A DNA stretch of 64,000 nucleotides from Anabaena lutea FACHB-196. Lineage in GTDB: Bacteria > Cyanobacteriota > Cyanobacteriia > Cyanobacteriales > Nostocaceae. The stretch lies in assembly GCF_014698305.1 (NCBI RefSeq), contig NZ_JACJST010000007.1, positions 62,001-126,000 on the forward strand, in the 5' to 3' direction. Numbering within the stretch: position 1 is the stretch's first letter; each line of letters begins with the position of its first letter. Of this stretch, positions 1 through 64,000 are shown piece by piece. The position numbers and the translations under genes were made by a program. The notes beneath the pieces were generated by a model. It searched no databases. It was given only the letters and a program-made list of their open reading frames with translations, and was not told the origin of the DNA.

Positions 1-2
1 TA

Positions 3-1193
3 CTACTTGCTGATATGCCTGAAATAAGTATTGATTCGCAAAAATCTAAACAGGGTTATAAAATTCAAGCTGAAGAAACTATATGGTGTAAGCAAGGCGC
101 TCTGACAGTTTTACAATTACGTGAAAGTGAAGATGAGCAAATAATTGCTGATCTTGCTGCATCTATCTTGCTTAATGAACCTTTACCAGTAAGTACGGAA
201 CGTTTAGATAGTTTGTATGATCCTACAAGTAGACATAGTAAAGAAGTAGAAACATCACTAATAACTTACGGTTTTAATAAGTTGAGTGATGACATAATTA
301 AAACTTTTGCTATACTGCGAGAAACTATTGAATCTTATAGTTCTGAGCCAAAATGTTTACTTAAAGTTGTTAATCCAAATAGCAGCAATCCTATCAGGAC
401 AGCATTTTATACTATTTTTATGGCATTTTTTGATTTAGTAATTCGTCAAGAACTTACTCCTATTGATCCTACAAATATTATTAATTCTCTTAAAGAACTC
501 CAGAAAAAATTAGATTTAAGTGGTCACTATACAACAACGGAAAACAGAAAAAGTAATATTAATCAAACTAAAGGATTAATTCAAGATTTTTTTGCAAGAA
601 GAGAGCCACCATTGCTTGGTCATGGTGTTGAATTGGCTCTGGATTTGGAGAATTCTTTACGCCGTTCTGTCAGAGAAACTACAAGATATGAGTGTAAGCA
701 AGGCTTGCTGGATTTATCACAGAACAGAAAACTCAATAATGACTTGATTAAAAGAATAATTGAAACAATTTGTGGGATTGCTAACTTAGGTTTAGATGGC
801 AATGGATACATTCATATTGGAGTCGCTGATAAAAAAGAAGATGCTGAAAGAATTGCACAATTAGACAACATTAAGCCTATCGAAGTTAATGGGCGCTATG
901 TAGTTGGAATTGATAGAGAAGCAAAAATTCAAACTAAGAATAATGTAGAACATTATGTGAGAATATTAACTGATGCTATTGAAAACTCTGCTTTAACAGA
1001 ACCATTAAAAACTCAACTTTTAACAAAGTTCGATACCATATCTTACAAAGGTTACACAGTAATCAGAATTACTGTACCAGTACAAGCAGATATATCTTTT
1101 GTCGGTGATAAAACTTTCACAAGAAAAGATTCATCAACCGTAGAGATACAAGGGCGTGAATTACTTGCTGTTAATAAACTTTTCCAAAAATGA
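3..1193 (+). CDS. AlbA_2/Schlafen-type putative DNA-binding protein (5'-partial)
   Basis: The reading frame is open to the left window edge; the first ATG is at 15 but nothing marks it as the true start, so the gene probably begins upstream. The last ~170 residues look like an AlbA_2 (Schlafen-type) domain: a YECKQGLLDL strand followed by IANLGLDGNGYIHIGVAD, matching the usual E-x-K and A-N-x-x-G-G-x-I-x-I-G-V-x-D pattern of that fold. The helical N-terminal part is not recognised. Such domains occur in regulators and in defence proteins; which applies here cannot be told. It converges on acnB with a 35-bp gap. The domain call is moderately sure, the function unknown. Confidence 0.6.
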   Translation, partial: LLADMPEISIDSQKSKQGYKIQAEETIWCKQGALTVLQLRESEDEQIIADLAASILLNEPLPVSTERLDSLYDPTSRHSKEVETSLITYGFNKLSDDIIKTFAILRETIESYSSEPKCLLKVVNPNSSNPIRTAFYTIFMAFFDLVIRQELTPIDPTNIINSLKELQKKLDLSGHYTTTENRKSNINQTKGLIQDFFARREPPLLGHGVELALDLENSLRRSVRETTRYECKQGLLDLSQNRKLNNDLIKRIIETICGIANLGLDGNGYIHIGVADKKEDAERIAQLDNIKPIEVNGRYVVGIDREAKIQTKNNVEHYVRILTDAIENSALTEPLKTQLLTKFDTISYKGYTVIRITVPVQADISFVGDKTFTRKDSSTVEIQGRELLAVNKLFQK

Positions 1194-1203
1194 GAAATTG
1201 TAA

Positions 1204-1222
1204 GGTGGGCATAATACCCACC
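1204..1222. terminator. Short hairpin between convergent genes
   Basis: GGTGGG and CCCACC form a 6-bp stem around a 7-nt loop between the stop of the AlbA_2-type gene and the stop of acnB. There is no clear U-tract, so the role as a bidirectional terminator is inferred from position only. Confidence 0.35.
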
Positions 1223-1228
1223 CTCACA

Positions 1229-3886
1229 TTATACCAACAAAGCCTGATCCTCCTTACTAATCACCCTACCCTCATCCTCAAAACCGGCAATTTGATCAAA
1301 GTTCAAATAACGATACAAATTATCAGCAAAAGGATGAATTCTCTCCGCAACAATATCCATATATTCCTGTACATTAGGAAGTCTTCCCAACAACGCACAA
1401 ACTGCTGCTAATTCCGCCGAACCTAAATACACTTGTGCGCCTTTACCCATGCGATTATTGAAGTTACGAGTCGAGGTAGAAAACACCGTTGTATTATCAT
1501 CAACTCGCGCCTGATTTCCCATACATAAACTGCATCCTGGTATCTCAGTTCTCGCATTTGCAGCTACGAAAACATCATAAACACCTTCTGCTTTTAATTG
1601 GTGTTCATCCATGCGAGTTGGAGGTGCTATCCATAACCTTGCTTTTACCTCACCAGCACCTTCTAAAACCTTCGCAGTTGCCCGATAATGTCCGATATTT
1701 GTCATACAAGAACCTACGAAAACTTCTTGTACAGGATCATTGGCAACTTCCGATAATAACTTAACATTATCAGGGTCATTGGGAGCAGCAACAATTGGTT
1801 CTTTGATTTCGTTTAAATCAATTTCAATTATTTCTGCATATTCCGCATCTGCATCGGCTGACATTAACACCGGATTTGCTAACCATTCTTCCATTTTCGC
1901 TACTCGGCGCATAATGGTTCGCTCATCGTGATAACCCCGTGCTACCATGTTTGTTAACAAGGCAATATTTGATCGCAAATATTCGGCAATGGTTTCTTCA
2001 CTCAATTTAATTGTACAACCAGCACAAGAACGTTCTGCGGAAGCGTCGGTTAATTCAAAAGCTTGTTCAACTTTCAAATTTGGTAAACCTTCAATTTCCA
2101 TGATCCGTCCAGAAAAGACATTTTTCTTGTTTTTCTTTTCGACGGTTAACAAACCTTTTTGGATGGCAACATAAGGAATAGCGTTAACAATATCCCTCAA
2201 AGTTATTCCTGGTTGCAATTCTCCTTTAAATCTTACCAAAACTGATTCTGGCATATCTAAAGGCATTACACCCAAAGCACCCGCAAACGCAACTAACCCT
2301 GAACCCGCAGGAAAGGATATACCCAAGGGAAAGCGCGTGTGAGAGTCGCCACCTGTTCCCACGGTGTCGGGTAATAACATCCGGTTTAACCAGGAGTGAA
2401 TGATACCATCACCAGGACGCAACGCTACACCACCACGTTGGGCGAAAAAGTCGGGTAGTTCTTGGTGGGTTTTGATGTCTACTGGTTTGGGATATGCGGC
2501 TGTGTGACAGAAACTCTGCATTACTAAGTCTGCACTAAAACCCAAACAAGCGAGTTCTTTTAATTCATCCCTTGTCATTGGCCCTGTGGTGTCCTGAGAA
2601 CCGACTGTAGTCATGATTGGTTCGCAAGATGTCCCCGGACGTACCCCTGGTAAACCACAGGCTTTGCCGACCATTTTCTGCGCTAATGTGTAGCCTTTTC
2701 CGGTGTCTGATCCCCCCAGTCCCCCCTTAGCAAGGGGGGTTAGGGGGGATCGGATAAATAATTTGCTGGGTTCTAAACCTAATGCTTGACGGGTTTTGTC
2801 GGTGAGGGTACGTCCTATTAATAGGGGGATACGTCCACCGGCGCGAACTTCGTCTAAGATGGTGTCAGGTTTGAGGCTGAAGGTGGAAATTACTTCACCT
2901 ACGGCGTTGGTAATTTCACCTTTGTAGGGGTAAATGGTGATCACGTCACCGGTTTCCATTTTGGTGACATCGCATTGTATGGGTAGTGCGCCGGCATCTT
3001 CGGCTGTGTTAAAAAAGATAGGAGCGATCGCACTTCCTAAAATATAACCCCCAGCCCGTTTATTGGGAACAAAGGGAATATCATTGCCCAAATGCCATAA
3101 TACAGAGTTAATTGCAGACTTGCGGGAAGAACCTGTACCCACAACATCACCAACGTAAGCAACAGGATGTCCTTTTTTCTTCAACTCTGCAATGGTTTCT
3201 AAACTTCCCGGTTGACGAGTTTCTAACATCGCCAAAGCGTGCAAAGGGATATCCGGGCGAGTTGTGGCGTGGGTTGCGGGTGATAAATCGTCGGTGTTGG
3301 TTTCCCCAGGAACTTTAAAAACCGTCACCGTAATACTTTCTGGTAATGTGGGACGCAAAGTAAACCATTCGGCTTCTGCCCAAGAGTCTACCACCCGTTT
3401 AGCGTAGGGATTGGTTTTTGATAATTCCAAAACATCATGGTACGCATCATACACCAACAGAATTTTGCTGAGTGCGTTGGCTGCATAAGCGGCTATTGGT
3501 TCTTTTCCCTGTCCCCCCATAACTAGAGGTGTTTCTGACGAGTCGGATACAGATACAGTGGCAACTTGCAGCAAATCAATTAATGATTGTACGTTATAAC
3601 CACCTATCATTGTTCCCAGCAATTCCACTGCGTCTATTGGTGAAACTAAGGGACTGGTAATTTCTTCTTTCGCAATAGCAGTCAGAAATCCAGCTTTTAC
3701 ATAAGCTGCTGCATCTACACCGGGTGGAATGCGATCGCGCAATAAATTTAATAATACCTCTTCTTCACCTTTAGGTGGATTTTTCAGTAATTCACATAAT
3801 TCTGAAGTTTGTTGTGCATCTAATGGTAATGGGGGAATACCTAATTGTGCGCGTTCTTGGGTGTGTTGTTGGTATTCAGCTAACAT
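1229..3886 (-). CDS. acnB: Aconitate hydratase B / 2-methylisocitrate dehydratase
   Basis: Interconverts citrate and isocitrate via cis-aconitate with a [4Fe-4S] cluster in the cytoplasm. The N-terminus ([20 protein letters not shown]) and the swapped swivel domain are typical of AcnB. The cluster ligands are visible as the Cys in [11 protein letters not shown] and the CxxC pair in [10 protein letters not shown]. At 885 residues it is slightly longer than usual (about 860-870), explained by a ~15-residue in-frame segment (about 379-393, [16 protein letters not shown]) encoded by a G/C-rich palindrome. The ATG at 3886 fits the family N-terminus. It is transcribed alone, facing away from gyrA. 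Confidence 0.97.
2709..2751. repeat. Palindromic repeat inserted in-frame in acnB
   Basis: GATCCCCCC at the left and GGGGGGATC at the right bound a palindrome whose core is CCCCCCTTAGCAAGGGGGG. This is a dispersed repeat type familiar from Nostoc/Anabaena intergenic regions. Here it lies inside acnB, is read without a stop, and adds about 15 residues ([13 protein letters not shown]) between two domains. Confidence 0.85.
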
Positions 3887-4200
3887 GATTTAGCTTTTCT
3901 CCTCTAATGTCTTGCTTTCTTTATTTTATTGTAGGGGAATTGTTACAGGAGTTACGAATGGACGGAATTTGCTCTCTCATCTTTTTTCAGTAAGATAAGA
4001 AATATTAAATTTTAATGATATTTACCAATGGATTTATTGTAATCCTGATATTATTTTTATGATCAAAATCAAATTTTCAATCTCTAATGATTAAGGGATT
4101 AATACAATTAACATCTGTGGAAATTAAACATAAAATCAATCATCATAAACTTTTTGGAGTTGATAATTTCTTGGAGTATCTTTTTAATTTCTGTTAAATA

Positions 4201-4434
4201 TGTTTAACAGCTAATCAAATAACAGCCAATCAAAAGCAAATTGATAATTTTAGTTATTATGATTTAACACCATCAGTCTTACTTTATGGTGTTCCTAACA
4301 CTGATAAAACAACACTATGCTATTCCTTATTTGATAAGTTAAAACAAGAATTTACAGAGGAAATCAACTTTTATTATCAGGAAATTTATATTGATTTTTT
4401 ATGTAAAAAGGTTCTTCAGTACCTAGTATGCTAA
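4201..4434 (+). pseudogene. AAA-type ATPase fragment (Walker A remnant)
   Basis: A frame without a start codon reads SVLLYGVPNTDKTTLCYSLF, which resembles an AAA-ATPase Walker A region (LLYGxPGTGKTTL) with the invariant glycines replaced (NTD for GTG). It is preceded by a stop at 4195-4197 and is cut near 4410 by the end of an IS-like sequence that also occurs at 56.4 kb. It is therefore read as a decayed, truncated gene. Confidence 0.5.
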
Positions 4435-4435
4435 A

Positions 4436-4552
4436 CTAATATTGAAAACTCCAATTAAGTAAGTATCTAACTCGAAAATTATTAAAATTTCTAAATCCAT
4501 AGGCAGAACGTTTAATCAGCTTGAGTTTGTTATTGATGCCAAAACACCGGTT
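4436..4552 (-). mobile_element. ISL3-like transposase C-terminal remnant
   Basis: The minus strand encodes GINNKLKLIKRSAYGFRNF followed by NFRVRYLLNWSFQY and a stop, the characteristic C-terminus of ISL3-family DDE transposases. The rest of the transposase is absent. The distal 61 bp (4410-4470), including the IS end, recur inverted at 56403-56463. The residues before GINN (usually VVEG with the catalytic Glu) read RCF, so the catalytic region is lost. Confidence 0.75.
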
Positions 4553-4670
4553 TGACTTCAACTGATGAAAATTGATAAAGTTCTGCTAATTGGGGGTAAT
4601 TATCAATGAGTTCAAAAAATATGCTAGGTATTTCTGGAAATAAACGGTAGAATTTGCTGTCTGTTTTCAT
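4530..4670 (-). pseudogene. DUF2887 family N-terminal fragment
   Basis: ATG at 4670 opens a 46-residue frame beginning MKTDSKFYRLFPEIPSIFFE and running to YQFSSVEVK, which matches the N-terminus of cyanobacterial DUF2887 (Rpn/PD-(D/E)XK nuclease-like) proteins of about 250-300 residues. It runs straight into the ISL3-like remnant in another frame and stops, so it is truncated by an insertion or deletion. Confidence 0.65.
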
Positions 4671-4679
4671 TTAAAAAGT

Positions 4680-4798
4680 TACAGCAGATTGCAGATCAAT
4701 GAGGTACAGAATCTAAATTGAAACCTAGATACATTCGCCAGTTTTACTCCTGACTCCTGAACCGGAGGTCTGCGAAGCGTCTCCTGACTCCTGCTGTA
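4680..4798. repeat. MITE-like element, copy 1 (TACAGCAG ends)
   Basis: 119 bp bounded by TACAGCAG and its inverse CTGCTGTA. About 70 bp of the interior (beginning ATTGCAGATCAATGAGGTAC) are nearly identical, in inverted orientation, to 53632-53772. Both copies contain CTCCTGA heptamers next to one terminus. No coding capacity is seen; a non-autonomous element is inferred. Confidence 0.7.
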
Positions 4799-5070
4799 TG
4801 TTCTGCATTTTTATGAAAATTACATTCAAATTACATAATTATTATACGCAATTAATCAATCTTACTTGCTGATTGTTTTCCATAAAACCGCCTTGATATG
4901 TAAGTTGTAAATTGAGTATTTTTGGGGATTGGATAGTATTTCTGCTAATCACGTTACAATATGTTAGAATGATAGCAAAATATGACGACTATTCAAGATT
5001 AATTTGACATAATTTTGTGTTTTGTCAACTTGAAAGGCTAAAATCTACAATTTTTGGAGTTGTTTAGGTT

Positions 5071-7695
5071 ATGACAACCTCACAGGAGAGGATTATCCCG
5101 ACGGATTTGCGAAATGAAATGTCGCGATCTTATCTGGAATACGCCATGAGCGTAATTGTAGGTCGGGCGCTGCCAGATGCCAGGGATGGTCTCAAACCTG
5201 TGCATCGTCGCATCCTCTATGCCATGCACGAGTTAGGTTTGCTGCCCGATCGCCCGTTTAGAAAATGCGCCCGTGTGGTGGGGGAAGTGTTGGGTAAATT
5301 TCACCCCCACGGTGACACGGCGGTTTATGATGCCTTGGTGCGGATGGCACAGGATTTTTCGATGCGATCGCCCTTAATCAACGGACATGGTAACTTTGGT
5401 TCCGTAGATAACGATCCGCCGGCGGCAATGCGATACACAGAATGTCGCTTACAAGCCTTAACTAGTGCCGCTTTACTACAAGATATCGAAGCCGAAACTG
5501 TAGACTTTGCCGATAACTTTGATGGTTCTCAACAAGAACCGACAGTTTTACCATCACGTATACCCCAACTACTGCTAAATGGTTCTTCTGGGATTGCGGT
5601 GGGGATGGCGACAAACATTCCTCCTCACAACTTAGGAGAATTGATCGATGGGTTAGTGGCATTAATTCACAACCCAGAAATTACTGATATCCAGTTAATG
5701 CAGTATATCCATGGCCCAGATTTTCCCACTGGGGCGCTGGTTTTGGGAACAGGAGCGATTAAAGAAGCTTACACCACCGGGCGCGGTTCTATCACCATGC
5801 GCGGCGTTGCCAATATTGAAACTATTGAACAACGGGGAAGGCCGGAACGAGAAGCAATTGTTATCACAGAATTGCCTTACCAAACCAACAAAGCGGCATT
5901 AATTGAAAAAATAGCCGAGTTGGTAAATGATAAACGCATTGAAGGAATTGCAGATATTCGGGATGAGAGCGATCGCGACGGAATGCGAATCGTCATAGAA
6001 TTAAAACGCGATGCTTATCCCCGCGTTGTTCTCAACAACCTTTACAAACAAACTCCACTCCAAGCCAACTTCGGCGCGAATATGTTGGCCTTGGTAAATG
6101 GTGAACCCCAAGTCCTCACCATCAAAGATTTCTTAAGAGTCTTCCTGGATTTCCGCGTTGAAACCATTAACAGACGTACCCGTTATCAATTACGGAAAGC
6201 ACAAGAAAGAGATCATCTTTTACAGGGTTTATTAATTGCTTTATCCCAATTGGATGCAATTATTATCTTGATTCGTCATGCACCGGACGCACCCACAGCC
6301 AAAGGTGAGTTAATCACAACTTACGGACTTTCGGAAGTGCAAGCAGATGCAATTTTACAAATGCAACTGCGGCGATTAACAGCCCTAGAAGCAGATAAAA
6401 TTCGTCTAGAACACGAAGAATTGCAAAACCAAATCGCCGACTTACAAGATATCTTGGATAGACGGGAACGGGTGCTAGAAATCATTGAAAGCGAAGTTAC
6501 CCAAATCAAAACTAGTTTCGCCACACCCCGACGCACACTCATTACTCACGCGGAAGGAGATTTAGATGATCTCGACTTAATTGCTAATGAAAAAGTCCTG
6601 ATTCTTCTCACCAAACAAGGTTACATCAAACGGATGCCCGTTAATACCTTTGAAGCCCAAAGCCGTGCCACAAGAGGCAAAGCCGGCGCTAAAGTCAAAG
6701 ATGATGATACCATTGAGCATTTCTTAACTTGCTGCGACCATGATAGCGTCTTATTCTTTAGCGATCGCGGTGTCGTCTACTCGCTGAGAACCTATCAAAT
6801 ACCCCTTGGTTCCCGTACCAGTCGCGGTACACCCATCGTCCAAATGTTACCCATTCCCAAAGAAGAAAAAATCACTTCCATCGTACCTGTAGACGAATTT
6901 AGGGACGATGAATACTTGGTCATGCTCACCAAAGGCGGTAACATCAAAAAAACCGCATTGGCAGCATTTAGTAACATTCGCGCCAACGGTTTAATTGCCA
7001 TATCCTTAGAAGAAGGCGATCAACTGCGTTGGGTACGGAGAGCTAGAGTAGAAGATAGCGTCATCATTGGTTCTCGTCACGGAATGGCCATTCACTTCCG
7101 CTGTACCCATGAACAATTGCGCCCTCTCGGTAGGGCGACTCGTGGAGTAAAATCCATGAAACTGAAAAAAGGTGATGAATTAGTAGGAATGGATATCCTC
7201 CCAGCCGCTATTCTGGAAACTTTGAATACAGAAACAGAACTGGAAACTGAAGAACTCATCGAAACCGAAGATATCATCGAAACCGAAGATATCGAAAATA
7301 ACGAAGATATCGAAGAAACCGCAGAAGTAGCCAATAACAACAGCACTGGCCCTTGGGTTTTAGTGATTACAATGGGAGGATATGGAAAGCGCGTACCAGT
7401 TGGACAATTCCGCCTGCAAAACCGGGCTGGACAAGGTTTAAGGGCTACCAAATTCAAAAACCGCAAAACCAAAGACAAATTAGCCACCCTGCGAATTGTC
7501 AACAACGACGAAGAAATCATGATGGTGACAAATCGCGGTATTATCATCCGTCAGGCCGTGAATGCAATTTCCACCCAATCGCGTTCAGCTACCGGAGTGA
7601 GAGTGCAGCGTTTAGACGAAGATGACGCAATTACAGGAGTAGCAATTGTTCCTCCCGATACTGGTGATACAGGCGAACTAGAAGAAGCAGAGTAA
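5071..7695 (+). CDS. gyrA: DNA gyrase subunit A
   Basis: Breaks and rejoins DNA for ATP-driven negative supercoiling together with GyrB. The catalytic Tyr is Y122 in [10 protein letters not shown]; the quinolone-determining segment [17 protein letters not shown] carries Thr at the position of E. coli Ser83 and keeps Asp87. The C-terminal beta-pinwheel blades are present, but the GyrA box is the variant SRATRGKAG rather than QRRGGKG. Residues ~710-750 form an acidic loop built from repeated ETED-I units (7213-7335), longer than in most GyrAs. ATG at 5071 follows a ~270-bp AT-rich leader. A topoisomerase IV ParC-like paralogue is the alternative; length and context favour GyrA. Confidence 0.93.
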
Positions 7696-7732
7696 AGGAG
7701 AGACAGGAGGATTCAACGCCAATTCACTGTGC

Positions 7733-7785
7733 TAAAACTCTGCGTGACTTTGCGCTAACCTCCGCGTCCCTCTGCGTTAAAAAAA
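7733..7785. repeat. Dispersed repeat of the CTCTGCGT/CGCGT type
   Basis: The gyrA-lnt spacer contains alternating CTCTGCGT, CTTTGCGC and CCGCGTCCCTCTGCGTT segments. Similar text occurs at 43255-43305, 58915-58965, 37135-37170 and 30415-30432, so it is a dispersed non-coding repeat family rather than a unique leader. Confidence 0.5.
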
Positions 7786-7803
7786 ATTACGACTGATATA
7801 AAG

Positions 7804-9375
7804 ATGAAGTATTTAGGAAAAAAGCCGTTTTCATCCTTTCATCTTTACGCTTTATCCTTGATTAGTGGACTATTGATGGGGGTGACAGTCGCCCCCGTCG
7901 GGGCTTGGTTTCTAGCCTGGTTCACCCTAGCCCCATTGTGGGTGATAGTTGTTAAATATACAAAGCCCCCTGCCCCCTGCCCCCTGCCCCCTGCCTTTAT
8001 TTGGGCGATCGCATATCATGGAGTAGCCCTATCCTGGATTACTGGCATTTATCCTATGGATTGGTTGGGTGTTCCAGCCTTACCAGGTTTAGCAATCACC
8101 CTTTTTTGCTGGTCATTTATTAGCCTTTGGGGAGGAATATTAGTCTCAGTTTGGGCAGCTTTAATGGTACGTTTAGATCAGGAAAAACCCTGGCTGCGTG
8201 TATTAGTTGGCACGGCTTTATGGTGCGGTTTAGAAAGCCTTTGGAGTGCAAGTCCTTTGTGGTGGAGTTCTCTTTCATACACCCAATCACCGCACAATCT
8301 GGTCATTTTACATTTGGGTCAATTGTCTGGGACTAGCACTGTAACGGCTGTGATTGTGGCTGTTAATGGGTTGCTTGCGGAAGCTTGGATTTATTTTTGC
8401 ACGCAGAGTCGCAGAGGCGCAGAGAGAGAAAGAAGAGTTAATTTTTACTTAATTTCGGCGGTTACAATATTTATAATTTCTCATATTATTGGTTTTATTT
8501 TTTATAATCAACCGCTTATCCAAAACCCAGATACAAATTTAAAAATCGGCATTATTCAAGGTAATATTCCTAATCAAATAAAACTGCGTCCTGAAGGATT
8601 ACGTCGCGCTATTGAAGGTTATACTGAAGGATATTTAAAATTAGCAAGTCAAGGTGTAGATGGAGTTCTCATTCCAGAAGCCGCGTTACCATTTTTTCAA
8701 CGCAACCTACCACAAACCTCTTTCCTGAAAGCAGTCAGAGAGAAAGGTGTAGTTGCTTGGATAGGTGCTTTTGGTGAAAGGGGAAACAGCTATACAAACA
8801 GTTTATTTACTGTCACTGCTCAAGGAGAAATTACCAGCCGCTACGACAAATCCAAATTAGTCCCACTCGGTGAATATATTCCTTTTGAACAAATTTTAGG
8901 GGCGATTATTCAACGTTTATCACCACTAGATGAACATCAAGTTCCTGGTTTATCAAATCAGGTTTTTAGTACTCCCTTTGGACGAGCAATTGTGGGGATT
9001 TGTTACGAATCTGCCTTTCCAGAAATTTTCCGTCGTCAAGCTTTCCTGGGTGGACAATTTATTCTCAGTGCCTCCAACGATGCCCACTATACAGCGGCAA
9101 TGTCAGACCAACATCATGCCCAGGATATCATGCGAGCAATTGAAACCGATAGATGGGCAGTCAGGGCGACAAATACTGGATATTCGGCTTTTGTTGATCC
9201 TCATGGGAGAACTTTGTGGAAATCAGGACATAACACCTACGAAACCCACGCAGAAACTATTTATCGCCGCCAAACGCAGACTTTATATGTGCGTTGGGGT
9301 GATTGGTTGATGCCTTTGTTGTTGGGTTTGGCTGGGTTGGGGTGGTTTTTAGGCGGAACGGTTAAACGGCTCTAA
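7804..9375 (+). CDS. lnt: Apolipoprotein N-acyltransferase
   Basis: Transfers the third acyl chain to the N-terminal cysteine of lipoproteins in the cytoplasmic membrane. The N-terminal half holds several hydrophobic segments; the C-terminal half is a nitrilase-fold domain with the Glu-Lys-Cys triad visible in IPEAALPF, YDKSKLVPLGEYIPF and VGICYESAFPEIF. At 523 residues it has the usual length. Two stretches look like repeat DNA read in frame: the heptamer run encoding PPAPCPLPP (about 7968-7997) and QSRRGAERERR (about 8402-8440). It starts 108 bp after gyrA and may be separately transcribed. Confidence 0.93.
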   Translation: MKYLGKKPFSSFHLYALSLISGLLMGVTVAPVGAWFLAWFTLAPLWVIVVKYTKPPAPCPLPPAFIWAIAYHGVALSWITGIYPMDWLGVPALPGLAITLFCWSFISLWGGILVSVWAALMVRLDQEKPWLRVLVGTALWCGLESLWSASPLWWSSLSYTQSPHNLVILHLGQLSGTSTVTAVIVAVNGLLAEAWIYFCTQSRRGAERERRVNFYLISAVTIFIISHIIGFIFYNQPLIQNPDTNLKIGIIQGNIPNQIKLRPEGLRRAIEGYTEGYLKLASQGVDGVLIPEAALPFFQRNLPQTSFLKAVREKGVVAWIGAFGERGNSYTNSLFTVTAQGEITSRYDKSKLVPLGEYIPFEQILGAIIQRLSPLDEHQVPGLSNQVFSTPFGRAIVGICYESAFPEIFRRQAFLGGQFILSASNDAHYTAAMSDQHHAQDIMRAIETDRWAVRATNTGYSAFVDPHGRTLWKSGHNTYETHAETIYRRQTQTLYVRWGDWLMPLLLGLAGLGWFLGGTVKRL

Positions 9376-9508
9376 GTAGCAAGACTGAATAAAAGAAAAG
9401 TTAGTAGTAAGGACTTTAGCCCTATCAAACCTAGCAAGAGAGCTATAAATCGCTAACTACGACAAAAATTTTATTTTACATTTAATTCTGTTTACCTACT
9501 TACAATTA

Positions 9509-9534
9509 GGATATACTGTTTTTGCAGTATATAT
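9509..9534 (+). terminator. Hairpin downstream of lnt
   Basis: ATATACTG and CAGTATAT pair around a T-rich loop about 135 bp after lnt. There is no downstream U-tract, so the terminator role is tentative. Confidence 0.3.
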
Positions 9535-9617
9535 CTAGCCTTGAGCTAAAAGACAACCACAAATGTCTTGACATTGCCAATAAATATATAGGAATAATAT
9601 TTTATTTTTGAAATATA

Positions 9618-9674
9618 CGTAGGGTGGGCAATGCCCACCTCAGCAATGGTTTGGTGGGCATTGCCCACCCTACG
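9618..9674. repeat. Perfect 22-bp inverted repeat (GTAGGGTGGGCA type)
   Basis: Arms CGTAGGGTGGGCAATGCCCA… and the exact reverse complement ending CCCACCCTACG are separated by 13 bp, and each arm contains its own small palindrome (TGGGCAATGCCCA). It would fold into a long hairpin. It is the main feature of the ~400-bp gap between lnt and the methyltransferase gene; the same GGTGGGCA text occurs in short form at 1204. Confidence 0.75.
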
Positions 9675-9773
9675 AGACTTAAAATTTTATGGCTACGCCA
9701 CGCAAGCTATCAGATATCATTTATGATTCCTATAGAACATATCATAATCAACTGACTATTAAGAGGCATTAAT

Positions 9774-11102
9774 ATGACAAATTCAACATCTGATTTATGG
9801 GCAAAAATTCGCCAACAATTTGATAGTTTACCATATCCTAATTATCCCCTTGATAAATCTCCCAAAAATGATATTAATGCACTTTATCTTCATAACTTAA
9901 TAACCCCCTATTATTTGAGAAATCAAAAAGTTATAGACACCAAAGATAGATTAATTTTAGATGCTGGATGTGGTTCTGGTTTTAAATCATTAGTTTTAGC
10001 AGAAGCAAATCCTGGAGCAAAAATTGTCGGTGTTGATATATCAGAAGAGTCAGTTAAACTTGCACGACAGCGTTTGGAATATCATGGTTTTGATAATGCT
10101 GAATTTCATGTTCTGTCAATATATGATTTACCCAAGCTAAATTATCAATTTGATTATATTAACTGTGATGAAGTTCTCTATCTTTTCCCTGATATAGCTG
10201 TGGCGTTGCAAGCAATGAAAGCTGTATTAAAGCCAGATGGTATTATTCGTAGCAACCTACATAGTTCACTTCAGAGAGTAAATATTTTTCGCGCTCAGAA
10301 AGTCTTTACTCTAATGGGTTTGATGGATGGAAATCCAGAAGATTTAGAAATAGAAATCGTCACTGATACCATGAAGGCTTTAAAGGATAATATCAATCTC
10401 AAAGCTACAACTTGGACTGCTGGCTATGAAGGGGAAGAAAAAAAACAGACTATTCTCATGAACTACTTATTCCAAGGGGATAAGGGTTACACCATTAATG
10501 ATATTTTCTCAGCTTTGAGGGTTGCTGATTTAGAGTTTATCAAGATGACGAACTGGCGACAATGGGACTTGATGAACCTATTCAAAGAACCAGATAATTT
10601 ACCTGCTTTTCTAGGAATGAGCTTACCGGAAATATCTATAGAAGATAGTTTACATTTATTTGAACTTCTCCATCCTATTCATAGATTACTAGATTTTTGG
10701 TGTGGTAATCCTCAAACTGCACATACTGTTGTACCGTTTTCCGAATGGACTGATTCTAGCTGGGAAAATGTAATAGTACATCTGCATCCACAGTTAAAAA
10801 CCTCTACCTTCAAAACAACCGTTCTTGCTTGTATAAGTCAGGGCAAAACCTTTCCTATCCGTAAATATCTGGCTTTAACAGAGGAATTTGTCTATATAGA
10901 TAGCTCAATAGCTATTTGCTTGCTACCTCTGTTTGACAAACCTTTACCCATGATGTCCCTAGTGGAGCATTGGCAACAGTTTAGACCTCTTGATCCTCTG
11001 ACAGCAGAACCTACAGATAAAGTTAAGGTTTTTCAGCTATTACAAACGCTGCTACAGGTTCTAGAGGATTTTGATTGCATTATGTTGGAGCGTCAATCTT
11101 GA
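9774..11102 (+). CDS. Class I SAM-dependent methyltransferase
   Basis: The N-terminal ~200 residues form a Rossmann methyltransferase domain with motif I DAGCGSGF (63-70), the acidic end of strand 2 in VGVDIS, and a motif IV-like NCDEVLYLF. The remaining ~240 residues resemble the C-terminal region often found in cyanobacterial methyltransferases of unknown substrate; no catalytic motif is apparent there. The substrate is unknown. It stands alone between two repeat-rich gaps. ATG at 9774 follows a purine-rich AAGAGGC stretch. No HIP1 site was seen by eye from here to about 21.7 kb. Confidence 0.8.
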   Translation: MTNSTSDLWAKIRQQFDSLPYPNYPLDKSPKNDINALYLHNLITPYYLRNQKVIDTKDRLILDAGCGSGFKSLVLAEANPGAKIVGVDISEESVKLARQRLEYHGFDNAEFHVLSIYDLPKLNYQFDYINCDEVLYLFPDIAVALQAMKAVLKPDGIIRSNLHSSLQRVNIFRAQKVFTLMGLMDGNPEDLEIEIVTDTMKALKDNINLKATTWTAGYEGEEKKQTILMNYLFQGDKGYTINDIFSALRVADLEFIKMTNWRQWDLMNLFKEPDNLPAFLGMSLPEISIEDSLHLFELLHPIHRLLDFWCGNPQTAHTVVPFSEWTDSSWENVIVHLHPQLKTSTFKTTVLACISQGKTFPIRKYLALTEEFVYIDSSIAICLLPLFDKPLPMMSLVEHWQQFRPLDPLTAEPTDKVKVFQLLQTLLQVLEDFDCIMLERQS

Positions 11103-11145
11103 TTCTAGTCCGTAGTGAGCCAATACTGTTCGATTAAGAGTTTCT

Positions 11146-11422
11146 GTAGGTTGGGTTAAGCAAAAGCTCATTGATGTCAACTTAAGCTCAAACCGTTGTC
11201 CCACAGCCGTTTGACCCCTCCCCTTAATCCCCTCCCCGTTTACGGGGAGGGGAGACAAAGCATAGCTTTGGCGGGGTGCGGTTCTTGGGGATTGATTGGT
11301 AATCGAATAAGTTTGATATAACGTCATGACAAGCCTTTCACCTTAAGTTGACACCTATGAGCGACAGCGCAACCCAACAAATACTTATAAATGTTGGGTT
11401 TCCTAAGGTCAACCCAACCTAC
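11146..11422. repeat. Nested palindromic (MITE-like) element
   Basis: Outer arms GTAGGTTGGGTT (11146-11157) and AACCCAACCTAC (11411-11422) are inverted; inner arms TGTCAACTTAAG (11175-11186) and CTTAAGTTGACA (11343-11354) are inverted as well. The centre holds a CCTCCCCGTTTACGGGGAGG hairpin, itself a dispersed repeat. The layout suggests one palindromic element interrupted by another. It occupies most of the 610-bp gap before the pilin gene. Confidence 0.6.
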
Positions 11423-11712
11423 TTAATTCTATTTTTTTAGCTTAACCGATAATATTGCGTAGTGAGTGATTTAAAGTGCAAACGGGTGTGTATCCTTTAC
11501 TAAAGCGTTAGTTATAGGTAACGTATTACAGAGAAGTATCCTGGAGATTTTTCACCAAATACTAAATAGCTGTAAGCCTTAAAAAATAAGCTTTTCAGTC
11601 TATTTATTCCATCTGGTAAAAAAAGTTTTTCAGTGGAGTGATATGAAACTGAACAAGAGTGGGTAAGTTATTTGTACAAGGAAACGATACTTCACCAGCA
11701 AGGAAAACTACT

Positions 11713-12282
11713 ATGAAAACTGAACTGAAAGCCAAATTTATCCAACACCTCCTCGGTAAAAAGAAAGAGAACGAAGGTTTCACCCTGATTGAATTGTTAG
11801 TTGTAATTATCATTATTGGTATTCTCTCAGCTATTGCTCTACCTTCCTTCTTGAACCAAGCGAACAAAGCTAGAGAATCTGAAGGTAAACAATACGCTGG
11901 TTCTATGAACCGAGGTCAACAGACATACTATTTGGAAAACCAAAGGTTTGCCAGCCAAATCACTCTCATGGGTTTAGGTATTGCTACTAAAACTACTAAC
12001 TATACTTACAAACTTGAGAAATCTGCTGGTGGTGCTTTAGATGCTGCTGGTGCTTTGGTTGCCGTACTTAACGTTGCTGATCCTGTCAACCCCACTAATC
12101 TTAGATCCTTTATCGGAGCTACTGACCTAATTCAATCTGGTGGTGCGACAACAACAACTGCAATTTTATGCCAGAAGAAAGACGCAGGTGCTTATGCTGC
12201 CAATGGTGTAAACGTTGCTACTGCTGTTGATACAACAGCACCAACATGCAACGGTACCAACGGCTTCAAAGCAATTGAATAA
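11713..12282 (+). CDS. Type IV pilin-like protein with long leader
   Basis: ATG at 11713, preceded by AAGGA, gives a 189-residue prepilin; an upstream in-frame start lacks a ribosome site. A basic leader ending KKKENEG is followed by FTLIELLVVIIIIGILSAIA, the classic class III signal cut by prepilin peptidase after Gly, with Phe+1 and Glu+5. The hydrophobic helix is followed by a globular domain rich in Ala, Thr and Gly and a C-terminal Cys pair (about 30 residues apart) that could form the D-region disulfide. It may be a major pilin (PilA) or a minor one. A strong terminator follows, and the next gene is a SPINDLY-like glycosyltransferase. Confidence 0.88.
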   Translation: MKTELKAKFIQHLLGKKKENEGFTLIELLVVIIIIGILSAIALPSFLNQANKARESEGKQYAGSMNRGQQTYYLENQRFASQITLMGLGIATKTTNYTYKLEKSAGGALDAAGALVAVLNVADPVNPTNLRSFIGATDLIQSGGATTTTAILCQKKDAGAYAANGVNVATAVDTTAPTCNGTNGFKAIE

Positions 12283-12356
12283 GATAGTTTATAAGATGGC
12301 TTTGACAACTATCAAGTTTCTAAGCATATGATACAGATAGCTTCATGTAGTTAATG

Positions 12357-12392
12357 AAAAGGTAGGTAATTATATTACCTACTTTTTATTTT
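12357..12392 (+). terminator. Rho-independent terminator after the pilin gene
   Basis: GTAGGTAAT and ATTACCTAC form a 9-bp stem with a 3-nt loop, preceded by AAAAG and followed by a long T-rich tract (CTTTTTATTTTTTTAT). This is a convincing intrinsic terminator for a highly expressed single-gene unit. Confidence 0.85.
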
Positions 12393-12413
12393 TTTATTGT
12401 CGTTTTCACAATT

Positions 12414-14627
12414 ATGAATAATCTCCAATCTCTAGCACAACAAGCGTTTAAAAGTTTCCAGCAAGGTGAGTATTTCCCAGCCGAAGAACTTTATCAAGAA
12501 TTGACTAATCATCAACCAGAAGTTAAAGAATATCACTGGTATTTAGGATTATCTTTACTTTTACAAGGAAAAGAAGCAGAAGCACAAACTACTTGGATGT
12601 TAGCAATTTTTGAAGGGGAAGAAGAACAAATTCAACAGTGGACTTATGAATTAGTTAAAATCTTACAAACAGAAGCACAAAGACAAGAAGAATTAACACA
12701 ATATCAACTTGCTTGGGTTATTCGTCAACATATTCGAGAAATTTATCCTGGTGATGTTAATAATATTTTACAGCTAATCAATTTATCTTTAGATTTAGAA
12801 AATCTGACTCAAGATAGCTTTCAGGAATTAGAAATTATTGAAATTTTAAATTCTCAGCTAGAAGAAATAGATAGAGAACTGTTATTTTCTGTCCTCAAAA
12901 AAACTCTAAAATTATTATGGTTTGAACCTTGGATATTAGATTTTCCTGAAGCCTGTATTTTCTATTTAGATCCCTTACAACTTACTCACTGTGTCATGTT
13001 AACAGCTACGGAAGCTGCTTACGCAGGACACAAGTTTAACTTAGCAATTAAATATGCTGAATTAGCTTTAAAAATAAATTATCCAGATCCAGCAGTTATT
13101 TCTGAAGTCCTTAGTCACTTAGCGACTTTTTATTATGAAATTGGCGATTTTGATCAAGGAATTAATCTTGCTAAAAGAATACATGATTTAGCCCATAATA
13201 CCCCTGATTTAATCACTGCTAATGTAGTGATATTACAGGGGTTATTAAGTTCCGGTGGACGCTGGTATGAAGCTATCCCAGTTATTCAAGAATATGAAAT
13301 TTGTTTAAATAAGCTAATTACAGAAAAAGCAGACATAGATAGTACTAAAATTTATCGCTTACTCAATTGTACGTACTATCTACCCTATTTGCGTGATGCT
13401 GCTAGAAAAAATCGCTTTTTACATAATGAAGTTCTCAAAATCTGCCAAACCAGTATTCAAGCCTATGCTCAAGAACAATATAAGCGGTACTCTCACGCTA
13501 ATGCTCAGAGAATAAAAGCACCGAAGAAAAAACTAAAGATAGGTTATCTTTCCCATTGTTTGCGAGAACATTCAGTAGGTTGGTTAGCACGGTGGTTATA
13601 TCAACATCATAATAGAGAAGAGTTTGAAATTTATACTTATTTTGCTACTTACCATTCTCATATTCATGATTTTCTCCAAGATTGGTATGAGGAAAATTCA
13701 GATCATGTCAGAAAATTAGACCGAGATGGAATCGAAATTGCTGAACAAATTCATCAAGATCAAATTGATATTTTAATTGATCTTGATAGTATGACTGCGG
13801 ATATTAGCTGTGAAGCAATGGCACTAAAACCTGCCCCGATTCAAGTAACATGGTTAGGTTGGGATGGTTCTGGAATCCCTGCTATTGATTATTATATTGC
13901 TGATAATTATGTTTTACCAGAATATGCCCAAGAATATTACAGTGAAAAAATTTGGCGTTTACCAAATGCCTATCTGGGGGTTGATGGTTTTGAAATTGGT
14001 GTACCAACTCTACGACGAGAGGATTTAGAAATTGCCAATGATGCAGTAATTTATTTTAGCGCTCAATCTGGTTATAAACGCAATCCTGAAAATGTGCGTT
14101 TACAGATGAAAATCCTCAAACAAGTACCAAATAGTTATTTTTTAATCAAGGATATTAATAAAGATGTAGGTGTGATTAGAGAGTTTTTTGAACAAATTGC
14201 TGAATCAGAAGGAGTTAGTAAAGAGAGATTACGCTTTTTAGAAAAAGTACCTTTATCCTCAATTCATCGTGCCAATTTAATGATTGCTGATGTGGTGTTA
14301 GATACCTATCCCTATAATGGTGCAACTACAACAATGGAAACTTTATGGGTGGGTGTACCTTTGGTAACGAAAGTGGGAGAGCAATTTTCAGCCCGCAATA
14401 GTTATACAATGATGGTGAATGCGGGTATCAGTGAAGGTATTGCTTGGAGTGATGAAGAGTATATAGAGTGGGGTGTGCGTTTAGGTAAAGATGCAGATTT
14501 GAGAAAACAAATTCACTGGAAATTATTAAAGTCACGTCAAACTGCACCGCTTTGGAATGGTAAACAGTTTACTCGTGAAATGGAAAATGCTTATCAGCAA
14601 ATGTGGTTAAAGTACATTGATAAGTAG
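12414..14627 (+). CDS. TPR/SPINDLY-like O-GlcNAc-type glycosyltransferase (GT41)
   Basis: The N-terminal ~340 residues contain TPR-like helices (for example QQAFKSFQQGEYFPAEELYQ). From about residue 365 the GT41 C-terminal module appears: KIGYLSHCLREHSVGWL, QVTWLGWDGSGIPAIDYYIA, and the UDP-sugar-binding region VVLDTYPYNGATTTMETLWV followed by GVPLVT. This family transfers GlcNAc or another sugar to Ser/Thr of proteins. The gene starts 131 bp after the pilin stop, behind its terminator, so pilin or another surface protein is a reasonable but unproven substrate. ATG at 12414 fits the family. Confidence 0.85.
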   Translation: MNNLQSLAQQAFKSFQQGEYFPAEELYQELTNHQPEVKEYHWYLGLSLLLQGKEAEAQTTWMLAIFEGEEEQIQQWTYELVKILQTEAQRQEELTQYQLAWVIRQHIREIYPGDVNNILQLINLSLDLENLTQDSFQELEIIEILNSQLEEIDRELLFSVLKKTLKLLWFEPWILDFPEACIFYLDPLQLTHCVMLTATEAAYAGHKFNLAIKYAELALKINYPDPAVISEVLSHLATFYYEIGDFDQGINLAKRIHDLAHNTPDLITANVVILQGLLSSGGRWYEAIPVIQEYEICLNKLITEKADIDSTKIYRLLNCTYYLPYLRDAARKNRFLHNEVLKICQTSIQAYAQEQYKRYSHANAQRIKAPKKKLKIGYLSHCLREHSVGWLARWLYQHHNREEFEIYTYFATYHSHIHDFLQDWYEENSDHVRKLDRDGIEIAEQIHQDQIDILIDLDSMTADISCEAMALKPAPIQVTWLGWDGSGIPAIDYYIADNYVLPEYAQEYYSEKIWRLPNAYLGVDGFEIGVPTLRREDLEIANDAVIYFSAQSGYKRNPENVRLQMKILKQVPNSYFLIKDINKDVGVIREFFEQIAESEGVSKERLRFLEKVPLSSIHRANLMIADVVLDTYPYNGATTTMETLWVGVPLVTKVGEQFSARNSYTMMVNAGISEGIAWSDEEYIEWGVRLGKDADLRKQIHWKLLKSRQTAPLWNGKQFTREMENAYQQMWLKYIDK

Positions 14628-14975
14628 GTGAACAGAAAAAACCGTAGACGCGAAGCGGCTTCTCGAAGAGTAATATGTAACGAAAAGTAAAGTTGCCCAA
14701 AACCTCTTCTCTGTTCCCTGTTCCCTTGTCATAACGACAATTTTTAACGCCAACCGGACTTGAAAATAAAACCCCACCCCTAACCCCTCCCCGCTGTTTC
14801 GTGGAGAGGAATAAGAAGTTTTTCATGTGTCCTGGTGTACGCAGTTCATGATGGCTACTTAGTTGAAATCCTGAAATTATGTTAATCTTTAACCAAAGGG
14901 CTTAGTTTACGGTTGTAGGCATCACTCTATGAGATCCTGACAAATGACCCATTCTAACCGAAAAGGATTTTGATT
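14628..14975. other. Intergenic region with repeat fragments
   Basis: This ~350-bp gap holds a CGCGAAGCGGCTTCTCG palindrome-type repeat (about 14650) and an ACCCCTAACCCCTCCCCG…GTGGAGAGG hairpin similar to the one at 11216-11255. No conserved small gene is seen. The minus-strand frame through it is repeat text. Confidence 0.5.
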
Positions 14976-15443
14976 ATGATAAATATCACACAAAACCAAC
15001 TACAACAACTGTATGAAATTGATGATTATCTCTGGTTAGAAGAAACCATTAAACTTCTAAAAACCAAAAAATTAGAAAATTTAGATTTAGATAATTTAAT
15101 TGAGGAATTAGAAAGTTTGGGAAGAAATGATTTAAACAAAGTTAGAAGTCTTTTAAGACAGATTATCATTCATCTTCTTTTGCTACAATATTGGCATCAA
15201 GAATATGATCGAAATTGTTCCCATTGGGAGGGAGAAATAATTGCTTTTAGATATGATTTAAATAATAGCTTAACCACGACATTAAAAAATAAGCTATTTC
15301 AAGAGTTAGAACATATTTATAATGTTGCTGTTAAAATTGTCAGTACAAAAACAGGATTATCATCAAACCTATTTCCTGATAATTGCCCTTATTCCTTGGA
15401 ACAATTATTAGATGATAATTGGTATCCTGAGAAACATTCATGA
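14976..15443 (+). CDS. DUF29 family protein
   Basis: A 155-residue DUF29 protein, shown by YEIDDYLWLEETIKLLKTKK, LDLDNLIEELESLGR, and the helix RQIIIHLLLLQYW. DUF29 proteins are abundant in cyanobacteria and of unknown function. ATG at 14976 is preferred over the in-frame TTG at 14970 because AAAAGG lies just upstream. Its stop is 11 bp before a second, divergent DUF29 gene, suggesting an operon of two paralogues. The C-terminal motif NCPYSLEQLLDDNWYPE is also shared with the family. Confidence 0.85.
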   Translation: MINITQNQLQQLYEIDDYLWLEETIKLLKTKKLENLDLDNLIEELESLGRNDLNKVRSLLRQIIIHLLLLQYWHQEYDRNCSHWEGEIIAFRYDLNNSLTTTLKNKLFQELEHIYNVAVKIVSTKTGLSSNLFPDNCPYSLEQLLDDNWYPEKHS

Positions 15444-15454
15444 GGTAAAAATAA

Positions 15455-15880
15455 ATGACCAGTCTTTACGATAAAGATTATGCTTATTGGGCTGAAGAGA
15501 TGGCTGCAAAACTACAACAAAGACAGTTCCATGAATTAGATATTGAAAACTTAGTGGAGGAAATTAAAGATTGGTCAAAACGAGAAAGAGATAAACTCCT
15601 TAGTAGTCTGCGTTTAATCATTCATCATCTACTTAAGTGGGATTATCAACCAGAAAAACGTTCCCGAAGTTGGCAAATAACCATTAAAAGAGAGAGAAAT
15701 AATATTGCTTTCTATTTAGAAGATAGTCCTAGTTTGCAAAAATATCTTGCTGATGATTGGCTCAAAAAACTTTATCTAAATGCGAGTTTAGATGCTACCA
15801 AAGAAACTGATTTAGATTTTCCCTTAAACTGTCCTTATGACATCACAGAAGTTTTAAACCGTGATATTAAACTAGAGTGA
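15455..15880 (+). CDS. DUF29 family protein
   Basis: A 141-residue DUF29 protein beginning MTSLYDKDYAYWAEEMAAKL, with LDIENLVEEIKDWSKRERDK and LRLIIHHLLKWDY. It ends with the family's NCPYDITEVLNRD motif. It follows the previous DUF29 gene after 11 bp and is probably translated from the same mRNA. The function is unknown; the pair could act as a heteromer, but nothing in the sequence proves it. Confidence 0.85.
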   Translation: MTSLYDKDYAYWAEEMAAKLQQRQFHELDIENLVEEIKDWSKRERDKLLSSLRLIIHHLLKWDYQPEKRSRSWQITIKRERNNIAFYLEDSPSLQKYLADDWLKKLYLNASLDATKETDLDFPLNCPYDITEVLNRDIKLE

Positions 15881-16074
15881 ACTACCCACACTGAGTTGGA
15901 GTACCAAGTACAGTATCGGCTTCTGTACTCACATTTAAAGTTGGGAAAGTAAATTTTGGATTAAATTTTTTCTGTAGTTGGTATTGTATTAGAAGATTGA
16001 AGTTGATTTCTCTTCCACATTTACCGAATATATGTGTAGAAGTATTTGGTATTCTTTAATTTTGTAAGCCTTGT

Positions 16075-18600
16075 TTAACTAGAAATAGAAAGTTGATCAA
16101 TCAGGCTATGTAATTCATAGGATTTGAGATTTTCAACTGGTACTTCTGCTAAAGCTTGTTCATCTTCATTAGGTAAGATAATTTTGGCATCAATACGAGG
16201 TAATAAAACTTCCCATTGAATAGCAGCCAAATTTCCTACTGGAACAATTTCTAAACCTTCACTAATGTCTAAATCTTCTTCCATTAGTAAATTCATAGTA
16301 ACACTGGATAAAAACATTGCTGCTTCTTCCGCATCGATACTACTAATACTAATCAGTAGGGTAGTATTAGAACTCTGAGGATAATTAGCTAATTCTTTGA
16401 TGATTTCTGTCAACTCTAAACCTAGTTCATCTTCTGGTTGTGACCAGTCAGGGAATATAATTAAATTAGTTTCTTTGAGATTTAAAGACAATAAAGTGGC
16501 ATTAAATAATGCAGAACTCACAGTTTGTGCCATTTTTGTCCAAGAGAACTTTTTAGCCTGTGCTAAACCAGCGGGAATTAATGACTGACGAACAGTAGGT
16601 TTCTGCACTTCACAGAGAGCATTTGTCAGTCCTTCTACATCATTATCATTGACATAAATAGCTGCTTCCGCTGTGACTTCTGGAATTGAAGCATTAGGAC
16701 AAGTAATTACAGGACAACCACAAGCCATTGCTTCTAATAGAGGCATTCCAAAACCTTCATATTTAGAAGGATAAACTAAGGCCACTGCACCAGAGTAAGC
16801 TAGTGCTAATTCTTCATCACTAAGTTGTAGTATATGTACAGTACTACCTGATGTGTAGGTTCTTAACTCTGGCTCAAACATCCCACCAATACCAGTACAA
16901 ATAATATCAAATCCGTACCTACTTGTTAGTTGTGAGAAAGCTTTGAAAAATAAAATACCATTTTTATAATCACCACTAGCACCAACTAATAGAAAGTATG
17001 GTTTATTAATGCCATACTTATATTTAAAAACTTTAAGCTCATCTTCAGAAGCTGGAGAAAAGAGAGAATCTACACCACAATGAGCAACGGTAATTGATTC
17101 TAAGGGTATGTCAGGGAAAATTTGAGCTAAATCTTTAGCAGTATTTTCAGAGATGGTAATATAAGCGGAGGCGTGTTTAATTCCGTTATGTTTTTCACGC
17201 CACATAGGTTCATCAAAGTTCGCTCCCAATACTTCAGGTATCATGTCATAAGCCATAAATACTGAAGGGGTATCAATGGGAGTAGTGTAGTAAGAAGAAA
17301 TAAATAATTCGGCTTCTTCTTCATCACATATTTGTTGAAGCATCTGCTTATCAGCTTCGGTATTGTTATAGTCGTAGTAGGGAATAGTGCAGTAGCGAAT
17401 ACCGGGAATTTGAGGTGCGGTGTTAACTCTATCTAATACCAAAATATGCTTGGCAAAATCAGTATTTGACCATTGTTGTAAGAGACTGCGCCACACTCTA
17501 GCTATTCCAGTTCTGTAGAGTTGGAAAAATACTCCATCAATGATTATTTGTGGTTTAGCATGGATACGAAAAATTGACTTCAGATAATTTTTAATTAAAT
17601 CTAAATCTTGGTTTTTATTAAACTTTAAATTACTGTCTAGGTCATTGGTGTATTGATAGTCTATAAACTGTAAACCATCTTTTGTAAATAAAATATTCCA
17701 AGGGCGAAGATCGGCGACATTATCTAGCTGTTCAAGTCTATCAAATTCGGTTTCAATTTTTTGAATACAAGTTTCATAACTAGGCATTAAAACTTGCCCA
17801 ATTTGAGCAACATCAGAAATAAGTATACCCGGAATTGCTTTAATATCTTGATTAAGATGAGATTTATGAATTACTAATCCTTCGGAATCGGCTTTGAGAA
17901 TATAACTACGAGGTTGTAACGGATAACCTATATAGGGAAATATAGATTGTCTTTGATAATTAGGAGATTCAGCATAATAAAATGAACGTTTTAAATCAGT
18001 ATCACAGTGAGTTGTAGCTTCATAAGGCATTTTGATAAAAACAGGTTTAACTTGACTAATTTTCTCTAAAGTTAACTGTTGTTTTAAAACATCTTTACCA
18101 CAAACTCTCGATTCATCAGGATGGGGAAGTTCCATAATAAAAGATTTGGAAACTTGATTGAGGTTGGTTAAAAAATCTTCCGCATCTTGAATATGATGTA
18201 AAACTGACAACAAAAGAGTAACGTCAAAATAAGTACAAGCTTGAGCGGCGCTACATAACCATTCTGTGCTAACTTCAGAATGAATTAAAATTATATTATT
18301 AACACCTTCTAGTTTAATTAATTCTTGTTGCAAACGTGCATAAGGATATTGTTTTTCAATACTTACGAATATGTTTTCAGGAAATAATTTAGCAAGATTA
18401 ATAGTAAAAAAACCTACATTAGAACCAATATCTAAAATAGTCTGTTTTGGTTTTATATAATTTTTGATTACTTCTAATCTTTCAAAATCGTTTGCTCTAA
18501 CTCCTTCTCTAATTAATTTTCCATGTAAATAAATAGATTGATAAACTTCAGGTAAAGCATCTATCAATTTTTCTAAATTCGTTTCTGCATTAGTGGACAT
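16075..18600 (-). CDS. Three-part fusion: methyltransferase, kinase-like segment, GT4 glycosyltransferase
   Basis: Residues ~45-190 are a class I SAM methyltransferase (ILDIGSNVGFFTINLA). Residues ~230-320 carry DLRPWNILF…LQFIDYQY, which resembles the catalytic HxDxxxxN/DF region of small-molecule kinases. Residues ~345-690 form a GT4 glycosyltransferase with the E-x7-E signature YEGFGMPLLEAMACGCPVIT. The last ~110 residues (IIFPDWSQPEDEL…) are a conserved tail I recall from other cyanobacterial glycosyltransferases. It is the last gene of the phosphonate operon, 62 bp after the cytidylyltransferase/transferase fusion. A role in building the glycan that accepts the phosphonate is inferred. 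Confidence 0.8.
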   Translation of the reverse strand: MSTNAETNLEKLIDALPEVYQSIYLHGKLIREGVRANDFERLEVIKNYIKPKQTILDIGSNVGFFTINLAKLFPENIFVSIEKQYPYARLQQELIKLEGVNNIILIHSEVSTEWLCSAAQACTYFDVTLLLSVLHHIQDAEDFLTNLNQVSKSFIMELPHPDESRVCGKDVLKQQLTLEKISQVKPVFIKMPYEATTHCDTDLKRSFYYAESPNYQRQSIFPYIGYPLQPRSYILKADSEGLVIHKSHLNQDIKAIPGILISDVAQIGQVLMPSYETCIQKIETEFDRLEQLDNVADLRPWNILFTKDGLQFIDYQYTNDLDSNLKFNKNQDLDLIKNYLKSIFRIHAKPQIIIDGVFFQLYRTGIARVWRSLLQQWSNTDFAKHILVLDRVNTAPQIPGIRYCTIPYYDYNNTEADKQMLQQICDEEEAELFISSYYTTPIDTPSVFMAYDMIPEVLGANFDEPMWREKHNGIKHASAYITISENTAKDLAQIFPDIPLESITVAHCGVDSLFSPASEDELKVFKYKYGINKPYFLLVGASGDYKNGILFFKAFSQLTSRYGFDIICTGIGGMFEPELRTYTSGSTVHILQLSDEELALAYSGAVALVYPSKYEGFGMPLLEAMACGCPVITCPNASIPEVTAEAAIYVNDNDVEGLTNALCEVQKPTVRQSLIPAGLAQAKKFSWTKMAQTVSSALFNATLLSLNLKETNLIIFPDWSQPEDELGLELTEIIKELANYPQSSNTTLLISISSIDAEEAAMFLSSVTMNLLMEEDLDISEGLEIVPVGNLAAIQWEVLLPRIDAKIILPNEDEQALAEVPVENLKSYELHSLIDQLSISS

Positions 18601-18662
18601 AATTTATTCTCCTAATTTTGATAAATTCCATCATTCGAGGATCTAAAATTGGCTATTTAATT

Positions 18663-20216
18663 TCAACCAATCAGTAATCGATGCCATTGATTCATCATTC
18701 TTTCAAAATATAAATGGCTTTTCAGTGGATGTTCTAAAGCTTGCCAAAATGAAACATATCGATCAATCAATTGGGCAATAAGTTGACCAGATGATTTAAT
18801 ATTAGGGTTAACAATTGAGTTAAGATTATGCTTGTGTTGCTGAAATTCAATAAAATCATGAAAAGACTCGTCGGAATCAAAGACTTCCTGAAGTTGTTCT
18901 AATGGCATAAATAGAATATCTTTAGAAATTAGGCTAGATTGAGGTTGCAGTTGATTTGGATCAGGATTAAAACGACCTGTTTCTATGCTGATTCCAAAGG
19001 GTAGAAATTCTATACCCACTGAAGATTGATCCGTCACCAATACATCTACAAAAGGAAATAAACTACAAATATTTAAGGTTCTAGGTGCAACAACAATATT
19101 AGGAATGTCATATGCTAAAGCTGTTTCCTCCATTTCTTTAACAGAGAGAAGACAACTCTCATACATTGCTTCTAACCCTGTTGGATAAGCTTGACCTGGA
19201 TTCACATAAATATGATTCTTAATAATCACGTTACAGCGAAGATTTTTAAATAAGGGTAAAAGTTTTTCCCATTCTCTTGTGTGTCCCCAAGTCGGTGCAT
19301 ATAAAAGTGTGTATTTATAGGGTAAGTTAGATAATTTTTGAGCTAGTTTGCTATCTTTCTCAGAAAATTCCATTTTGTCGTATTTTGGCCAGCCTCCCTG
19401 TAAAATTAATCTTGTAGGTTTTTGAAAAGGCTGTGCATAAGTTAAGCCTAATATTTTTTGAGCATGATGAAAATGAAAATCTCCCGGAACGAAGATAATA
19501 TTAAATTCTCTTAATCGGTTTTTTTCAATTTCATAAGCATCTATATCTCCTAAATCGTGATGTAAGTAAAACAAATATTTGTAACCGTCTACAGATTTTA
19601 TAATCTGTGGATGATGCTGAGTATGGTCAAGTAAAATAGCAGCTTTTGCACCTGTTGGTTGTTGATCAGGTCCAATCAACCAACGACAATCAAAGTGTTG
19701 ACTCATTGCTTCAAAAACAGACAGTCCTGCTTGTGCTTGTAAATCATGATAAGCAATGAAATCAACTCGCATTGGCTGACTGACAAAACAAAATCTAGCA
19801 GTAGATGAAACTCTTTGTAAAAGATTAGTTGTGGAAATATTTTTTGTATAAGGAACTAGCTTGAGACGACCTTGTTTGCGAATTTCTCCATACCATTTTT
19901 CTATATTTTCTGCATCTACATCATCTCCATGACAAACGTAGTCAATATTTAAGTTGTCTAAATAATCTAAATTAACATTTAAGGGAGCATTAGGAATAAC
20001 TTCATCAACATAGCGACAACTTTCAACCACAGCAATTCTTTCAGCCATACTCATAATTGGTTGGCGTTTATATCCAGCAACAGTTTCATCAGAGTGGATA
20101 CCTACCACTAATTCATTCCCTAAAGATTTCGCTTGTTTGAGAAAGTTGACATGACCTGCATGGAACAAATCAGCTACCATATCAACATAAATTCGGATTG
20201 ATTTTGTATTATTCAT
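18663..20216 (-). CDS. Cytidylyltransferase (Pcyt2-like) fused to CDP-glycerol-phosphotransferase-like domain
   Basis: Residues 1-~135 are a cytidylyltransferase: the HxGH-type motif is HAGH in MVADLFHAGHVNFLKQA, followed by AERIAVVESCRYVDEVIPNA and CHGDD, closely patterned on ethanolamine-phosphate cytidylyltransferases, including the ISTTNLLQRV end. Residues ~165-500 resemble CDP-glycerol glycerophosphotransferases (TagB/TagF type): YTLLYAPTWGHTREW, VIIKNHIYVNPG, and VDVLVTDQSSVGIEFLPFG. A single protein that activates a phosphate or phosphonate headgroup with CTP and then transfers it is implied. Beside aminoethylphosphonate genes, the likely donor is CMP-2-aminoethylphosphonate or CDP-ethanolamine. 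ATG at 20216, 50 bp after the upstream methyltransferase gene. Confidence 0.85.
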   Translation of the reverse strand: MNNTKSIRIYVDMVADLFHAGHVNFLKQAKSLGNELVVGIHSDETVAGYKRQPIMSMAERIAVVESCRYVDEVIPNAPLNVNLDYLDNLNIDYVCHGDDVDAENIEKWYGEIRKQGRLKLVPYTKNISTTNLLQRVSSTARFCFVSQPMRVDFIAYHDLQAQAGLSVFEAMSQHFDCRWLIGPDQQPTGAKAAILLDHTQHHPQIIKSVDGYKYLFYLHHDLGDIDAYEIEKNRLREFNIIFVPGDFHFHHAQKILGLTYAQPFQKPTRLILQGGWPKYDKMEFSEKDSKLAQKLSNLPYKYTLLYAPTWGHTREWEKLLPLFKNLRCNVIIKNHIYVNPGQAYPTGLEAMYESCLLSVKEMEETALAYDIPNIVVAPRTLNICSLFPFVDVLVTDQSSVGIEFLPFGISIETGRFNPDPNQLQPQSSLISKDILFMPLEQLQEVFDSDESFHDFIEFQQHKHNLNSIVNPNIKSSGQLIAQLIDRYVSFWQALEHPLKSHLYFERMMNQWHRLLIG

Positions 20217-20266
20217 AACATAATAAACTTTTTGGTCAAAAACAATAATTTTCTAATTGTAGTAAT

Positions 20267-20818
20267 TCAATCAATTTTAATAAAGACATTAAATCGATCT
20301 GGATTATAAAAACCCTCTGTAATTTCAGCAGAATAAAAGTCTTTAGGATTAAATAAAAGATGTTCTGAACGATGAGAGCGAATTGGTAAATCTCCTATAA
20401 AAATAGATGTTTTGGAAACTCTTTTCATTTCCTGAATTGCTGTTTTAGCATATTCCAAATTTGGAAAATATTGAAATACACTATAAGCAAATGCTTTGTC
20501 AAAAGAATGATCGTTGAAAATTAAATTATTGGCTGAACCATGTATAACTGAATTTCCAAGTAATTGGATGTGTTTTTTTACTAGAGATTGAGAATAATCT
20601 ATTCCTATATAACCACAATCTAAATATTGAGCAATCATTCCAGCACCGCAACCGACTTCTATAATTTTATCTGTAGACTTAATATCTAGAATTTTAGTTA
20701 TTTGACTTGCAACAAATTTAGCATCAATTGTTGTATCTTCATATCCATCTAGTTCTTTTAAGTCATTAGTTTTTAAACGTCCTTTTCTTTCCCAAATTTC
20801 CTGCCAATCTAAAGACAT
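20267..20818 (-). CDS. Small class I SAM-dependent methyltransferase
   Basis: A 183-residue methyltransferase: motif I is IIEVGCGAGMIAQYL, followed by GYIGIDYSQSLVKKH and the motif IV-like FDKAFAYSVFQYFP. It lies 8 bp after the aminoethylphosphonate transaminase gene and before the cytidylyltransferase fusion, so it is embedded in the phosphonate operon. N-methylation of aminoethylphosphonate or O-methylation of a sugar would fit; neither can be decided from sequence. At 183 residues it is short and lacks any extra substrate-binding domain. Confidence 0.82.
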   Translation of the reverse strand: MSLDWQEIWERKGRLKTNDLKELDGYEDTTIDAKFVASQITKILDIKSTDKIIEVGCGAGMIAQYLDCGYIGIDYSQSLVKKHIQLLGNSVIHGSANNLIFNDHSFDKAFAYSVFQYFPNLEYAKTAIQEMKRVSKTSIFIGDLPIRSHRSEHLLFNPKDFYSAEITEGFYNPDRFNVFIKID

Positions 20819-20826
20819 AAATAAAT

Positions 20827-21933
20827 TTACCTTTTTGTTTCTTGAAAAAAAATCTCTTTAAAACACTGGATAAGATTCACAATATCATCTTCTTGAATAT
20901 TACCCATATTAGCTATTCTAAATATAGTTTTTTCTAATCCTCCTTGCCCGGCATAAATTATAAATCCTGACTGTTTTAAGTAATCATGAATTTGTTCATA
21001 ACTATAACTTAAGGATAATTTATAAGATTTTAAAACACAGGAATAATTAACAGGATTTAATAAAGTCTCAATTCCCATAGATTGTAATCCATTTTGAATC
21101 ATTTGAGAACGGTTTTGATACAAATTGTGTCTGCTTTTCCATCCTCCGTCGTCTTCCAATTCTTTTAAAGCTTCTCGTAAAGCATAGCTAACTTGAACAG
21201 ATTGAGTAAAAGGAGAATAACCTTCTAGTTGTTGTTTGTGATAGCTATAAAGATCAAGATATAGACTAGAAGCGGCCGTTGAACGAAACTCAAATACAGA
21301 TTTTTTAACTAGTACAAATGACAATCCTGGTACGCCATGTAAACATTTATTAGCAGTTGCAGCACAAGCTTCTAAATTCCAATCAGAGAATTTTATGGTT
21401 TCTGCTCCAAAACTAGAGACACAATCTAGTAATAAAGCAATATTTAGACTGCGGCAAATTTCTCCTAATTTGGCCACATCATTTAATCTTCCTGTTGTGG
21501 TTTCATGGTGAACAGCGACAACATGAGTAAAGCTAGAATCTTGGGTTAGATATTGCTCCACTGCTTGCAAATTCATCGGTTCTTCCCACGGGGAGGTGAC
21601 TACCGTTAAGTTTTTGTCATGGATTTTAACCATTTTTGCCATTCGCTCACCATAAACCCCATTGGTAACAATCAAAGCTTTTCCCGATTTTGGGATCAGG
21701 CTTGATAGCATAGCTTCTACCGCACAAGTACCTGAACCTGTCAGCACAATGGCTTCATAGTTGGCGATCGCTTCTGGATAAACACTAACTAAACGAGTTT
21801 TGATGTCTAACATCAATTGAGCAAATTCTGGTTCTCGATGGCACAAGTCTTCTTTGAGTAAAGATTCGCGCACTCTGTCACTGAGAGTAACAGGCCCAGG
21901 ATTAAGTAAAATGTTGCGTTGGTTTATTTTCAT
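20827..21933 (-). CDS. phnW: 2-aminoethylphosphonate:pyruvate aminotransferase (biosynthetic)
   Basis: A class V PLP aminotransferase of 368 residues that would interconvert phosphonoacetaldehyde and 2-aminoethylphosphonate. The N-terminus ILLNPGPVTLSDRVRESLL and the early segment VLTGSGTCAVEAMLSSLIPK are family-typical; the PLP lysine is in TANKCLHGVPGLSFVLVKK, and LLLDCVSSFGAE precedes it. The start overlaps the decarboxylase stop by 4 bp (ATGA), so the two are translationally coupled. The context (PEP mutase, decarboxylase) indicates biosynthesis rather than degradation. The alternative name is AepT. Confidence 0.92.
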   Translation of the reverse strand: MKINQRNILLNPGPVTLSDRVRESLLKEDLCHREPEFAQLMLDIKTRLVSVYPEAIANYEAIVLTGSGTCAVEAMLSSLIPKSGKALIVTNGVYGERMAKMVKIHDKNLTVVTSPWEEPMNLQAVEQYLTQDSSFTHVVAVHHETTTGRLNDVAKLGEICRSLNIALLLDCVSSFGAETIKFSDWNLEACAATANKCLHGVPGLSFVLVKKSVFEFRSTAASSLYLDLYSYHKQQLEGYSPFTQSVQVSYALREALKELEDDGGWKSRHNLYQNRSQMIQNGLQSMGIETLLNPVNYSCVLKSYKLSLSYSYEQIHDYLKQSGFIIYAGQGGLEKTIFRIANMGNIQEDDIVNLIQCFKEIFFQETKR

Positions 21934-23072
21934 TGTGTTTGCAAAAACTGTCGTAACCGTTGAGCAACTTCTGGTGGTGTAATTTGTGGTCGAGGTATTT
22001 TTTCGGGGATACCGGATTTGATTTTAATGTGTAAAAAAGTTAGTTCTTCTGAAGATGATTTTAAATAATTTTCTAGTTCATCTGGAGTATTTATACAAGC
22101 AACTTTCTCATAACCACAAGCCGAGGCGATCGCACTAAAATCAATGGAATGAGAAACAGTAGCTTGACCTCCAGTAGATTCATGGCATTGATTATCTAAC
22201 AAAATATGCATAAGATTTGCTGGACGTTCATAACCAATAGTAGCCAATGCTCCTAAACGCATTATTGCTGCTCCATCTCCATCCAAAACAATCACACGCT
22301 GTTGGGGTTTACTAATGGCTATTCCCAATCCCAAACTAGAAACACAACCCATTGAACCGACCATATAAAATTGATTCTGGTTATCTTCAATAGCATATAG
22401 TTCTCGACCACAATAGCCTGTTGTTGCTAATAAAATATCATTATTTTGAATAGTAGTTTGAATTGTTTTCAGCATTTCATGCCGACTAAAACTAGATTCA
22501 GGTTTTAAATTTGCTGAAGTTGCTGTTAATAAATAAGACTTAACTTGGAGATTAGAATTCAGAGAACAAGATTCTACTGAACCTTTTTTCATTACTAAAG
22601 CATAAGGTGTTTTATCATTTCTCATTATTTGAACTGCACGCTCTAGAGTAGGCTGAATTTCATCAACCTCTGTGGGAAAATATTCCCAAGGGATTTGCAT
22701 CAATTCTAGTAATTGTGGGGTAATTTGTCCCATAAGCTGGTGTTGTGGTTCATCCTTTGCACCATCTGGTTGACCACGCCAAGTGACAATAATCAAAATA
22801 GGAATTTTAAAAATTTGATTGAGAGATGTTAAGGGGTTAACCGCATTGCCTAAGCCAGAATTTTGAAACATGACAATACTAGGAACTCCGGCTAATTCTG
22901 CACCAGATGCGATCGCTACTGCATCTCCTTCATTTGCAGCACCCACATAGCGTAAAGAAGGGGAATCAATCACATAGTTAATGAAAGAAGTCAGATAGGA
23001 ACAAGGAACGCCAGTATATAACCCAAATCCTAAACTCTGTGTAGCTTGAATAAAACTCTTAGCAGGTATCAT
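21930..23072 (-). CDS. ppd: Phosphonopyruvate decarboxylase
   Basis: A ThDP-dependent enzyme of 380 residues that pulls the PEP mutase equilibrium forward by decarboxylating phosphonopyruvate to phosphonoacetaldehyde. The N-terminal Pyr domain has the conserved YTGVPCSYLTSFINYV and AANEGDAVAIASGAELAG; the Glu activates ThDP. The C-terminal PP domain contains VLDGDGAAIMRLGALATIG…LLDNQCHESTGGQ, with the GDG…N Mg/ThDP motif. It overlaps the upstream stop by 1 bp (TAATG) and the next start by 4 bp. Two HIP1 sites lie within it. The alternative, sulfopyruvate decarboxylase, is disfavoured by the neighbours. Confidence 0.93.
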   Translation of the reverse strand: MIPAKSFIQATQSLGFGLYTGVPCSYLTSFINYVIDSPSLRYVGAANEGDAVAIASGAELAGVPSIVMFQNSGLGNAVNPLTSLNQIFKIPILIIVTWRGQPDGAKDEPQHQLMGQITPQLLELMQIPWEYFPTEVDEIQPTLERAVQIMRNDKTPYALVMKKGSVESCSLNSNLQVKSYLLTATSANLKPESSFSRHEMLKTIQTTIQNNDILLATTGYCGRELYAIEDNQNQFYMVGSMGCVSSLGLGIAISKPQQRVIVLDGDGAAIMRLGALATIGYERPANLMHILLDNQCHESTGGQATVSHSIDFSAIASACGYEKVACINTPDELENYLKSSSEELTFLHIKIKSGIPEKIPRPQITPPEVAQRLRQFLQTQ

Positions 23073-24691
23073 TAAAAACCTCCTGCTCTAATTATGTCTT
23101 GAATTTCATCTACATCTAACCAATTTCCTGTAATATAAATCACCTGGACAGCATAGCCGAGATTTATTAATTCATTGATTAATGTTGGCATTCTTCCTTG
23201 TTGCTGCACATCATCTTCAACTAATAAACCTTTGAGAGTATGGCGAAAAACATCTTGTAAATTACTTGAAACTTTTAATAATCCAGTCCATATTCCACAA
23301 ATTTGCGGTAGTAAAAGTTGATTGTCAATTTTTTGTAAATAGACATCTGTGTAGAACGCTTTTTGGGAATTCGGTAATGAGCAATTGACATAATCTGGTC
23401 TGACAGAATTTAAACTAGCCTTTGCATCAGCATCAACAACAATCGCAAAATCTTGTTCAGTATCTAGTAAAAGTTGCAATATATATTTTTTGAATAGCAC
23501 ATCCCCATAACCGATGATCAAATCTTGTTTTTCCAAAGATATTCCTTGTAGTCCTAAATAGAGAGACATAAGTTCTCCCGTACAATCATAATTGTCATTA
23601 TCAACGTAATTCAGATTCGGCAAATTGATAGCTTCTTTTTTATATCCTCGAACTACAGTAATATCTTTTATGCCTATTGTGCGGTAATGATTAACAACTT
23701 GAGACAATAAAGGTTCACCCTTTAATTCCAGCATACATTTGGGCTTATCTGCGGTAAGTTCTCCAAATTCTACGCCTCTTGATGCAGCTAAGAGCAAAGC
23801 TGTAATGTCTTTTTTATTCTGGGGTAAATAACGCTTCTCAGCTTCTTGTAGTTCTAATGCTCCTTGTAATCTAAAAACTTCTGAAACTGGAATAATCTCT
23901 TCTTCAATATTTAGCAAGCTTTCTTCAGTCAAAATTGTTTTTGCCGCTTGTTGCATTGCGGTTATAGCTGCTCTGCAAATTTGATTAGCCCAGATGACAA
24001 TTGAAAATTGATAATCTCGAAAAACTTGAGTAGGAGTAGTGTAGTATTTAGTCGGAATAATAACAACCGGACAGCGATCACCCCACTCTTGCTTAAATGC
24101 TAAAATTTCATCAGAGACTCTCAAAGAACTATGAATTATAATACCATCAGCCCCAGCTTGGTGATAGGCTTCTGCTCGTTTGAGAGCTTCTGGTAAACCC
24201 CAACCAGCAATAAAAGCTTCAATTCTGGCAATTACTACAAAATCTTCATCAGACTGAGCATCTTTAGCTGCTTTAATTTTTCCACAGAATTCTCCTATAT
24301 CTGCTAAAGGTTGAGTTGCTCCATTAATAAAACTATTCGTTTTCGGAAATACTTTATCTTCTATGCAAACCCCAGCAATTCCTCTTTGTTCTAATTTCTT
24401 GACTAAACGACGAACATTATTAAAATTACCATAACCTGTATCCCCATCCAACAGAATTGGTATTGATGTAGCGTCGCACATAAATTCAAGCACTTCTAGT
24501 ACTTGTGTCCAACTTGCTTCATTATTATCTCGAACTCCCATTGCTGAGGATATAGAAAGACCACTAGCCCAAATTCCTTTAAATCCTGCTTCCTCTACAA
24601 TTTTAGCACTTAAGCCATTATGAGCTTCCATTAAAAACTCAAGATATTGTGAGTTTAGAAGTTGTCTCAATTGCTTTGTTTTTCTCACCAT
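23072..24691 (-). CDS. pepM: PEP phosphomutase fused to nucleotidyltransferase (PepM-PntC-like)
   Basis: Residues ~1-270 are phosphoenolpyruvate mutase, forming the C-P bond: LDGDTGYGN (81-89) and the diagnostic [10 protein letters not shown] (EDK-x5-NS, 111-120) are intact. Residues ~295-539 are a sugar-nucleotide-type nucleotidyltransferase: [20 protein letters not shown] with the [14 protein letters not shown] lysine, and [11 protein letters not shown] as the metal-binding segment. This matches PntC-type CTP:phosphonate cytidylyltransferases fused to PepM in the CMP-aminoethylphosphonate pathway. First gene of a six-gene operon. ATG (24691) is followed directly by a GTG codon; it lies after a ~300-bp upstream gap. 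Confidence 0.93.
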
Positions 24692-25000
24692 ATCTAATTA
24701 CAAGTTTTCAATAATTATTAATTTGTGTATCGGTCTGATATTTTCTGGGTAGTTTTCTGATCGGCTCTGCTCTTTTGTAATATCTTCGAGAATAAAATCT
24801 ACAGAGTTTGCCAACTACATCCAAGTTATTAACTACTTCTTAACTTTGAGAATAAATCTTTTACAAAACTTAAAACTCAGGAAGTTGATTGACTGGAAAA
24901 GTCATCTCATCAAACAACAGAGCCTAGTTTAATCTAGTGAGGATAATTTTACTAGCTCGTCTAATTAGACAACATCAATTAATTTTTTGAGGCTATTAGT
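24692..25000 (-). promoter_or_regulatory. Upstream region of the phosphonate operon, with a 12-bp palindrome
   Basis: This ~310-bp AT-rich gap has no open frame and should carry the operon promoter. It contains the perfect palindrome GTCTAATTAGAC at 24959-24970, a possible operator, but a position ~270 bp from the start codon makes this speculative. No PHO-box repeat was recognised by eye. Confidence 0.35.
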
Positions 25001-25414
25001 CTAGGGATCGCTCTGACTCTCCCCCTCCCTTTTCTTCATATTCCCCAAAACAACCTTATAATCCTGCCTATCAGGATGCTGTTGCACCAACTTCTCCATT
25101 AAAGCGATCGCACCCTTGGTATCTTTCATTTCTAGCCGCAGTAAAGACAGTTTTTCCAGCGCCAATTGGTTGTTTGGTTCTCGCTGCAAAACCAACTCAT
25201 ATCCCTTAGCCTTTTGTTGCAATTCACTGTCAACAGACTGAATAACAGGTTGCTGAGATTGCTGAGGCTTCTCCCAAGATTGTTTTAGAGTATTAACTGC
25301 TCCAAATAAAATTGAACCACCAAAAGACAAGATAGAAATATATGTTACGATTCTTTGCTTTCGCTCCAGCTGCTTACGACGCTTAACTAAGTAATCATCT
25401 CCAGAAATTGCCAT
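25001..25414 (-). CDS. Small membrane-anchored TPR-like protein
   Basis: A 137-residue protein with a basic N-terminus (KRRKQLERKQR), one hydrophobic segment (about 25-42, VTYISILSFGGSILFGAV) and a C-terminal TPR-like part (AKGYELVLQREPNNQLALEK and GAIALMEKLVQQHPDRQDYK). It therefore projects two TPR-like helix pairs from the membrane. It is common in cyanobacteria and its partner is unknown. ATG at 25414. It is separated from the phosphonate operon by ~310 bp in the same orientation and probably has its own promoter in the ~430-bp gap upstream. Confidence 0.7.
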   Translation of the reverse strand: MAISGDDYLVKRRKQLERKQRIVTYISILSFGGSILFGAVNTLKQSWEKPQQSQQPVIQSVDSELQQKAKGYELVLQREPNNQLALEKLSLLRLEMKDTKGAIALMEKLVQQHPDRQDYKVVLGNMKKREGESQSDP

Positions 25415-25847
25415 GTTTCAAAAATTGCTGCGGTAAATACTTAAAAAACAGCAATCCTCCTCTTCTATTTATGAGATTACCCACAACCTCACAGAAACTA
25501 TCACCCAATGCCCGGAGTTGAGTTAATTCTCTGCACCAAGCTGAAAATTTCCTAAATAGTTGCTTAACGCTGGAGTTTTCCCTTGATGGATTTACACATT
25601 TGGAATGCTCGCAAACGTCTAGACTCGGCTTTGGCAATGACTCCTAGGCATAGTTAACAGTTCTTGGTGGTGATTACCGTACAAAACATCATTTTCTAGC
25701 AATTTACTAGGGTGAGTTGTGATATACTCAAGAAGTTGAGACTAGCTTTGCCAAAATATAGCGCTCTACGCACAAGTAACAATGGCAAAACGGAAAGCAG
25801 TTTTGATTAAGCATTTACCCAAATAAAATCTGAACTACATCGAGGTT

Positions 25848-26066
25848 ATGACTCAGCAAGTAATTCACCCTATGGTGAAATTGCAGCGTAACGTGCAATC
25901 ACTCGTAGAATCCAATATCATTAAGCCCACCGATAGCATTTGGAAAATTGCTTTACTATACGGCAATGACTGGCAGCACTGGAAACAGGAACTGCAAGAC
26001 TTCGGCTTTAGCATGCAAGATCCAATTGGTGACCTACTGGCGGTAGAAACTTGGGATGAAGAATAG
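25848..26066 (+). CDS. DUF4327-like small cyanobacterial protein
   Basis: A 72-residue acidic protein, MTQQVIHPMVKLQRNVQSLV…IWKIALLYGNDWQHWKQEL, that matches the short cyanobacterial family I recall as DUF4327. Function unknown. ATG at 25848 lies after CGAGGT. It is monocistronic and convergent with the FHA/kinase gene, whose stop is 47 bp away. The ~430-bp region upstream (to the divergent TPR gene) shows no second gene; a long minus-strand frame there starts with TTG and has no recognisable family. Confidence 0.7.
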   Translation: MTQQVIHPMVKLQRNVQSLVESNIIKPTDSIWKIALLYGNDWQHWKQELQDFGFSMQDPIGDLLAVETWDEE

Positions 26067-26113
26067 GTATGGGGTAAGGGGGACAGTGATCACTGATAAC
26101 TGCCCCCCACCCA

Positions 26114-27355
26114 TCACTGACAAATAAGCAATGCCTGAGCCAGTTCCTTAGCAGTTTGGTAGCGATCGCGTGGCAAAGGTTCCGTAACGCGCTCGATAAC
26201 TTCTCGGAGTTGAGGAGTAATGGTAGGCACGCTTTTAACATCAAAGCCAAACGCTCGTCCCTTTTGACGGAAAAACTTCAAAGGATTTTCGCCAGTGAGC
26301 AAAAAAATCAGCGTAGGTCCGATGGCATACAAATCTGATTGTGTCAAGGGTTGTCCGCGTTCCTGCTCAGGAGCGCAGTAACCTTCTGCACCAATCCTTG
26401 TTCCTGGTGCGGTTCCAGTTTCTTTTACTGCTCCAAAATCCAACACCACCACGCGATTGTTAGAACTTCGCACCATTAAATTTGCGGGTTTAATATCACG
26501 ATGAATAAGTGGTTGCTCTTGGTTATGAAGATATTCTAAGATCTCACAGGTTTGAATCATCCAAGCGATCGCTTGATTTGGTGTCACCGGACCATTAGTA
26601 TATATACGTTTTTCTAAATCTTGTCCATGAATTAATTCCATCGCCAAGTATTTTTTGCCACCTTCCACAAAAAAGTCGTAATACTTAGGAATTCCCGGAT
26701 AGTTAAGATGTTTAAGAGTGTTAGCTTCCCGTGTAAATAACTCTTGGGCTTTAGCAATTTTAGCCATATCAGCATTCATCTGCTTTAAAACTAACAATTG
26801 CGGTACACCTGTACTCAAACCAATAGCATCCCAAGCTAAATAAGTAGTACCCATACCTCCTTGTCCTAGAGTACGTAACACCTGGTAGTGACGAATTATC
26901 TGTTGTACAGAAAGAGGTTCACCGCAGTGAACGCAAAACAGATTATTTGGGGAATTTCCTTCGTGGGTGCATCGAGAACTATTGAAAGCAGCAGTGACAT
27001 TCTGATTTTGATACCCAGGTAAAGCATCCGGTTCGGGAATTTCCTGAAGTTGGAATTTGAGGATAGGCCCCCCCTGCGCCAATTGCAACAGAGAATTATT
27101 GGGCAGTGTACATTTGTTGACAAGAGTACCATTGAGGAAAGTCCCATTTGTCCCTTGACTAATTACCTGCCAAGCATCACCCTTCTTCCCAGCACTCACT
27201 TGCTTCAGTTCCAGATGATATCGAGAAACTAGACTATCATTTAAAACAACGTGATTATCCACCGCCCGACCAATACGAATCACGGTGGAATTCTCAAAGC
27301 ACCACTGCTGAAGCGGCGTTTTTTGTTGCCTGTCTAACAGGGTTAGAGTAACCAC
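26114..27355 (-). CDS. FHA domain / zinc-ribbon / Hanks-type Ser/Thr protein kinase
   Basis: Residues ~20-95 are an FHA phosphopeptide-binding domain (IRIGRAVDNHVVLNDSLVSR). A short CxxC-type ribbon (…CTHEG…FCVHCGEPL) follows. Residues ~155-413 are a protein kinase: glycine loop LGQGGMGTTYLAWD, catalytic Lys in LLVLKQM, catalytic loop HRDIKPAN, DFG motif in VVLDFGAVKE. It starts with GTG at 27355, 16 bp after the stop of a PP2C phosphatase gene, so kinase and phosphatase form an operon. The FHA domain before the kinase is a common cyanobacterial arrangement. Substrates unknown. Confidence 0.93.
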   Translation of the reverse strand: MVTLTLLDRQQKTPLQQWCFENSTVIRIGRAVDNHVVLNDSLVSRYHLELKQVSAGKKGDAWQVISQGTNGTFLNGTLVNKCTLPNNSLLQLAQGGPILKFQLQEIPEPDALPGYQNQNVTAAFNSSRCTHEGNSPNNLFCVHCGEPLSVQQIIRHYQVLRTLGQGGMGTTYLAWDAIGLSTGVPQLLVLKQMNADMAKIAKAQELFTREANTLKHLNYPGIPKYYDFFVEGGKKYLAMELIHGQDLEKRIYTNGPVTPNQAIAWMIQTCEILEYLHNQEQPLIHRDIKPANLMVRSSNNRVVVLDFGAVKETGTAPGTRIGAEGYCAPEQERGQPLTQSDLYAIGPTLIFLLTGENPLKFFRQKGRAFGFDVKSVPTITPQLREVIERVTEPLPRDRYQTAKELAQALLICQ

Positions 27356-27371
27356 ATTGACACTCCCCGGT

Positions 27372-29288
27372 CTATTGAAAACTTTGCTGATTGGGACAAA
27401 CTTTTACCCGAATAAGTATAGCCGTAATGTTGTCATGGCCATTGTATTCGTTTGCCAAATCAATTAAGTCGCTCAGACCCAGTTCTAGGTTAATGCCCGA
27501 ACTAAGCAGCGGTTCTAAATAAGTTTGGTAGTTGCTCTCTAGTAAATCATTATCCGATAGACCGTCCGAAGCTAACAGTAGGAGAGTATCTTCATGGATC
27601 TCAAAAAACTCCACATCAGGATGGAGCAAATTTTCGTCCCGTGGTCCCAAGGCTTGGGTGAGTTGGTAGGCATCTGGACGGGCATAAGCTATACTGGGTT
27701 CTACACCTTTGCTAATTTCCCTTTGACCAACTTCGTGATCTACCGTGACTTGTACTAATCCTCCCTTGCGAGTCAGACGATAGAGACGACTATCTCCCAC
27801 ATGAGCGACGACTGCCCTAGTATTCTGCATTAACAACATTACCAGGGTAGTACCCATGCGCCCAACACCAGAACGAGAATCTTGTTGATTAAGATCGTAA
27901 ATTTTCTGATTAGCTAAATAAACGGCTTGACGGATAGTTTCTACCGTTGGTAATTCTGGAGAAACCCAGTTTTCTTGAAAGTATTTTTGCACAGTCTTCA
28001 CTGCTAACTCACTGGCTACTTCTCCCCCAGCGTGTCCCCCCATTCCATCACAGAGAATATACAAACCTCGTGCTTGCAAAGTGCGACTTCTGGGTAATTC
28101 CACCTTTTGCAAGTTGGTTTCAATGCCAAAGTAGTCTTCGTTATGATTACGTTGACGACCTACATCAGTGCGTCCTGTATCTTCTACACTTTTTAACTGC
28201 ATTGACAGTAGAATTGTCGGTGCATCTTCATTTCTATCATTGATTTCCTCTGCATCAGCATCATGATCATCATCTGGGAACATAGTGGGTGCAGTGGTAT
28301 ATTGTGCCTCTAGGTTGCTAAAATCTGGGTTTTGGGGTGATTCTAGTTCTGTGGCTATCTCTTCCAAACGCGATCGCAATTGTGCCAAAGTTTCAATCTT
28401 ACCGACTTCTAAATCCTCCAACATATGCACAACCGAGCCAATATGAGTGCGTTGGGATTTTCTACATAAAGTTTCCCAAACCCTTCCCAACGCCTTGATA
28501 TTTACAGGCTGTGCTGTATTTGGTAAATTACCAGTAGACTCTTCCACATACAAACTTTGTAATCCCAATCTTTGGTCTTCATCCAATCGCAAATTCGATA
28601 ACTCCAACAAACTTTGGCGACAATTCACTGGTTCGAGTACCCCCCAAAGTTGAACCATCTCATAGCACCAGTGTAATATTTGTAACGGTTGCGTTGTGTC
28701 ATCTTGCCACAAATCCAGTAAAAGCTGCCAATGGGAACGGTCTTCAAGGAGTAGCACCTGTATATTATCTTGCTCCCACCCATCGTGAATTAGTGGTATC
28801 CCTGCTGGAATCTCCCTTTGTAATGCAATATAAGCTTGAGCAAAACTAGGTATTCCACTTACATCCACAGATGACATCATCAACCCCTTTGGTTCATGTT
28901 CGAGCATAGCCCCAATAGGTGATATTTGATAAGGTCGGCAATCTAAAACCCTGACCTTGACTTCCACATTCGTCGCCATTACTTGAAAATCTGGTAGTGG
29001 CTCCAACAATTGATAACGCTGCTGTGGGTCTAAAAACGAGCCTACCGCCAATTTTGAGAGCGAAGAATTACTCACCCCATCTTCTGAAATTGCAACAGGT
29101 ATCTTCTGAGTAATTATTGCCCACCAAATTGTGCCACATTCTGCACCGCAGTTGGGACAGTTTGGTGTACTTAAAGCTACTTGAGTACTGCATTGAGGGC
29201 AGTCCTTGTGAATTAAGGAAGTACCGCATTTTTGACAAAATTTATTGTCATTAGGGTTTTCAAATTGACAGTGAGGGCAAATCAGCAT
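27372..29288 (-). CDS. Zinc-ribbon PP2C-type Ser/Thr protein phosphatase
   Basis: The first ~55 residues contain three CxxC pairs (CPHCQFENPNDNKFCQKCG, CPQC, CPNC), i.e. double zinc ribbons. A middle region of ~300 residues has no clear motif but may be a degenerate kinase-like fold. From ~375 on there is a PP2C domain with metal ligands in RNHNEDYFG, LCDGMGGHAGGEVAS and HVGDSRLYRL, and GHDNITAILIRV at the end. It is the first gene of the pair with the FHA kinase and would reverse its phosphorylations. ATG at 29288. Confidence 0.92.
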   Translation of the reverse strand: MLICPHCQFENPNDNKFCQKCGTSLIHKDCPQCSTQVALSTPNCPNCGAECGTIWWAIITQKIPVAISEDGVSNSSLSKLAVGSFLDPQQRYQLLEPLPDFQVMATNVEVKVRVLDCRPYQISPIGAMLEHEPKGLMMSSVDVSGIPSFAQAYIALQREIPAGIPLIHDGWEQDNIQVLLLEDRSHWQLLLDLWQDDTTQPLQILHWCYEMVQLWGVLEPVNCRQSLLELSNLRLDEDQRLGLQSLYVEESTGNLPNTAQPVNIKALGRVWETLCRKSQRTHIGSVVHMLEDLEVGKIETLAQLRSRLEEIATELESPQNPDFSNLEAQYTTAPTMFPDDDHDADAEEINDRNEDAPTILLSMQLKSVEDTGRTDVGRQRNHNEDYFGIETNLQKVELPRSRTLQARGLYILCDGMGGHAGGEVASELAVKTVQKYFQENWVSPELPTVETIRQAVYLANQKIYDLNQQDSRSGVGRMGTTLVMLLMQNTRAVVAHVGDSRLYRLTRKGGLVQVTVDHEVGQREISKGVEPSIAYARPDAYQLTQALGPRDENLLHPDVEFFEIHEDTLLLLASDGLSDNDLLESNYQTYLEPLLSSGINLELGLSDLIDLANEYNGHDNITAILIRVKVCPNQQSFQ

Positions 29289-29645
29289 AGTGGAAGTTCC
29301 TCGATTTTCCTTCTAAGGTGCTTCTAGCCACTAGATCCAAAGTGCCACAATTAGCTGACCCTGACTACAGTATATGTATAAGAGATTGTGGATTCACCAG
29401 GGAATATTGGTGGCAGGATATAATTGTAAACTACCTACAATGACAGCAAGGAGCTAAGGTGTAGGCTTTTAGTAGCCCTGAACTATCTGTATTGAGACTA
29501 CGACACAAACAATTCGTTCCGCTAGGCTGGTTTACTTTAGCAGCCACAATAATAGCAATCCATCTTTTTGCCCTGTTTAAATCAGCATCTCCACTCCGTC
29601 TTCCTGCGCTAAATGAATCTTACGTTAGATGATACAAACAGACAG
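29289..29645. other. Intergenic region, possible tiny membrane ORF
   Basis: This ~360-bp gap lies between two minus-strand genes. On the plus strand a frame from a TTG near 29492 encodes ~46 residues with one hydrophobic segment (WFTLAATIIAIHLFALF). There is no good start or family match, so it is not called. No terminator or promoter is evident. Confidence 0.3.
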
Positions 29646-30251
29646 CTAACTTAAGGTGTATTTCGCCGACACAGATTTTTTCAGGATTTTGATGTCCGCA
29701 GGAGTTAGTTCGCGCCATTCACCTAGTTCTAAACCATTGAGTTGTAAGTGAGCAATACTGACCCTGATTAATCGTAAAGTCGGAAACCCTACCGCCGCAG
29801 TCATGCGCCGCACCTGGCGGTTTTTGCCTTCTGTGAGAGTCATTTCTAGCCAAGCGGTGGGGATATTTTTTCTAAATCTAATCGGGGGGTGGCGTTCGCT
29901 AACAGTAGGTTCTTCAAATAGTAGCCTGACTTCGGCAGGACGAGTCCGATAATCTTGAATTTCCACCCCTGTGCATAACTTATTGATAGCCTCTGCATCA
30001 GGAATATGTTCTACCTGTACCCAGTAAGTGCGTTTATGACCAAACCGGGGATTAGAAAGACGATGCTGTAATAGTCCATCACTGGTTAACAACAGTAAAC
30101 CTTCACTGTCCCAGTCCAAACGCCCCACCGGATAAACATCAGGAACCTGAATATAGTCTTTCAGGGTGCTGTGTTTAGGAGATTCCTGGGTAAATTGACT
30201 CAGAACTCCATAGGGTTTATGAAAAATAATATATCTATGGTCACTAGTCAT
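29646..30251 (-). CDS. RsuA/RluE-family rRNA pseudouridine synthase
   Basis: Isomerises a uridine in ribosomal RNA. The family signature is plain: [12 protein letters not shown] at the N-terminus and the catalytic Asp in [39 protein letters not shown] closes the core. At 201 residues it lacks an S4 domain and resembles RluE (23S U2457) more than RsuA, but the exact target cannot be fixed. ATG at 30251. It is monocistronic; an array of GATTTTG heptamers begins 3 bp upstream of the start, unusually close for a promoter region. Confidence 0.9.
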
Positions 30252-30253
30252 CC

Positions 30254-30293
30254 GATTTTGGATTTTGGATTTTGGATTTTGGATTTTGGATTG
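30254..30293. repeat. Heptameric tandem repeat (GATTTTG)
   Basis: Five or more exact head-to-tail copies of GATTTTG adjoin the start codon of the pseudouridine synthase gene. This is a typical cyanobacterial short tandemly repeated repetitive (STRR) array and would sit in the 5' untranslated region. Confidence 0.9.
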
Positions 30294-30377
30294 ATTCCAC
30301 GGATAAATCTGGAGGCTTGTACCATGAAGGAATTATTGGTCATCAATGACGAATTATTTATTATGCCAATTTCTGAA

Positions 30378-30462
30378 CAGGACTTACGCAATAACTTTCT
30401 CAAACCTTTCTTCCTTTGCGTCCTTTGCGGTTTGTTTATTCATGATTTTGCATAAGTCCTGC
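30378..30462. repeat. Small MITE with CAGGACTTACGCA ends
   Basis: CAGGACTTACGCA (30378-30390) and TGCATAAGTCCTG (30450-30462) are inverted copies with one mismatch, enclosing ~60 bp of CTTTGCGTCC-type repeat text. The size and terminal inverted repeats fit a non-autonomous element. Confidence 0.65.
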
Positions 30463-30590
30463 TGAAATAGGTCGCTTGTGATTGTAGTGTATGATGCTAA
30501 TAACACTGCACAAAATCATTTAAAACCTGCTTGGGAAAGATTTCAAAAGGTAAGCTTCCATCAGTATCCGCTTAGATAAGGTAGCGTTTA

Positions 30591-32228
30591 ATGAATAATC
30601 TCATAACTAAACGGGTTATTTGGATCAAATTAGCTTGCAGGGTTTTTAGTATAGGTTTATTACCTGCACTAACAGCGTATCCTGTATTAGGTGCAGAGCG
30701 ATTAAACCTTTCTTTCGGCATTTTAGAGGAATCTATACCCATTAATTCACTGGAAAAATATGCTGAAACAGGAAAAATTGATGATGATTTAGCTGTATAT
30801 GCTCAGTATGCCGACAAAAAACAACTAACTCAACTACGGAAAGTTTTAGTAACTCCTATTCCTTTGAATATAGTCAACGTTTCGCAATTTCTTTATACCT
30901 CGATTGGTGAGAAATTATTAGAAAAATTGGGAGAAATTATTCAAACAGACTCTCGTTTATCAGGGTTCTATGCAATTCGAGCAGCACTTATTTTGGCAGC
31001 CGCAGAACCTAATAATTTTACGCTTTTAAATGTATTACGCAAATTTCCTACAAAATCAATTTCAATTAACTTAGACCGGAGTTTGGCGATTGCCGATAAA
31101 TTACAGAATTTAGTCAATCAAACTCAAAATGCAGTAGCACTTATCAACGCACAATCCCAACTCAAATCAACCACATCTAATTTGAATTCTGGGCTTTTAG
31201 CAGATATCAGAAAACCAGGTAACTTGACTTGGCAAAAGCAAACTATCATACTCAATGACCAATCTCGTAACCGCACTTTTCCCGCTGATATCTATCTACC
31301 CAATATCTCAAATCCGCGTCCAATCATTGTCATTTCCCACGGACTCGGTTCTGACAGAACAAGTTTTGCTTACTTGGCTGAACATCTAGTTCAATCAGGC
31401 TTTGTAGTTGCTGTTCCAGAGCATCCTGGTAGTAATGCAGAACAATTACAAGCTCTATTATCAGGCACAGCACAGACAATAACTAACCCCAGAGAATTGA
31501 TTGATAGACCATTAGATGTGAAGTATTTGTTAGATGAACTAACTCGTTTATCTGAAAATAACCCAGCATTTAAAGGGCGTTTAAATCTACAACAAATAGG
31601 GGTTATAGGACAATCTTTTGGTGGCTACACAGCTTTAGCATTAGCAGGTGCAAAAATTAATTTTGAGCAATTAAACAAAGATTGTCCAGATATAAAAAAC
31701 ACACTAAATGTTTCGCTTTTACTTCAATGCTTGGCTATAAATTTACCCAAGACAGAATATAATTTATTCGATACACGAGTTAAAGCAGTAATTGCAATTA
31801 ATCCCGTTATTAGCAGTATTATGGGGAAAGCTAGTCTCAGCCAAATTAAAATTCCCATGATGATTGTATCGGGCAATGCTGATACAATTGCTCCGGCTTT
31901 ACCAGAACAAATCATACCTTTTACATGGTTAACAACATCAAATAAGTATTTAGTCGTTATCAATAATAGTACACACTTTTCTACTATTGCAGAATCACCG
32001 AATGCAGTTTTTCCTGTTCCTACAGAGGTAATTGGTTCAAGTCCCGCATTGGCACGTAGCTACGTCAAAGCTTTAAGTCTTCCCTTCTTCCAAACTTATG
32101 TCGCTGAACAGCCAAATTACCTGCCCTACTTGAGTGCAGATTACGTTAATACTATTAGTCGGCCACCGCTTCCATTGAGTTTAGTTCAATCTTTGACACT
32201 AGAGCAACTTCAAGAAGCATTTAAATAA
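30591..32228 (+). CDS. Secreted alpha/beta hydrolase with N-terminal DUF1400
   Basis: A 545-residue exported protein: signal peptide (~1-35, hydrophobic VFSIGLLPALTAYPVLG), then DUF1400 (about 40-190, AERLNLSFGILEESIPINSL), then an alpha/beta hydrolase with the oxyanion region VISHGLGSDRTSF and nucleophile elbow GVIGQSFGGYTALA (G-x-S-x-G). The likely Asp is in VSGNADTIAP and the His in NNSTHFSTI. Substrate unknown; a lipase or esterase is plausible. ATG at 30591. Monocistronic, in a ~340-bp gap rich in repeats. Confidence 0.85.
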   Translation: MNNLITKRVIWIKLACRVFSIGLLPALTAYPVLGAERLNLSFGILEESIPINSLEKYAETGKIDDDLAVYAQYADKKQLTQLRKVLVTPIPLNIVNVSQFLYTSIGEKLLEKLGEIIQTDSRLSGFYAIRAALILAAAEPNNFTLLNVLRKFPTKSISINLDRSLAIADKLQNLVNQTQNAVALINAQSQLKSTTSNLNSGLLADIRKPGNLTWQKQTIILNDQSRNRTFPADIYLPNISNPRPIIVISHGLGSDRTSFAYLAEHLVQSGFVVAVPEHPGSNAEQLQALLSGTAQTITNPRELIDRPLDVKYLLDELTRLSENNPAFKGRLNLQQIGVIGQSFGGYTALALAGAKINFEQLNKDCPDIKNTLNVSLLLQCLAINLPKTEYNLFDTRVKAVIAINPVISSIMGKASLSQIKIPMMIVSGNADTIAPALPEQIIPFTWLTTSNKYLVVINNSTHFSTIAESPNAVFPVPTEVIGSSPALARSYVKALSLPFFQTYVAEQPNYLPYLSADYVNTISRPPLPLSLVQSLTLEQLQEAFK

Positions 32229-32312
32229 TTCGTAATAGTGCCTCCGGCAGGCTACCGCCAACGTAATTCGTAATTCGTAATTCGTAATTCAAAAGAGCGA
32301 TGCCTGCGGCGA
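32227..32312. repeat. TAATTCG heptamers flanking a small palindromic element
   Basis: TAATTCG runs flank TAGTGCCTCCGGCAGGCTAC, and a HIP1 octamer follows at 32308-32315. The same arrangement (TAATTCG run, TAGTGCCTACAGCAGGCTAC, TAATTCG run) appears at 58846-58908, so this is a composite repeat: a palindrome inserted into a heptamer array. Confidence 0.7.
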
Positions 32313-32386
32313 GCGATCGCACTGTAGTACCATAATATTCAACTAGAATAGATGCAACCGAGTCTTTAACCCAAATCCCCAGTTCT

Positions 32387-33133
32387 ATGACTCTTGCGAA
32401 ACCTGCTGAATTAAACATTATTCATCTTCCCGACCACACTGAGTTGCCAGAGTCGGACGGAACATTTGTGAAGAACTTTCAAGAACACCCCCAGAGTATT
32501 CTGCTCACTGACTCTATTAACAGCGTATTGCAACAACTACATTCTGATGGACAATATGCGATCGGTCAAGATTGCGGTATTTACTGGCGTTTAACAGAAC
32601 CTCCAGAAAAAGGAGCAGAATCACCAGATTGGTTTTATGTAGCCAATGTACCACCGATGTTAAACGGTAAATTTCGCCGCTCTTATGTATTGTGGCAGGA
32701 ATATATAGCACCTTTAATAGTTTTAGAATTTGTTTCTGGTGATGGTTCCCAAGAACGAGATAAAACACCCATAACTGGTAAATTTTGGGTATATGAACAA
32801 GCAATCAGAGTACCGTTTTATGGCATTTATGAGGTACAAAAAGCCAGTATAGAAGTTTATCACCTGGTTGATGGATATTATCAGCTACTACCAGCTAATG
32901 AAAGAGGTCATTATCCTATTTTACCTTTAGGTGTAGAGTTAGGGATTTGGGAAGGACAGTATAATAATATGCAAGCGCCTTGGTTACGTTGGTGGGATAT
33001 TCAAGGGAATTTATTGTTACATAGTGGTGAGAAGACACAACAGTTAACATCTCAGTTGGAACAGGAACAGCAAAAAGCCGCACGTTTAGCGGAAAGGTTG
33101 CGGGAGTTGGGGGTTAACCCGGATGAGGTTTGA
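32387..33133 (+). CDS. Uma2 family (DUF820) putative restriction endonuclease-fold protein
   Basis: A 248-residue Uma2 protein, very common in cyanobacteria. The PD-(D/E)XK-type core is visible: SPDWFYVANVPP, PLIVLEFVSGDGSQERDKT (D…E-x-V-S pattern), and YGIYEVQKASIEVYHL. The C-terminus is a Gln/Glu-rich coiled coil (QLTSQLEQEQQKAARLAERL). The function is unknown although the fold suggests nuclease ancestry. ATG at 32387. It stands alone between repeat-rich spacers. Confidence 0.88.
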   Translation: MTLAKPAELNIIHLPDHTELPESDGTFVKNFQEHPQSILLTDSINSVLQQLHSDGQYAIGQDCGIYWRLTEPPEKGAESPDWFYVANVPPMLNGKFRRSYVLWQEYIAPLIVLEFVSGDGSQERDKTPITGKFWVYEQAIRVPFYGIYEVQKASIEVYHLVDGYYQLLPANERGHYPILPLGVELGIWEGQYNNMQAPWLRWWDIQGNLLLHSGEKTQQLTSQLEQEQQKAARLAERLRELGVNPDEV

Positions 33134-33262
33134 TTAAAACATCTCCAAAAATTAAATATCCATAACCCTTGTAGAGACGTTCCATGGGTAGGGATTCTCG
33201 GCTCTACATTTTTTAGCGGAGATGTCTGTATAAATAGGTAAAATCAACCATTTCCACCAAAT

Positions 33263-33343
33263 CCAAAAATCTTAGCCAAGACCATTGTAATTTTAGAAAA
33301 TAGGGGTTAAGATATTTTCATGAACCTTAGCCAAGATTTTTGG
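33263..33343. repeat. MITE-like element with CCAAAAATCTT ends
   Basis: CCAAAAATCTTAGCCAAG (33263-33280) and CTTAGCCAAGATTTTTGG (33326-33343) share inverted ends (CCAAAAATCTT) and a directly repeated CTTAGCCAAGA. The right end stops just before the start codon of the next gene, so the element probably supplies part of its 5' region. Between 33171 and 33210 there is a decayed GTAGAGACGTTCCATGG hairpin-type repeat. Confidence 0.55.
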
Positions 33344-33351
33344 AAAAAGCA

Positions 33352-34053
33352 ATGTCAAAAATTATATACGATGTCATCCAACGCTTTGAAGTTGAAAATG
33401 GCGTTCCTCGCTTGGTTTCAACCAATATTCAGGTAATTGAAGGTGGGGAAGATTTGTTATCTTTAGCTATCAGTATTTTGGCTAAACTCGGTTTTTATGA
33501 GAAGTTTGATGAAAATAGAACATCTCAATATATAGGTTATCGACTAAAAAATCCTGGTAAGGGTGCTAAACGCTATCAATTAGTTTTAGCTCAACGTAAG
33601 GAAGGATTATGTATTTCAATTCCTAAAGATGTTTTAACAGCAAATATTTTGCATCTAACATATTTCACTGATGATGAATTCACTTATGGTTTGCTGGCTA
33701 ATCTTTGGATTTTACCAAGTCAAGAAGATAGATTTTACGAATTAATGCAAACTCACTACCCAAATCTTTTAGAACTTGGTCGAACAACTGGTTTTGTGTC
33801 ACTTAATCAAAGAGATTTTGTGATTTATCATAGTGATCCTGATGAAGACATTAATTTAAATAATTATCATAATTATATTAATTCTCCAGAAGAATTTGAT
33901 ATTAATAAATGGGGAAATAATAGCTGTTATATGGTTATTGATTTATTAGAAGATAAACTTTTTCCTTATACATACCTAATATGTATTAGTGCTAGTGAAG
34001 TTTTAGAAGAGTTTATAACTTACTTTGCAAAAATATTAATGGAGAAAAACTAA
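33352..34053 (+). CDS. Hypothetical protein, possible partner of the DUF2726-like gene
   Basis: ATG at 33352 gives 233 residues; the in-frame TTG at 33340 lies inside a repeat end and is not preferred. No family is recognised. The protein is acidic and has no signal peptide or membrane segment. Two beta-rich stretches (YQLVLAQRKEGLCISIPKDV, CYMVIDLLEDKLFPYTYLI) suggest an alpha/beta fold. The stop overlaps the next gene's first ATG (TAATG), so the two are translationally coupled. The 3' end takes part in a 60-bp tandem duplication. Confidence 0.65.
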   Translation: MSKIIYDVIQRFEVENGVPRLVSTNIQVIEGGEDLLSLAISILAKLGFYEKFDENRTSQYIGYRLKNPGKGAKRYQLVLAQRKEGLCISIPKDVLTANILHLTYFTDDEFTYGLLANLWILPSQEDRFYELMQTHYPNLLELGRTTGFVSLNQRDFVIYHSDPDEDINLNNYHNYINSPEEFDINKWGNNSCYMVIDLLEDKLFPYTYLICISASEVLEEFITYFAKILMEKN

Positions 34054-34144
34054 TGTCTGTAAAACCCAAAAGACTGATTAATCCTTGCAAAAATATTAAT
34101 GGAGAAAAACTAATGTCTATAAAACCCAAAAGACTTGTTAATTC
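34025..34144. repeat. 60-bp tandem duplication across a gene junction
   Basis: Two adjacent 60-bp units (34025-34084, 34085-34144) differ at about five positions. Each contains the sequence ATGGAGAAAAACTAATGTCT, so both the ribosome-binding region and the start codon of the downstream gene are duplicated in frame, giving alternative starts at 34053 and 34113. Confidence 0.95.
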
Positions 34145-34607
34145 TTACGAAGAAAGAATGCTAGAATTTCTCGAAACCTGCATAGATGAAAATTATAAAA
34201 TTCATACACAAGTCAGCTTATGCTCATTTTGTGAATTAGGTAGCAGCCTTGATATTAAACTCAGAAACTTCTTCTTTAGCTCCAGCGTAGACTCTCTCAT
34301 CACAAATAAAGACTATAAACCTTGTTTAGTTGTAGAATTTCAATCTACATATCATGATTCTCATGACGCAAGAGAGCGTGATAATAAAAAATTACATTTA
34401 CTAAAATTAGCGGGAGTTCCCTTACTTTATTCACGGATTAAAGACTTTGGCTTATTACATCTTTACTCTCAAAACGAAGAAATAATCTTTAATTTATTCA
34501 CAGGTGAAAAACGAGAGAATGCCAAAGCCTTAATTAGAAACTATTGCGAACCAACTAATTTTGCTAATTTGCGACTTTGCGTGAAAAAAATATCTAAATA
34601 CATATAA
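34053..34607 (+). CDS. DUF2726-like protein
   Basis: 184 residues from the first ATG, or 164 from the duplicated second ATG at 34113. The core KPCLVVEFQSTYHDSHDARERDNKK…LAGVPLLYSRI resembles DUF2726, a PD-(D/E)XK-like domain found in putative nucleases, with the E-x-Q/K-like step in VVEFQS. A partial acidic-lysine catalytic signature is plausible but not proved. It is coupled to the preceding unknown gene. The first 20 residues (MSVKPKRLINPCKNINGEKL) result from the duplication and may not be needed. Confidence 0.6.
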   Translation: MSVKPKRLINPCKNINGEKLMSIKPKRLVNSYEERMLEFLETCIDENYKIHTQVSLCSFCELGSSLDIKLRNFFFSSSVDSLITNKDYKPCLVVEFQSTYHDSHDARERDNKKLHLLKLAGVPLLYSRIKDFGLLHLYSQNEEIIFNLFTGEKRENAKALIRNYCEPTNFANLRLCVKKISKYI

Positions 34608-34679
34608 ATTTTCGTAGGGGTATATCAAAAGCGCATTAGTATCAACTTAACCTACAAATGGATTATCTATTAGCTTCCA

Positions 34680-34840
34680 CACCCACCCGGAAATCAATTT
34701 CCGGGCTAATAGCTAAAGTACGTTAAAACGTACTCTGATTAACTAAAAATCAAAATTTCTTCTATTTCCAGAATAAATAGATCACAAATAGTCGGTTTTA
34801 ACCGACTTTAGCTTTTAGACAGGAATTTATTCCCTGGCTT
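34680..34840. repeat. Cluster of four short hairpins (dispersed cyanobacterial repeat)
   Basis: Four palindromes follow each other: CCCGGAAATCAATTTCCGGG (34686-34705), AGTACGTTAAAACGTACT (34717-34734), AGTCGGTTTTAACCGACT (34790-34807) and GGAATTTATTCC (34822-34833). They fill the gap upstream of the TPP riboswitch. The set resembles a dispersed element known from heterocystous genomes, but its function is unknown. Confidence 0.6.
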
Positions 34841-34915
34841 GAAGATTATTACCTCCACATCCTCACAATTCATAACGCCCCTCCCCCCATCCAAAACCAA
34901 AATGCTACAATCTAC

Positions 34916-36391
<1,476 letters not shown>

Positions 36392-36404
36392 ATACTGAAC
36401 AACC

Positions 36405-36437
36405 AGATCCCCGACTTCTTGGAGAAATCGGGGATCT
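36405..36437 (+). terminator. Hairpin after thiC (GATCCCCGA-type repeat)
   Basis: AGATCCCCGA and TCGGGGATCT form a perfect 10-bp stem with a 13-nt loop 14 bp after the thiC stop. The sequence is a dispersed cyanobacterial palindrome, here placed where it could stop transcription; there is no long U-tract. Confidence 0.55.
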
Positions 36438-36499
36438 GAAACCTTAGTTTTAGAAATCAAAGTAAATCTAAAAGCCTTATCAAAATCGAGAAGAAAATC

Positions 36500-37120
36500 A
36501 TGAAAATTCATCACTTGATATGGAAAGGATGTGCGCTAGTTATTCTGACTGCATTACCTTCTTTTTCAGAAACAAATAATAAGGTCATTTTAGTTCCGGG
36601 TGAAAATCTTTTCCCTCTTAAATGTGAGACCATTAAGGGCAGTATTGATGCAAATGATAAGCTTGCTCCGCCGGGAACTCTTCATGATTCTGCGTCAAGA
36701 TATGATTCATATAGCTTCAAGACTGATCCTGGAAATATTGTCTTTTTTGAACTTACTACTCCCAACTCGGACTATTCTAATTTTATGCCACAACTTACTA
36801 CACAAATGGTTGATAAGAAAACTGGTGCTATTCTTGCATCAGCAAGCGCTGTTCTACCAAAATCAATTCTTGAAGCTTGGTATTTTAGTCGAAAAGCTAC
36901 TGAAACTACAAATCGGAATTTATATATTTCTTCTGCTACTTCTGGTGGTAATTATCAATTAAGAATTGCATACGTTAGACCAAGTAGTAATCTTTCCGAA
37001 TCACAAATAGAAGCGGCTATTGGTATAAATTATCTCGGCTCATCATTTCGGGATTATTTTACTGGTTCTTCTTCGTCTTCGTCTCATCGCGTTGATATAA
37101 ACGCCTTATGTAAAAATTAA
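36500..37120 (+). CDS. Secreted hypothetical protein
   Basis: A 206-residue protein with an N-terminal signal peptide (MKIHHLIWKGCALVILTALP, probable cleavage after FSE). The mature part is beta-rich (VFFELTTPNSDY, NLYISSATSGGNYQLRIAYV), reminiscent of pre-peptidase C-terminal-type domains, but no family can be named. A Ser-rich run (TGSSSSSSHR) precedes the C-terminus. ATG at 36500, with AGAAG upstream. Monocistronic. Confidence 0.7.
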   Translation: MKIHHLIWKGCALVILTALPSFSETNNKVILVPGENLFPLKCETIKGSIDANDKLAPPGTLHDSASRYDSYSFKTDPGNIVFFELTTPNSDYSNFMPQLTTQMVDKKTGAILASASAVLPKSILEAWYFSRKATETTNRNLYISSATSGGNYQLRIAYVRPSSNLSESQIEAAIGINYLGSSFRDYFTGSSSSSSHRVDINALCKN

Positions 37121-37179
37121 TATTTATATCATTCTTCCTTTGCATCTTTGCTCCTTTGCGTCTTTGCGCGAAACACAAT

Positions 37180-37530
37180 TCATAAAATTTCTAATGTGTG
37201 TCTGAGTGCTGCATCTACCAAAGACATTTCGGACCAAAAACCAATAACTCTATCAATTTCTGTATCTAAAACAGTTGCTAGATTATCTGTCATAATCACA
37301 GAATCAGTAATTAATCCCGTTTGTTTTCCTTCTGGTATTGCTATATTCACAAATACTCTGCTAGGGTGTCCAGCACGGGAAACATTACTGGTAATCATAG
37401 CTATAATAGTTTGCGATAAACCAGTACCAATATTGTTAGATTGAACAACTAATGCAGGACGACGTTTAGCAGTTTTTAAGTTTGAGTCTGGGAACAATAC
37501 CAGCACTACTGAACCACGATTATAAGGCAT
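37180..37530 (-). CDS. MazF/PemK-type mRNA interferase toxin
   Basis: ATG at 37530 gives 116 residues starting MPYNRGSVVLVLFPDSNLK, the family N-terminus; an upstream in-frame start at 37569 would add 13 unrelated residues. The RRPALVV strand and TSNVSRAGHPSRVFVN region are typical of MazF/PemK endoribonucleases. It overlaps the upstream antitoxin gene by 11 bp, the usual toxin-antitoxin arrangement. It cleaves mRNA when free of antitoxin (family knowledge). Confidence 0.85.
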   Translation of the reverse strand: MPYNRGSVVLVLFPDSNLKTAKRRPALVVQSNNIGTGLSQTIIAMITSNVSRAGHPSRVFVNIAIPEGKQTGLITDSVIMTDNLATVLDTEIDRVIGFWSEMSLVDAALRHTLEIL

Positions 37531-37750
37531 CGTAAACTTCCATCTCTGGTTGATCCCAATCTTGTGCAAAACATTGTAATCTAGCTCTTAATTTTGCAGC
37601 TTGTTCTTCATTAATTCCGCGAGATGACAAATCTACAGAAGTATTTGCATCGAGAAAAGTTACAATTACTCGCGCTGTATTTATGCCTGTTGGCGTTTCG
37701 GTTAGCTCAATTTTCCCGTCTTTGTAAATGCCTTCGATTGACTGTAACAT
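37520..37750 (-). CDS. Antitoxin of the MazF-type pair
   Basis: 76 residues, MLQSIEGIYKDGKIELTETP at the N-terminus, resembling the AbrB-like/DUF2281-type antitoxins of cyanobacteria that bind DNA as dimers. The C-terminal tail (SVDLSSRGINEEQAAKLRAR…WDQPEMEVYDAL) is likely the toxin-neutralising part. Its stop lies inside the toxin gene. A decayed copy of this tail occurs at 42520-42622. Confidence 0.8.
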   Translation of the reverse strand: MLQSIEGIYKDGKIELTETPTGINTARVIVTFLDANTSVDLSSRGINEEQAAKLRARLQCFAQDWDQPEMEVYDAL

Positions 37751-37873
37751 TAGTTTAATTTCTGGGTGTAAACTACTTTTAAAACTATGCTTTCGGTGGT
37801 AACATAATTATTATATAATATTTTTGATGTTTAGTGTATTTTTTTCTCAAGATGTGATTTTTGATATAATAAA

Positions 37874-38766
37874 ATGACTCGACAATCTCATGATCAATTC
37901 GCTAAAGAATATCTAGAGGAATTATTAACACCTCTAGAACAATTAAAAAAAGCGAAAAGGTTAAAAGCGAAATTCAAGAAATTGATGTTTGGTTTGAACC
38001 ATTTTCTGATCAAATTCAGGAAAATATACCTTTAGGTTTATTAGGGAAGATGGCTAAAACTCAATGTTTATTTGAGCCTTTTCGCAACCCACCATCTGAA
38101 ATAGAAATTCGCAGTTGTTTACTTAAATTATATGCTGTTCATGGTGATGTAGTTAGGAAAGCGAAACGCGAAAACAGAAATCTCGCTGAATCAGAATTAC
38201 CGATTTTATGGATTTTAACACCAACTTTTTCAGATCGGATGGTTACCGGATTAGGTGCAGTTGAAATTACACAAGATTGGGTTCAAGGTGTTTATTTTCT
38301 GCCGCATATCCTGAAAACAGCAATAGTTGTGATTCATCAGTTACCAGAAAATGAGGATACGTTATGGTTAAGAGTTTTGGGGAAAGGAGGAACGCAAAAA
38401 AGAGCAGTAGAGGAGTTAACTGAACTACCTGAAAATAACCCTTTTCGAGAGAACTTGTTAGAAATTTTAGCGGACTGGCGCAAGAATTTAGAATTGAGAG
38501 ATAATTTAACTAGAGAAGAAGAGGAAGTAATTATGAACTTATCGCCGGCTTATTTACAACAACGGGAAGAGTGGAAGCAAGAAGGAGAACTTTATTTGAT
38601 AACTTCTCTTCTGGAAGGGCGTTTTGGTAGTTTGGATGCTGAGTTATCTGGTTTGGTGGAAAAGATTGCTAAATTTCCTATTGCTGAACGCACTCATTTA
38701 CTTCTTTCTTTGGGTAATTTATCCCGTGAGGAGTTGTTACAAAGATTGGGGAATGAAGAAGTTTAG
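37874..38766 (+). pseudogene. Rpn/DUF4351 family protein with a -1 frameshift
   Basis: The frame opens at ATG 37874 (MTRQSHDQFAKEYLEELLTP) and should continue as VKSEIQEIDVWFEPFSDQI, which lies in another frame from about 37960. The shift corresponds to loss of one base in or near an A-rich run (TTAAAAAAAGCGAAAAGG, ~37943-37960). Downstream the frame is intact to 38766 and ends with DUF4351 (LLEGRFGSLDAELSGLVEKI…LSREELLQRL). Restored, it would be ~297 residues. A truncated 238-residue product from 38050 could still be made. A sequencing error or programmed slippage are alternatives. Confidence 0.75.
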
Positions 38767-38874
38767 GATATATTGTTTAATGTGTTTTTTTATATAGTCC
38801 TCAGATTAGAAATCTGGGGCTATACAGACAAAGCCTACCTGCGTAGCCTAATTTTATGGATAATTTTTATCAGA

Positions 38875-40872
38875 TTAATCTTTAAAATATCTAGCTCGAA
38901 TTTGTGGATACTCTGATAAAAAGCGTTCAATTTCTAAATGTGACCATCTTTCTATTTCAATAGCGTTTTTTTCCTTTAAATTATCTAGCTTGTCATGTAA
39001 AGTAGCGTCAATTACACTACTTGTCATTACACAAAAGCCACCTGCATTATATTCATCCAACATATCCCGAATATTTTCAACTTTTTTGCCAGTGAGGGAC
39101 TTTCCATTTCGGATTAATTTACACTGTACTATCCATTTTACAGGAGTGTTATCAATATTTGTAGGTTTGTAAAATACAATATCTCTACCACCATCACGGG
39201 AGCGAGATTTACCTATTTTATGTATCTCCATTGGATTATGTTTTTCTTTAATAATATCGTAACAAAGTTCTTCAAATTTATCAGCATCAAGTTGATTCCA
39301 AGAGCATGATATATCAGCATCAAGTTGATTCCCATGATCTGATATATCAGATGTTAAAAGTTTTGCACCGTCCATTTTCGTATAAGTTAGGTCTACCCCC
39401 TGTATATTTGCATATCGTAAATCCGCATTACTTAAATCTGCTCCCTGGAGATTCGCTTTTATTAAATTAGCTTCTTGTAGGTTTACTCCACTTAGATTTG
39501 CACCAGTTAAATTTGCACCACGCAAATCAGCAGAATATAAATTTGAATTGCTAAAATCAGTATGAGTTAAATTAAAATTAGCCAATTTTGCATTTTTTAG
39601 ATAACTATTACTTAAATCAATCCATTCTAACTCGTATTTTGAAAAATGATTTTGTGTTTCAGATAAGCTAACTTGATTTTTCTCTTGTTGATTTATTTGA
39701 GCCAAATTTTCTTTATTAATAATTTTCCAAACAATAGCCCATTTATGATCTATTTCTGTTTTTATATCAATTATAGTTCCAGTCAGATTAGCCAAATTCA
39801 AATTAGCATTCTCTAAATTAGCACCACTCAGATCAGCATTCTCTAAATTAGCACCACTCAAATTAGCATTCTCTAAATTAGCATCACTCAAATCGGCATC
39901 CTTTAAATTAGCATCACTCAAATCAGCTTGATTGAGAAAAGCTTGATTTAATTGAGCATTAGTTAAATCAGCATTTCTAAGGTTAGCATTACTTAAATTA
40001 GCTTGATTAAGATTTGCCCGATCTAGATAGGCGTTACTTAAATTAGCATAGCTTAGGTTCACGCCTTCAAGCTCGGCATAACTTAAATCACCATTGCTCA
40101 AGTTGAAATGACTCAGATTTTTATGACTAAGATTAACACTTTGTAATTCAGTATTATTCAAGTTAGCACCATTCAAGTTAGCACTATTCAAGTTAGTCGC
40201 ATTACTCAATTTAGCATCACTCAAATCAGCACCATTCAAGTTAGCACCATTCAAATTAGCATTCCTCAAGTCAGCACCACTCAGATCAGCATTACTCAAG
40301 TCAGCATTCCTCAAGTCAGCACCACTCAAATCAGCACCACTAAGATTCAGATTACTAAGGTCTACACCACTTAATTTTGCTTCAATTAATTCCGCATCAC
40401 TTAGATTGACATCACTTAAAATTGCAACTTCTAACTCTTCGGCATAACCATATTGTGAATTGTAAATACAATCATCTGTATATACACAGTCATATTGAGA
40501 ACGCTGTGCATTGGCACAACATAAGTTTGCATAACTCAAATCAGCATTACTTAAATCTGAATTCTGAAAATTAGCACCTGCTAAATTAGTGTTGAGTAAC
40601 TTTGCATGACTAAAATTAACACCACGGAAATTAGCACCACCCAAATCAGAATCGCTCAAATCAGCATTACTTAAATCTGAACCATGAAAATTAACACCTG
40701 CTAAATTAGTGTGGCGTAAATTTGCATGACTAAAATTAACACCACTGAAATTAGCACCACTAAAATCAGAACCGCTCAAATCAGCATTACTTAAATCAAT
40801 ATTTTCCAAGTTTAATTCCTGAAAATCTGTATCTCCTTCTTCATAAAGTGCTAGAAGTTTCGCAGCATCCAT
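38875..40872 (-). CDS. Pentapeptide-repeat protein fused to Mrr-type restriction nuclease domain
   Basis: The first ~500 residues begin with LLALYEEGDTDFQELNLENI and continue as A(D/N)LSX pentapeptide repeats, a right-handed beta-helix, with a non-repeat break at about 365-400. The last ~135 residues are an Mrr_cat PD-(D/E)XK nuclease: LDADKFEELCYDIIKEK, catalytic D in SRSRDGGRDIVFY and Q-x-K in WIVQCKLI. Two near-identical segments (NQLDADIS) link the modules. The active-site residues look intact. DNA cleavage is expected from the domain; targeting through the beta-helix is inference. ATG at 40872. Confidence 0.88.
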   Translation of the reverse strand: MDAAKLLALYEEGDTDFQELNLENIDLSNADLSGSDFSGANFSGVNFSHANLRHTNLAGVNFHGSDLSNADLSDSDLGGANFRGVNFSHAKLLNTNLAGANFQNSDLSNADLSYANLCCANAQRSQYDCVYTDDCIYNSQYGYAEELEVAILSDVNLSDAELIEAKLSGVDLSNLNLSGADLSGADLRNADLSNADLSGADLRNANLNGANLNGADLSDAKLSNATNLNSANLNGANLNNTELQSVNLSHKNLSHFNLSNGDLSYAELEGVNLSYANLSNAYLDRANLNQANLSNANLRNADLTNAQLNQAFLNQADLSDANLKDADLSDANLENANLSGANLENADLSGANLENANLNLANLTGTIIDIKTEIDHKWAIVWKIINKENLAQINQQEKNQVSLSETQNHFSKYELEWIDLSNSYLKNAKLANFNLTHTDFSNSNLYSADLRGANLTGANLSGVNLQEANLIKANLQGADLSNADLRYANIQGVDLTYTKMDGAKLLTSDISDHGNQLDADISCSWNQLDADKFEELCYDIIKEKHNPMEIHKIGKSRSRDGGRDIVFYKPTNIDNTPVKWIVQCKLIRNGKSLTGKKVENIRDMLDEYNAGGFCVMTSSVIDATLHDKLDNLKEKNAIEIERWSHLEIERFLSEYPQIRARYFKD

Positions 40873-41102
40873 ACTGTCTTATCCTTTTAGGTGGTATAGT
40901 TTGTATAGTTTGTTTCTAATTACCTTGATATGCTAACAAATTTATAACGTTAAAAGAGGTTTATTGTGGTTTTTATACATAGGTTTTATATCTTAAACTA
41001 GCTTGAATACCATGAGGGATATGATAAATCAGTGTTTGTGCGATTTTTGGGAGTGGGATATCAAGCCCATGTTATGATATTTCCATATATAGGAAAAAGG
41101 CT

Positions 41103-41294
41103 ATGACTGCTTTAGTACAAGAACTTCTGAATACATTCGACCGCTTGACAGACTCAGAACGGTTAGATTTGGTATTAGAGATTTTAAAGCGGACAGTTGA
41201 TTTAGATTTTTCACCCTTATCTGATGAAGATTTAGTCATGAATGCAGAGGGACTTTTTCTTGATTTAGATGAGGAAGAAGCGGAGTATGAGTAG
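41103..41294 (+). CDS. Putative antitoxin (partner of MazF-type toxin)
   Basis: A 63-residue acidic protein (MTALVQELLNTFDRLTDSER; C-terminus FLDLDEEEAEYE). Its helical N-terminal part resembles antitoxins found ahead of PemK/MazF toxins in cyanobacteria. It overlaps the toxin start by 8 bp, indicating coupling. A short TGTGCGATTTTTGGGAG repeat upstream (about 41037) also occurs before the next TA module (about 41661). Confidence 0.75.
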   Translation: MTALVQELLNTFDRLTDSERLDLVLEILKRTVDLDFSPLSDEDLVMNAEGLFLDLDEEEAEYE

Positions 41295-41631
41295 TCCTAA
41301 ACGCGGTGAAGTTTGGCTAGTAGATTTAGGTTATGTGGCGAAAGTCAGACCATGTTTAGTAATTAGTGTTCCTGCATTAGATCAAGATCGTGCATTAGCG
41401 ACTCTTGTCCCACACACAACAAGTTCGCGCGGTTCAAGATTTGAGGTACAAGTCAAAACTAATTTCCTGCGGGAAGGAGTATTTGATGTGCAAAATATCA
41501 TCACAATTCCTCATTCAAAGCTTTTACGCAAATTAGGAAATATAACATCAGAACAAATGGTTGATTTAGAACAGGTGCTGCTTTTTTGGCTGGGATTTAA
41601 CGAAAAAAATACTCAAGATGATGATGAATAG
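41287..41631 (+). CDS. MazF/PemK-type mRNA interferase toxin
   Basis: ATG at 41287 (MSSPKRGEVWLVDLGYVAKV) is preferred to the in-frame ATG at 41269 because family alignments begin with the PKRGEVWLVDL strand. VRPCLVISVPALD and the TTSSRGSRFEV segment are typical of the endoribonuclease fold; QMVDLEQVLLFWLGF ends the domain. 114 residues. It forms the second MazF-like pair in the island and differs clearly from the first (37180-37530). Confidence 0.87.
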   Translation: MSSPKRGEVWLVDLGYVAKVRPCLVISVPALDQDRALATLVPHTTSSRGSRFEVQVKTNFLREGVFDVQNIITIPHSKLLRKLGNITSEQMVDLEQVLLFWLGFNEKNTQDDDE

Positions 41632-41796
41632 TCTGTGCAGCAAACTGATAATTTAGTGCTTGTGCGATTTTTGGGAGAGCAGATCGCTTGTAGTGTGAGT
41701 TTAGAAGTGCGATAGCGAAGCGCTCCGTAGGAATCGCTGTAAAATAAAGAGATAAAATAGAATCATCCCTATTATTCCGATTAAAACGAGGTACAG

Positions 41797-42057
41797 ATGA
41801 CTTATTTAGAACTACATCAAAAGATTGAACAACAGATATCCCAACTACCAACAGAACAGCTTGCTTTAGTTAGTGATTTCCTTGACTCTCTTCAGGAAAA
41901 AAGCACCGTAAATCAACGTCCCTTACGTCGCATTTCCCCTATCAAGCGAGGTAAAAAAGCAGGTGATTTACTACATTCTGCTGGAACTTGGCATGGTGAT
42001 GATCTTGAAGATTGTCTGCGTTTAGTTGAAGAAACTCGTTCTCAAACGCAGTTTTAA
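41797..42057 (+). CDS. Putative antitoxin of a PIN-domain pair
   Basis: 86 residues beginning MTYLELHQKIEQQISQLPTE, a helical domain like cyanobacterial DUF2281/VapB-type antitoxins, with a basic middle and a C-terminal acidic tail (WHGDDLEDCLRLVEETRSQT) of the kind that wraps the toxin. The stop is 11 bp before the PIN-domain gene. ATG at 41797. Confidence 0.75.
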   Translation: MTYLELHQKIEQQISQLPTEQLALVSDFLDSLQEKSTVNQRPLRRISPIKRGKKAGDLLHSAGTWHGDDLEDCLRLVEETRSQTQF

Positions 42058-42068
42058 TTTTTGTCACT

Positions 42069-42515
42069 ATGTCTTATTTGCTCGATACTAATCACTGTAG
42101 CTACATTATCAATGGTAATCCTCAAGTTACCGATACCTTAAAATCTTGCTCGTCTGTTACAATTGGCGTTAGCATTATTACTTATGCACAACTACTATAT
42201 ATGACAGAAAAATCAGCACTAAAATCTCAAAATTTAGGTGCAGTTCAAGTTTTTTTGTCTGATGTTGATTTGTATTTTATTGATGAAGAAACTGCCACTA
42301 TTTACAGTAGTCTAAAATCATCGGTTTTTAATTATTTTGCTCCCAAAGACAAAAGCAAACGTCGTAATTTCAGCATTGAAAATTTGGGCTTTAGTGACCA
42401 TGATCTTTGGATAGCAGCGACAGCTATTCAACACAATCTCACTCTCGTTTCTGCTGATAGCGATTTTAGGCGTATTCATCAAGTACAGCCTTTTTCCCTG
42501 GAATCATGGGTATAG
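42069..42515 (+). CDS. PIN-domain (VapC-like) ribonuclease toxin
   Basis: 148 residues with MSYLLDTNHCSYIINGNPQV (first catalytic Asp) and FSDHDLWIAATAIQHNLTLV followed by SADSDF (the later acidic residues). The usual second acidic residue, a Glu in I-T-x-x-E-L, reads Gln here (SIITYAQLLYM), so activity may be altered. It is coupled to the antitoxin gene 11 bp upstream. Targets of PIN toxins include tRNA and rRNA; nothing here specifies one. Confidence 0.8.
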   Translation: MSYLLDTNHCSYIINGNPQVTDTLKSCSSVTIGVSIITYAQLLYMTEKSALKSQNLGAVQVFLSDVDLYFIDEETATIYSSLKSSVFNYFAPKDKSKRRNFSIENLGFSDHDLWIAATAIQHNLTLVSADSDFRRIHQVQPFSLESWV

Positions 42516-42519
42516 ATTG

Positions 42520-42763
42520 ACTCTATTTCCGGTTGATCCCAATCTTCCGCAAAACATTGTAACCTAGCTCTTAAATTTGCGGCTTGTTATTCATTAATTC
42601 CACGAGATGACAAATCTACAGATTTTCTATTATTTAATAAATTTGATTCCATAATTAATGCTAACTTTAACTGAATTTGTTCCTGTTCTTCTTTTGTGCT
42701 TCTGCGGTAAGCTTCGGCAATATTTGATGGAACTTTGATAATTATCTCTTCTATACTATTCAT
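42520..42763 (-). pseudogene. Truncated chimeric antitoxin (premature stop)
   Basis: A frame from ATG 42763 reads MNSIEEIIIKVPSNIAEAYR and stops at 42587 after SVDLSSRGINE. The stop (TAA) replaces a GAA codon of the related antitoxin at 37520-37750, and the same frame continues beyond it as QAANLRARLQCFAEDWDQP, closely matching that gene's tail. The N-terminal part is of a different antitoxin type. So this is a hybrid antitoxin cut short by a nonsense change, with no toxin next to it. The 58-residue product may still be expressed. Confidence 0.7.
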
Positions 42764-42876
42764 AGTTTGCTTGTCTCTACTCCTTCTATTTTAGAATTAT
42801 AATCTAATTTTTGAATCACTGCTGATTTTGTAAATTGTTTTTACGCAAACTGCTGTAACACTAGCAAAAGTATTTG

Positions 42877-43133
42877 TTACCCAACTTGCCAATGTCGGGG
42901 GTAACTGTGCATCAATCCAAATCTTAAAGCTGTCAAACGCACAAAATCGGTACGTCGTGCAGCAAACACAAGACAAGCTTGAATATCCTCTGGTTCTAAA
43001 TCGGGAAAGTCTTCTAAAATTTCGCTAATGCTGACATTTTCCGCTAACATTTCTAAAATGTTACTGACTCTAATTCTCATACCTCGAATACAAGAACGAC
43101 CCCTACATTGGGATTTTGTGTAATGAGAGTCAA
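42877..43133 (-). pseudogene. Frameshifted DUF433 antitoxin
   Basis: From the ATG at 43080 the minus strand encodes 67 residues of a DUF433 protein (MRIRVSNILEMLAENVSISE…DLEPEDIQACLVFAARRTDF). The usual N-terminus is present just upstream but split: ITQNPN in one frame (from a TTG at 43133), then CRGRSCIRG in the frame joining the ATG. A one-base loss near 43110 explains this. DUF433 proteins are antitoxins of DUF5615/Mut7-C-type toxins; no such toxin is adjacent. Confidence 0.65.
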
Positions 43134-43309
43134 TAATTCCTTAATTTAATTAAATATTTGACTATAAAACAATATTTCACCATTATTTTTATAAATTTTG
43201 ATATTATAAAATTGCTTGAATCTAGGGAACTGACAACTCAAATGCGATCGCAGAGAAACACGAAGGAATACACAGAAATTTCCTCCGCGTCTCCCTCCGT
43301 TAAAAAAAC

Positions 43310-43927
43310 TTAATTTACCTCTCGATACCGTTCCTGAAGATCCGTAATTGTAAATAAGGCTGCAAATTTCAACCCAGCAGACTGATATAACTCTGCTCCC
43401 CCTTGCAGCCTATCTATCAGGGAAATTACAGTATCCACAGTATAACCCGCTGCTTGCAAACGCTCCACAGCCTTGAGTGCAGACTGTCCAGTCGTCACCA
43501 CATCTTCCAAAACCACCACATTTGCACCCTCTGGTAAAGTGGGGCCTTCAATATAAGCCATTGTCCCATGACCTTTAGCTTCTTTGCGAATAATCAAAGC
43601 TGGTAAAGGGCGATTTTCATAGACAGAAACCACACTCACTGCTGAGACAATAGGATCAGCCCCCAGTGTTAAACCTGCTACGGCTTGTGAATTTTCAGGT
43701 AGCATGGATAACAACAACCTGCCCACAGCCACCGCACCTTGTGGATGAAGAGTTACCTGTTTGCCATTAATATAGTAAGAACTACGTTGTCCAGAAGAGA
43801 GAACAAAATCACCTTCTTGATAAGCAAGTTGGCAAAATAAATCTAGTAACTTCTGACGCAGAGTCGTTAAATCTGTAGTAGCTGCCCAAATATCTGAATA
43901 GGTAGAGGTTTCAGTAGAATAAGTCAT
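43310..43927 (-). CDS. pyrE: Orotate phosphoribosyltransferase
   Basis: Joins orotate with PRPP to form OMP in pyrimidine synthesis. 205 residues with the PRPP-binding loop VVVLEDVVTTGQSALKAVER, FVLSSGQRSSYYINGKQV at the substrate side and KEAKGHGTMAYIEGP as the flexible loop. The first ~25 residues are a cyanobacterial extension. ATG at 43927. It is divergent from the secreted protein gene, ~100 bp away. Downstream spacer carries CCGCGTCTCCCTCCG-type repeat text. Confidence 0.95.
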   Translation of the reverse strand: MTYSTETSTYSDIWAATTDLTTLRQKLLDLFCQLAYQEGDFVLSSGQRSSYYINGKQVTLHPQGAVAVGRLLLSMLPENSQAVAGLTLGADPIVSAVSVVSVYENRPLPALIIRKEAKGHGTMAYIEGPTLPEGANVVVLEDVVTTGQSALKAVERLQAAGYTVDTVISLIDRLQGGAELYQSAGLKFAALFTITDLQERYREVN

Positions 43928-44028
43928 TACAAGCTGTTAAAAGTTGTGCTACACCAAAGATTGAACTCATGTGAGTTCTGAAATTAAGCATAAATTAAGA
44001 TTCGCCCAAAAATTGAGGAGTAGTTAAC

Positions 44029-44463
44029 ATGAGTATAAAATTTCAAGCCTTGAGTGGATTGTTAGTACTGTTAGCCACCAGTAGCGCTTTTCCTTTAGTT
44101 GCATCTGCTCAAACGCAAACAGACAATTATGCACCAATAAATGATACCTTCGAGAGAGCTTATTTTCGTAATGATCCTAACTTTTACGACAATGGCAGTT
44201 GGCAGCGTCAGGTAGATTCTTTAATTGGGTCTGGGACGGGTTTCGGAACTACTTTCCCTGATAATGAAATTGCCAATGATGCCGAGTTGGTTAATACTGT
44301 CTATCGTGATCTTCTCACCCAACAGGCTATGAATGATCCATATCTTCGCACCCCAGATTTACCGAATCCTTACGATTCTTCTCTGTTGATGTCTCCCCGC
44401 TACAATGCTAATAAGCTCAAAGCCGGGACTGAATTCCGTTTTGAAAATTTTACTTCTCGCTAA
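44029..44463 (+). CDS. Small secreted hypothetical protein
   Basis: 144 residues with a clear Sec signal peptide (LSGLLVLLATSSAFPLVASA, cleavage likely before QTQTDNY). The mature part is polar, rich in Asn, Asp and Tyr, and predicted periplasmic. No family is recognised. ATG at 44029 follows TTGAGGAG. It is divergently placed from pyrE. The ~290-bp gap after it contains an ATCGCTTTTAGCGAT hairpin (about 44562) and no second gene. Confidence 0.75.
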   Translation: MSIKFQALSGLLVLLATSSAFPLVASAQTQTDNYAPINDTFERAYFRNDPNFYDNGSWQRQVDSLIGSGTGFGTTFPDNEIANDAELVNTVYRDLLTQQAMNDPYLRTPDLPNPYDSSLLMSPRYNANKLKAGTEFRFENFTSR

Positions 44464-44752
44464 GAGGGCTGTTTGTTCCTTGAGTACTGAGTAGTGATTT
44501 AGTTACTCTCAGGACTCAGGACTTACTCTAAGGGACTTCCAGGGGAAACGCATCTAAATTTTATCGCTTTTAGCGATTGTTGTTATGTTGTTAGTTTTGC
44601 TTTTGAGCAGAGTATACAGCACTTTCCGATGTAATGCGGTACACTTAATTAATCCTCCACATTTAAGCATTGGTTTGTTAACTTCTGGTTCTGACATCAC
44701 TACCTATTTTGAGTGGTAGGCTGCAACGTGGTTGTTATGTTTCAACAGTCTT

Positions 44753-45268
44753 TCAATTGCTTGAACTTTTGGCTTTGTCAAGCAGCTTTCCTAGTTTTTT
44801 CTCCCAGAATAATGCCTTGCCCATCTGGGGATTTAGCTCATAGCCAATGAATCCGAACGACTTGTATGCAGACTGGGCAACATGATTTCCTTCCAGTACC
44901 TCTAGAGTAAGTTTGCAGCATCCCAAATCGAATGCGATCTCTTCTGCTTTCTGTAGCAGCAGTTTAGATAAGCCTCTCCTACGGTAGGGTAGAGCAATAA
45001 TGAGATCATGTATATTCAGCAAAGGCTTGCACGCAAACGTAGAAAATCCTTCTAAGCAGACAACAAGCCCTGCGGGTTCAGCATCGACAAAGGCTAGAAT
45101 GACATGAGCGGATTCTCTCTTTGCTAGCTCTGATGGGAGATTTTCCTTAACGTAGTCAGATAAACCTTGACCACCACCCATCGGGTCAAGCGCATACACA
45201 TCCATTAATTGAACCATCGCTTCCGCATGTTCAGTTAAACTAATATCCGCTTCAACAATTCTAATCAT
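44753..45268 (-). CDS. GNAT family N-acetyltransferase
   Basis: ATG at 45268 (MIRIVEADISLTEHAEAMVQ) is chosen over an in-frame start 25 residues upstream because GNAT domains begin there. 171 residues. The acetyl-CoA pyrophosphate loop is ALPYRRRGLSKLLLQKAEEI (Q/R-x-x-G-x-G/A type), with GCCKLTLEVLEGNHVAQSAY and KSFGFIGYEL typical of the C-terminal half. Substrate unknown. Monocistronic. Confidence 0.9.
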   Translation of the reverse strand: MIRIVEADISLTEHAEAMVQLMDVYALDPMGGGQGLSDYVKENLPSELAKRESAHVILAFVDAEPAGLVVCLEGFSTFACKPLLNIHDLIIALPYRRRGLSKLLLQKAEEIAFDLGCCKLTLEVLEGNHVAQSAYKSFGFIGYELNPQMGKALFWEKKLGKLLDKAKSSSN

Positions 45269-45343
45269 TATGTTGTTTTTCAACTTTTCAAGTATTGTAA
45301 AACTTCGCCCAATCGATAGACAAATGTTGCCATCTATTGTCAT

Positions 45344-45827
45344 GATTAGAGTTTATAGTCCAAATGTGGCTTAATTAATTTTGATATTCAGGAAAAATTA
45401 CTCCAGATTCCACTCTAAGTCAAACGCGATCGCCTCAATTATCTATCTTCTAAAGGGTTTGCTGGAAGCGATCGCTAGGAATGTGATTCGTGAGTTCTAT
45501 GCGATAGCTTCATGTGATGTTTTAACTTTGACCCAAGAAAATAACACAGGCATGACTGAAAAGGTGGTAGTATTTCAGGGCAGATTGAGCAATTTCCAAG
45601 TTCATATTCTTATCGTGTAAAGGTTAATGCTTAATAAATTGATCAGATAGGTTTTTTAGAAATTAATAATACAAACTTATACAAATATTCATGTGTAATA
45701 ATTTTATCTCCATCGGATAGTTACCTCTAAGTAGTTGTTTTAGGAATACAATAGATTGAAATAATACTGAGAGAAAGTAGCTACTCTCTTACTCCAGAAG
45801 CGTGATTATAGCTAAATAAATATTAAA
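45344..45827. other. Intergenic region with HIP1 sites
   Basis: This ~480-bp gap has two HIP1 octamers (about 45427 and 45468). A 79-codon plus-strand frame (45381-45620) lacks any recognisable family and is not called. Nothing else is seen before the tRNA. Confidence 0.4.
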
Positions 45828-45900
45828 TGCGCCCTGCTGGAATCGAACCAGCCTGAAGACGAATTATGAGTTCGTTGCCTCCCCAATCGGCCAAAGGCGC
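45828..45900 (-). tRNA. tRNA with CAT anticodon (Met/Ile type)
   Basis: The minus strand folds as a cloverleaf: acceptor GCGCCTT/AGGGCGC, D arm GCC…GGC, anticodon stem-loop ACGAA-CTCATAA-TTCGT (anticodon CAT), T arm GCTGG-TTCGATT-CCAGC, discriminator A, no encoded CCA. Features are slightly unusual: a 3-bp D stem, a pyrimidine at position 15 and a six-nucleotide variable loop. CAT may decode Met, or Ile after lysidine modification; the sequence does not decide, though elongator Met is most likely. Confidence 0.88.
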
Positions 45901-46209
45901 TCGTTGTGTTAGATTTTGGTCTAGCCTAGATTAACTTCAATGTCAATCTTGGCTTGTGATTCTAATTTTATAGAAAATGCACTCTTGTAAGTATAGCATG
46001 ATTTTACAACTTTGAACAATTGAAAAAAATATTACCCGATTCTAAATATGACAGATAATCAAGGCCAAGTAGAGCAAATGGCTTTAGGCATGGGGAGTGT
46101 CAATAGGAAATAGAGCAGACTAATATTGATTAAGTTCCTTTGAGGATTGAGGTTCAAAGCTTCAATACTTCTAAATAGATTAGGCTTCTTTTGTAATAGC
46201 TTGTCAGCG

Positions 46210-46911
46210 ATGAAAATAAATTCCACTGTAGTTCTGACGTTGATTTTGTTAACCCTGATGTTGGGATCAGGTTCTGTGAGTGCGTTTTTGGGGTTCACTA
46301 TGGGAAGTTCTGCTCTCAAGGGTGTTACCTCCCCCGATGGTCGTCCTACCACTAAATTTGCCAGTAATAAGAGCAATAACGCCCAACAGGGTGGAATAAC
46401 CCTCTTAAAGGAGGTTGATATTCTCAAAACGGTCAAGTCGCGGATTGAGAGTAATGCCAATACTAGCAACACAAAAAAGCTAGATGAAGATGAAGAAGAG
46501 ATCAAAAACCAGAAGCCTGAACCCAAAGAAACCCCTCAAGCGGTGATTTCGGAAAAACTTCAACCTGGATTTCCGGTTGCGGCTGAGAGCGAAGGTGTAA
46601 CTATGTCTGTACAATCTGCTCGTTACTCTGGCGGGGATTTATTACTAAAAGTAAATATGCAAAACAAAGGTGCTGATTCTGTGCGCTTCTTGTATAGTTT
46701 CTTAGATGTTACTGATGATAAAGGCAGAACACTGAGCGCTATTACAGAAGGTTTACCCGCAGAATTACCTGCCAATAGTTCGACATTTACAGGTACAGTC
46801 AGCATTCCCACAGCTTTACTTGATGATGTGAGGAATATATCACTGGCGCTGACGGATTATCCGGCTCAAAACTTGAAATTACAGGTGTCAGATATTCCTG
46901 TGGAAAAATAG
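46210..46911 (+). CDS. Membrane-anchored or secreted hypothetical protein
   Basis: ATG at 46210 gives 233 residues; a TTG 21 codons upstream is less likely because the N-terminal signal (KINSTVVLTLILLTLMLGSG) begins at the ATG. The mature region has a Lys/Glu-rich linker (KKLDEDEEEIKNQKPEPKET) and a C-terminal beta-sandwich-like domain (VTMSVQSARYSGGDLLLKVN…VRFLYSFLDVTDDKGRTLSA). No family can be named. It lies 54 bp before the CNNM/CorC gene in the same orientation, so an operon is possible. Confidence 0.7.
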   Translation: MKINSTVVLTLILLTLMLGSGSVSAFLGFTMGSSALKGVTSPDGRPTTKFASNKSNNAQQGGITLLKEVDILKTVKSRIESNANTSNTKKLDEDEEEIKNQKPEPKETPQAVISEKLQPGFPVAAESEGVTMSVQSARYSGGDLLLKVNMQNKGADSVRFLYSFLDVTDDKGRTLSAITEGLPAELPANSSTFTGTVSIPTALLDDVRNISLALTDYPAQNLKLQVSDIPVEK

Positions 46912-46965
46912 AAATGCTATTGTTAGCGTTTTAGTATCGGCGTAAGTTTTACACGAGCTTGAGCG

Positions 46966-48318
46966 GTGAGTGGTTTTCCTAATTTAAGTTTGACAGATGT
47001 AGGGTTACGATTGTTATCAGTGCTAATGCTGATTGCTATTAATGCCTTTTTTGTCACGGCGGAGTTTTCAATGGTGACAGTGCGGCGGACACGTATCCAC
47101 CAGCTGGTTCAGGCTGGTGACATACCAGCGATCGCAGTGGAAATGTTACAACGTAGTATTGACAGGCTGCTATCTACTGCTCAGTTAGGGATTACTCTCT
47201 CTAGTTTGGCACTAGGTTGGATTGGAGAAGGTACGATTGTTGTACTGATGGATGCCTGGTTGAGAACTTGGTCTTTACCAGTAGAAGTGAGTAACTTCTT
47301 TGCCCATTCTCTATCAGTGCCAATTACTTTTTTGTTGATTGCTTATTTACAAATTGTGTTTGGGGAACTATTTCCTAAATCGGTGGCTATGCTGTATTCA
47401 GAACAGCTGGCAAGATTTTTAGGCCCTTCAGTTAAAGCGATTGTTCGTTTTTTCAGTCCCTTTATTTGGATTCTCAACCAATCTACTCGCAACCTGTTGC
47501 GATTATTTGGTATTCAATATACAGGTCAAAGCTGGAGACCCCCAGTCACCCCAGAAGAATTACAACTGATTATATCAACAGAACGAGAATCGACAGGTTT
47601 AGAGTCATCAGAGCGACAACTGCTGAATAACGTCTTTGAGTTTGGGGAGATAACCGCAGAAGACGTGATGATTCCCCGTACTAGCATTATCGCTTTACCT
47701 GAAGATGCCACCTTTGGGATATTGCTTGAGCAAATTACATCCATTGGTCATTCCCGTTATCCCATTATTGGCGAATCTTTAGATGACATTCGTGGCATTG
47801 TTTATTTTCAAGATTTAGCAAAACCCTTAGCTGCGGGAAAGCTAAATTTAGACACGCAAATCCAAGCTTGGATGCGTACTCCCCGGTTTGTCCCTGAACA
47901 GACACTCTTGAGTGAACTATTGCCAATGATGCAGCAAGAGAAACCAGCTATGGTGATTGTGGTGAATGAATTTGGCGGTACTGTAGGATTGGTGACAATC
48001 CAAGATGTAATTGCCGAAATTATTGGTAATGCAGGTGAATCGGAAAGCAGCGACGACTTGCTGATCCAAATGTTAGACAAGCAAACATTTTTAGTGCAAG
48101 CACAGGTAAATCTAGAAGAACTCAACGAAGTCTTACACCTGAATTTACCATTGATGAGGGAATATCAGACCTTGGGCGGATTTCTGCTCTATCAATGGCA
48201 AAAAATCCCCGCTAAAGGGGAAATCTTTAACTATGAAAATCTTGAATTCACCGTCATGTTAGTCATTGGACCACGCCTACACCAAATTCAAATTCGACGT
48301 TTAGAAGGTGACAGGTAG
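46966..48318 (+). CDS. CNNM/CorC-HlyC family membrane protein with CBS domains
   Basis: A 450-residue protein with a DUF21 (CNNM) membrane domain (about residues 10-200; LMLIAINAFFVTAEFSMVTV), two CBS domains (around 220-340; ITAEDVMIPRTSIIALPED) and a CorC_HlyC C-terminal domain. The family includes Mg2+/Co2+ exporters and the so-called hemolysin C proteins; metal efflux is the likelier role. It begins with GTG at 46966, as no ATG fits the N-terminus. Confidence 0.92.
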   Translation: MSGFPNLSLTDVGLRLLSVLMLIAINAFFVTAEFSMVTVRRTRIHQLVQAGDIPAIAVEMLQRSIDRLLSTAQLGITLSSLALGWIGEGTIVVLMDAWLRTWSLPVEVSNFFAHSLSVPITFLLIAYLQIVFGELFPKSVAMLYSEQLARFLGPSVKAIVRFFSPFIWILNQSTRNLLRLFGIQYTGQSWRPPVTPEELQLIISTERESTGLESSERQLLNNVFEFGEITAEDVMIPRTSIIALPEDATFGILLEQITSIGHSRYPIIGESLDDIRGIVYFQDLAKPLAAGKLNLDTQIQAWMRTPRFVPEQTLLSELLPMMQQEKPAMVIVVNEFGGTVGLVTIQDVIAEIIGNAGESESSDDLLIQMLDKQTFLVQAQVNLEELNEVLHLNLPLMREYQTLGGFLLYQWQKIPAKGEIFNYENLEFTVMLVIGPRLHQIQIRRLEGDR

Positions 48319-48423
48319 AAGAAGTGGGGAAGGCAGGGAGCAAGGGAAAAAATTAAATAATTCGTCATTCGTAATTCAGTTTTGCAATAGTTAATTCTTT
48401 CTCCTGAACTCAATACTCGGTAC

Positions 48424-49104
48424 TCAGTACTGAGCATAGGCCACCAAATCTTGTAATCCCAATTCAGCGAAAGCTGCTAAACGCAAGCGACAGGAATCAC
48501 AGACACCACAGGCAACATCACCACCAGCATAGCAAGACCAAGTTAGCTCCCAAGGTACACCCAACTGGTTGCCTAGTTGGATAATTTCGGTTTTTTTCAA
48601 ATTAATCAGCGGTGCAACAATTTCAATTGGTTGTCCTTCTCGTCCTTGTTTGGTTCCCAAGCGAAAGACTTCTTGCATAGCTTGGATATAATCAAGGCGA
48701 CAATCAGGATATCCAGAGTAATCTAAGGCATTAACCCCGATGTAGACACGTTGAGCGCCTATAGTTTCAGCATAGCCCAAGGCAAAGCTTAAAAAGATGG
48801 TATTACGGGCAGGGACGTAGGTGACAGGAATGTTTTGAGACATTTCATCTAAAGACCGTTCTTGAGGTAGAGCGATCGCATTATCCGTGAGCGCTGAACC
48901 ACCCCATAGCCGTAAATCAAAATTCACTACCTGATGTTTTACTACCCCAGATGCTTGAGCAATCAGCAGGGCTGACTGTAACTCCCGTTGGTGTCGCTGC
49001 TGATAATCAAAGGAAATGGCGTAACATTCACAACCATCCGCCTTGGCTTGGTAGAGAACTGTAGAAGAATCCAATCCCCCAGACAACAGAATTACAGCTT
49101 TCAT
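48424..49104 (-). CDS. queC: 7-cyano-7-deazaguanine synthase
   Basis: Makes preQ0, the precursor of queuosine and archaeosine-like tRNA or DNA modifications. The ATP-loop SGGLDSSTVLYQAKADGCEC is at the N-terminus; the zinc-binding cysteines appear in TWSCYAGGDVACGVCDSCRL. 226 residues from the ATG at 49104; a GTG one codon upstream is an alternative. Monocistronic. Heterologous dpd-type DNA-modification genes were not seen nearby, so the tRNA role is assumed. Confidence 0.95.
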   Translation of the reverse strand: MKAVILLSGGLDSSTVLYQAKADGCECYAISFDYQQRHQRELQSALLIAQASGVVKHQVVNFDLRLWGGSALTDNAIALPQERSLDEMSQNIPVTYVPARNTIFLSFALGYAETIGAQRVYIGVNALDYSGYPDCRLDYIQAMQEVFRLGTKQGREGQPIEIVAPLINLKKTEIIQLGNQLGVPWELTWSCYAGGDVACGVCDSCRLRLAAFAELGLQDLVAYAQY

Positions 49105-49107
49105 CAC

Positions 49108-49628
49108 TCAAAATAGCCCCAGAAAATCATTAACACCAATTTCACCCAAAAGGTGAGACAATCAACAAAATGCAACAAACAAAACAATAAATATGAAAAT
49201 AAATTAATTCCCGGTATCGGAAGTAACTATCTTGCTGAAAATTATACTTACAGCGTTAGTTATTTAACTGTTTGTAATTTTACTAGCAATAAGCGTGATT
49301 AATTTGCTAGGGGTAGAAATGAGTAGTTATCTCAGTAATTAACTGCCTAACTGCCACCCGTGAATTTCCACTTAGGTCTTACAGCGCTTGTAAAGTCAAC
49401 AAAACAACACATTGTCTTTTTTGTAATTTACAAAAAATAGAGCAATGAAGAACTATCTATCCAAAAGATAGCCAGATAGTGGGAACTGAACACAAACTTT
49501 GAAATTCTTCATAAATAGAACCACTATGTTACCATCTGGATGGTTTTAGACGGATCGTACATGGTGCTTAAGTATAAAGGCCAACGACCGTAGCGGCTTT
49601 AAATTTGGTGGTTGAGGAGAAAATAATA
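49108..49628. other. Intergenic region before the oxidoreductase gene
   Basis: A ~520-bp AT-rich gap between divergent genes. I see no open frame with a family signature, no tRNA and no obvious dispersed repeat. It should hold the promoters of queC and the oxidoreductase gene. Confidence 0.4.
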
Positions 49629-50711
49629 GTGCAAAATAGCATGTCAGTGGCAGAACCAAATCTATATTCACAGCGCAACCAGCCACGAGCAATCCGCATA
49701 GGCGTGATTGGGGTGGGTAACATGGGACAACATCATACCCGCGTTTTGAGTTCAATGAAAGATGTTGAACTGATAGGCGTGTCCGATATTAACGTTGAGC
49801 GAGGCTTAGAAACCGCAAGCAAATACAAAGTCCGTTTTTTTGAAGATTACTCCGATCTGTTACCCCATGTAGACGCAGTTTGTATTGCTGTACCCACCCG
49901 CTTACATTATGCCGTTGGTATCAACTGCCTGTTAGCCGGAATTCATGTTTTGATTGAGAAACCAATCGCTGCGAGTATTTCTGAGGCAGAGTCCCTGGTG
50001 AATGCTGCTGCTGAGTCTCAATGTATTTTGCAAGTAGGTCATATTGAGCGTTTTAATCCAGCATTTAGAGAATTGAGCCAAGTCCTCAAAACAGAGGAAG
50101 TACTGGCGCTAGAAGCTCATCGGATGAGTCCTTATTCAGCCAGAGCGAATGATGTTTCAGTGGTGCTGGATTTAATGATCCATGACATTGACTTACTTCT
50201 AGAATTAGCTGGTTCTCCCGTAGTGAAATTGACAGCTAATGGTACTCGTTCCCTAGACTCTGGTTATTTAGATTATGTGACTGCAACTTTGGGTTTTGCT
50301 AATGGTGTCGTCGCTACTCTGACGGCTAGTAAAGTTACTCACCGCAAAATTCGCCGCATTGTCGCCCATTGCAAAAACTCATTCACTGAAGCAGATTTTC
50401 TCAAGAATGAAATTTTGATTCATCGCCAAACTAACACCAATTCTCTCAACGACCATCGGCAAGTCCTTTATAGGCAAGATGGTTTGATAGAAAAAGTCTA
50501 TACCAGTAACATTCAACCTTTAAGTGCAGAGTTAGAACATTTTGTCAACTGTGTGCATGGTGGCAATCAGCCTTCGGTTGGTGGCGAACAAGCTCTAAAA
50601 GCTTTAAGATTAGCCAGTTTAATCGAGCAGATGGCTGTGGAAGAGCGGGTTTGGAACCCATTAGACTGGCAATCGGAATCTAGAGTACAATCATTAACCC
50701 CAACGGCCTAG
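49629..50711 (+). CDS. Gfo/Idh/MocA family NAD(P)-dependent oxidoreductase
   Basis: A 360-residue sugar-type dehydrogenase. The Rossmann motif is IRIGVIGVGNMGQHHTRVLS; the Lys-containing EKPIAASISEAESLV motif is the family's catalytic signature, and DLMIHDIDLLLELAG is the DxxxH motif. GTG at 49629 is preferred because GAGGAGAA lies 9 bp upstream; upstream TTG/GTG codons have no site. Substrate unknown; many relatives act on nucleotide sugars or inositol. Monocistronic. Confidence 0.9.
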   Translation: MQNSMSVAEPNLYSQRNQPRAIRIGVIGVGNMGQHHTRVLSSMKDVELIGVSDINVERGLETASKYKVRFFEDYSDLLPHVDAVCIAVPTRLHYAVGINCLLAGIHVLIEKPIAASISEAESLVNAAAESQCILQVGHIERFNPAFRELSQVLKTEEVLALEAHRMSPYSARANDVSVVLDLMIHDIDLLLELAGSPVVKLTANGTRSLDSGYLDYVTATLGFANGVVATLTASKVTHRKIRRIVAHCKNSFTEADFLKNEILIHRQTNTNSLNDHRQVLYRQDGLIEKVYTSNIQPLSAELEHFVNCVHGGNQPSVGGEQALKALRLASLIEQMAVEERVWNPLDWQSESRVQSLTPTA

Positions 50712-50938
50712 AAAATGGGGAAGCAAGGCCAAATTTTAAATTTGATTGAATTTGATTAAATTTGATTAAATTTGATTTTGTCTTCGCTTCTCCCCAACTT
50801 ACTTAAAGAAAGGGATTGGGGATTGAATAATTACTGATTAGATTTTTTACTACTCAGTAACTGCACTCAGTTTTCATCAATCTAAAATTCAAACTATGCG
50901 ATTAAGCTAATATACATAGAAATTCAGGAATCTAGTGA

Positions 50939-51562
50939 ATGCTTGAATGGATCACTAATACCATCAAAATTTGGGGCTATTGGGGAATAGCTCTGCTGAT
51001 GTTTTTAGAGAATCTGTTTCCCCCCATACCTTCAGAATTGATTATGCCACTGGCAGGATTTACAGCTAGTCCATATCAGCCAGGAGGAGCAAAACTGAAT
51101 ATATTGGGCGTATTTTTGGCAGGACTTTTAGGTTCTGTTCTGGGCGCACTTATCTGGTACTATCCTGGTAAGTTTTTGGGGGAAGAACGCTTGAAAACTT
51201 TGGCTGACAAGTATGGTAAGTGGCTGAGTATATCTAGCCAGGATATCTCCAAGGCTAAACGCTGGTTTGACAGAAAAGGCAGCAAAGCGGTGTTAATTGG
51301 TCGTCTTGTGCCGGGAATCAGGACTTTGATTTCTGTACCCGCAGGCATCAGCAATATGCCCTTGTTGCCGTTCTTATTCTACACAACCCTGGGTAGTGCT
51401 GCCTGGGTCGGTTTGCTCACATATTCAGGATACTTGTTAGGTAGCCAGTATGAACTTGTGGATAAATACCTTGCGCCTGTATCCAAAATAGTGCTTGGGG
51501 GTCTGGTTCTGATATTTGCTTTTTGGGTACTCAAGCGCAAGCGCAAAGGCACTAGCAAGTGA
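50939..51562 (+). CDS. DedA family (SNARE-associated/VTT) membrane protein
   Basis: 207 residues with FLENLFPPIPSELIMPLAGF at the N-terminus and GRLVPGIRTLISVPAGISNM in the centre, both DedA hallmarks with conserved Arg and Pro residues of reentrant loops. Several transmembrane segments; a basic C-terminal tail (KRKRKGTSK). DedA members are proposed lipid scramblases or undecaprenyl-phosphate flippases. ATG at 50939. Monocistronic. Confidence 0.93.
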   Translation: MLEWITNTIKIWGYWGIALLMFLENLFPPIPSELIMPLAGFTASPYQPGGAKLNILGVFLAGLLGSVLGALIWYYPGKFLGEERLKTLADKYGKWLSISSQDISKAKRWFDRKGSKAVLIGRLVPGIRTLISVPAGISNMPLLPFLFYTTLGSAAWVGLLTYSGYLLGSQYELVDKYLAPVSKIVLGGLVLIFAFWVLKRKRKGTSK

Positions 51563-51796
51563 AGCACTAACGCTGTTAGTCTGCAATTAAAGATTACATC
51601 TGTGCAAAATTCGCCTACACTTATGATGTCAAAAAATGCTAAATTCACGTTAGCACAGCCTACCACAGGTATAACCTGCAATAATTTTAGACGTATTTCT
51701 AGTTACACTTGACCCAACTTAGAATTTTTCGTAGCTCGCATTTTTGTAAGATGGGCATGATAAGTTTTTACAGTTAAGTCACCACTAGGAGCTTTT

Positions 51797-52945
51797 ATGA
51801 CAGACCAACCTCCCGTAGCCAATCCGATGAATGCTGCTGCTATTCCCATGAACCGAGTAGCATCAACCCCTCTAAATAATAATCCTAATGCCAACAAGCT
51901 ACCAAGCAGTAGTTCGGGGAAAAATATTCTCAGTGTTGATTTAGGTAGAACCTCTACCAAAACTTGTGTCAGCCGCGAACCTGGTAATGTGGCCTTCATC
52001 CCTGCCAATGTCAAGCAAATGTCAATGGAACAAATACGGGGTGGGGTGTTTGAATCTAAGGCAACAGATCCTTTGATGGATTTGTGGCTGGAATATCAAG
52101 GTACTGGATACGCAGTAGGACAGTTAGCAGCGGATTTTGGTGCGAATCTAGGAGTCGGACAATCTAAGGTAGAAGACGCACTGGTAAAAGTTTTGGCAAG
52201 TGCTGGCTACTTTAAACTCAAAGACGAAATTTCGGTTGTATTGGGTTTGCCTTTTCTTTCCTTAGAACAATTTGAAAAAGAAAAAGCACAGTTAATCAGC
52301 CTGGTAAGTGGTCCCCATGTTTTAAATTTCCGTGGGGAATCTTTGTCGTTGAATATCACTAAGGTTTGGGTAATGCCAGAAGGTTACGGCAGTCTGCTGT
52401 GGTCTGAAGCTCAACCTAATAAAGCAGCAACAGCCCCCGATTTTACGAAAATATCAGTGGGAATTGTCGATATTGGCCATCAAACCATTGATTGTATCAT
52501 GGTGGATAATTTCCGCTTTGCCAGAGGACTTTCTAAAAGTGAAGACTTTGGCATGAACAAGTTTTATGAACTGGTGGCGAAGGAAATAGAAGGGGCTGAT
52601 AGTCAATCTCTCGCATTGATTTCTGCTGTTAACAAGCCCAAAGGTGAGCGTTTTTATCGTCCTAAAGGTGCAAGCAAGCCTACAAACCTAGACGATTTTC
52701 TCCCTAACCTCACAGAGCAGTTTTCACGAGAAATTTGCTCTCGTGTGTTGGCCTGGTTGCCAGAGCGTGTGACTGATGTGATTATCACTGGTGGCGGTGG
52801 TGAGTTCTTCTGGGAAGATGTACAACGTTTGCTCAAAGAAGCCAAGATTAATGCCCATTTGGCCGCACCCTCCCGCCAAGCTAACGCTTTGGGGCAGTAT
52901 CTTTATGGAGAGGCACAAGTGTCTGCTGTTCGCGCTGCTAGGTAA
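51797..52945 (+). CDS. ParM/StbA-like actin-family ATPase
   Basis: A 382-residue actin-like ATPase. A disordered Asn/Pro-rich N-terminus (~1-40) precedes the phosphate-1 motif NILSVDLGRTSTKTC; phosphate-2 is VGIVDIGHQTIDCIMV and the adenosine motif is VIITGGGGEFFWED. This resembles plasmid ParM/Alp7A proteins more than MreB or PilM. It lies 8 bp before a small gene with a possible RHH N-terminus, as ParM lies before ParR. No plasmid functions are seen around, so a chromosomal actin with DNA or other cargo is inferred. Confidence 0.8.
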   Translation: MTDQPPVANPMNAAAIPMNRVASTPLNNNPNANKLPSSSSGKNILSVDLGRTSTKTCVSREPGNVAFIPANVKQMSMEQIRGGVFESKATDPLMDLWLEYQGTGYAVGQLAADFGANLGVGQSKVEDALVKVLASAGYFKLKDEISVVLGLPFLSLEQFEKEKAQLISLVSGPHVLNFRGESLSLNITKVWVMPEGYGSLLWSEAQPNKAATAPDFTKISVGIVDIGHQTIDCIMVDNFRFARGLSKSEDFGMNKFYELVAKEIEGADSQSLALISAVNKPKGERFYRPKGASKPTNLDDFLPNLTEQFSREICSRVLAWLPERVTDVIITGGGGEFFWEDVQRLLKEAKINAHLAAPSRQANALGQYLYGEAQVSAVRAAR

Positions 52946-52953
52946 TAAAACTG

Positions 52954-53442
52954 ATGTTCCAATGGTCAAAAAAGGTAGTTAAATCCGTCACTTTCAATCC
53001 AGAAATTGGTGATGAGAGCTTGTTAGCACAAGTAGAAAGTTACTTGGAGGCACAGCCCGAAAAGACTTTCAGCGACCTCTGTAAAGAGGCTTTATGGCAA
53101 GCTTTATGTGTACCGGACTCTGTACGACCTTCTCCGAATACAGCATCACTGCCGATGGAACAACAAATCGGTGAGTTGCAACGTCAAATGGCTGGACTTG
53201 AGGAACGTTTTTTTGCTAAGGAATCTAATCGTTTGGAGGCGATGGAAAGCCAAATCCTGCAACTTAGTCAACAAGTAGCACAATTGGCAATTATGCTCAA
53301 TCAAGGAGTATATAATCAGCCTCCAGGTTCATCAGTACCAGCAGTAGAAGTAGTTAACAATTCTGTTTCTATTCCCGATCCCACTCCGCAAGAAGTTGAC
53401 CCTGTAATTAGTCGTCTAAGTCAGTATTTAGATGATTTCTAA
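52954..53442 (+). CDS. Candidate ParR-like adaptor of the actin-like protein
   Basis: 162 residues. The N-terminus (KKVVKSVTFNPEIGDESLLA…TFSDLCKEALWQAL) has the strand-helix-helix pattern of a ribbon-helix-helix DNA-binding domain. A central coiled coil (QIGELQRQMAGLEERF…) and an unstructured C-terminal tail follow, ending SRLSQYLDDF, which could be an actin-binding peptide as in ParR. It begins 8 bp after the ParM-like gene, so both are surely co-transcribed. The family is not named with confidence. Confidence 0.65.
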   Translation: MFQWSKKVVKSVTFNPEIGDESLLAQVESYLEAQPEKTFSDLCKEALWQALCVPDSVRPSPNTASLPMEQQIGELQRQMAGLEERFFAKESNRLEAMESQILQLSQQVAQLAIMLNQGVYNQPPGSSVPAVEVVNNSVSIPDPTPQEVDPVISRLSQYLDDF

Positions 53443-53582
53443 GAAACAAGCAACTTATTAAGCGTGTTTAGTAAGATAAAGCGGAAAGGGTGAGAGCCAG
53501 TTATATTGTGTCCGGTTACTTATCATTAGGACTGACGCGGTAACGGGTCGAGTTTTATGAGCAGCAATTAGCCGGACTTGAT

Positions 53583-53626
53583 ATTAAACCCAGAACTATA
53601 AAACTAGCTCTGGGTTTAATGTTTTT
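53583..53626 (+). terminator. Rho-independent terminator after the ParM-like operon
   Basis: ATTAAACCCAGA and TCTGGGTTTAAT form a perfect 12-bp stem followed by GTTTTT. It is 140 bp after the stop of the small gene. Upstream of it, GTCCGG and GCCGGAC-type segments (53509-53577) could form another structure of unknown role. Confidence 0.85.
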
Positions 53627-53631
53627 ATGAC

Positions 53632-53772
<141 letters not shown>

Positions 53773-53814
53773 AATAAGGAGATGATAGATAGGATTACTT
53801 CAACGGACGTGATA

Positions 53815-54399
53815 TCAAACCAATTTACGCGTTTTCCATAAATAGCTAGATAGCCAATTCGTGAGCATATGAGCCACAATTGGAACTAACAAGTTACCAC
53901 TTAGTAGGGCGCTGTAACCCAGAATTATACCGATAATAGTTGCCCAAATCACATAAGGCCACTGTTCGGAACCACTCAGGTGTAAAACACCAAAGCAAAG
54001 ACTTGAGACAAGGATGGCTACATGATCAGCGCCTAAAGCTGGTAACATGACACCACGAAATAATAATTCTTCACTTAACCCTGGTAGCAGCCCCAGCCAT
54101 ATCAAGTCGGGTAAAGCTAAAGGCTTAAGTACTAGTTCTAGGTAATAATCAGCACTTTTACGGTAGGGCGGAGAAAAGCGATAAGCTAAACCACTAAAAA
54201 CTGTGATAATTAAACCCAATCCCAGTCCCAAGAATAGATCCCTTTCATACCAATACAACTTAAATAGGGGGAAGTTGCCAAAGCGCAACCATAGCTTGGC
54301 GACTATCCACAAAATAACCGCAGTCGCGCCCATAGCCACAAGTACTTGGGTGCGTGTGAGGTAAGGAATTTCTGGTTCTTGCTTTTGTTGTTCAACCAC
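53815..54399 (-). CDS. CPBP family intramembrane metalloprotease
   Basis: 194 residues with about five membrane segments. The CPBP/Rce1 catalytic motifs are GLSEELLFRGVMLPALG (EExxxR), SLCFGVLHLSG (FxxxH) and VPIVAHMLTNW (HxxxN-type). It may process prenylated-like or bacteriocin-type substrates; none is evident here. The start is GTG at 54399. A TGGGTAA/TTGGTAA heptamer array lies directly upstream. Confidence 0.9.
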   Translation of the reverse strand: MVEQQKQEPEIPYLTRTQVLVAMGATAVILWIVAKLWLRFGNFPLFKLYWYERDLFLGLGLGLIITVFSGLAYRFSPPYRKSADYYLELVLKPLALPDLIWLGLLPGLSEELLFRGVMLPALGADHVAILVSSLCFGVLHLSGSEQWPYVIWATIIGIILGYSALLSGNLLVPIVAHMLTNWLSSYLWKTRKLV

Positions 54400-54410
54400 A
54401 GGCGTTTGGA

Positions 54411-54448
54411 TAATGGGTAATGGGTAATTGGTAATTGGTAATTGGTAA
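54411..54448. repeat. Heptameric tandem repeat (TGGGTAA/TTGGTAA)
   Basis: Five consecutive 7-bp units occupy most of the 56-bp gap between the CPBP protease gene and the DUF3326 gene. This is an STRR-type array; it sits between two minus-strand genes and close to the GTG start of the former. Confidence 0.85.
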
Positions 54449-54455
54449 AAACTTC

Positions 54456-55508
54456 CTATTCCCTATTCCCTGTTCTTTGACTAATGAATGATGTATTAAT
54501 ACCAGCTTTGTGAGCTACTAATACTCCTACTGCTTCTAAATATGAGTTTACTTGTATAGATTTGATTCCCAACGCTGGAGCAGAAACTTCTATAAGAGTT
54601 TTATTTTCTGCGACTGTAATTATTTGACATTGCTTTTGGCTTAAACTCAATAAGGCGCTGCTACCACAAGAGTTTGCAGGTACAATGATGGCATCAACTT
54701 GATCTGCCCAGATATCTTGTGGTAAAGAATTGATAATTTCCTTCTTAATAATAAATTGTGGAGCGCGACTTAAGCCAACAAGAACGCAGGGTAAAAAGGT
54801 ATAGCCCAGTTCTTCGGCAGCCGAACGAGGGGATAAATCAGGGTCTGGGGGGGCTGTTGAAAGGGCTGGAGCATGGGCGCAAGGTATTTGAAAGGTGCGG
54901 ACTAATAAATGGCTAATTACGGCTTCTGCACCTGCTAGGGGGTCTACTCCTTTTCCATGTCGGTAGTTCTGAACTGCTTGTTCATTTATATCCTCAGGGA
55001 AACGAGCTACGACTGCGATCGCATTGGCTCCTTCTTTCTTAATTAATATCTCAGCTGCTCGTAATAAGCTATCTGGGTTGCCGATTGTTCCCCAACTCGC
55101 ACCCGATGCTGAAGTACGCAATTCTACGTTTAATGGTGCGTCTGTCACAACATGATTGGTGATGGTTAATCCCAAGGTTGCTCTAGCTGCGTCTGCGGCT
55201 TGCAGGTGTCGCAGCATGAGTTCTGGTTCAATGGCTTGGTCTAAAAGCAAACCTACGCGGTTGCTATGAACGGGACGCAATCCCCAGCATTGTGAAGCAA
55301 ATTTGTCAAGTCCATAACCTTCAACGTAGAGAGTGTTGGGGAGATTCCAGTACAAACTAGCGCCATTGAGGACATTGGGATGAGTAATCAGGCGATCGCA
55401 CACCTGTGATATAAGTCTAGCTACGGGCAATGCATCTCCGGCATAACCGCCAATTGCTGCCCCAATGCCCGTAGGGATGATGAGAATAGCTGTATAGGGA
55501 AGATGCAT
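54456..55508 (-). CDS. DUF3326 family protein
   Basis: A 350-residue protein, MHLPYTAILIIPTGIGAAIG at the N-terminus, common to cyanobacteria and plants and of unknown function. Recognisable segments include GGYAGDALPVARLISQ, HPNVLNGASLYWNLPNTLYV and IIVPANSCGSSALLSL. No membrane segments. ATG at 55508. It is followed by a minus-strand gap with heptamers and preceded by a tiny conserved gene 21 bp upstream, so an operon with that gene and perhaps ferredoxin is possible. Confidence 0.85.
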   Translation of the reverse strand: MHLPYTAILIIPTGIGAAIGGYAGDALPVARLISQVCDRLITHPNVLNGASLYWNLPNTLYVEGYGLDKFASQCWGLRPVHSNRVGLLLDQAIEPELMLRHLQAADAARATLGLTITNHVVTDAPLNVELRTSASGASWGTIGNPDSLLRAAEILIKKEGANAIAVVARFPEDINEQAVQNYRHGKGVDPLAGAEAVISHLLVRTFQIPCAHAPALSTAPPDPDLSPRSAAEELGYTFLPCVLVGLSRAPQFIIKKEIINSLPQDIWADQVDAIIVPANSCGSSALLSLSQKQCQIITVAENKTLIEVSAPALGIKSIQVNSYLEAVGVLVAHKAGINTSFISQRTGNRE

Positions 55509-55529
55509 AGTAGAACGGACTCAAAGCCT

Positions 55530-55700
55530 CTACTTAGTGACAACAGCTTCCACTGTAGCTTTTTCCTTGGAATCATCTACGGAGGTAATAGCCCAACGCA
55601 GGGGTTCACCTTGTTTTTTCAATTCTGCCTCAATTGCTTTTTGTAATTCTGTGGGGGTTTCTTGAATGTCGATTTCAGCAGTAATAAAATGAGTGGTCAT
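55530..55700 (-). CDS. Small conserved-looking protein (56 residues)
   Basis: ATG at 55700 opens a 56-codon frame ending TAG at 55530: it begins MTTHFITAEIDIQETPTELQ and ends EKATVEAVVTK. It has balanced codon use, predicted beta-alpha-alpha-beta structure, and tight placement 21 bp before the DUF3326 gene. It contains no membrane segment. Function unknown. Confidence 0.7.
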   Translation of the reverse strand: MTTHFITAEIDIQETPTELQKAIEAELKKQGEPLRWAITSVDDSKEKATVEAVVTK

Positions 55701-55812
55701 AGTGGTAAATATTGTGGCTTTGTGTTTTCTAGAATAGCTGATTTTAGAATCAAGGATGAAGTGTGAAGTAGAAAATTTGCATTTTTATCGTACTTCATCC
55801 TCATGCATCTTT

Positions 55813-56133
55813 TTACTTGTCTTTTCCAAACTGCAATTGATAAACTATGTCTTCTTTTTCGGTAACAAGTTTCAAATCAGAAAGGGGTTTGGCAACACAA
55901 AGCAACACATAACCTTGTTTTTGCAGTTCTGGACTCACACCCATGCCATCAGCTTGATCTACAGTTCCTTCGCTAATTTGACCAGCGCAAGTTGTGCAAA
56001 CACCTGCACCACAAGATGTTGGTAAATCTAAACCAGCAGCGTGGGCAACGGATAAGATGGTTTCGTTATCAGGCACTTGTAAGGTATGAATTGTGCCTTG
56101 GTGGTTAATTTCGACGGTGTAGGTTGTGGACAT
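55813..56133 (-). CDS. Plant-type [2Fe-2S] ferredoxin
   Basis: ATG at 56133 gives 106 residues; a GTG two codons upstream is a weaker alternative. The cluster ligands are Cys41, 46, 49 and 79 (SCGAGVCTTCAG and YVLLCVAKP). The usual CxxxxCxxC spacing is kept, though the first loop reads GAGV rather than RAGA. Electron carrier in photosynthesis-linked or other redox reactions. It lies 112 bp upstream of the small gene, all minus-strand. Confidence 0.92.
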   Translation of the reverse strand: MSTTYTVEINHQGTIHTLQVPDNETILSVAHAAGLDLPTSCGAGVCTTCAGQISEGTVDQADGMGVSPELQKQGYVLLCVAKPLSDLKLVTEKEDIVYQLQFGKDK

Positions 56134-56391
56134 ATACACAAGGGATGTGTGACGGATGACAGGTGAATTATCTTATCTGATAAATAGGTGCAGAAACAAG
56201 GGAATTGTGGAAAAAATATTTTTTAATCCTATTTTGATGGGGAAAATATTGAAAATTAAATAAAATTCAAAAAAGTATTACACCAACAGGGCTATTTAAT
56301 CTCATCTTTTTCTACCATTTCTGCATCAAAAATTAACCAGGATCTCCAGGATTTTAGGATTTACAGGATGGGGTTATTTTTGAGAATGAGA

Positions 56392-56463
56392 GGTTGCGCG
56401 ATTTAGATACTTACTTCATTGGAGTTTTCAATATTAGTTTAGCATACTAAGTACTGAAGAACC
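56392..56463 (+). mobile_element. ISL3-like transposase C-terminal remnant and IS end (second copy)
   Basis: 56403-56463 is the inverse of 4410-4470 with few differences. The plus strand encodes FRYLLHWSFQY and a stop, the same C-terminus as the remnant at 4436. The rest of the element is missing. It is the only notable feature of the ~530-bp gap between ferredoxin and the exonuclease gene. Confidence 0.7.
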
Positions 56464-56669
56464 ACTAAAGCATCTATCACTGTGAATATATTGGCAGATT
56501 GGCAGGTATGTTTGGAAAAACTCATCATAATAATGGGGCAGCGGATAATGTCCTTTCCTTTTGAATACTTACAGCAGGGAACAGGCATTTCTGTGGTGTC
56601 AGCGCAAGATTAGTCACAAAATGCTAATTTGGGAAAATATGAGTGATTTGTATTTCCCTAAATCTACCA

Positions 56670-57590
56670 ATGCCTTATCTTACCGCTGCTGGAGAAATTC
56701 GTTCTCTAATCGCTAAATATACCCAAGCTAAGACTCTGTGGATAGATACAGAAGTTGCTGATTATAAAAGTCGTAATCCGAGATTATCGCTGATTCAGAT
56801 ATTGGATAATCCTCATGATATGACCGGCAATCGCGTTTATATTTTGGATGTCTTAGATCAGCCTGATGTGATTGCCGATTTTATGCTGCAAATCATGTTT
56901 AATTCGGCTATTGAAAAAGTTTTTCATAATGCTAGTTATGATCTAAGACTTTTAGGAAGTAAGAAAGCTAAAAATATTACTTGCACTGTAGAAATGGCTA
57001 AAAAAATCCCTTATCATTTTCTGCCATTACCTAATTATCAACTTAAAACCCTGGCTACTGCTCTTTGCAATTTTCACAATATTGATAAACAAGAACAAAG
57101 TGGTGATTGGGGAATAAGACCTTTAACTGAAGACCAGATTGAGTATGCTTACTTCGATTGCATTTATTTGGCTCAAGTACACTTGCAGTTATTGGCTTTA
57201 AGTTCCCAAATTAGCTCAGATCCAGCAAGGGAAGATTTAGCAACACTTTCTGAAAAATATACAAAAATTGAACAGCAGCGAAAGCTGATAAATTCGGAAT
57301 TTGATTATTTGCAAGAACGTTTAAAGAAAGCAATGCAATTTCAAAATATTTCCGAGAATGAATATTGTCAACTCAGTCATTATGATCGCAAATCTGTAAA
57401 GGTCAAGTTTAGCGAATTGTTTAGATTGGTGGAAAATCAGAATATTGATTTGGATTTTCCAATTACTCTGACTGAGAAATTGCAAAAAGATTTAGGGAGG
57501 AATTTGGAACAATTAGATGTAGACATTGAAAAAACTACTGTTTGGCGAATAATTGCTAAGAATCAGGAAGATGAAGTTAATAATGAGTAA
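56670..57590 (+). CDS. RNase D-like 3'-5' exonuclease (DEDDy)
   Basis: ATG at 56670 (306 residues) is preferred over an in-frame GTG nine codons upstream. The DEDDy motifs are present: KTLWIDTEVADY (D and E), KVFHNASYDLRLLG (D), and IEYAYFDCIYLAQV (Y-x3-D). The C-terminal ~110 residues have no HRDC signature and look helical. It likely acts in RNA 3'-end processing. The ~410-bp gap after it shows no gene. Confidence 0.88.
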   Translation: MPYLTAAGEIRSLIAKYTQAKTLWIDTEVADYKSRNPRLSLIQILDNPHDMTGNRVYILDVLDQPDVIADFMLQIMFNSAIEKVFHNASYDLRLLGSKKAKNITCTVEMAKKIPYHFLPLPNYQLKTLATALCNFHNIDKQEQSGDWGIRPLTEDQIEYAYFDCIYLAQVHLQLLALSSQISSDPAREDLATLSEKYTKIEQQRKLINSEFDYLQERLKKAMQFQNISENEYCQLSHYDRKSVKVKFSELFRLVENQNIDLDFPITLTEKLQKDLGRNLEQLDVDIEKTTVWRIIAKNQEDEVNNE

Positions 57591-58003
57591 TACAGAAGAA
57601 GGCAGAGGGCAGGAGGCAGGAGGTGAAATACCTTTGCTGCTTGAGGTTTGGTTCTCAGTTTGTATCTTCTAACTACGCAACCCGCTGTATGTAAGCATTA
57701 AATCCTACTTGTGGAGGCAGGTAATAATTTGTACTAGAAAGGATTGAAGATGTCCATAAACTATATAAAAAATGTAGTTAAATGCACAATTTGTTAATTT
57801 AAAACTGAAGGTATTTATACATTAAATTTACAATTTAATGGTTAAATTTTGAGAAAGCTTTTAATTAAAAACAACAAGAATTAAATGGTAAAAGCTTGTC
57901 AATTGCGTTAAAGCTTTCAGCAAAAGTTAGAATTGTGGTGGAGTGAAGTAAATAGATTGTGGGCATCATTTTCTCCAGGTGTGAATGCGGTTTATAAAAA
58001 TTT
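57591..58003. other. Intergenic region before the TPR lipoprotein gene
   Basis: The first ~30 bp contain CAGAGGGCAGGAGGCAGGAGG-like heptamer text, then AT-rich sequence. Frames here lack starts or family motifs. The promoter of the next gene must lie here. Confidence 0.4.
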
Positions 58004-58843
58004 ATGAAATGGCAATTATTGACACAGAAAAGGCAAGTTGTAGGTAGAATATTCTCTATTGCAGTGGTTGCTGGTTTAAGTGGAATTTTATCTAGTTCTT
58101 GCAGTAGAAGTCCGGATGTATTGGTGACAGAAGTAGGAGTCAGTCCTCCCAATGTTCGTACAGCTAAAACAACGAAAGCCGGAGACTTTTATATTCAAGG
58201 ACAGAATCAGCACGCTAAAGGCAACTCACAAGCGGCTATTGCTGCCTATAGTAGGTCGATTAGCCTCAATTCTCAATATGCGCCGGCGTTCAAAAGTCGG
58301 GGATTGGCGTATTTTGATATTGGTAACAAAGAAGGTGCGATCGCTGATTATAATAAAGCCTTGCGTCTCAATCCCAATGATGCTGAGACTTACAACAATC
58401 GCGCCAATGCCTTGGCATCTTTGGGAGATCAACAAAAAGCGATCGCGGATTACAATCAAGCTATTCGTCTAGCCCCTAACTACGCGGAAGCCTACAATAA
58501 TCGCGGAAATGCCCGCGCTACCCAAGGAGACGCAAACGGGGCGCTGGAGGACTACACACAAGCCATTCGTATTGATTCCAATTATTCTATCGCCTACAAT
58601 AATCGGGGCAATACTTACGCAGCCAGGGGAGAACAACAGAAAGCGATCGCAGATTACAATGAAGCCATCCGCCTCAATCCTAACTTTGGCCCTGCTTTCA
58701 ATAACCGAGGCAATGCCTTTGCCGCTACTGGAGACAAGCGAGGGGCGTTACAAGACTTACAACGCGCAGCCGCTATTTTTGACAAAGAAGGAAACAAAGA
58801 CTTGTATCAACAAGTAATGAAGAATATCCAAGAACTGAGGTAA
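58004..58843 (+). CDS. TPR-repeat lipoprotein
   Basis: A 279-residue protein. The N-terminal signal ends in a lipobox (GILSSSCSRS), so it is probably lipidated by the pathway that includes the Lnt encoded at 7.8 kb. Six TPR units follow from about residue 62 (for example AIADYNKALRLNPNDAETYN, AIADYNQAIRLAPNYAEAYN), nearly identical to each other. HIP1 octamers recur within the TPR-coding DNA (about 58336, 58440, 58644). It should act as a periplasmic scaffold. ATG at 58004. Confidence 0.88.
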   Translation: MKWQLLTQKRQVVGRIFSIAVVAGLSGILSSSCSRSPDVLVTEVGVSPPNVRTAKTTKAGDFYIQGQNQHAKGNSQAAIAAYSRSISLNSQYAPAFKSRGLAYFDIGNKEGAIADYNKALRLNPNDAETYNNRANALASLGDQQKAIADYNQAIRLAPNYAEAYNNRGNARATQGDANGALEDYTQAIRIDSNYSIAYNNRGNTYAARGEQQKAIADYNEAIRLNPNFGPAFNNRGNAFAATGDKRGALQDLQRAAAIFDKEGNKDLYQQVMKNIQELR

Positions 58844-58845
58844 TA

Positions 58846-58908
58846 ATTCGTAATTCGTAATTCGTAATAGTGCCTACAGCAGGCTACCGCCAACGTAATT
58901 CGTAATTC
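58846..58908. repeat. TAATTCG heptamers with small palindrome
   Basis: A TAATTCG run, the TAGTGCCTACAGCAGGCTAC palindrome, then another TAATTCG run, almost the same as 32227-32312. It lies just after the TPR gene. The next 60 bp are CCGCGTCTCCGCGTCC-type repeat text, so the whole spacer is repeat DNA. Confidence 0.75.
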
Positions 58909-58970
58909 CTCCCCATCTCCGTGTCCCCGCGTCTCCGCGTCCCCCCATCTCCCCATCGCCGTGTCTTTTT

Positions 58971-60626
58971 TTATTCTTCAATTATTGGGGTGCGTAAATC
59001 TTCCACCAAAGCCTGAATTTCGGCTGATGGCGGTGGGGTAAAATGAGAAACCACGAGGGTGACAATGAAGTTGATAATCATCCCTAATGTCCCAATTCCT
59101 TCAGCCGAAACTCCAAAAAACCAAGGTGTCATCCCGGCAAATTTCACGCCGACGATGTAGATAATTGTAAATATCAAACCTGTTAACATTCCGGCAATAG
59201 CGCCTTGGGAATTGGTGCGTTTATCGAAAATCCCCAGAAATATCACCGGGAAAAAACTAGCAGCAGCTAAACCAAAAGCAAAAGCTACCACTTCACTCAC
59301 AAAACCCGGTGGATTTACCCCAAAATATCCAGCCAGAACCAGGGCAAAACCAACGACAACCCGCCCCACAAATACCCGTTTTTCTTCTGAAGCTGTGGAA
59401 TCGAAAATGCGGTAATAGACATCATGGGCAACGGAACTAGAAATTACTAATAATAACCCCGATGCTGTGGATAAAGCAGCCGCTAAACCACCAGCGGCAA
59501 CTAAAGCAATTACCCAAGAGGGAAGGTTAGCAACTTCTGGTGTGGAAAGAACAATGATATCTTTATCAATTGTAATTTCGTTGGTTTCTTTATTAGGGTT
59601 TAATTGCAAACGTCCATCTTTATTTTTATCTTCAAAAGCTAGGAGTTTGGTTTTTTCCCACTTATTTACCCAATCGAATTTCTGTACTTCGGCAATTGTT
59701 TGATTATGCAAGGAAGTAATGAGATTATAACGAGAAAACATCCCGACTGCGGGGGCGGTGGTGTAGAGAATGGCGATAAATAATAATGCCCAACCAGCAG
59801 AAAACCGGGCTGCACGCACACTTTTAACTGTGTAAAACCGGACGATAATATGGGGTAAACCGGCAGTTCCTACCATCAAAGCAATGGTGGTGAAAAGAAC
59901 ATCTAACATTGACTTATTGGCAAAGGGCTGGGTATATTCTTTAAAGCCTAAGTCAAGTTGAATGAGGTTGAGTTTATCACCAATATCGCTGGTGGTAAAA
60001 GCTAGTTGGGGAATAGGATTACCCGTGAGTTTGTATGCGATCGCAATTGCCGGAATTAAATATGCGAAAATCAATACACAATACTGGGCTACTTGTGTCC
60101 AGGTAATGCCTTTCATGCCTCCCAAAACCGCAAAAAAGCCGACAATGATCATCCCAATGATCACACCTGTATTGACATCGACTTGTAAAAAGCGGCTGAA
60201 GACAATTCCCACACCCCGCATTTGTCCAGCTACGTAGGTAAGAGAAACGAAAATGGCTGCAACTACCGCCACCAAACGGGCTATATTAGAGTCATAGCGA
60301 TCGCCTACAAAATCGGGAACTGTGTATTTACCAAATTTCCGCAGATAAGGTGCTAATAATAATGCTAGTAAAACATAGCCCCCAGTCCAACCCATCAAAT
60401 AAATAGAACCGTCATATCCCAAAAACGAAATCAACCCGGCCATGGAAATAAACGAAGCCGCAGACATCCAATCAGCCGCCGTAGCCGCACCATTTGCAAT
60501 CGAAGGTATTCCTTGACCGGCAATAAAAAAGTCTTTAGTATTTTCTACTCTAGATTGCCAACCAATGTAAATATAGAGGACAAAAGAAAGTCCAACTAAT
60601 ACAATCGTCCAAATTTCAACTGACAC
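58971..60626 (-). CDS. Sodium:solute symporter (acetate permease ActP-like)
   Basis: A 551-residue secondary transporter with about 13 membrane segments. Family signatures include FFIAGQGIPSIANGAATAAD, SFISMAGLISFLGYDGSIY and GTAGLPHIIVRFYTVKSVRA. A ~55-residue soluble loop (KTKLLAFEDKNKDGRLQLNP) interrupts the middle. Substrates of this subfamily include acetate and other monocarboxylates. It is 9 bp after the DUF4212 gene, the usual small-subunit partner. ATG at 60626. Confidence 0.92.
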   Translation of the reverse strand: MSVEIWTIVLVGLSFVLYIYIGWQSRVENTKDFFIAGQGIPSIANGAATAADWMSAASFISMAGLISFLGYDGSIYLMGWTGGYVLLALLLAPYLRKFGKYTVPDFVGDRYDSNIARLVAVVAAIFVSLTYVAGQMRGVGIVFSRFLQVDVNTGVIIGMIIVGFFAVLGGMKGITWTQVAQYCVLIFAYLIPAIAIAYKLTGNPIPQLAFTTSDIGDKLNLIQLDLGFKEYTQPFANKSMLDVLFTTIALMVGTAGLPHIIVRFYTVKSVRAARFSAGWALLFIAILYTTAPAVGMFSRYNLITSLHNQTIAEVQKFDWVNKWEKTKLLAFEDKNKDGRLQLNPNKETNEITIDKDIIVLSTPEVANLPSWVIALVAAGGLAAALSTASGLLLVISSSVAHDVYYRIFDSTASEEKRVFVGRVVVGFALVLAGYFGVNPPGFVSEVVAFAFGLAAASFFPVIFLGIFDKRTNSQGAIAGMLTGLIFTIIYIVGVKFAGMTPWFFGVSAEGIGTLGMIINFIVTLVVSHFTPPPSAEIQALVEDLRTPIIEE

Positions 60627-60635
60627 TAATTATCC

Positions 60636-60890
60636 TCACTTTTTGATATTATATTTGCGGTCTAATTTATCCATTTGGAAAGCGTAAGTAAAAATCAATA
60701 CCACAAAAACCAAAATTGATCCTTGTTGCGCCATCCAAAAGCCGAAGGGAACACCAAAAAAGCGAATTGCATTTAATGGTTGAACCAACAAAATACTAAA
60801 AACCAGGGACACTAAAGCCCAAATAATTAATAAAATCCTTATTAAAGCAGTATTAGCACGCCAATAAGCGCGACGCTGATCTTCGTCCAT
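60636..60890 (-). CDS. DUF4212 small subunit of the sodium:solute symporter
   Basis: 84 residues with two transmembrane segments (IRILLIIWALVSLVFSILLV and GSILVFVVLIFTYAF) and the conserved N-terminus RRAYWRANTALI plus FFGVPFGFWMAQQGSI. This family always accompanies an ActP-like symporter; here it precedes it by 9 bp. ATG at 60890. Confidence 0.92.
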   Translation of the reverse strand: MDEDQRRAYWRANTALIRILLIIWALVSLVFSILLVQPLNAIRFFGVPFGFWMAQQGSILVFVVLIFTYAFQMDKLDRKYNIKK

Positions 60891-61090
60891 TTTTCTTTTA
60901 TCATCATTGCATCACAGATAATATCAGCAAGTTGAGATAATGCCGTTTTATTTTGGCGTTTTTTTTGTTAAGTTTTCTATAGTTATTAAGTAGCTAGTTG
61001 TATTTTTTATGGCGATTTTTAGGTAAGTTAAATATATTTTTTTGTCTCACGCAGAGACGCAAAGGAGGAGAGAAGGAGAGAAGAAAATGA

Positions 61091-61122
61091 AACCCAACTT
61101 TGATTAATTTTATTGTTGGGTT
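61091..61122. terminator. Hairpin in the 60.9-61.3 kb gap
   Basis: AACCCAAC and GTTGGGTT make an 8-bp stem with a 16-nt loop. The GGTTGGGTT text is a dispersed repeat also present at 11146. Terminator function uncertain. Confidence 0.3.
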
Positions 61123-61145
61123 GTGTTTGGCTTAACTCATGTTAA

Positions 61146-61264
61146 TTATTTGCTCAAGTTTTCAATTTCCTCCATAGCCTCTTGATAGGCTGTTTCCTTA
61201 CCTTTGGTGGTTAGGCTTACTTTTAGGCTGGTTAGTTTATCAATTCTTCCCAGTATTCGGACAT
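61146..61264 (-). pseudogene. Frameshifted small gene remnant
   Basis: An ATG at 61264 opens MSEYWEELIN and stops; the neighbouring frame continues DKLTSLKVSLTTKGKETAYQ and EAMEEIENLSK to a stop at 61146. The two pieces join as one ~40-residue protein if a single base is changed near 61230. This looks like a small, decayed gene. Only moderate support. Confidence 0.4.
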
Positions 61265-61331
61265 TGCTAAACCTGCATTTATCTTAATTAATTTTTTATA
61301 AAAGATTTAATTCAGAAGTCAGGAATATTAA

Positions 61332-61850
61332 TCATCTTTTCCCTAACTTCCAATCTTCACCACCAGATAACTGAGTTAAATAATCATCAATCATTGCTGG
61401 TAATTCCTTGATTGAGTAATTATATGTCAAGTTTAACAGAATTTGAGATTGATTGATTATCTCCAATTTATCAACCATTTCTGTTAATTGAAATGGACTA
61501 TAAATACCATTCATTACTTCATCACTGGCTTCCCGAATAGCTTCTTCAAATTCATCTTCTAATATTAACTGCCACTCATCTATCTTGATGTAGTAAGATG
61601 TTTTATTATCTTGTAAATTAAGTTTTTTTATTTCTCTGATTGAACTGCGAATTGAATTTGCCCAAGAATTAGTTAATCGTTTTTCTACCTGATTTTTAAT
61701 TAAATGAATTATCAATCTCACTAAAAAAGATTGAATATTTCTTAAAATCGCTTGTCTACCCATTCCCTCCAACTCATCTACAATAGCTAAAGCATCAGTG
61801 TAACGCTGTTCTAAAATACTATTTCTGAGGTCTATTAATTCCTGTGTCAT
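61332..61850 (-). CDS. DUF29 family protein
   Basis: A 172-residue DUF29 protein: YTDALAIVDELEGMGRQAIL and IQSFLVRLIIHLIKNQVEKR are typical, with NSWANSIRSSIREI further on. It is the third DUF29 member in the window; function unknown. ATG at 61850. Monocistronic; flanked by remnants and repeat text. Confidence 0.82.
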   Translation of the reverse strand: MTQELIDLRNSILEQRYTDALAIVDELEGMGRQAILRNIQSFLVRLIIHLIKNQVEKRLTNSWANSIRSSIREIKKLNLQDNKTSYYIKIDEWQLILEDEFEEAIREASDEVMNGIYSPFQLTEMVDKLEIINQSQILLNLTYNYSIKELPAMIDDYLTQLSGGEDWKLGKR

Positions 61851-61972
61851 TTCTTTATTAACCTCACAGTAACAATATTTTTCATATTAACATATTTTGA
61901 AATCACACCCTTAAATATCTATTTCTTTGCGTCTACTCTGCGAGATTGCCGTTAGGCGATTGCGCGAAAATT

Positions 61973-62182
61973 TTATATCAAATATCCTCTTTCACTTACT
62001 AAGTCAGAACCTGTTTTTCGCAAATAGATTATTACTTGACGCATTTCTTTTTGAGGAACCCGACGATATACCCTGAATCGATAATCTAACATCCGATAGC
62101 GTAGCGTTAGCCATAAGGACATATCTTCATCTGTATCGGTTTGAAATTCTGTATGGAGAGCTAATTCATTTGATTGTAATAA
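61973..62182 (-). pseudogene. Rpn-family nuclease-like remnant
   Basis: A 69-codon minus-strand frame without a start begins LLQSNELALHTEFQTDTDED and ends with RRVPQKEMRQVIIYLRKTGS…, matching the N-terminal part of cyanobacterial Rpn/DUF4351-type proteins (the HTEFQT motif followed by a YR step and a V-I-I-Y-L strand). A TGA lies just before it. The residues LWLTLRYR come from a GCTAACGCTACGCTATCGG repeat read in frame. Truncated on both sides. Confidence 0.6.
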
Positions 62183-62236
62183 TCAGTAAACCAAAAATTT
62201 TCAGGGTTTAGCATTGCTAAACCCCTACAAAATCAA

Positions 62237-64000
62237 TTAAATAACGGCTAATAGCGACTTCTTACTGTAATATTCTGTTTGAGCATAAACACTAATTACA
62301 GTATCACCAATTAAGAAAAATGTCCCTTCCTGCTCAGATTTAGAAAACTGTAAATTGGGATATTGACTAGCAAGTTCATCAGCAGTCATTGCTTTTGCAG
62401 ACATTTCATCTGGTAACAAACCAGTCGCACCAATATAAAAGACTAAAGGAGAAATATTTTCTTGGTAAATTTTTTCTGTGTACTCTTCTAATTTACCTTG
62501 CGCTGATGTCATCGCATTAATGATTTCCTGTTTATTTACAGTTGTACCAGCGTGTTTTGCTTGTAATAACAACCCTAAACTACCAGCACCAATTTTGTTA
62601 AGAATTTCTGCAACTCTGCCATTTTGTTCAATTCCCAGAAAATCATCAAAAATCGGTTTCATTAAATCATCGACTTTGGTAAGTTTCATTCTCGCAGAAA
62701 CTGCTTTAGGACGAATAGCTATATTTTCATTAAATGCTAGTTCAAAGGTGGGTTTAGGAAAAATTTCTCCAGTCTCTTTGTCATAAACTTCGTATCTTCT
62801 ATCCAGAAACTGATTAGCAGAAGACAGCTTACTCAAATTGATAATTTCTGTACCACCAATATCAATCTTATAACTCACTCTGGAGTCAACTGTACCTTCA
62901 GATAAAGCTGCTTTTAAGTCTGTATATTCGTTAGTAGTGGGAAAGTTCAGATACAGACTTTTGGAGAGATAATGTTTTTTCAATTCTTCTATTTGCGCGG
63001 GAATAAATACATCTGATGCTTCGCGTAAATGAGCAGCAAGAATACTAGACAAAACTTTGATTTCTGCTAGTTGGGAAAACAACCCATCAATAATGCTGTA
63101 ATTACCCTCAAAGCTAACCAAGGGTAAATTCTCTAACTCAATTGTGTATTCTTTTTGAAAATCAAATTCTTCCCCATCAATTACTCCCACTGCTTTTAAA
63201 TCATCAAAGGCTTTTTTACTACTAATTTTTACTTTTAAAGCTTTGACATTAATTTCTCCATCACTGACAATAGTATAATTATTGAAAGTCGTTAAATCAT
63301 TTAATAACACACCAGCCACTTCTGTAATTGCGGTTTTATCTTCAACTTTCACCAGCTTGACTTTTTGCTGAATTAGCATATTAATAGTCGCTGTGTTACG
63401 GTTAATATCAAAACTACCCATCTGCACATAATCACCTGGTTCAATATATTCTATTTCTAACCAAGGTTGAATTAACTCCCCATTTTCTCCCCGCACACCA
63501 TTAACACGCTTGACACCTTTTCTTTGGTAATTTGCTTGCAGATGTTTGAGGTTAATAATAATGTGTGAACGATGTTGTGATAAAATATCAATCAACGCCA
63601 AAACCGAGATTTTATCATTCACTTTCACATGATCTAATATTTCATGTTCTGCTAAAACATGAGGATAAAAGATAGCAATTTCTAAATCTTGGGTAAATTT
63701 AGCAATGTCTTCATTTGTTAAAGCTTTCGCGTGTCTCGCTGTTAAAGTTGCATTAAAGGTACTAGCAAGCGCATATTTAGCAGTATTGAGATTTCCGTCT
63801 GCTAAATTAGCCTTAGCAAAAGCATAAACTGATTCATCATTTTGGACAACAGGAATATCTGTCAATTGAGTATAAGCATCTTTGGTAATTTGCTTATATT
63901 TATAGATATATGCCTCATCTTCGGGCTTCAGACCAAATATTTTCAAAGTTTGATTTGTGCCATTAATTTTCTTAGCACTGGGAGAGAAAAACACCTGATA
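62237..64000 (-). CDS. Large hypothetical protein (partial at the right edge)
   Basis: The frame stays open to the window's right edge; the first in-window candidate is a GTG at 63994 (585 residues after it), but the real start is probably outside. No signal peptide is visible in the window. The protein is soluble and acidic, with a region of beta-strands (EIEYIEPGDYVQMGSFDINR), two long helical regions and FELAFNENIAIRPKAVSARM in the middle. I do not recognise the family. The same strand carries an Rpn remnant and a DUF29 gene downstream. Confidence 0.6.
   Translation of the reverse strand, partial: YQVFFSPSAKKINGTNQTLKIFGLKPEDEAYIYKYKQITKDAYTQLTDIPVVQNDESVYAFAKANLADGNLNTAKYALASTFNATLTARHAKALTNEDIAKFTQDLEIAIFYPHVLAEHEILDHVKVNDKISVLALIDILSQHRSHIIINLKHLQANYQRKGVKRVNGVRGENGELIQPWLEIEYIEPGDYVQMGSFDINRNTATINMLIQQKVKLVKVEDKTAITEVAGVLLNDLTTFNNYTIVSDGEINVKALKVKISSKKAFDDLKAVGVIDGEEFDFQKEYTIELENLPLVSFEGNYSIIDGLFSQLAEIKVLSSILAAHLREASDVFIPAQIEELKKHYLSKSLYLNFPTTNEYTDLKAALSEGTVDSRVSYKIDIGGTEIINLSKLSSANQFLDRRYEVYDKETGEIFPKPTFELAFNENIAIRPKAVSARMKLTKVDDLMKPIFDDFLGIEQNGRVAEILNKIGAGSLGLLLQAKHAGTTVNKQEIINAMTSAQGKLEEYTEKIYQENISPLVFYIGATGLLPDEMSAKAMTADELASQYPNLQFSKSEQEGTFFLIGDTVISVYAQTEYYSKKSLLAVI

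Follow-up and report, generated by a model that had tools for sequence, protein, structure and literature searches.

Bacterial phosphonate capacity is mostly assigned to the cell surface, but the tailoring steps that follow the synthesis of 2-aminoethylphosphonate (AEP) are described as enigmatic in the sections used here of the study by Rice and coworkers (Rice 2019, PMC6697681). In C. difficile, the flagellin GlcNAc has been seen to carry AEP, according to excerpts of PMC8861647, and excerpts of PMC8931226 postulate a glycoprotein target for the Prochlorococcus phosphonate. In many cyanobacteria, pilA has ogt as a neighbor, and Ogt is involved in PilA glycosylation, as stated in part of a review (PMC12288463). 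We analyzed a 64,000-nucleotide stretch of a cyanobacterial genome (the window) in which a phosphonate operon lies next to genes of this type. Our main reading, to which we assign a probability of roughly 0.6, is that the operon represents a phosphonyl-tailoring cassette that can be exchanged within a cyanobacterial pilin glycosylation island and is aimed at the pilin O-glycan.

The phosphonate operon

An earlier, sequence-only reading had described six minus-strand open reading frames at positions 16075 to 24691, with overlaps of 1 and 4 bp and gaps of 8, 50, and 62 bp, and all of these were recovered as claimed. It had also named the genes of an AEP biosynthetic cluster, and all three products scored above the curated NCBI model cutoffs. 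PepM (23072 to 24691, minus strand) carries the EDKx5NS motif at residue 111 and matches TIGR02320 with 388 bits (cutoff, 320); its PepM part (residues 1 to 280) is followed by an altered nucleotidyltransferase-like domain matching PF12804 (residues ∼295 to 539). The phosphonopyruvate decarboxylase Ppd (21930 to 23072, minus strand) matches TIGR03297 with 449 bits (cutoff, 313), and the AEP transaminase of the PhnW/AepZ type (20827 to 21933, minus strand) matches TIGR03301 with 386 bits (cutoff, 361). Following the established pathway, these enzymes, assigned here by curated models, would convert phosphoenolpyruvate to AEP. The 183-aa methyltransferase (20267 to 20818, minus strand; PF08241, 2.7e-13) is a candidate for N-methylation of the AEP head group and would probably act on the amino group, a weaker assignment than the other steps. 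It is 32% identical to the methyltransferase of a related cassette in Tychonema, which itself shares 59% identity with a methyltransferase from a phosphonolipid-type cluster in genome G429. The window genome also encodes the C-P lyase PhnJ, so phosphonate may serve as a phosphorus source.

The sequence-only reading had proposed a genome search for the same gene order, and the full order was found in G157, which belongs to another family of the order, with 67 to 81% identity per protein. The arrangement is therefore not due to chance. Across 388 genomes of the order, PepM is present in 19. It lies inside the pilin island in 3 of the 19, at the same place in each, and neither a pilin nor a GT41 gene was seen near PepM in the remaining 16, where four of the contigs are shorter than 13 kb. 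One genome, G640, carries a variant of the cassette with separate genes.

The pilin glycosylation island and the cassette junction

On the plus strand, the window encodes a type IV pilin (11659 to 12282, likely start 11713; PF16734, 9.3e-22, with the PF07963 N-methylation motif) that is the presumed acceptor and the only close copy in the genome, the three other matches being weak. The adjoining gene encodes a GT41 (Ogt/SPINDLY-type) glycosyltransferase (12414 to 14627, plus strand; PF13844, 2e-52), the arrangement that defines a cyanobacterial ogt-pilA locus. A 442-aa methyltransferase-domain protein (9774 to 11102, plus strand; PF13847, 5.3e-29) was found in 21 of 37 sampled loci, and a 137-aa TPR protein (25001 to 25414, minus strand; weak TPR matches), found in 32 of the 37, marks where the conserved island ends on its outer side. 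The sequence-only reading made no mention of the genes at 9774 to 14627 (those for the pilin, GT41, and the 442-aa protein), which are parts of the same conserved island.

The island and the operon meet in an 841-aa fusion protein (16075 to 18600, minus strand) composed of a WbdD-like methyltransferase with a possible kinase remnant (residues 1 to 345), a GT4 glycosyltransferase (residues 350 to 700), and a C-terminal module (residues 700 to 841) that has no Pfam match. Matches to the GT4 module were present in 194 genomes, and for 37 of these genomes a stretch of no more than 20 kb around the locus was examined. Of the 37, 17 were hand-picked from the matches listed and 20 were the next listed after the first 30, with one that had already been picked passed over. 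Both parts of the sample were drawn from the higher-ranking matches among those listed, with weaker partial matches outside it; G000, G157, and G203 were left out and G640 was included. A pilin gene and a GT41 gene shared the stretch with the GT4 module in 33/37 loci, on the strand opposite to it in 33/33; three loci had neither gene, and one had a pilin with only GT41-matching fragments. The same combination is present in G157 and G203. The GT4 half is thus a common island component and not phosphonate specific, and a role for it as the builder of a phosphonate-specific acceptor was set aside. Because of the conservation of the island and the published work on Ogt and PilA, we infer that GT41 would add the first sugar to the type IV pilin and that the 841-aa protein would extend the glycan through its GT4 part.

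The two portions of the 841-aa protein have different relatives. Residues 1 to 345 share 81% identity with G640 and are missing from the same-genus genomes G306 and G646, and residues 350 to 841 are 84% and 80% identical to G306 and G646, respectively, and 69% identical to G640. Judged by these identities, residues 1 to 345 follow the cassette, residues 350 to 841 follow the species, and the cassette junction is inside the gene. G306 and G646 keep the island, pilin-side genes included, without the cassette. Strains would switch the decoration through recombination at two sites, one within the conserved GT4 gene and one ahead of the TPR gene, in a manner resembling the switching of capsule types. 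Structure prediction for the 841-aa protein aligned with its Tychonema homolog was unusable (mean pLDDT, 32.7).

We consider it somewhat unlikely that CMP-AEP is instead used to decorate an exopolysaccharide, a lipopolysaccharide, or a lipid, with the pilin genes being mere neighbors at a recombination hot spot. Bacterial phosphonate capacity is mostly assigned to cell-surface glycans and lipids in the parts of PMC6697681 used here, and phosphonolipid clusters are reported in excerpts on a lichen Nostoc (PMC5987646). Three examined PepM clusters, those of G360, G429, and G661, encode a CDP-alcohol phosphatidyltransferase, which points to a lipid as the target there; no such enzyme was found among the six operon proteins of the window. 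Moreover, a single protein joins the cassette to the GT4 module, which was found with pilin and GT41 genes in 33/37 loci, and the pilin-side genes are retained where the cassette is absent. The sequence-only reading that AEP is made, activated, and placed on a surface glycan is supported by the domains, the gene order, and the relatives, but the likeliest acceptor, assigned from the gene neighborhood, changes from an unspecified glycan or lipid to the glycan of the type IV pilin.

Predicted activation and transfer of AEP

Two domains could activate AEP with CTP. The fusion of PepM to a nucleotidyltransferase is a common, ordinary arrangement, present in 18 of the 19 PepM proteins of the order, and 59.5% of PepM proteins are fused to another domain according to the parts of Rice 2019 (PMC6697681) used here. 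However, the GxG(T/S)R signature is missing from the PepM-fused domain in all 18 proteins, with E (17 proteins) or Q (1 protein) at the position of the signature Arg. The window protein lacks the GXG(T/S)RX4-8PK motif of PntC/LicC (PF12804 type) and reads AASRGVE at the site where LicC has AAGLGTR. The PK lysine is kept in 18/18 and an Arg three positions earlier in 17/18, so the altered domain may still be active. Since the signature is altered throughout, the PepM-fused domain was set aside as the CMP-AEP synthase, which it probably is not; this conserved but altered domain would have a different catalytic function or none.

The second domain belongs to a 517-aa fusion protein (18663 to 20216, minus strand) of a Pcyt2-like cytidylyltransferase (residues 1 to 140; PF01467, 80 bits) and a Glyphos_transf-type transferase (residues 142 to 517; PF04464, a weak match of 30.4 bits against a gathering cutoff of 22.1). 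The Pcyt2-like domain contains HxGH and STT motifs and has ethanolamine-phosphate cytidylyltransferase (3elb, 1.5e-48) as its best PDB match, and TagD-type glycerol-3-phosphate cytidylyltransferase is more distant (7.9e-13). It is the likelier predicted CMP-AEP synthase and would form CMP-AEP from AEP and CTP. Activation as CMP-AEP, claimed earlier, is supported by the domains, the gene order, and the relatives, although probably not by way of the PepM-fused domain. The Glyphos-type half is likely the AEP transferase and would move AEP from CMP-AEP to the pilin glycan as a phosphonate ester; transfer to a surface glycan had been proposed before, and the pilin glycan, as the likeliest target, now replaces the "polymer or lipid" named there. 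In G640, each half is encoded by a gene of its own. A profile of the transferase half had no credible match among solved structures, and structure prediction for the 517-aa protein aligned with its Tychonema homolog was unusable (mean pLDDT, 33.1).

As had been suspected, the full set of fusions is rare. The Glyphos-type transferase occurs in 4 of the 388 genomes and is fused to the Pcyt2-like domain in two of them, the window genome and G157; the four are the same genomes that match the 841-aa alignment end to end among the matches listed. A scan of genome contigs with the 517-aa protein gave no match, and one with the Glyphos alignment gave a single locus, in Tychonema sp. LEGE 06208. Among 72,556 plasmid records, the 517-aa protein had one match, on a Streptomyces plasmid and to the cytidylyltransferase part only.

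In Tychonema (G203, L106), where PepM had no match, the same transferase (63% identity; PF04464, 19.6 bits, under the cutoff) lacks the Pcyt2 domain and lies, with a homolog of the 841-aa protein (61%), beside a LicC-like/PLP-enzyme fusion. The best PDB match of the PLP domain is L-threonine-O-3-phosphate decarboxylase (2.3e-27), nearly equal to its match to a protein labeled histidinol-phosphate aminotransferase (2.8e-27). We take 6oux and the Campylobacter enzymes to be phosphoethanolamine makers. The fusion stands in place of the phosphonate genes and perhaps provides the same transferase with phosphoethanolamine or a related compound. In view of this swap, a teichoic-acid function for PF04464 was set aside.

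It is quite unlikely that the Pcyt2-Glyphos fusion is a phosphonate-independent CDP-glycerol or CDP-ethanolamine system, with the PepM-fused domain making CMP-AEP for another enzyme. PF01467 resembles TagD as well as Pcyt2, PF04464 is named after glycerophosphate transfer, and several conserved residues are kept in the PepM-fused domain; against this stand the signature missing from that domain in 18/18 proteins, the closer relationship to Pcyt2 than to TagD, and the Tychonema transferase, which lies beside a LicC-like/PLP-enzyme fusion with no Pcyt2 domain of its own. PepM also begins antibiotic pathways, but a soluble phosphonate product (an antibiotic or a signal) is very improbable, as the operon encodes a glycosyltransferase along with a Glyphos-type transferase, no exporter family was matched by any of its six proteins, and its position within the pilin island is the same in three genomes.

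Beyond the tailoring cassette itself, we propose tentatively, at slightly under even odds, that cyanobacterial type IV pili have a switchable phosphonate "serotype," in which the pilin O-glycan is capped with AEP or a phosphate-ester analog (e.g., phosphoethanolamine) and cassettes are swapped by recombination within one glycosyltransferase gene. If true, a bacterial pilus would here carry a phosphonate modification that has its own dedicated genes, perhaps directed against phages, grazers, or phosphatases. With this locus, a candidate acceptor (the pilin) is suggested together with a transferase and an activating domain, and the question of which enzyme transfers AEP, and to what, becomes directly testable. 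Close relatives that have the island without the cassette and Tychonema, with its apparent other route to the same transferase, provide natural controls. The locus also bears on the origin of high-molecular-weight phosphonates in water and on how cyanobacteria vary the pili met by phages and grazers.

Comparison with known systems

WbdD is the chain terminator of the E. coli O antigen. The 841-aa protein resembles it in the methyltransferase part (1.5e-6 in a profile comparison), behind which there is a colinear kinase-type motif, DxRPWN...ID, but differs in its fusion to GT4 and in a shorter kinase part that is not significantly matched (2.5 bits). The possible kinase remnant, which is not significant on its own, was absent from the sequence-only reading.

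Among the titles and abstract openings listed from the open-license literature on pilin and phosphonate, none placed a PepM cluster in a pilin locus. In the ogt-pilA locus of Nostoc punctiforme OgtA, too, a type IV pilin gene is accompanied by one of the GT41/Ogt type, but, unlike for the window, the part of the review describing it (PMC12288463) makes no mention of phosphonates. The type A glycan of C. difficile flagellin (cd0240 to cd0244), as described in excerpts of PMC8861647, shares O-GlcNAc on an appendage protein, a phospho-linked amino compound, and a methyltransferase; it differs in that the protein is flagellin, there is no PepM, and the usual donor group is N-methylthreonine phosphate. 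PepM pathways are also described in cyanobacteria or marine bacteria, namely, the lichen Nostoc (PMC5987646) and Prochlorococcus SB and SAR11 (PMC8931226). In the excerpts of these sources, the Nostoc clusters include a CDP-alcohol phosphatidyltransferase, read as lipid directed, SAR11 has an oligosaccharyltransferase-like gene near pepM, and neither is described with a pilin locus. The Pnt clusters with PntC of Atopobium rimae and Treponema denticola, in the parts of PMC6697681 used here, share PepM-Ppd-transaminase, CTP activation, surface-glycan machinery, and the presence of a PepM-fused plus a separate nucleotidyltransferase in one cluster. In contrast to these, activation in the window is probably of the Pcyt2 type (HxGH), fused to a Glyphos-type transferase rather than carried out by a LicC-type PntC, and the window cluster lies within a pilin island.

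The pilin island and the cassette within it

The six minus-strand ORFs of the operon (16075-24691) have exactly the strand, overlaps, and gaps that the sequence-only reading had given them, and its other domains were recovered by Pfam search, PF04464 modestly (30 bits versus a cut-off of 22). PepM, Ppd, and the transaminase exceed the NCBI curated cut-offs. The assembly comprises 62 contigs (6.06 Mb). Functions named here for operon and island genes are predictions from sequence.

The GT4 portion of the 841-aa protein is widespread: the alignment of that protein was matched at E ≤ 1e-60 by 194 of the 388 genomes of the order. End-to-end cover of the 841-aa alignment was found, among the matches listed, only in the window, G157, G640, and Tychonema sp. 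LEGE 06208; the remaining matches listed begin at column 276 or beyond. Stretches of ≤20 kb around the GT4 module were surveyed at 37 sampled loci. Genes for a type IV pilin and for GT41 (Ogt-type) occurred together in 33 (16/17 and 17/20 in the two sets), always with GT41 and the GT4 module on opposite strands, and a TPR gene in 32/37. Within these stretches, both genes were absent from three loci, one of them in G352, which encodes GT41 elsewhere; at one locus the pilin is accompanied by GT41 fragments. The window follows this plan, in which a 442-aa methyltransferase-domain gene (9774), the pilin (11659), and GT41 (12414) precede the opposite-strand operon, which extends up to the TPR gene (25001) at the far end. 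The plan recurs in Tychonema and in G157, where the 442-aa gene is only a remnant. A review describes ogt as adjoining pilA in many cyanobacteria and Ogt as involved in PilA glycosylation (PMC12288463).

Two DUF29 genes stand in tandem at 14970-15880, after GT41 and before the operon; a near-identical pair (90% and 96%) occupies the equivalent site in G663 (L083). Residues 700-841 of the 841-aa protein (16078-16506), a C-terminal module without a Pfam match, also start a GT41-like paralogue in neighbouring islands (e.g., L076, 6312-8534) and are possibly a docking module for enzymes of the island. At loci L089, L115, L123, and L128, GT4-module proteins reach 1745-2634 aa and are very large multidomain glycosyltransferases.

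Two genomes of the same genus, G306 and G646, retain the pilin, GT41, 442-aa, and TPR genes (the first three at 74-92% identity), with the operon replaced by a 1272-aa or 1266-aa GT4 protein, FkbM-type in its front part in G306, and a GT41 paralogue; the PepM search of the 388 genomes gave no match in either. In the 841-aa protein, residues 1-345 share 81%, 72%, and 59% identity with G640, G157, and Tychonema, and have no counterpart in G306 or G646 except a 54-62-residue match at ~30%. Residues 350-841 are nearest to G306 (84%) and G646 (80%), with just 69% in G640 and 64% in G157 and Tychonema. This split suggests that the N-terminal half arrived with the operon and that the C-terminal half is native to the species; judged by these identities, the cassette junction lies within the 841-aa gene. 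Third-position GC (0.13-0.26 in cassette genes versus 0.36-0.40 in genes at 26114-30251) is weak evidence for a cassette because GT41 (0.22) and several more window genes are similarly low. PepM exceeds the cut-off in 19/388 genomes and is located in the island in only three. The G640 cassette (L075, 14720-16205) additionally encodes a PhyH oxygenase and a TylF-type methyltransferase, perhaps yielding hydroxylated or methylated AEP.

The island is kept in Tychonema, whose genome gave no match in the PepM search. Its counterpart of the 841-aa protein is 61% identical, and of the 517-aa fusion it has the transferase half alone (63%). Where the window encodes PepM, Ppd, and the transaminase, Tychonema has a single 615-aa protein in which a LicC-like nucleotidyltransferase, its GYGRR...HK motif near-canonical, is fused to a PLP enzyme. 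The best solved relative of the PLP part is L-threonine-O-3-phosphate decarboxylase (2.3e-27), near-equalled by a protein labelled histidinol-phosphate aminotransferase (2.8e-27). A decarboxylase of this type would yield phosphoethanolamine or aminopropanol phosphate. Since AEP is the C-P analogue of phosphoethanolamine, two chemistries may serve one transferase family. The transferase half occurs in 4/388 genomes, the same four with end-to-end 841-aa cover among the matches listed. A natural phosphate-to-phosphonate swap is possible.

Activation of AEP

Fusion of PepM to a nucleotidyltransferase is ordinary: a published census gives 33% for PF12804 and 24% for PF01467 (PMC6697681). The PF12804-type fusion, judged by length and motif, is present in 18 of the 19 PepM genomes, G642 being the exception. 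PntC enzymes carry the signature GXG(T/S)RX4-8PK, and mutating its Arg or Lys leaves <10% activity (PMC6697681). The window's PepM-fused domain has lost the first Gly and the Arg (LicC equivalent, AAGLGTRLRPLTENTPK); across the order, that Gly is likewise gone from 18/18 such domains and the Arg is replaced in all 18 (E in 17, Q in 1). The PK lysine is retained in 18/18 and an Arg stands three positions upstream in sequence in 17/18; therefore, the domain may still be active.

A second nucleotidyltransferase accompanies the PepM fusion at 13/18 loci, ten of them GxGxR-type PF12804-like and three of the Pcyt2 type (window, G157, and G640); none was seen at the other five, three of which are on short contigs (6.8-12.9 kb). 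The best PDB match of the Pcyt2-like domain is ethanolamine-phosphate cytidylyltransferase (1.5e-48). The domain forms a gene of its own in G640 (82% identity) and, fused or separate, is found in all three PepM-bearing islands. We infer that CMP-AEP would be made by this domain of the 517-aa protein. Many loci among L004-L036 and L042, mostly of family f31 (outside the class), encode PepM fused at its N-terminus to a PF01467 domain that shares 27-40% identity with the Pcyt2-like domain of the window; a gene on a Streptomyces plasmid (NZ_CP134205.1, 377834-378228) is 48.5% identical to the window's domain.

METHYLTRANSFERASES

In G429, a phosphonolipid-type cluster (PepM, Ppd, transaminase, TauD-type oxygenase, and CDP-alcohol phosphatidyltransferase) includes a methyltransferase that shares 59% identity with the one in Tychonema; the window's 183-aa methyltransferase is a distant relative (28%). 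The occurrence of such methyltransferases in both lipid and pilin settings suggests the head group as the substrate. WbdD is matched at 1.5e-6 by residues 1-345 of the 841-aa protein through the methyltransferase part; over the kinase motif the collinear match does not reach significance, and a kinase role is a suggestion.

CDP-alcohol phosphatidyltransferases occur in the PepM clusters L156 (G429), L041 (G360), and L148 (G661), the last with a HalD-like oxygenase. No pilin or GT41 was seen beside these three, which are probably phosphonolipid clusters.

Acceptor and precedents

Phosphonate turnover for phosphorus may apply, and the organism may both make and break phosphonates: PepM shares the genome with the C-P lyase subunit PhnJ (contig C1:154266-155078, L131; 500 bits), and degradation genes are said to be absent from nearly all marine phosphonate producers (PMC8931226). 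Pilin is the candidate acceptor because of the neighbourhood, the shared polypeptide, and the cassette exchange.

Among the open-licence papers listed on pilin and phosphonate, judged by title and the opening of the abstract, none sets a PepM cluster in a pilin locus. AEP has been reported on GlcNAc of flagellin in C. difficile, an organism described as lacking PepM (PMC8861647), glycoproteins bearing phosphonate have been postulated in Prochlorococcus (PMC8931226), and PepM clusters of lichen Nostoc have been interpreted as phosphonolipid (PMC5987646). The pathway is known and the island is known; their combination is new with respect to the papers listed.
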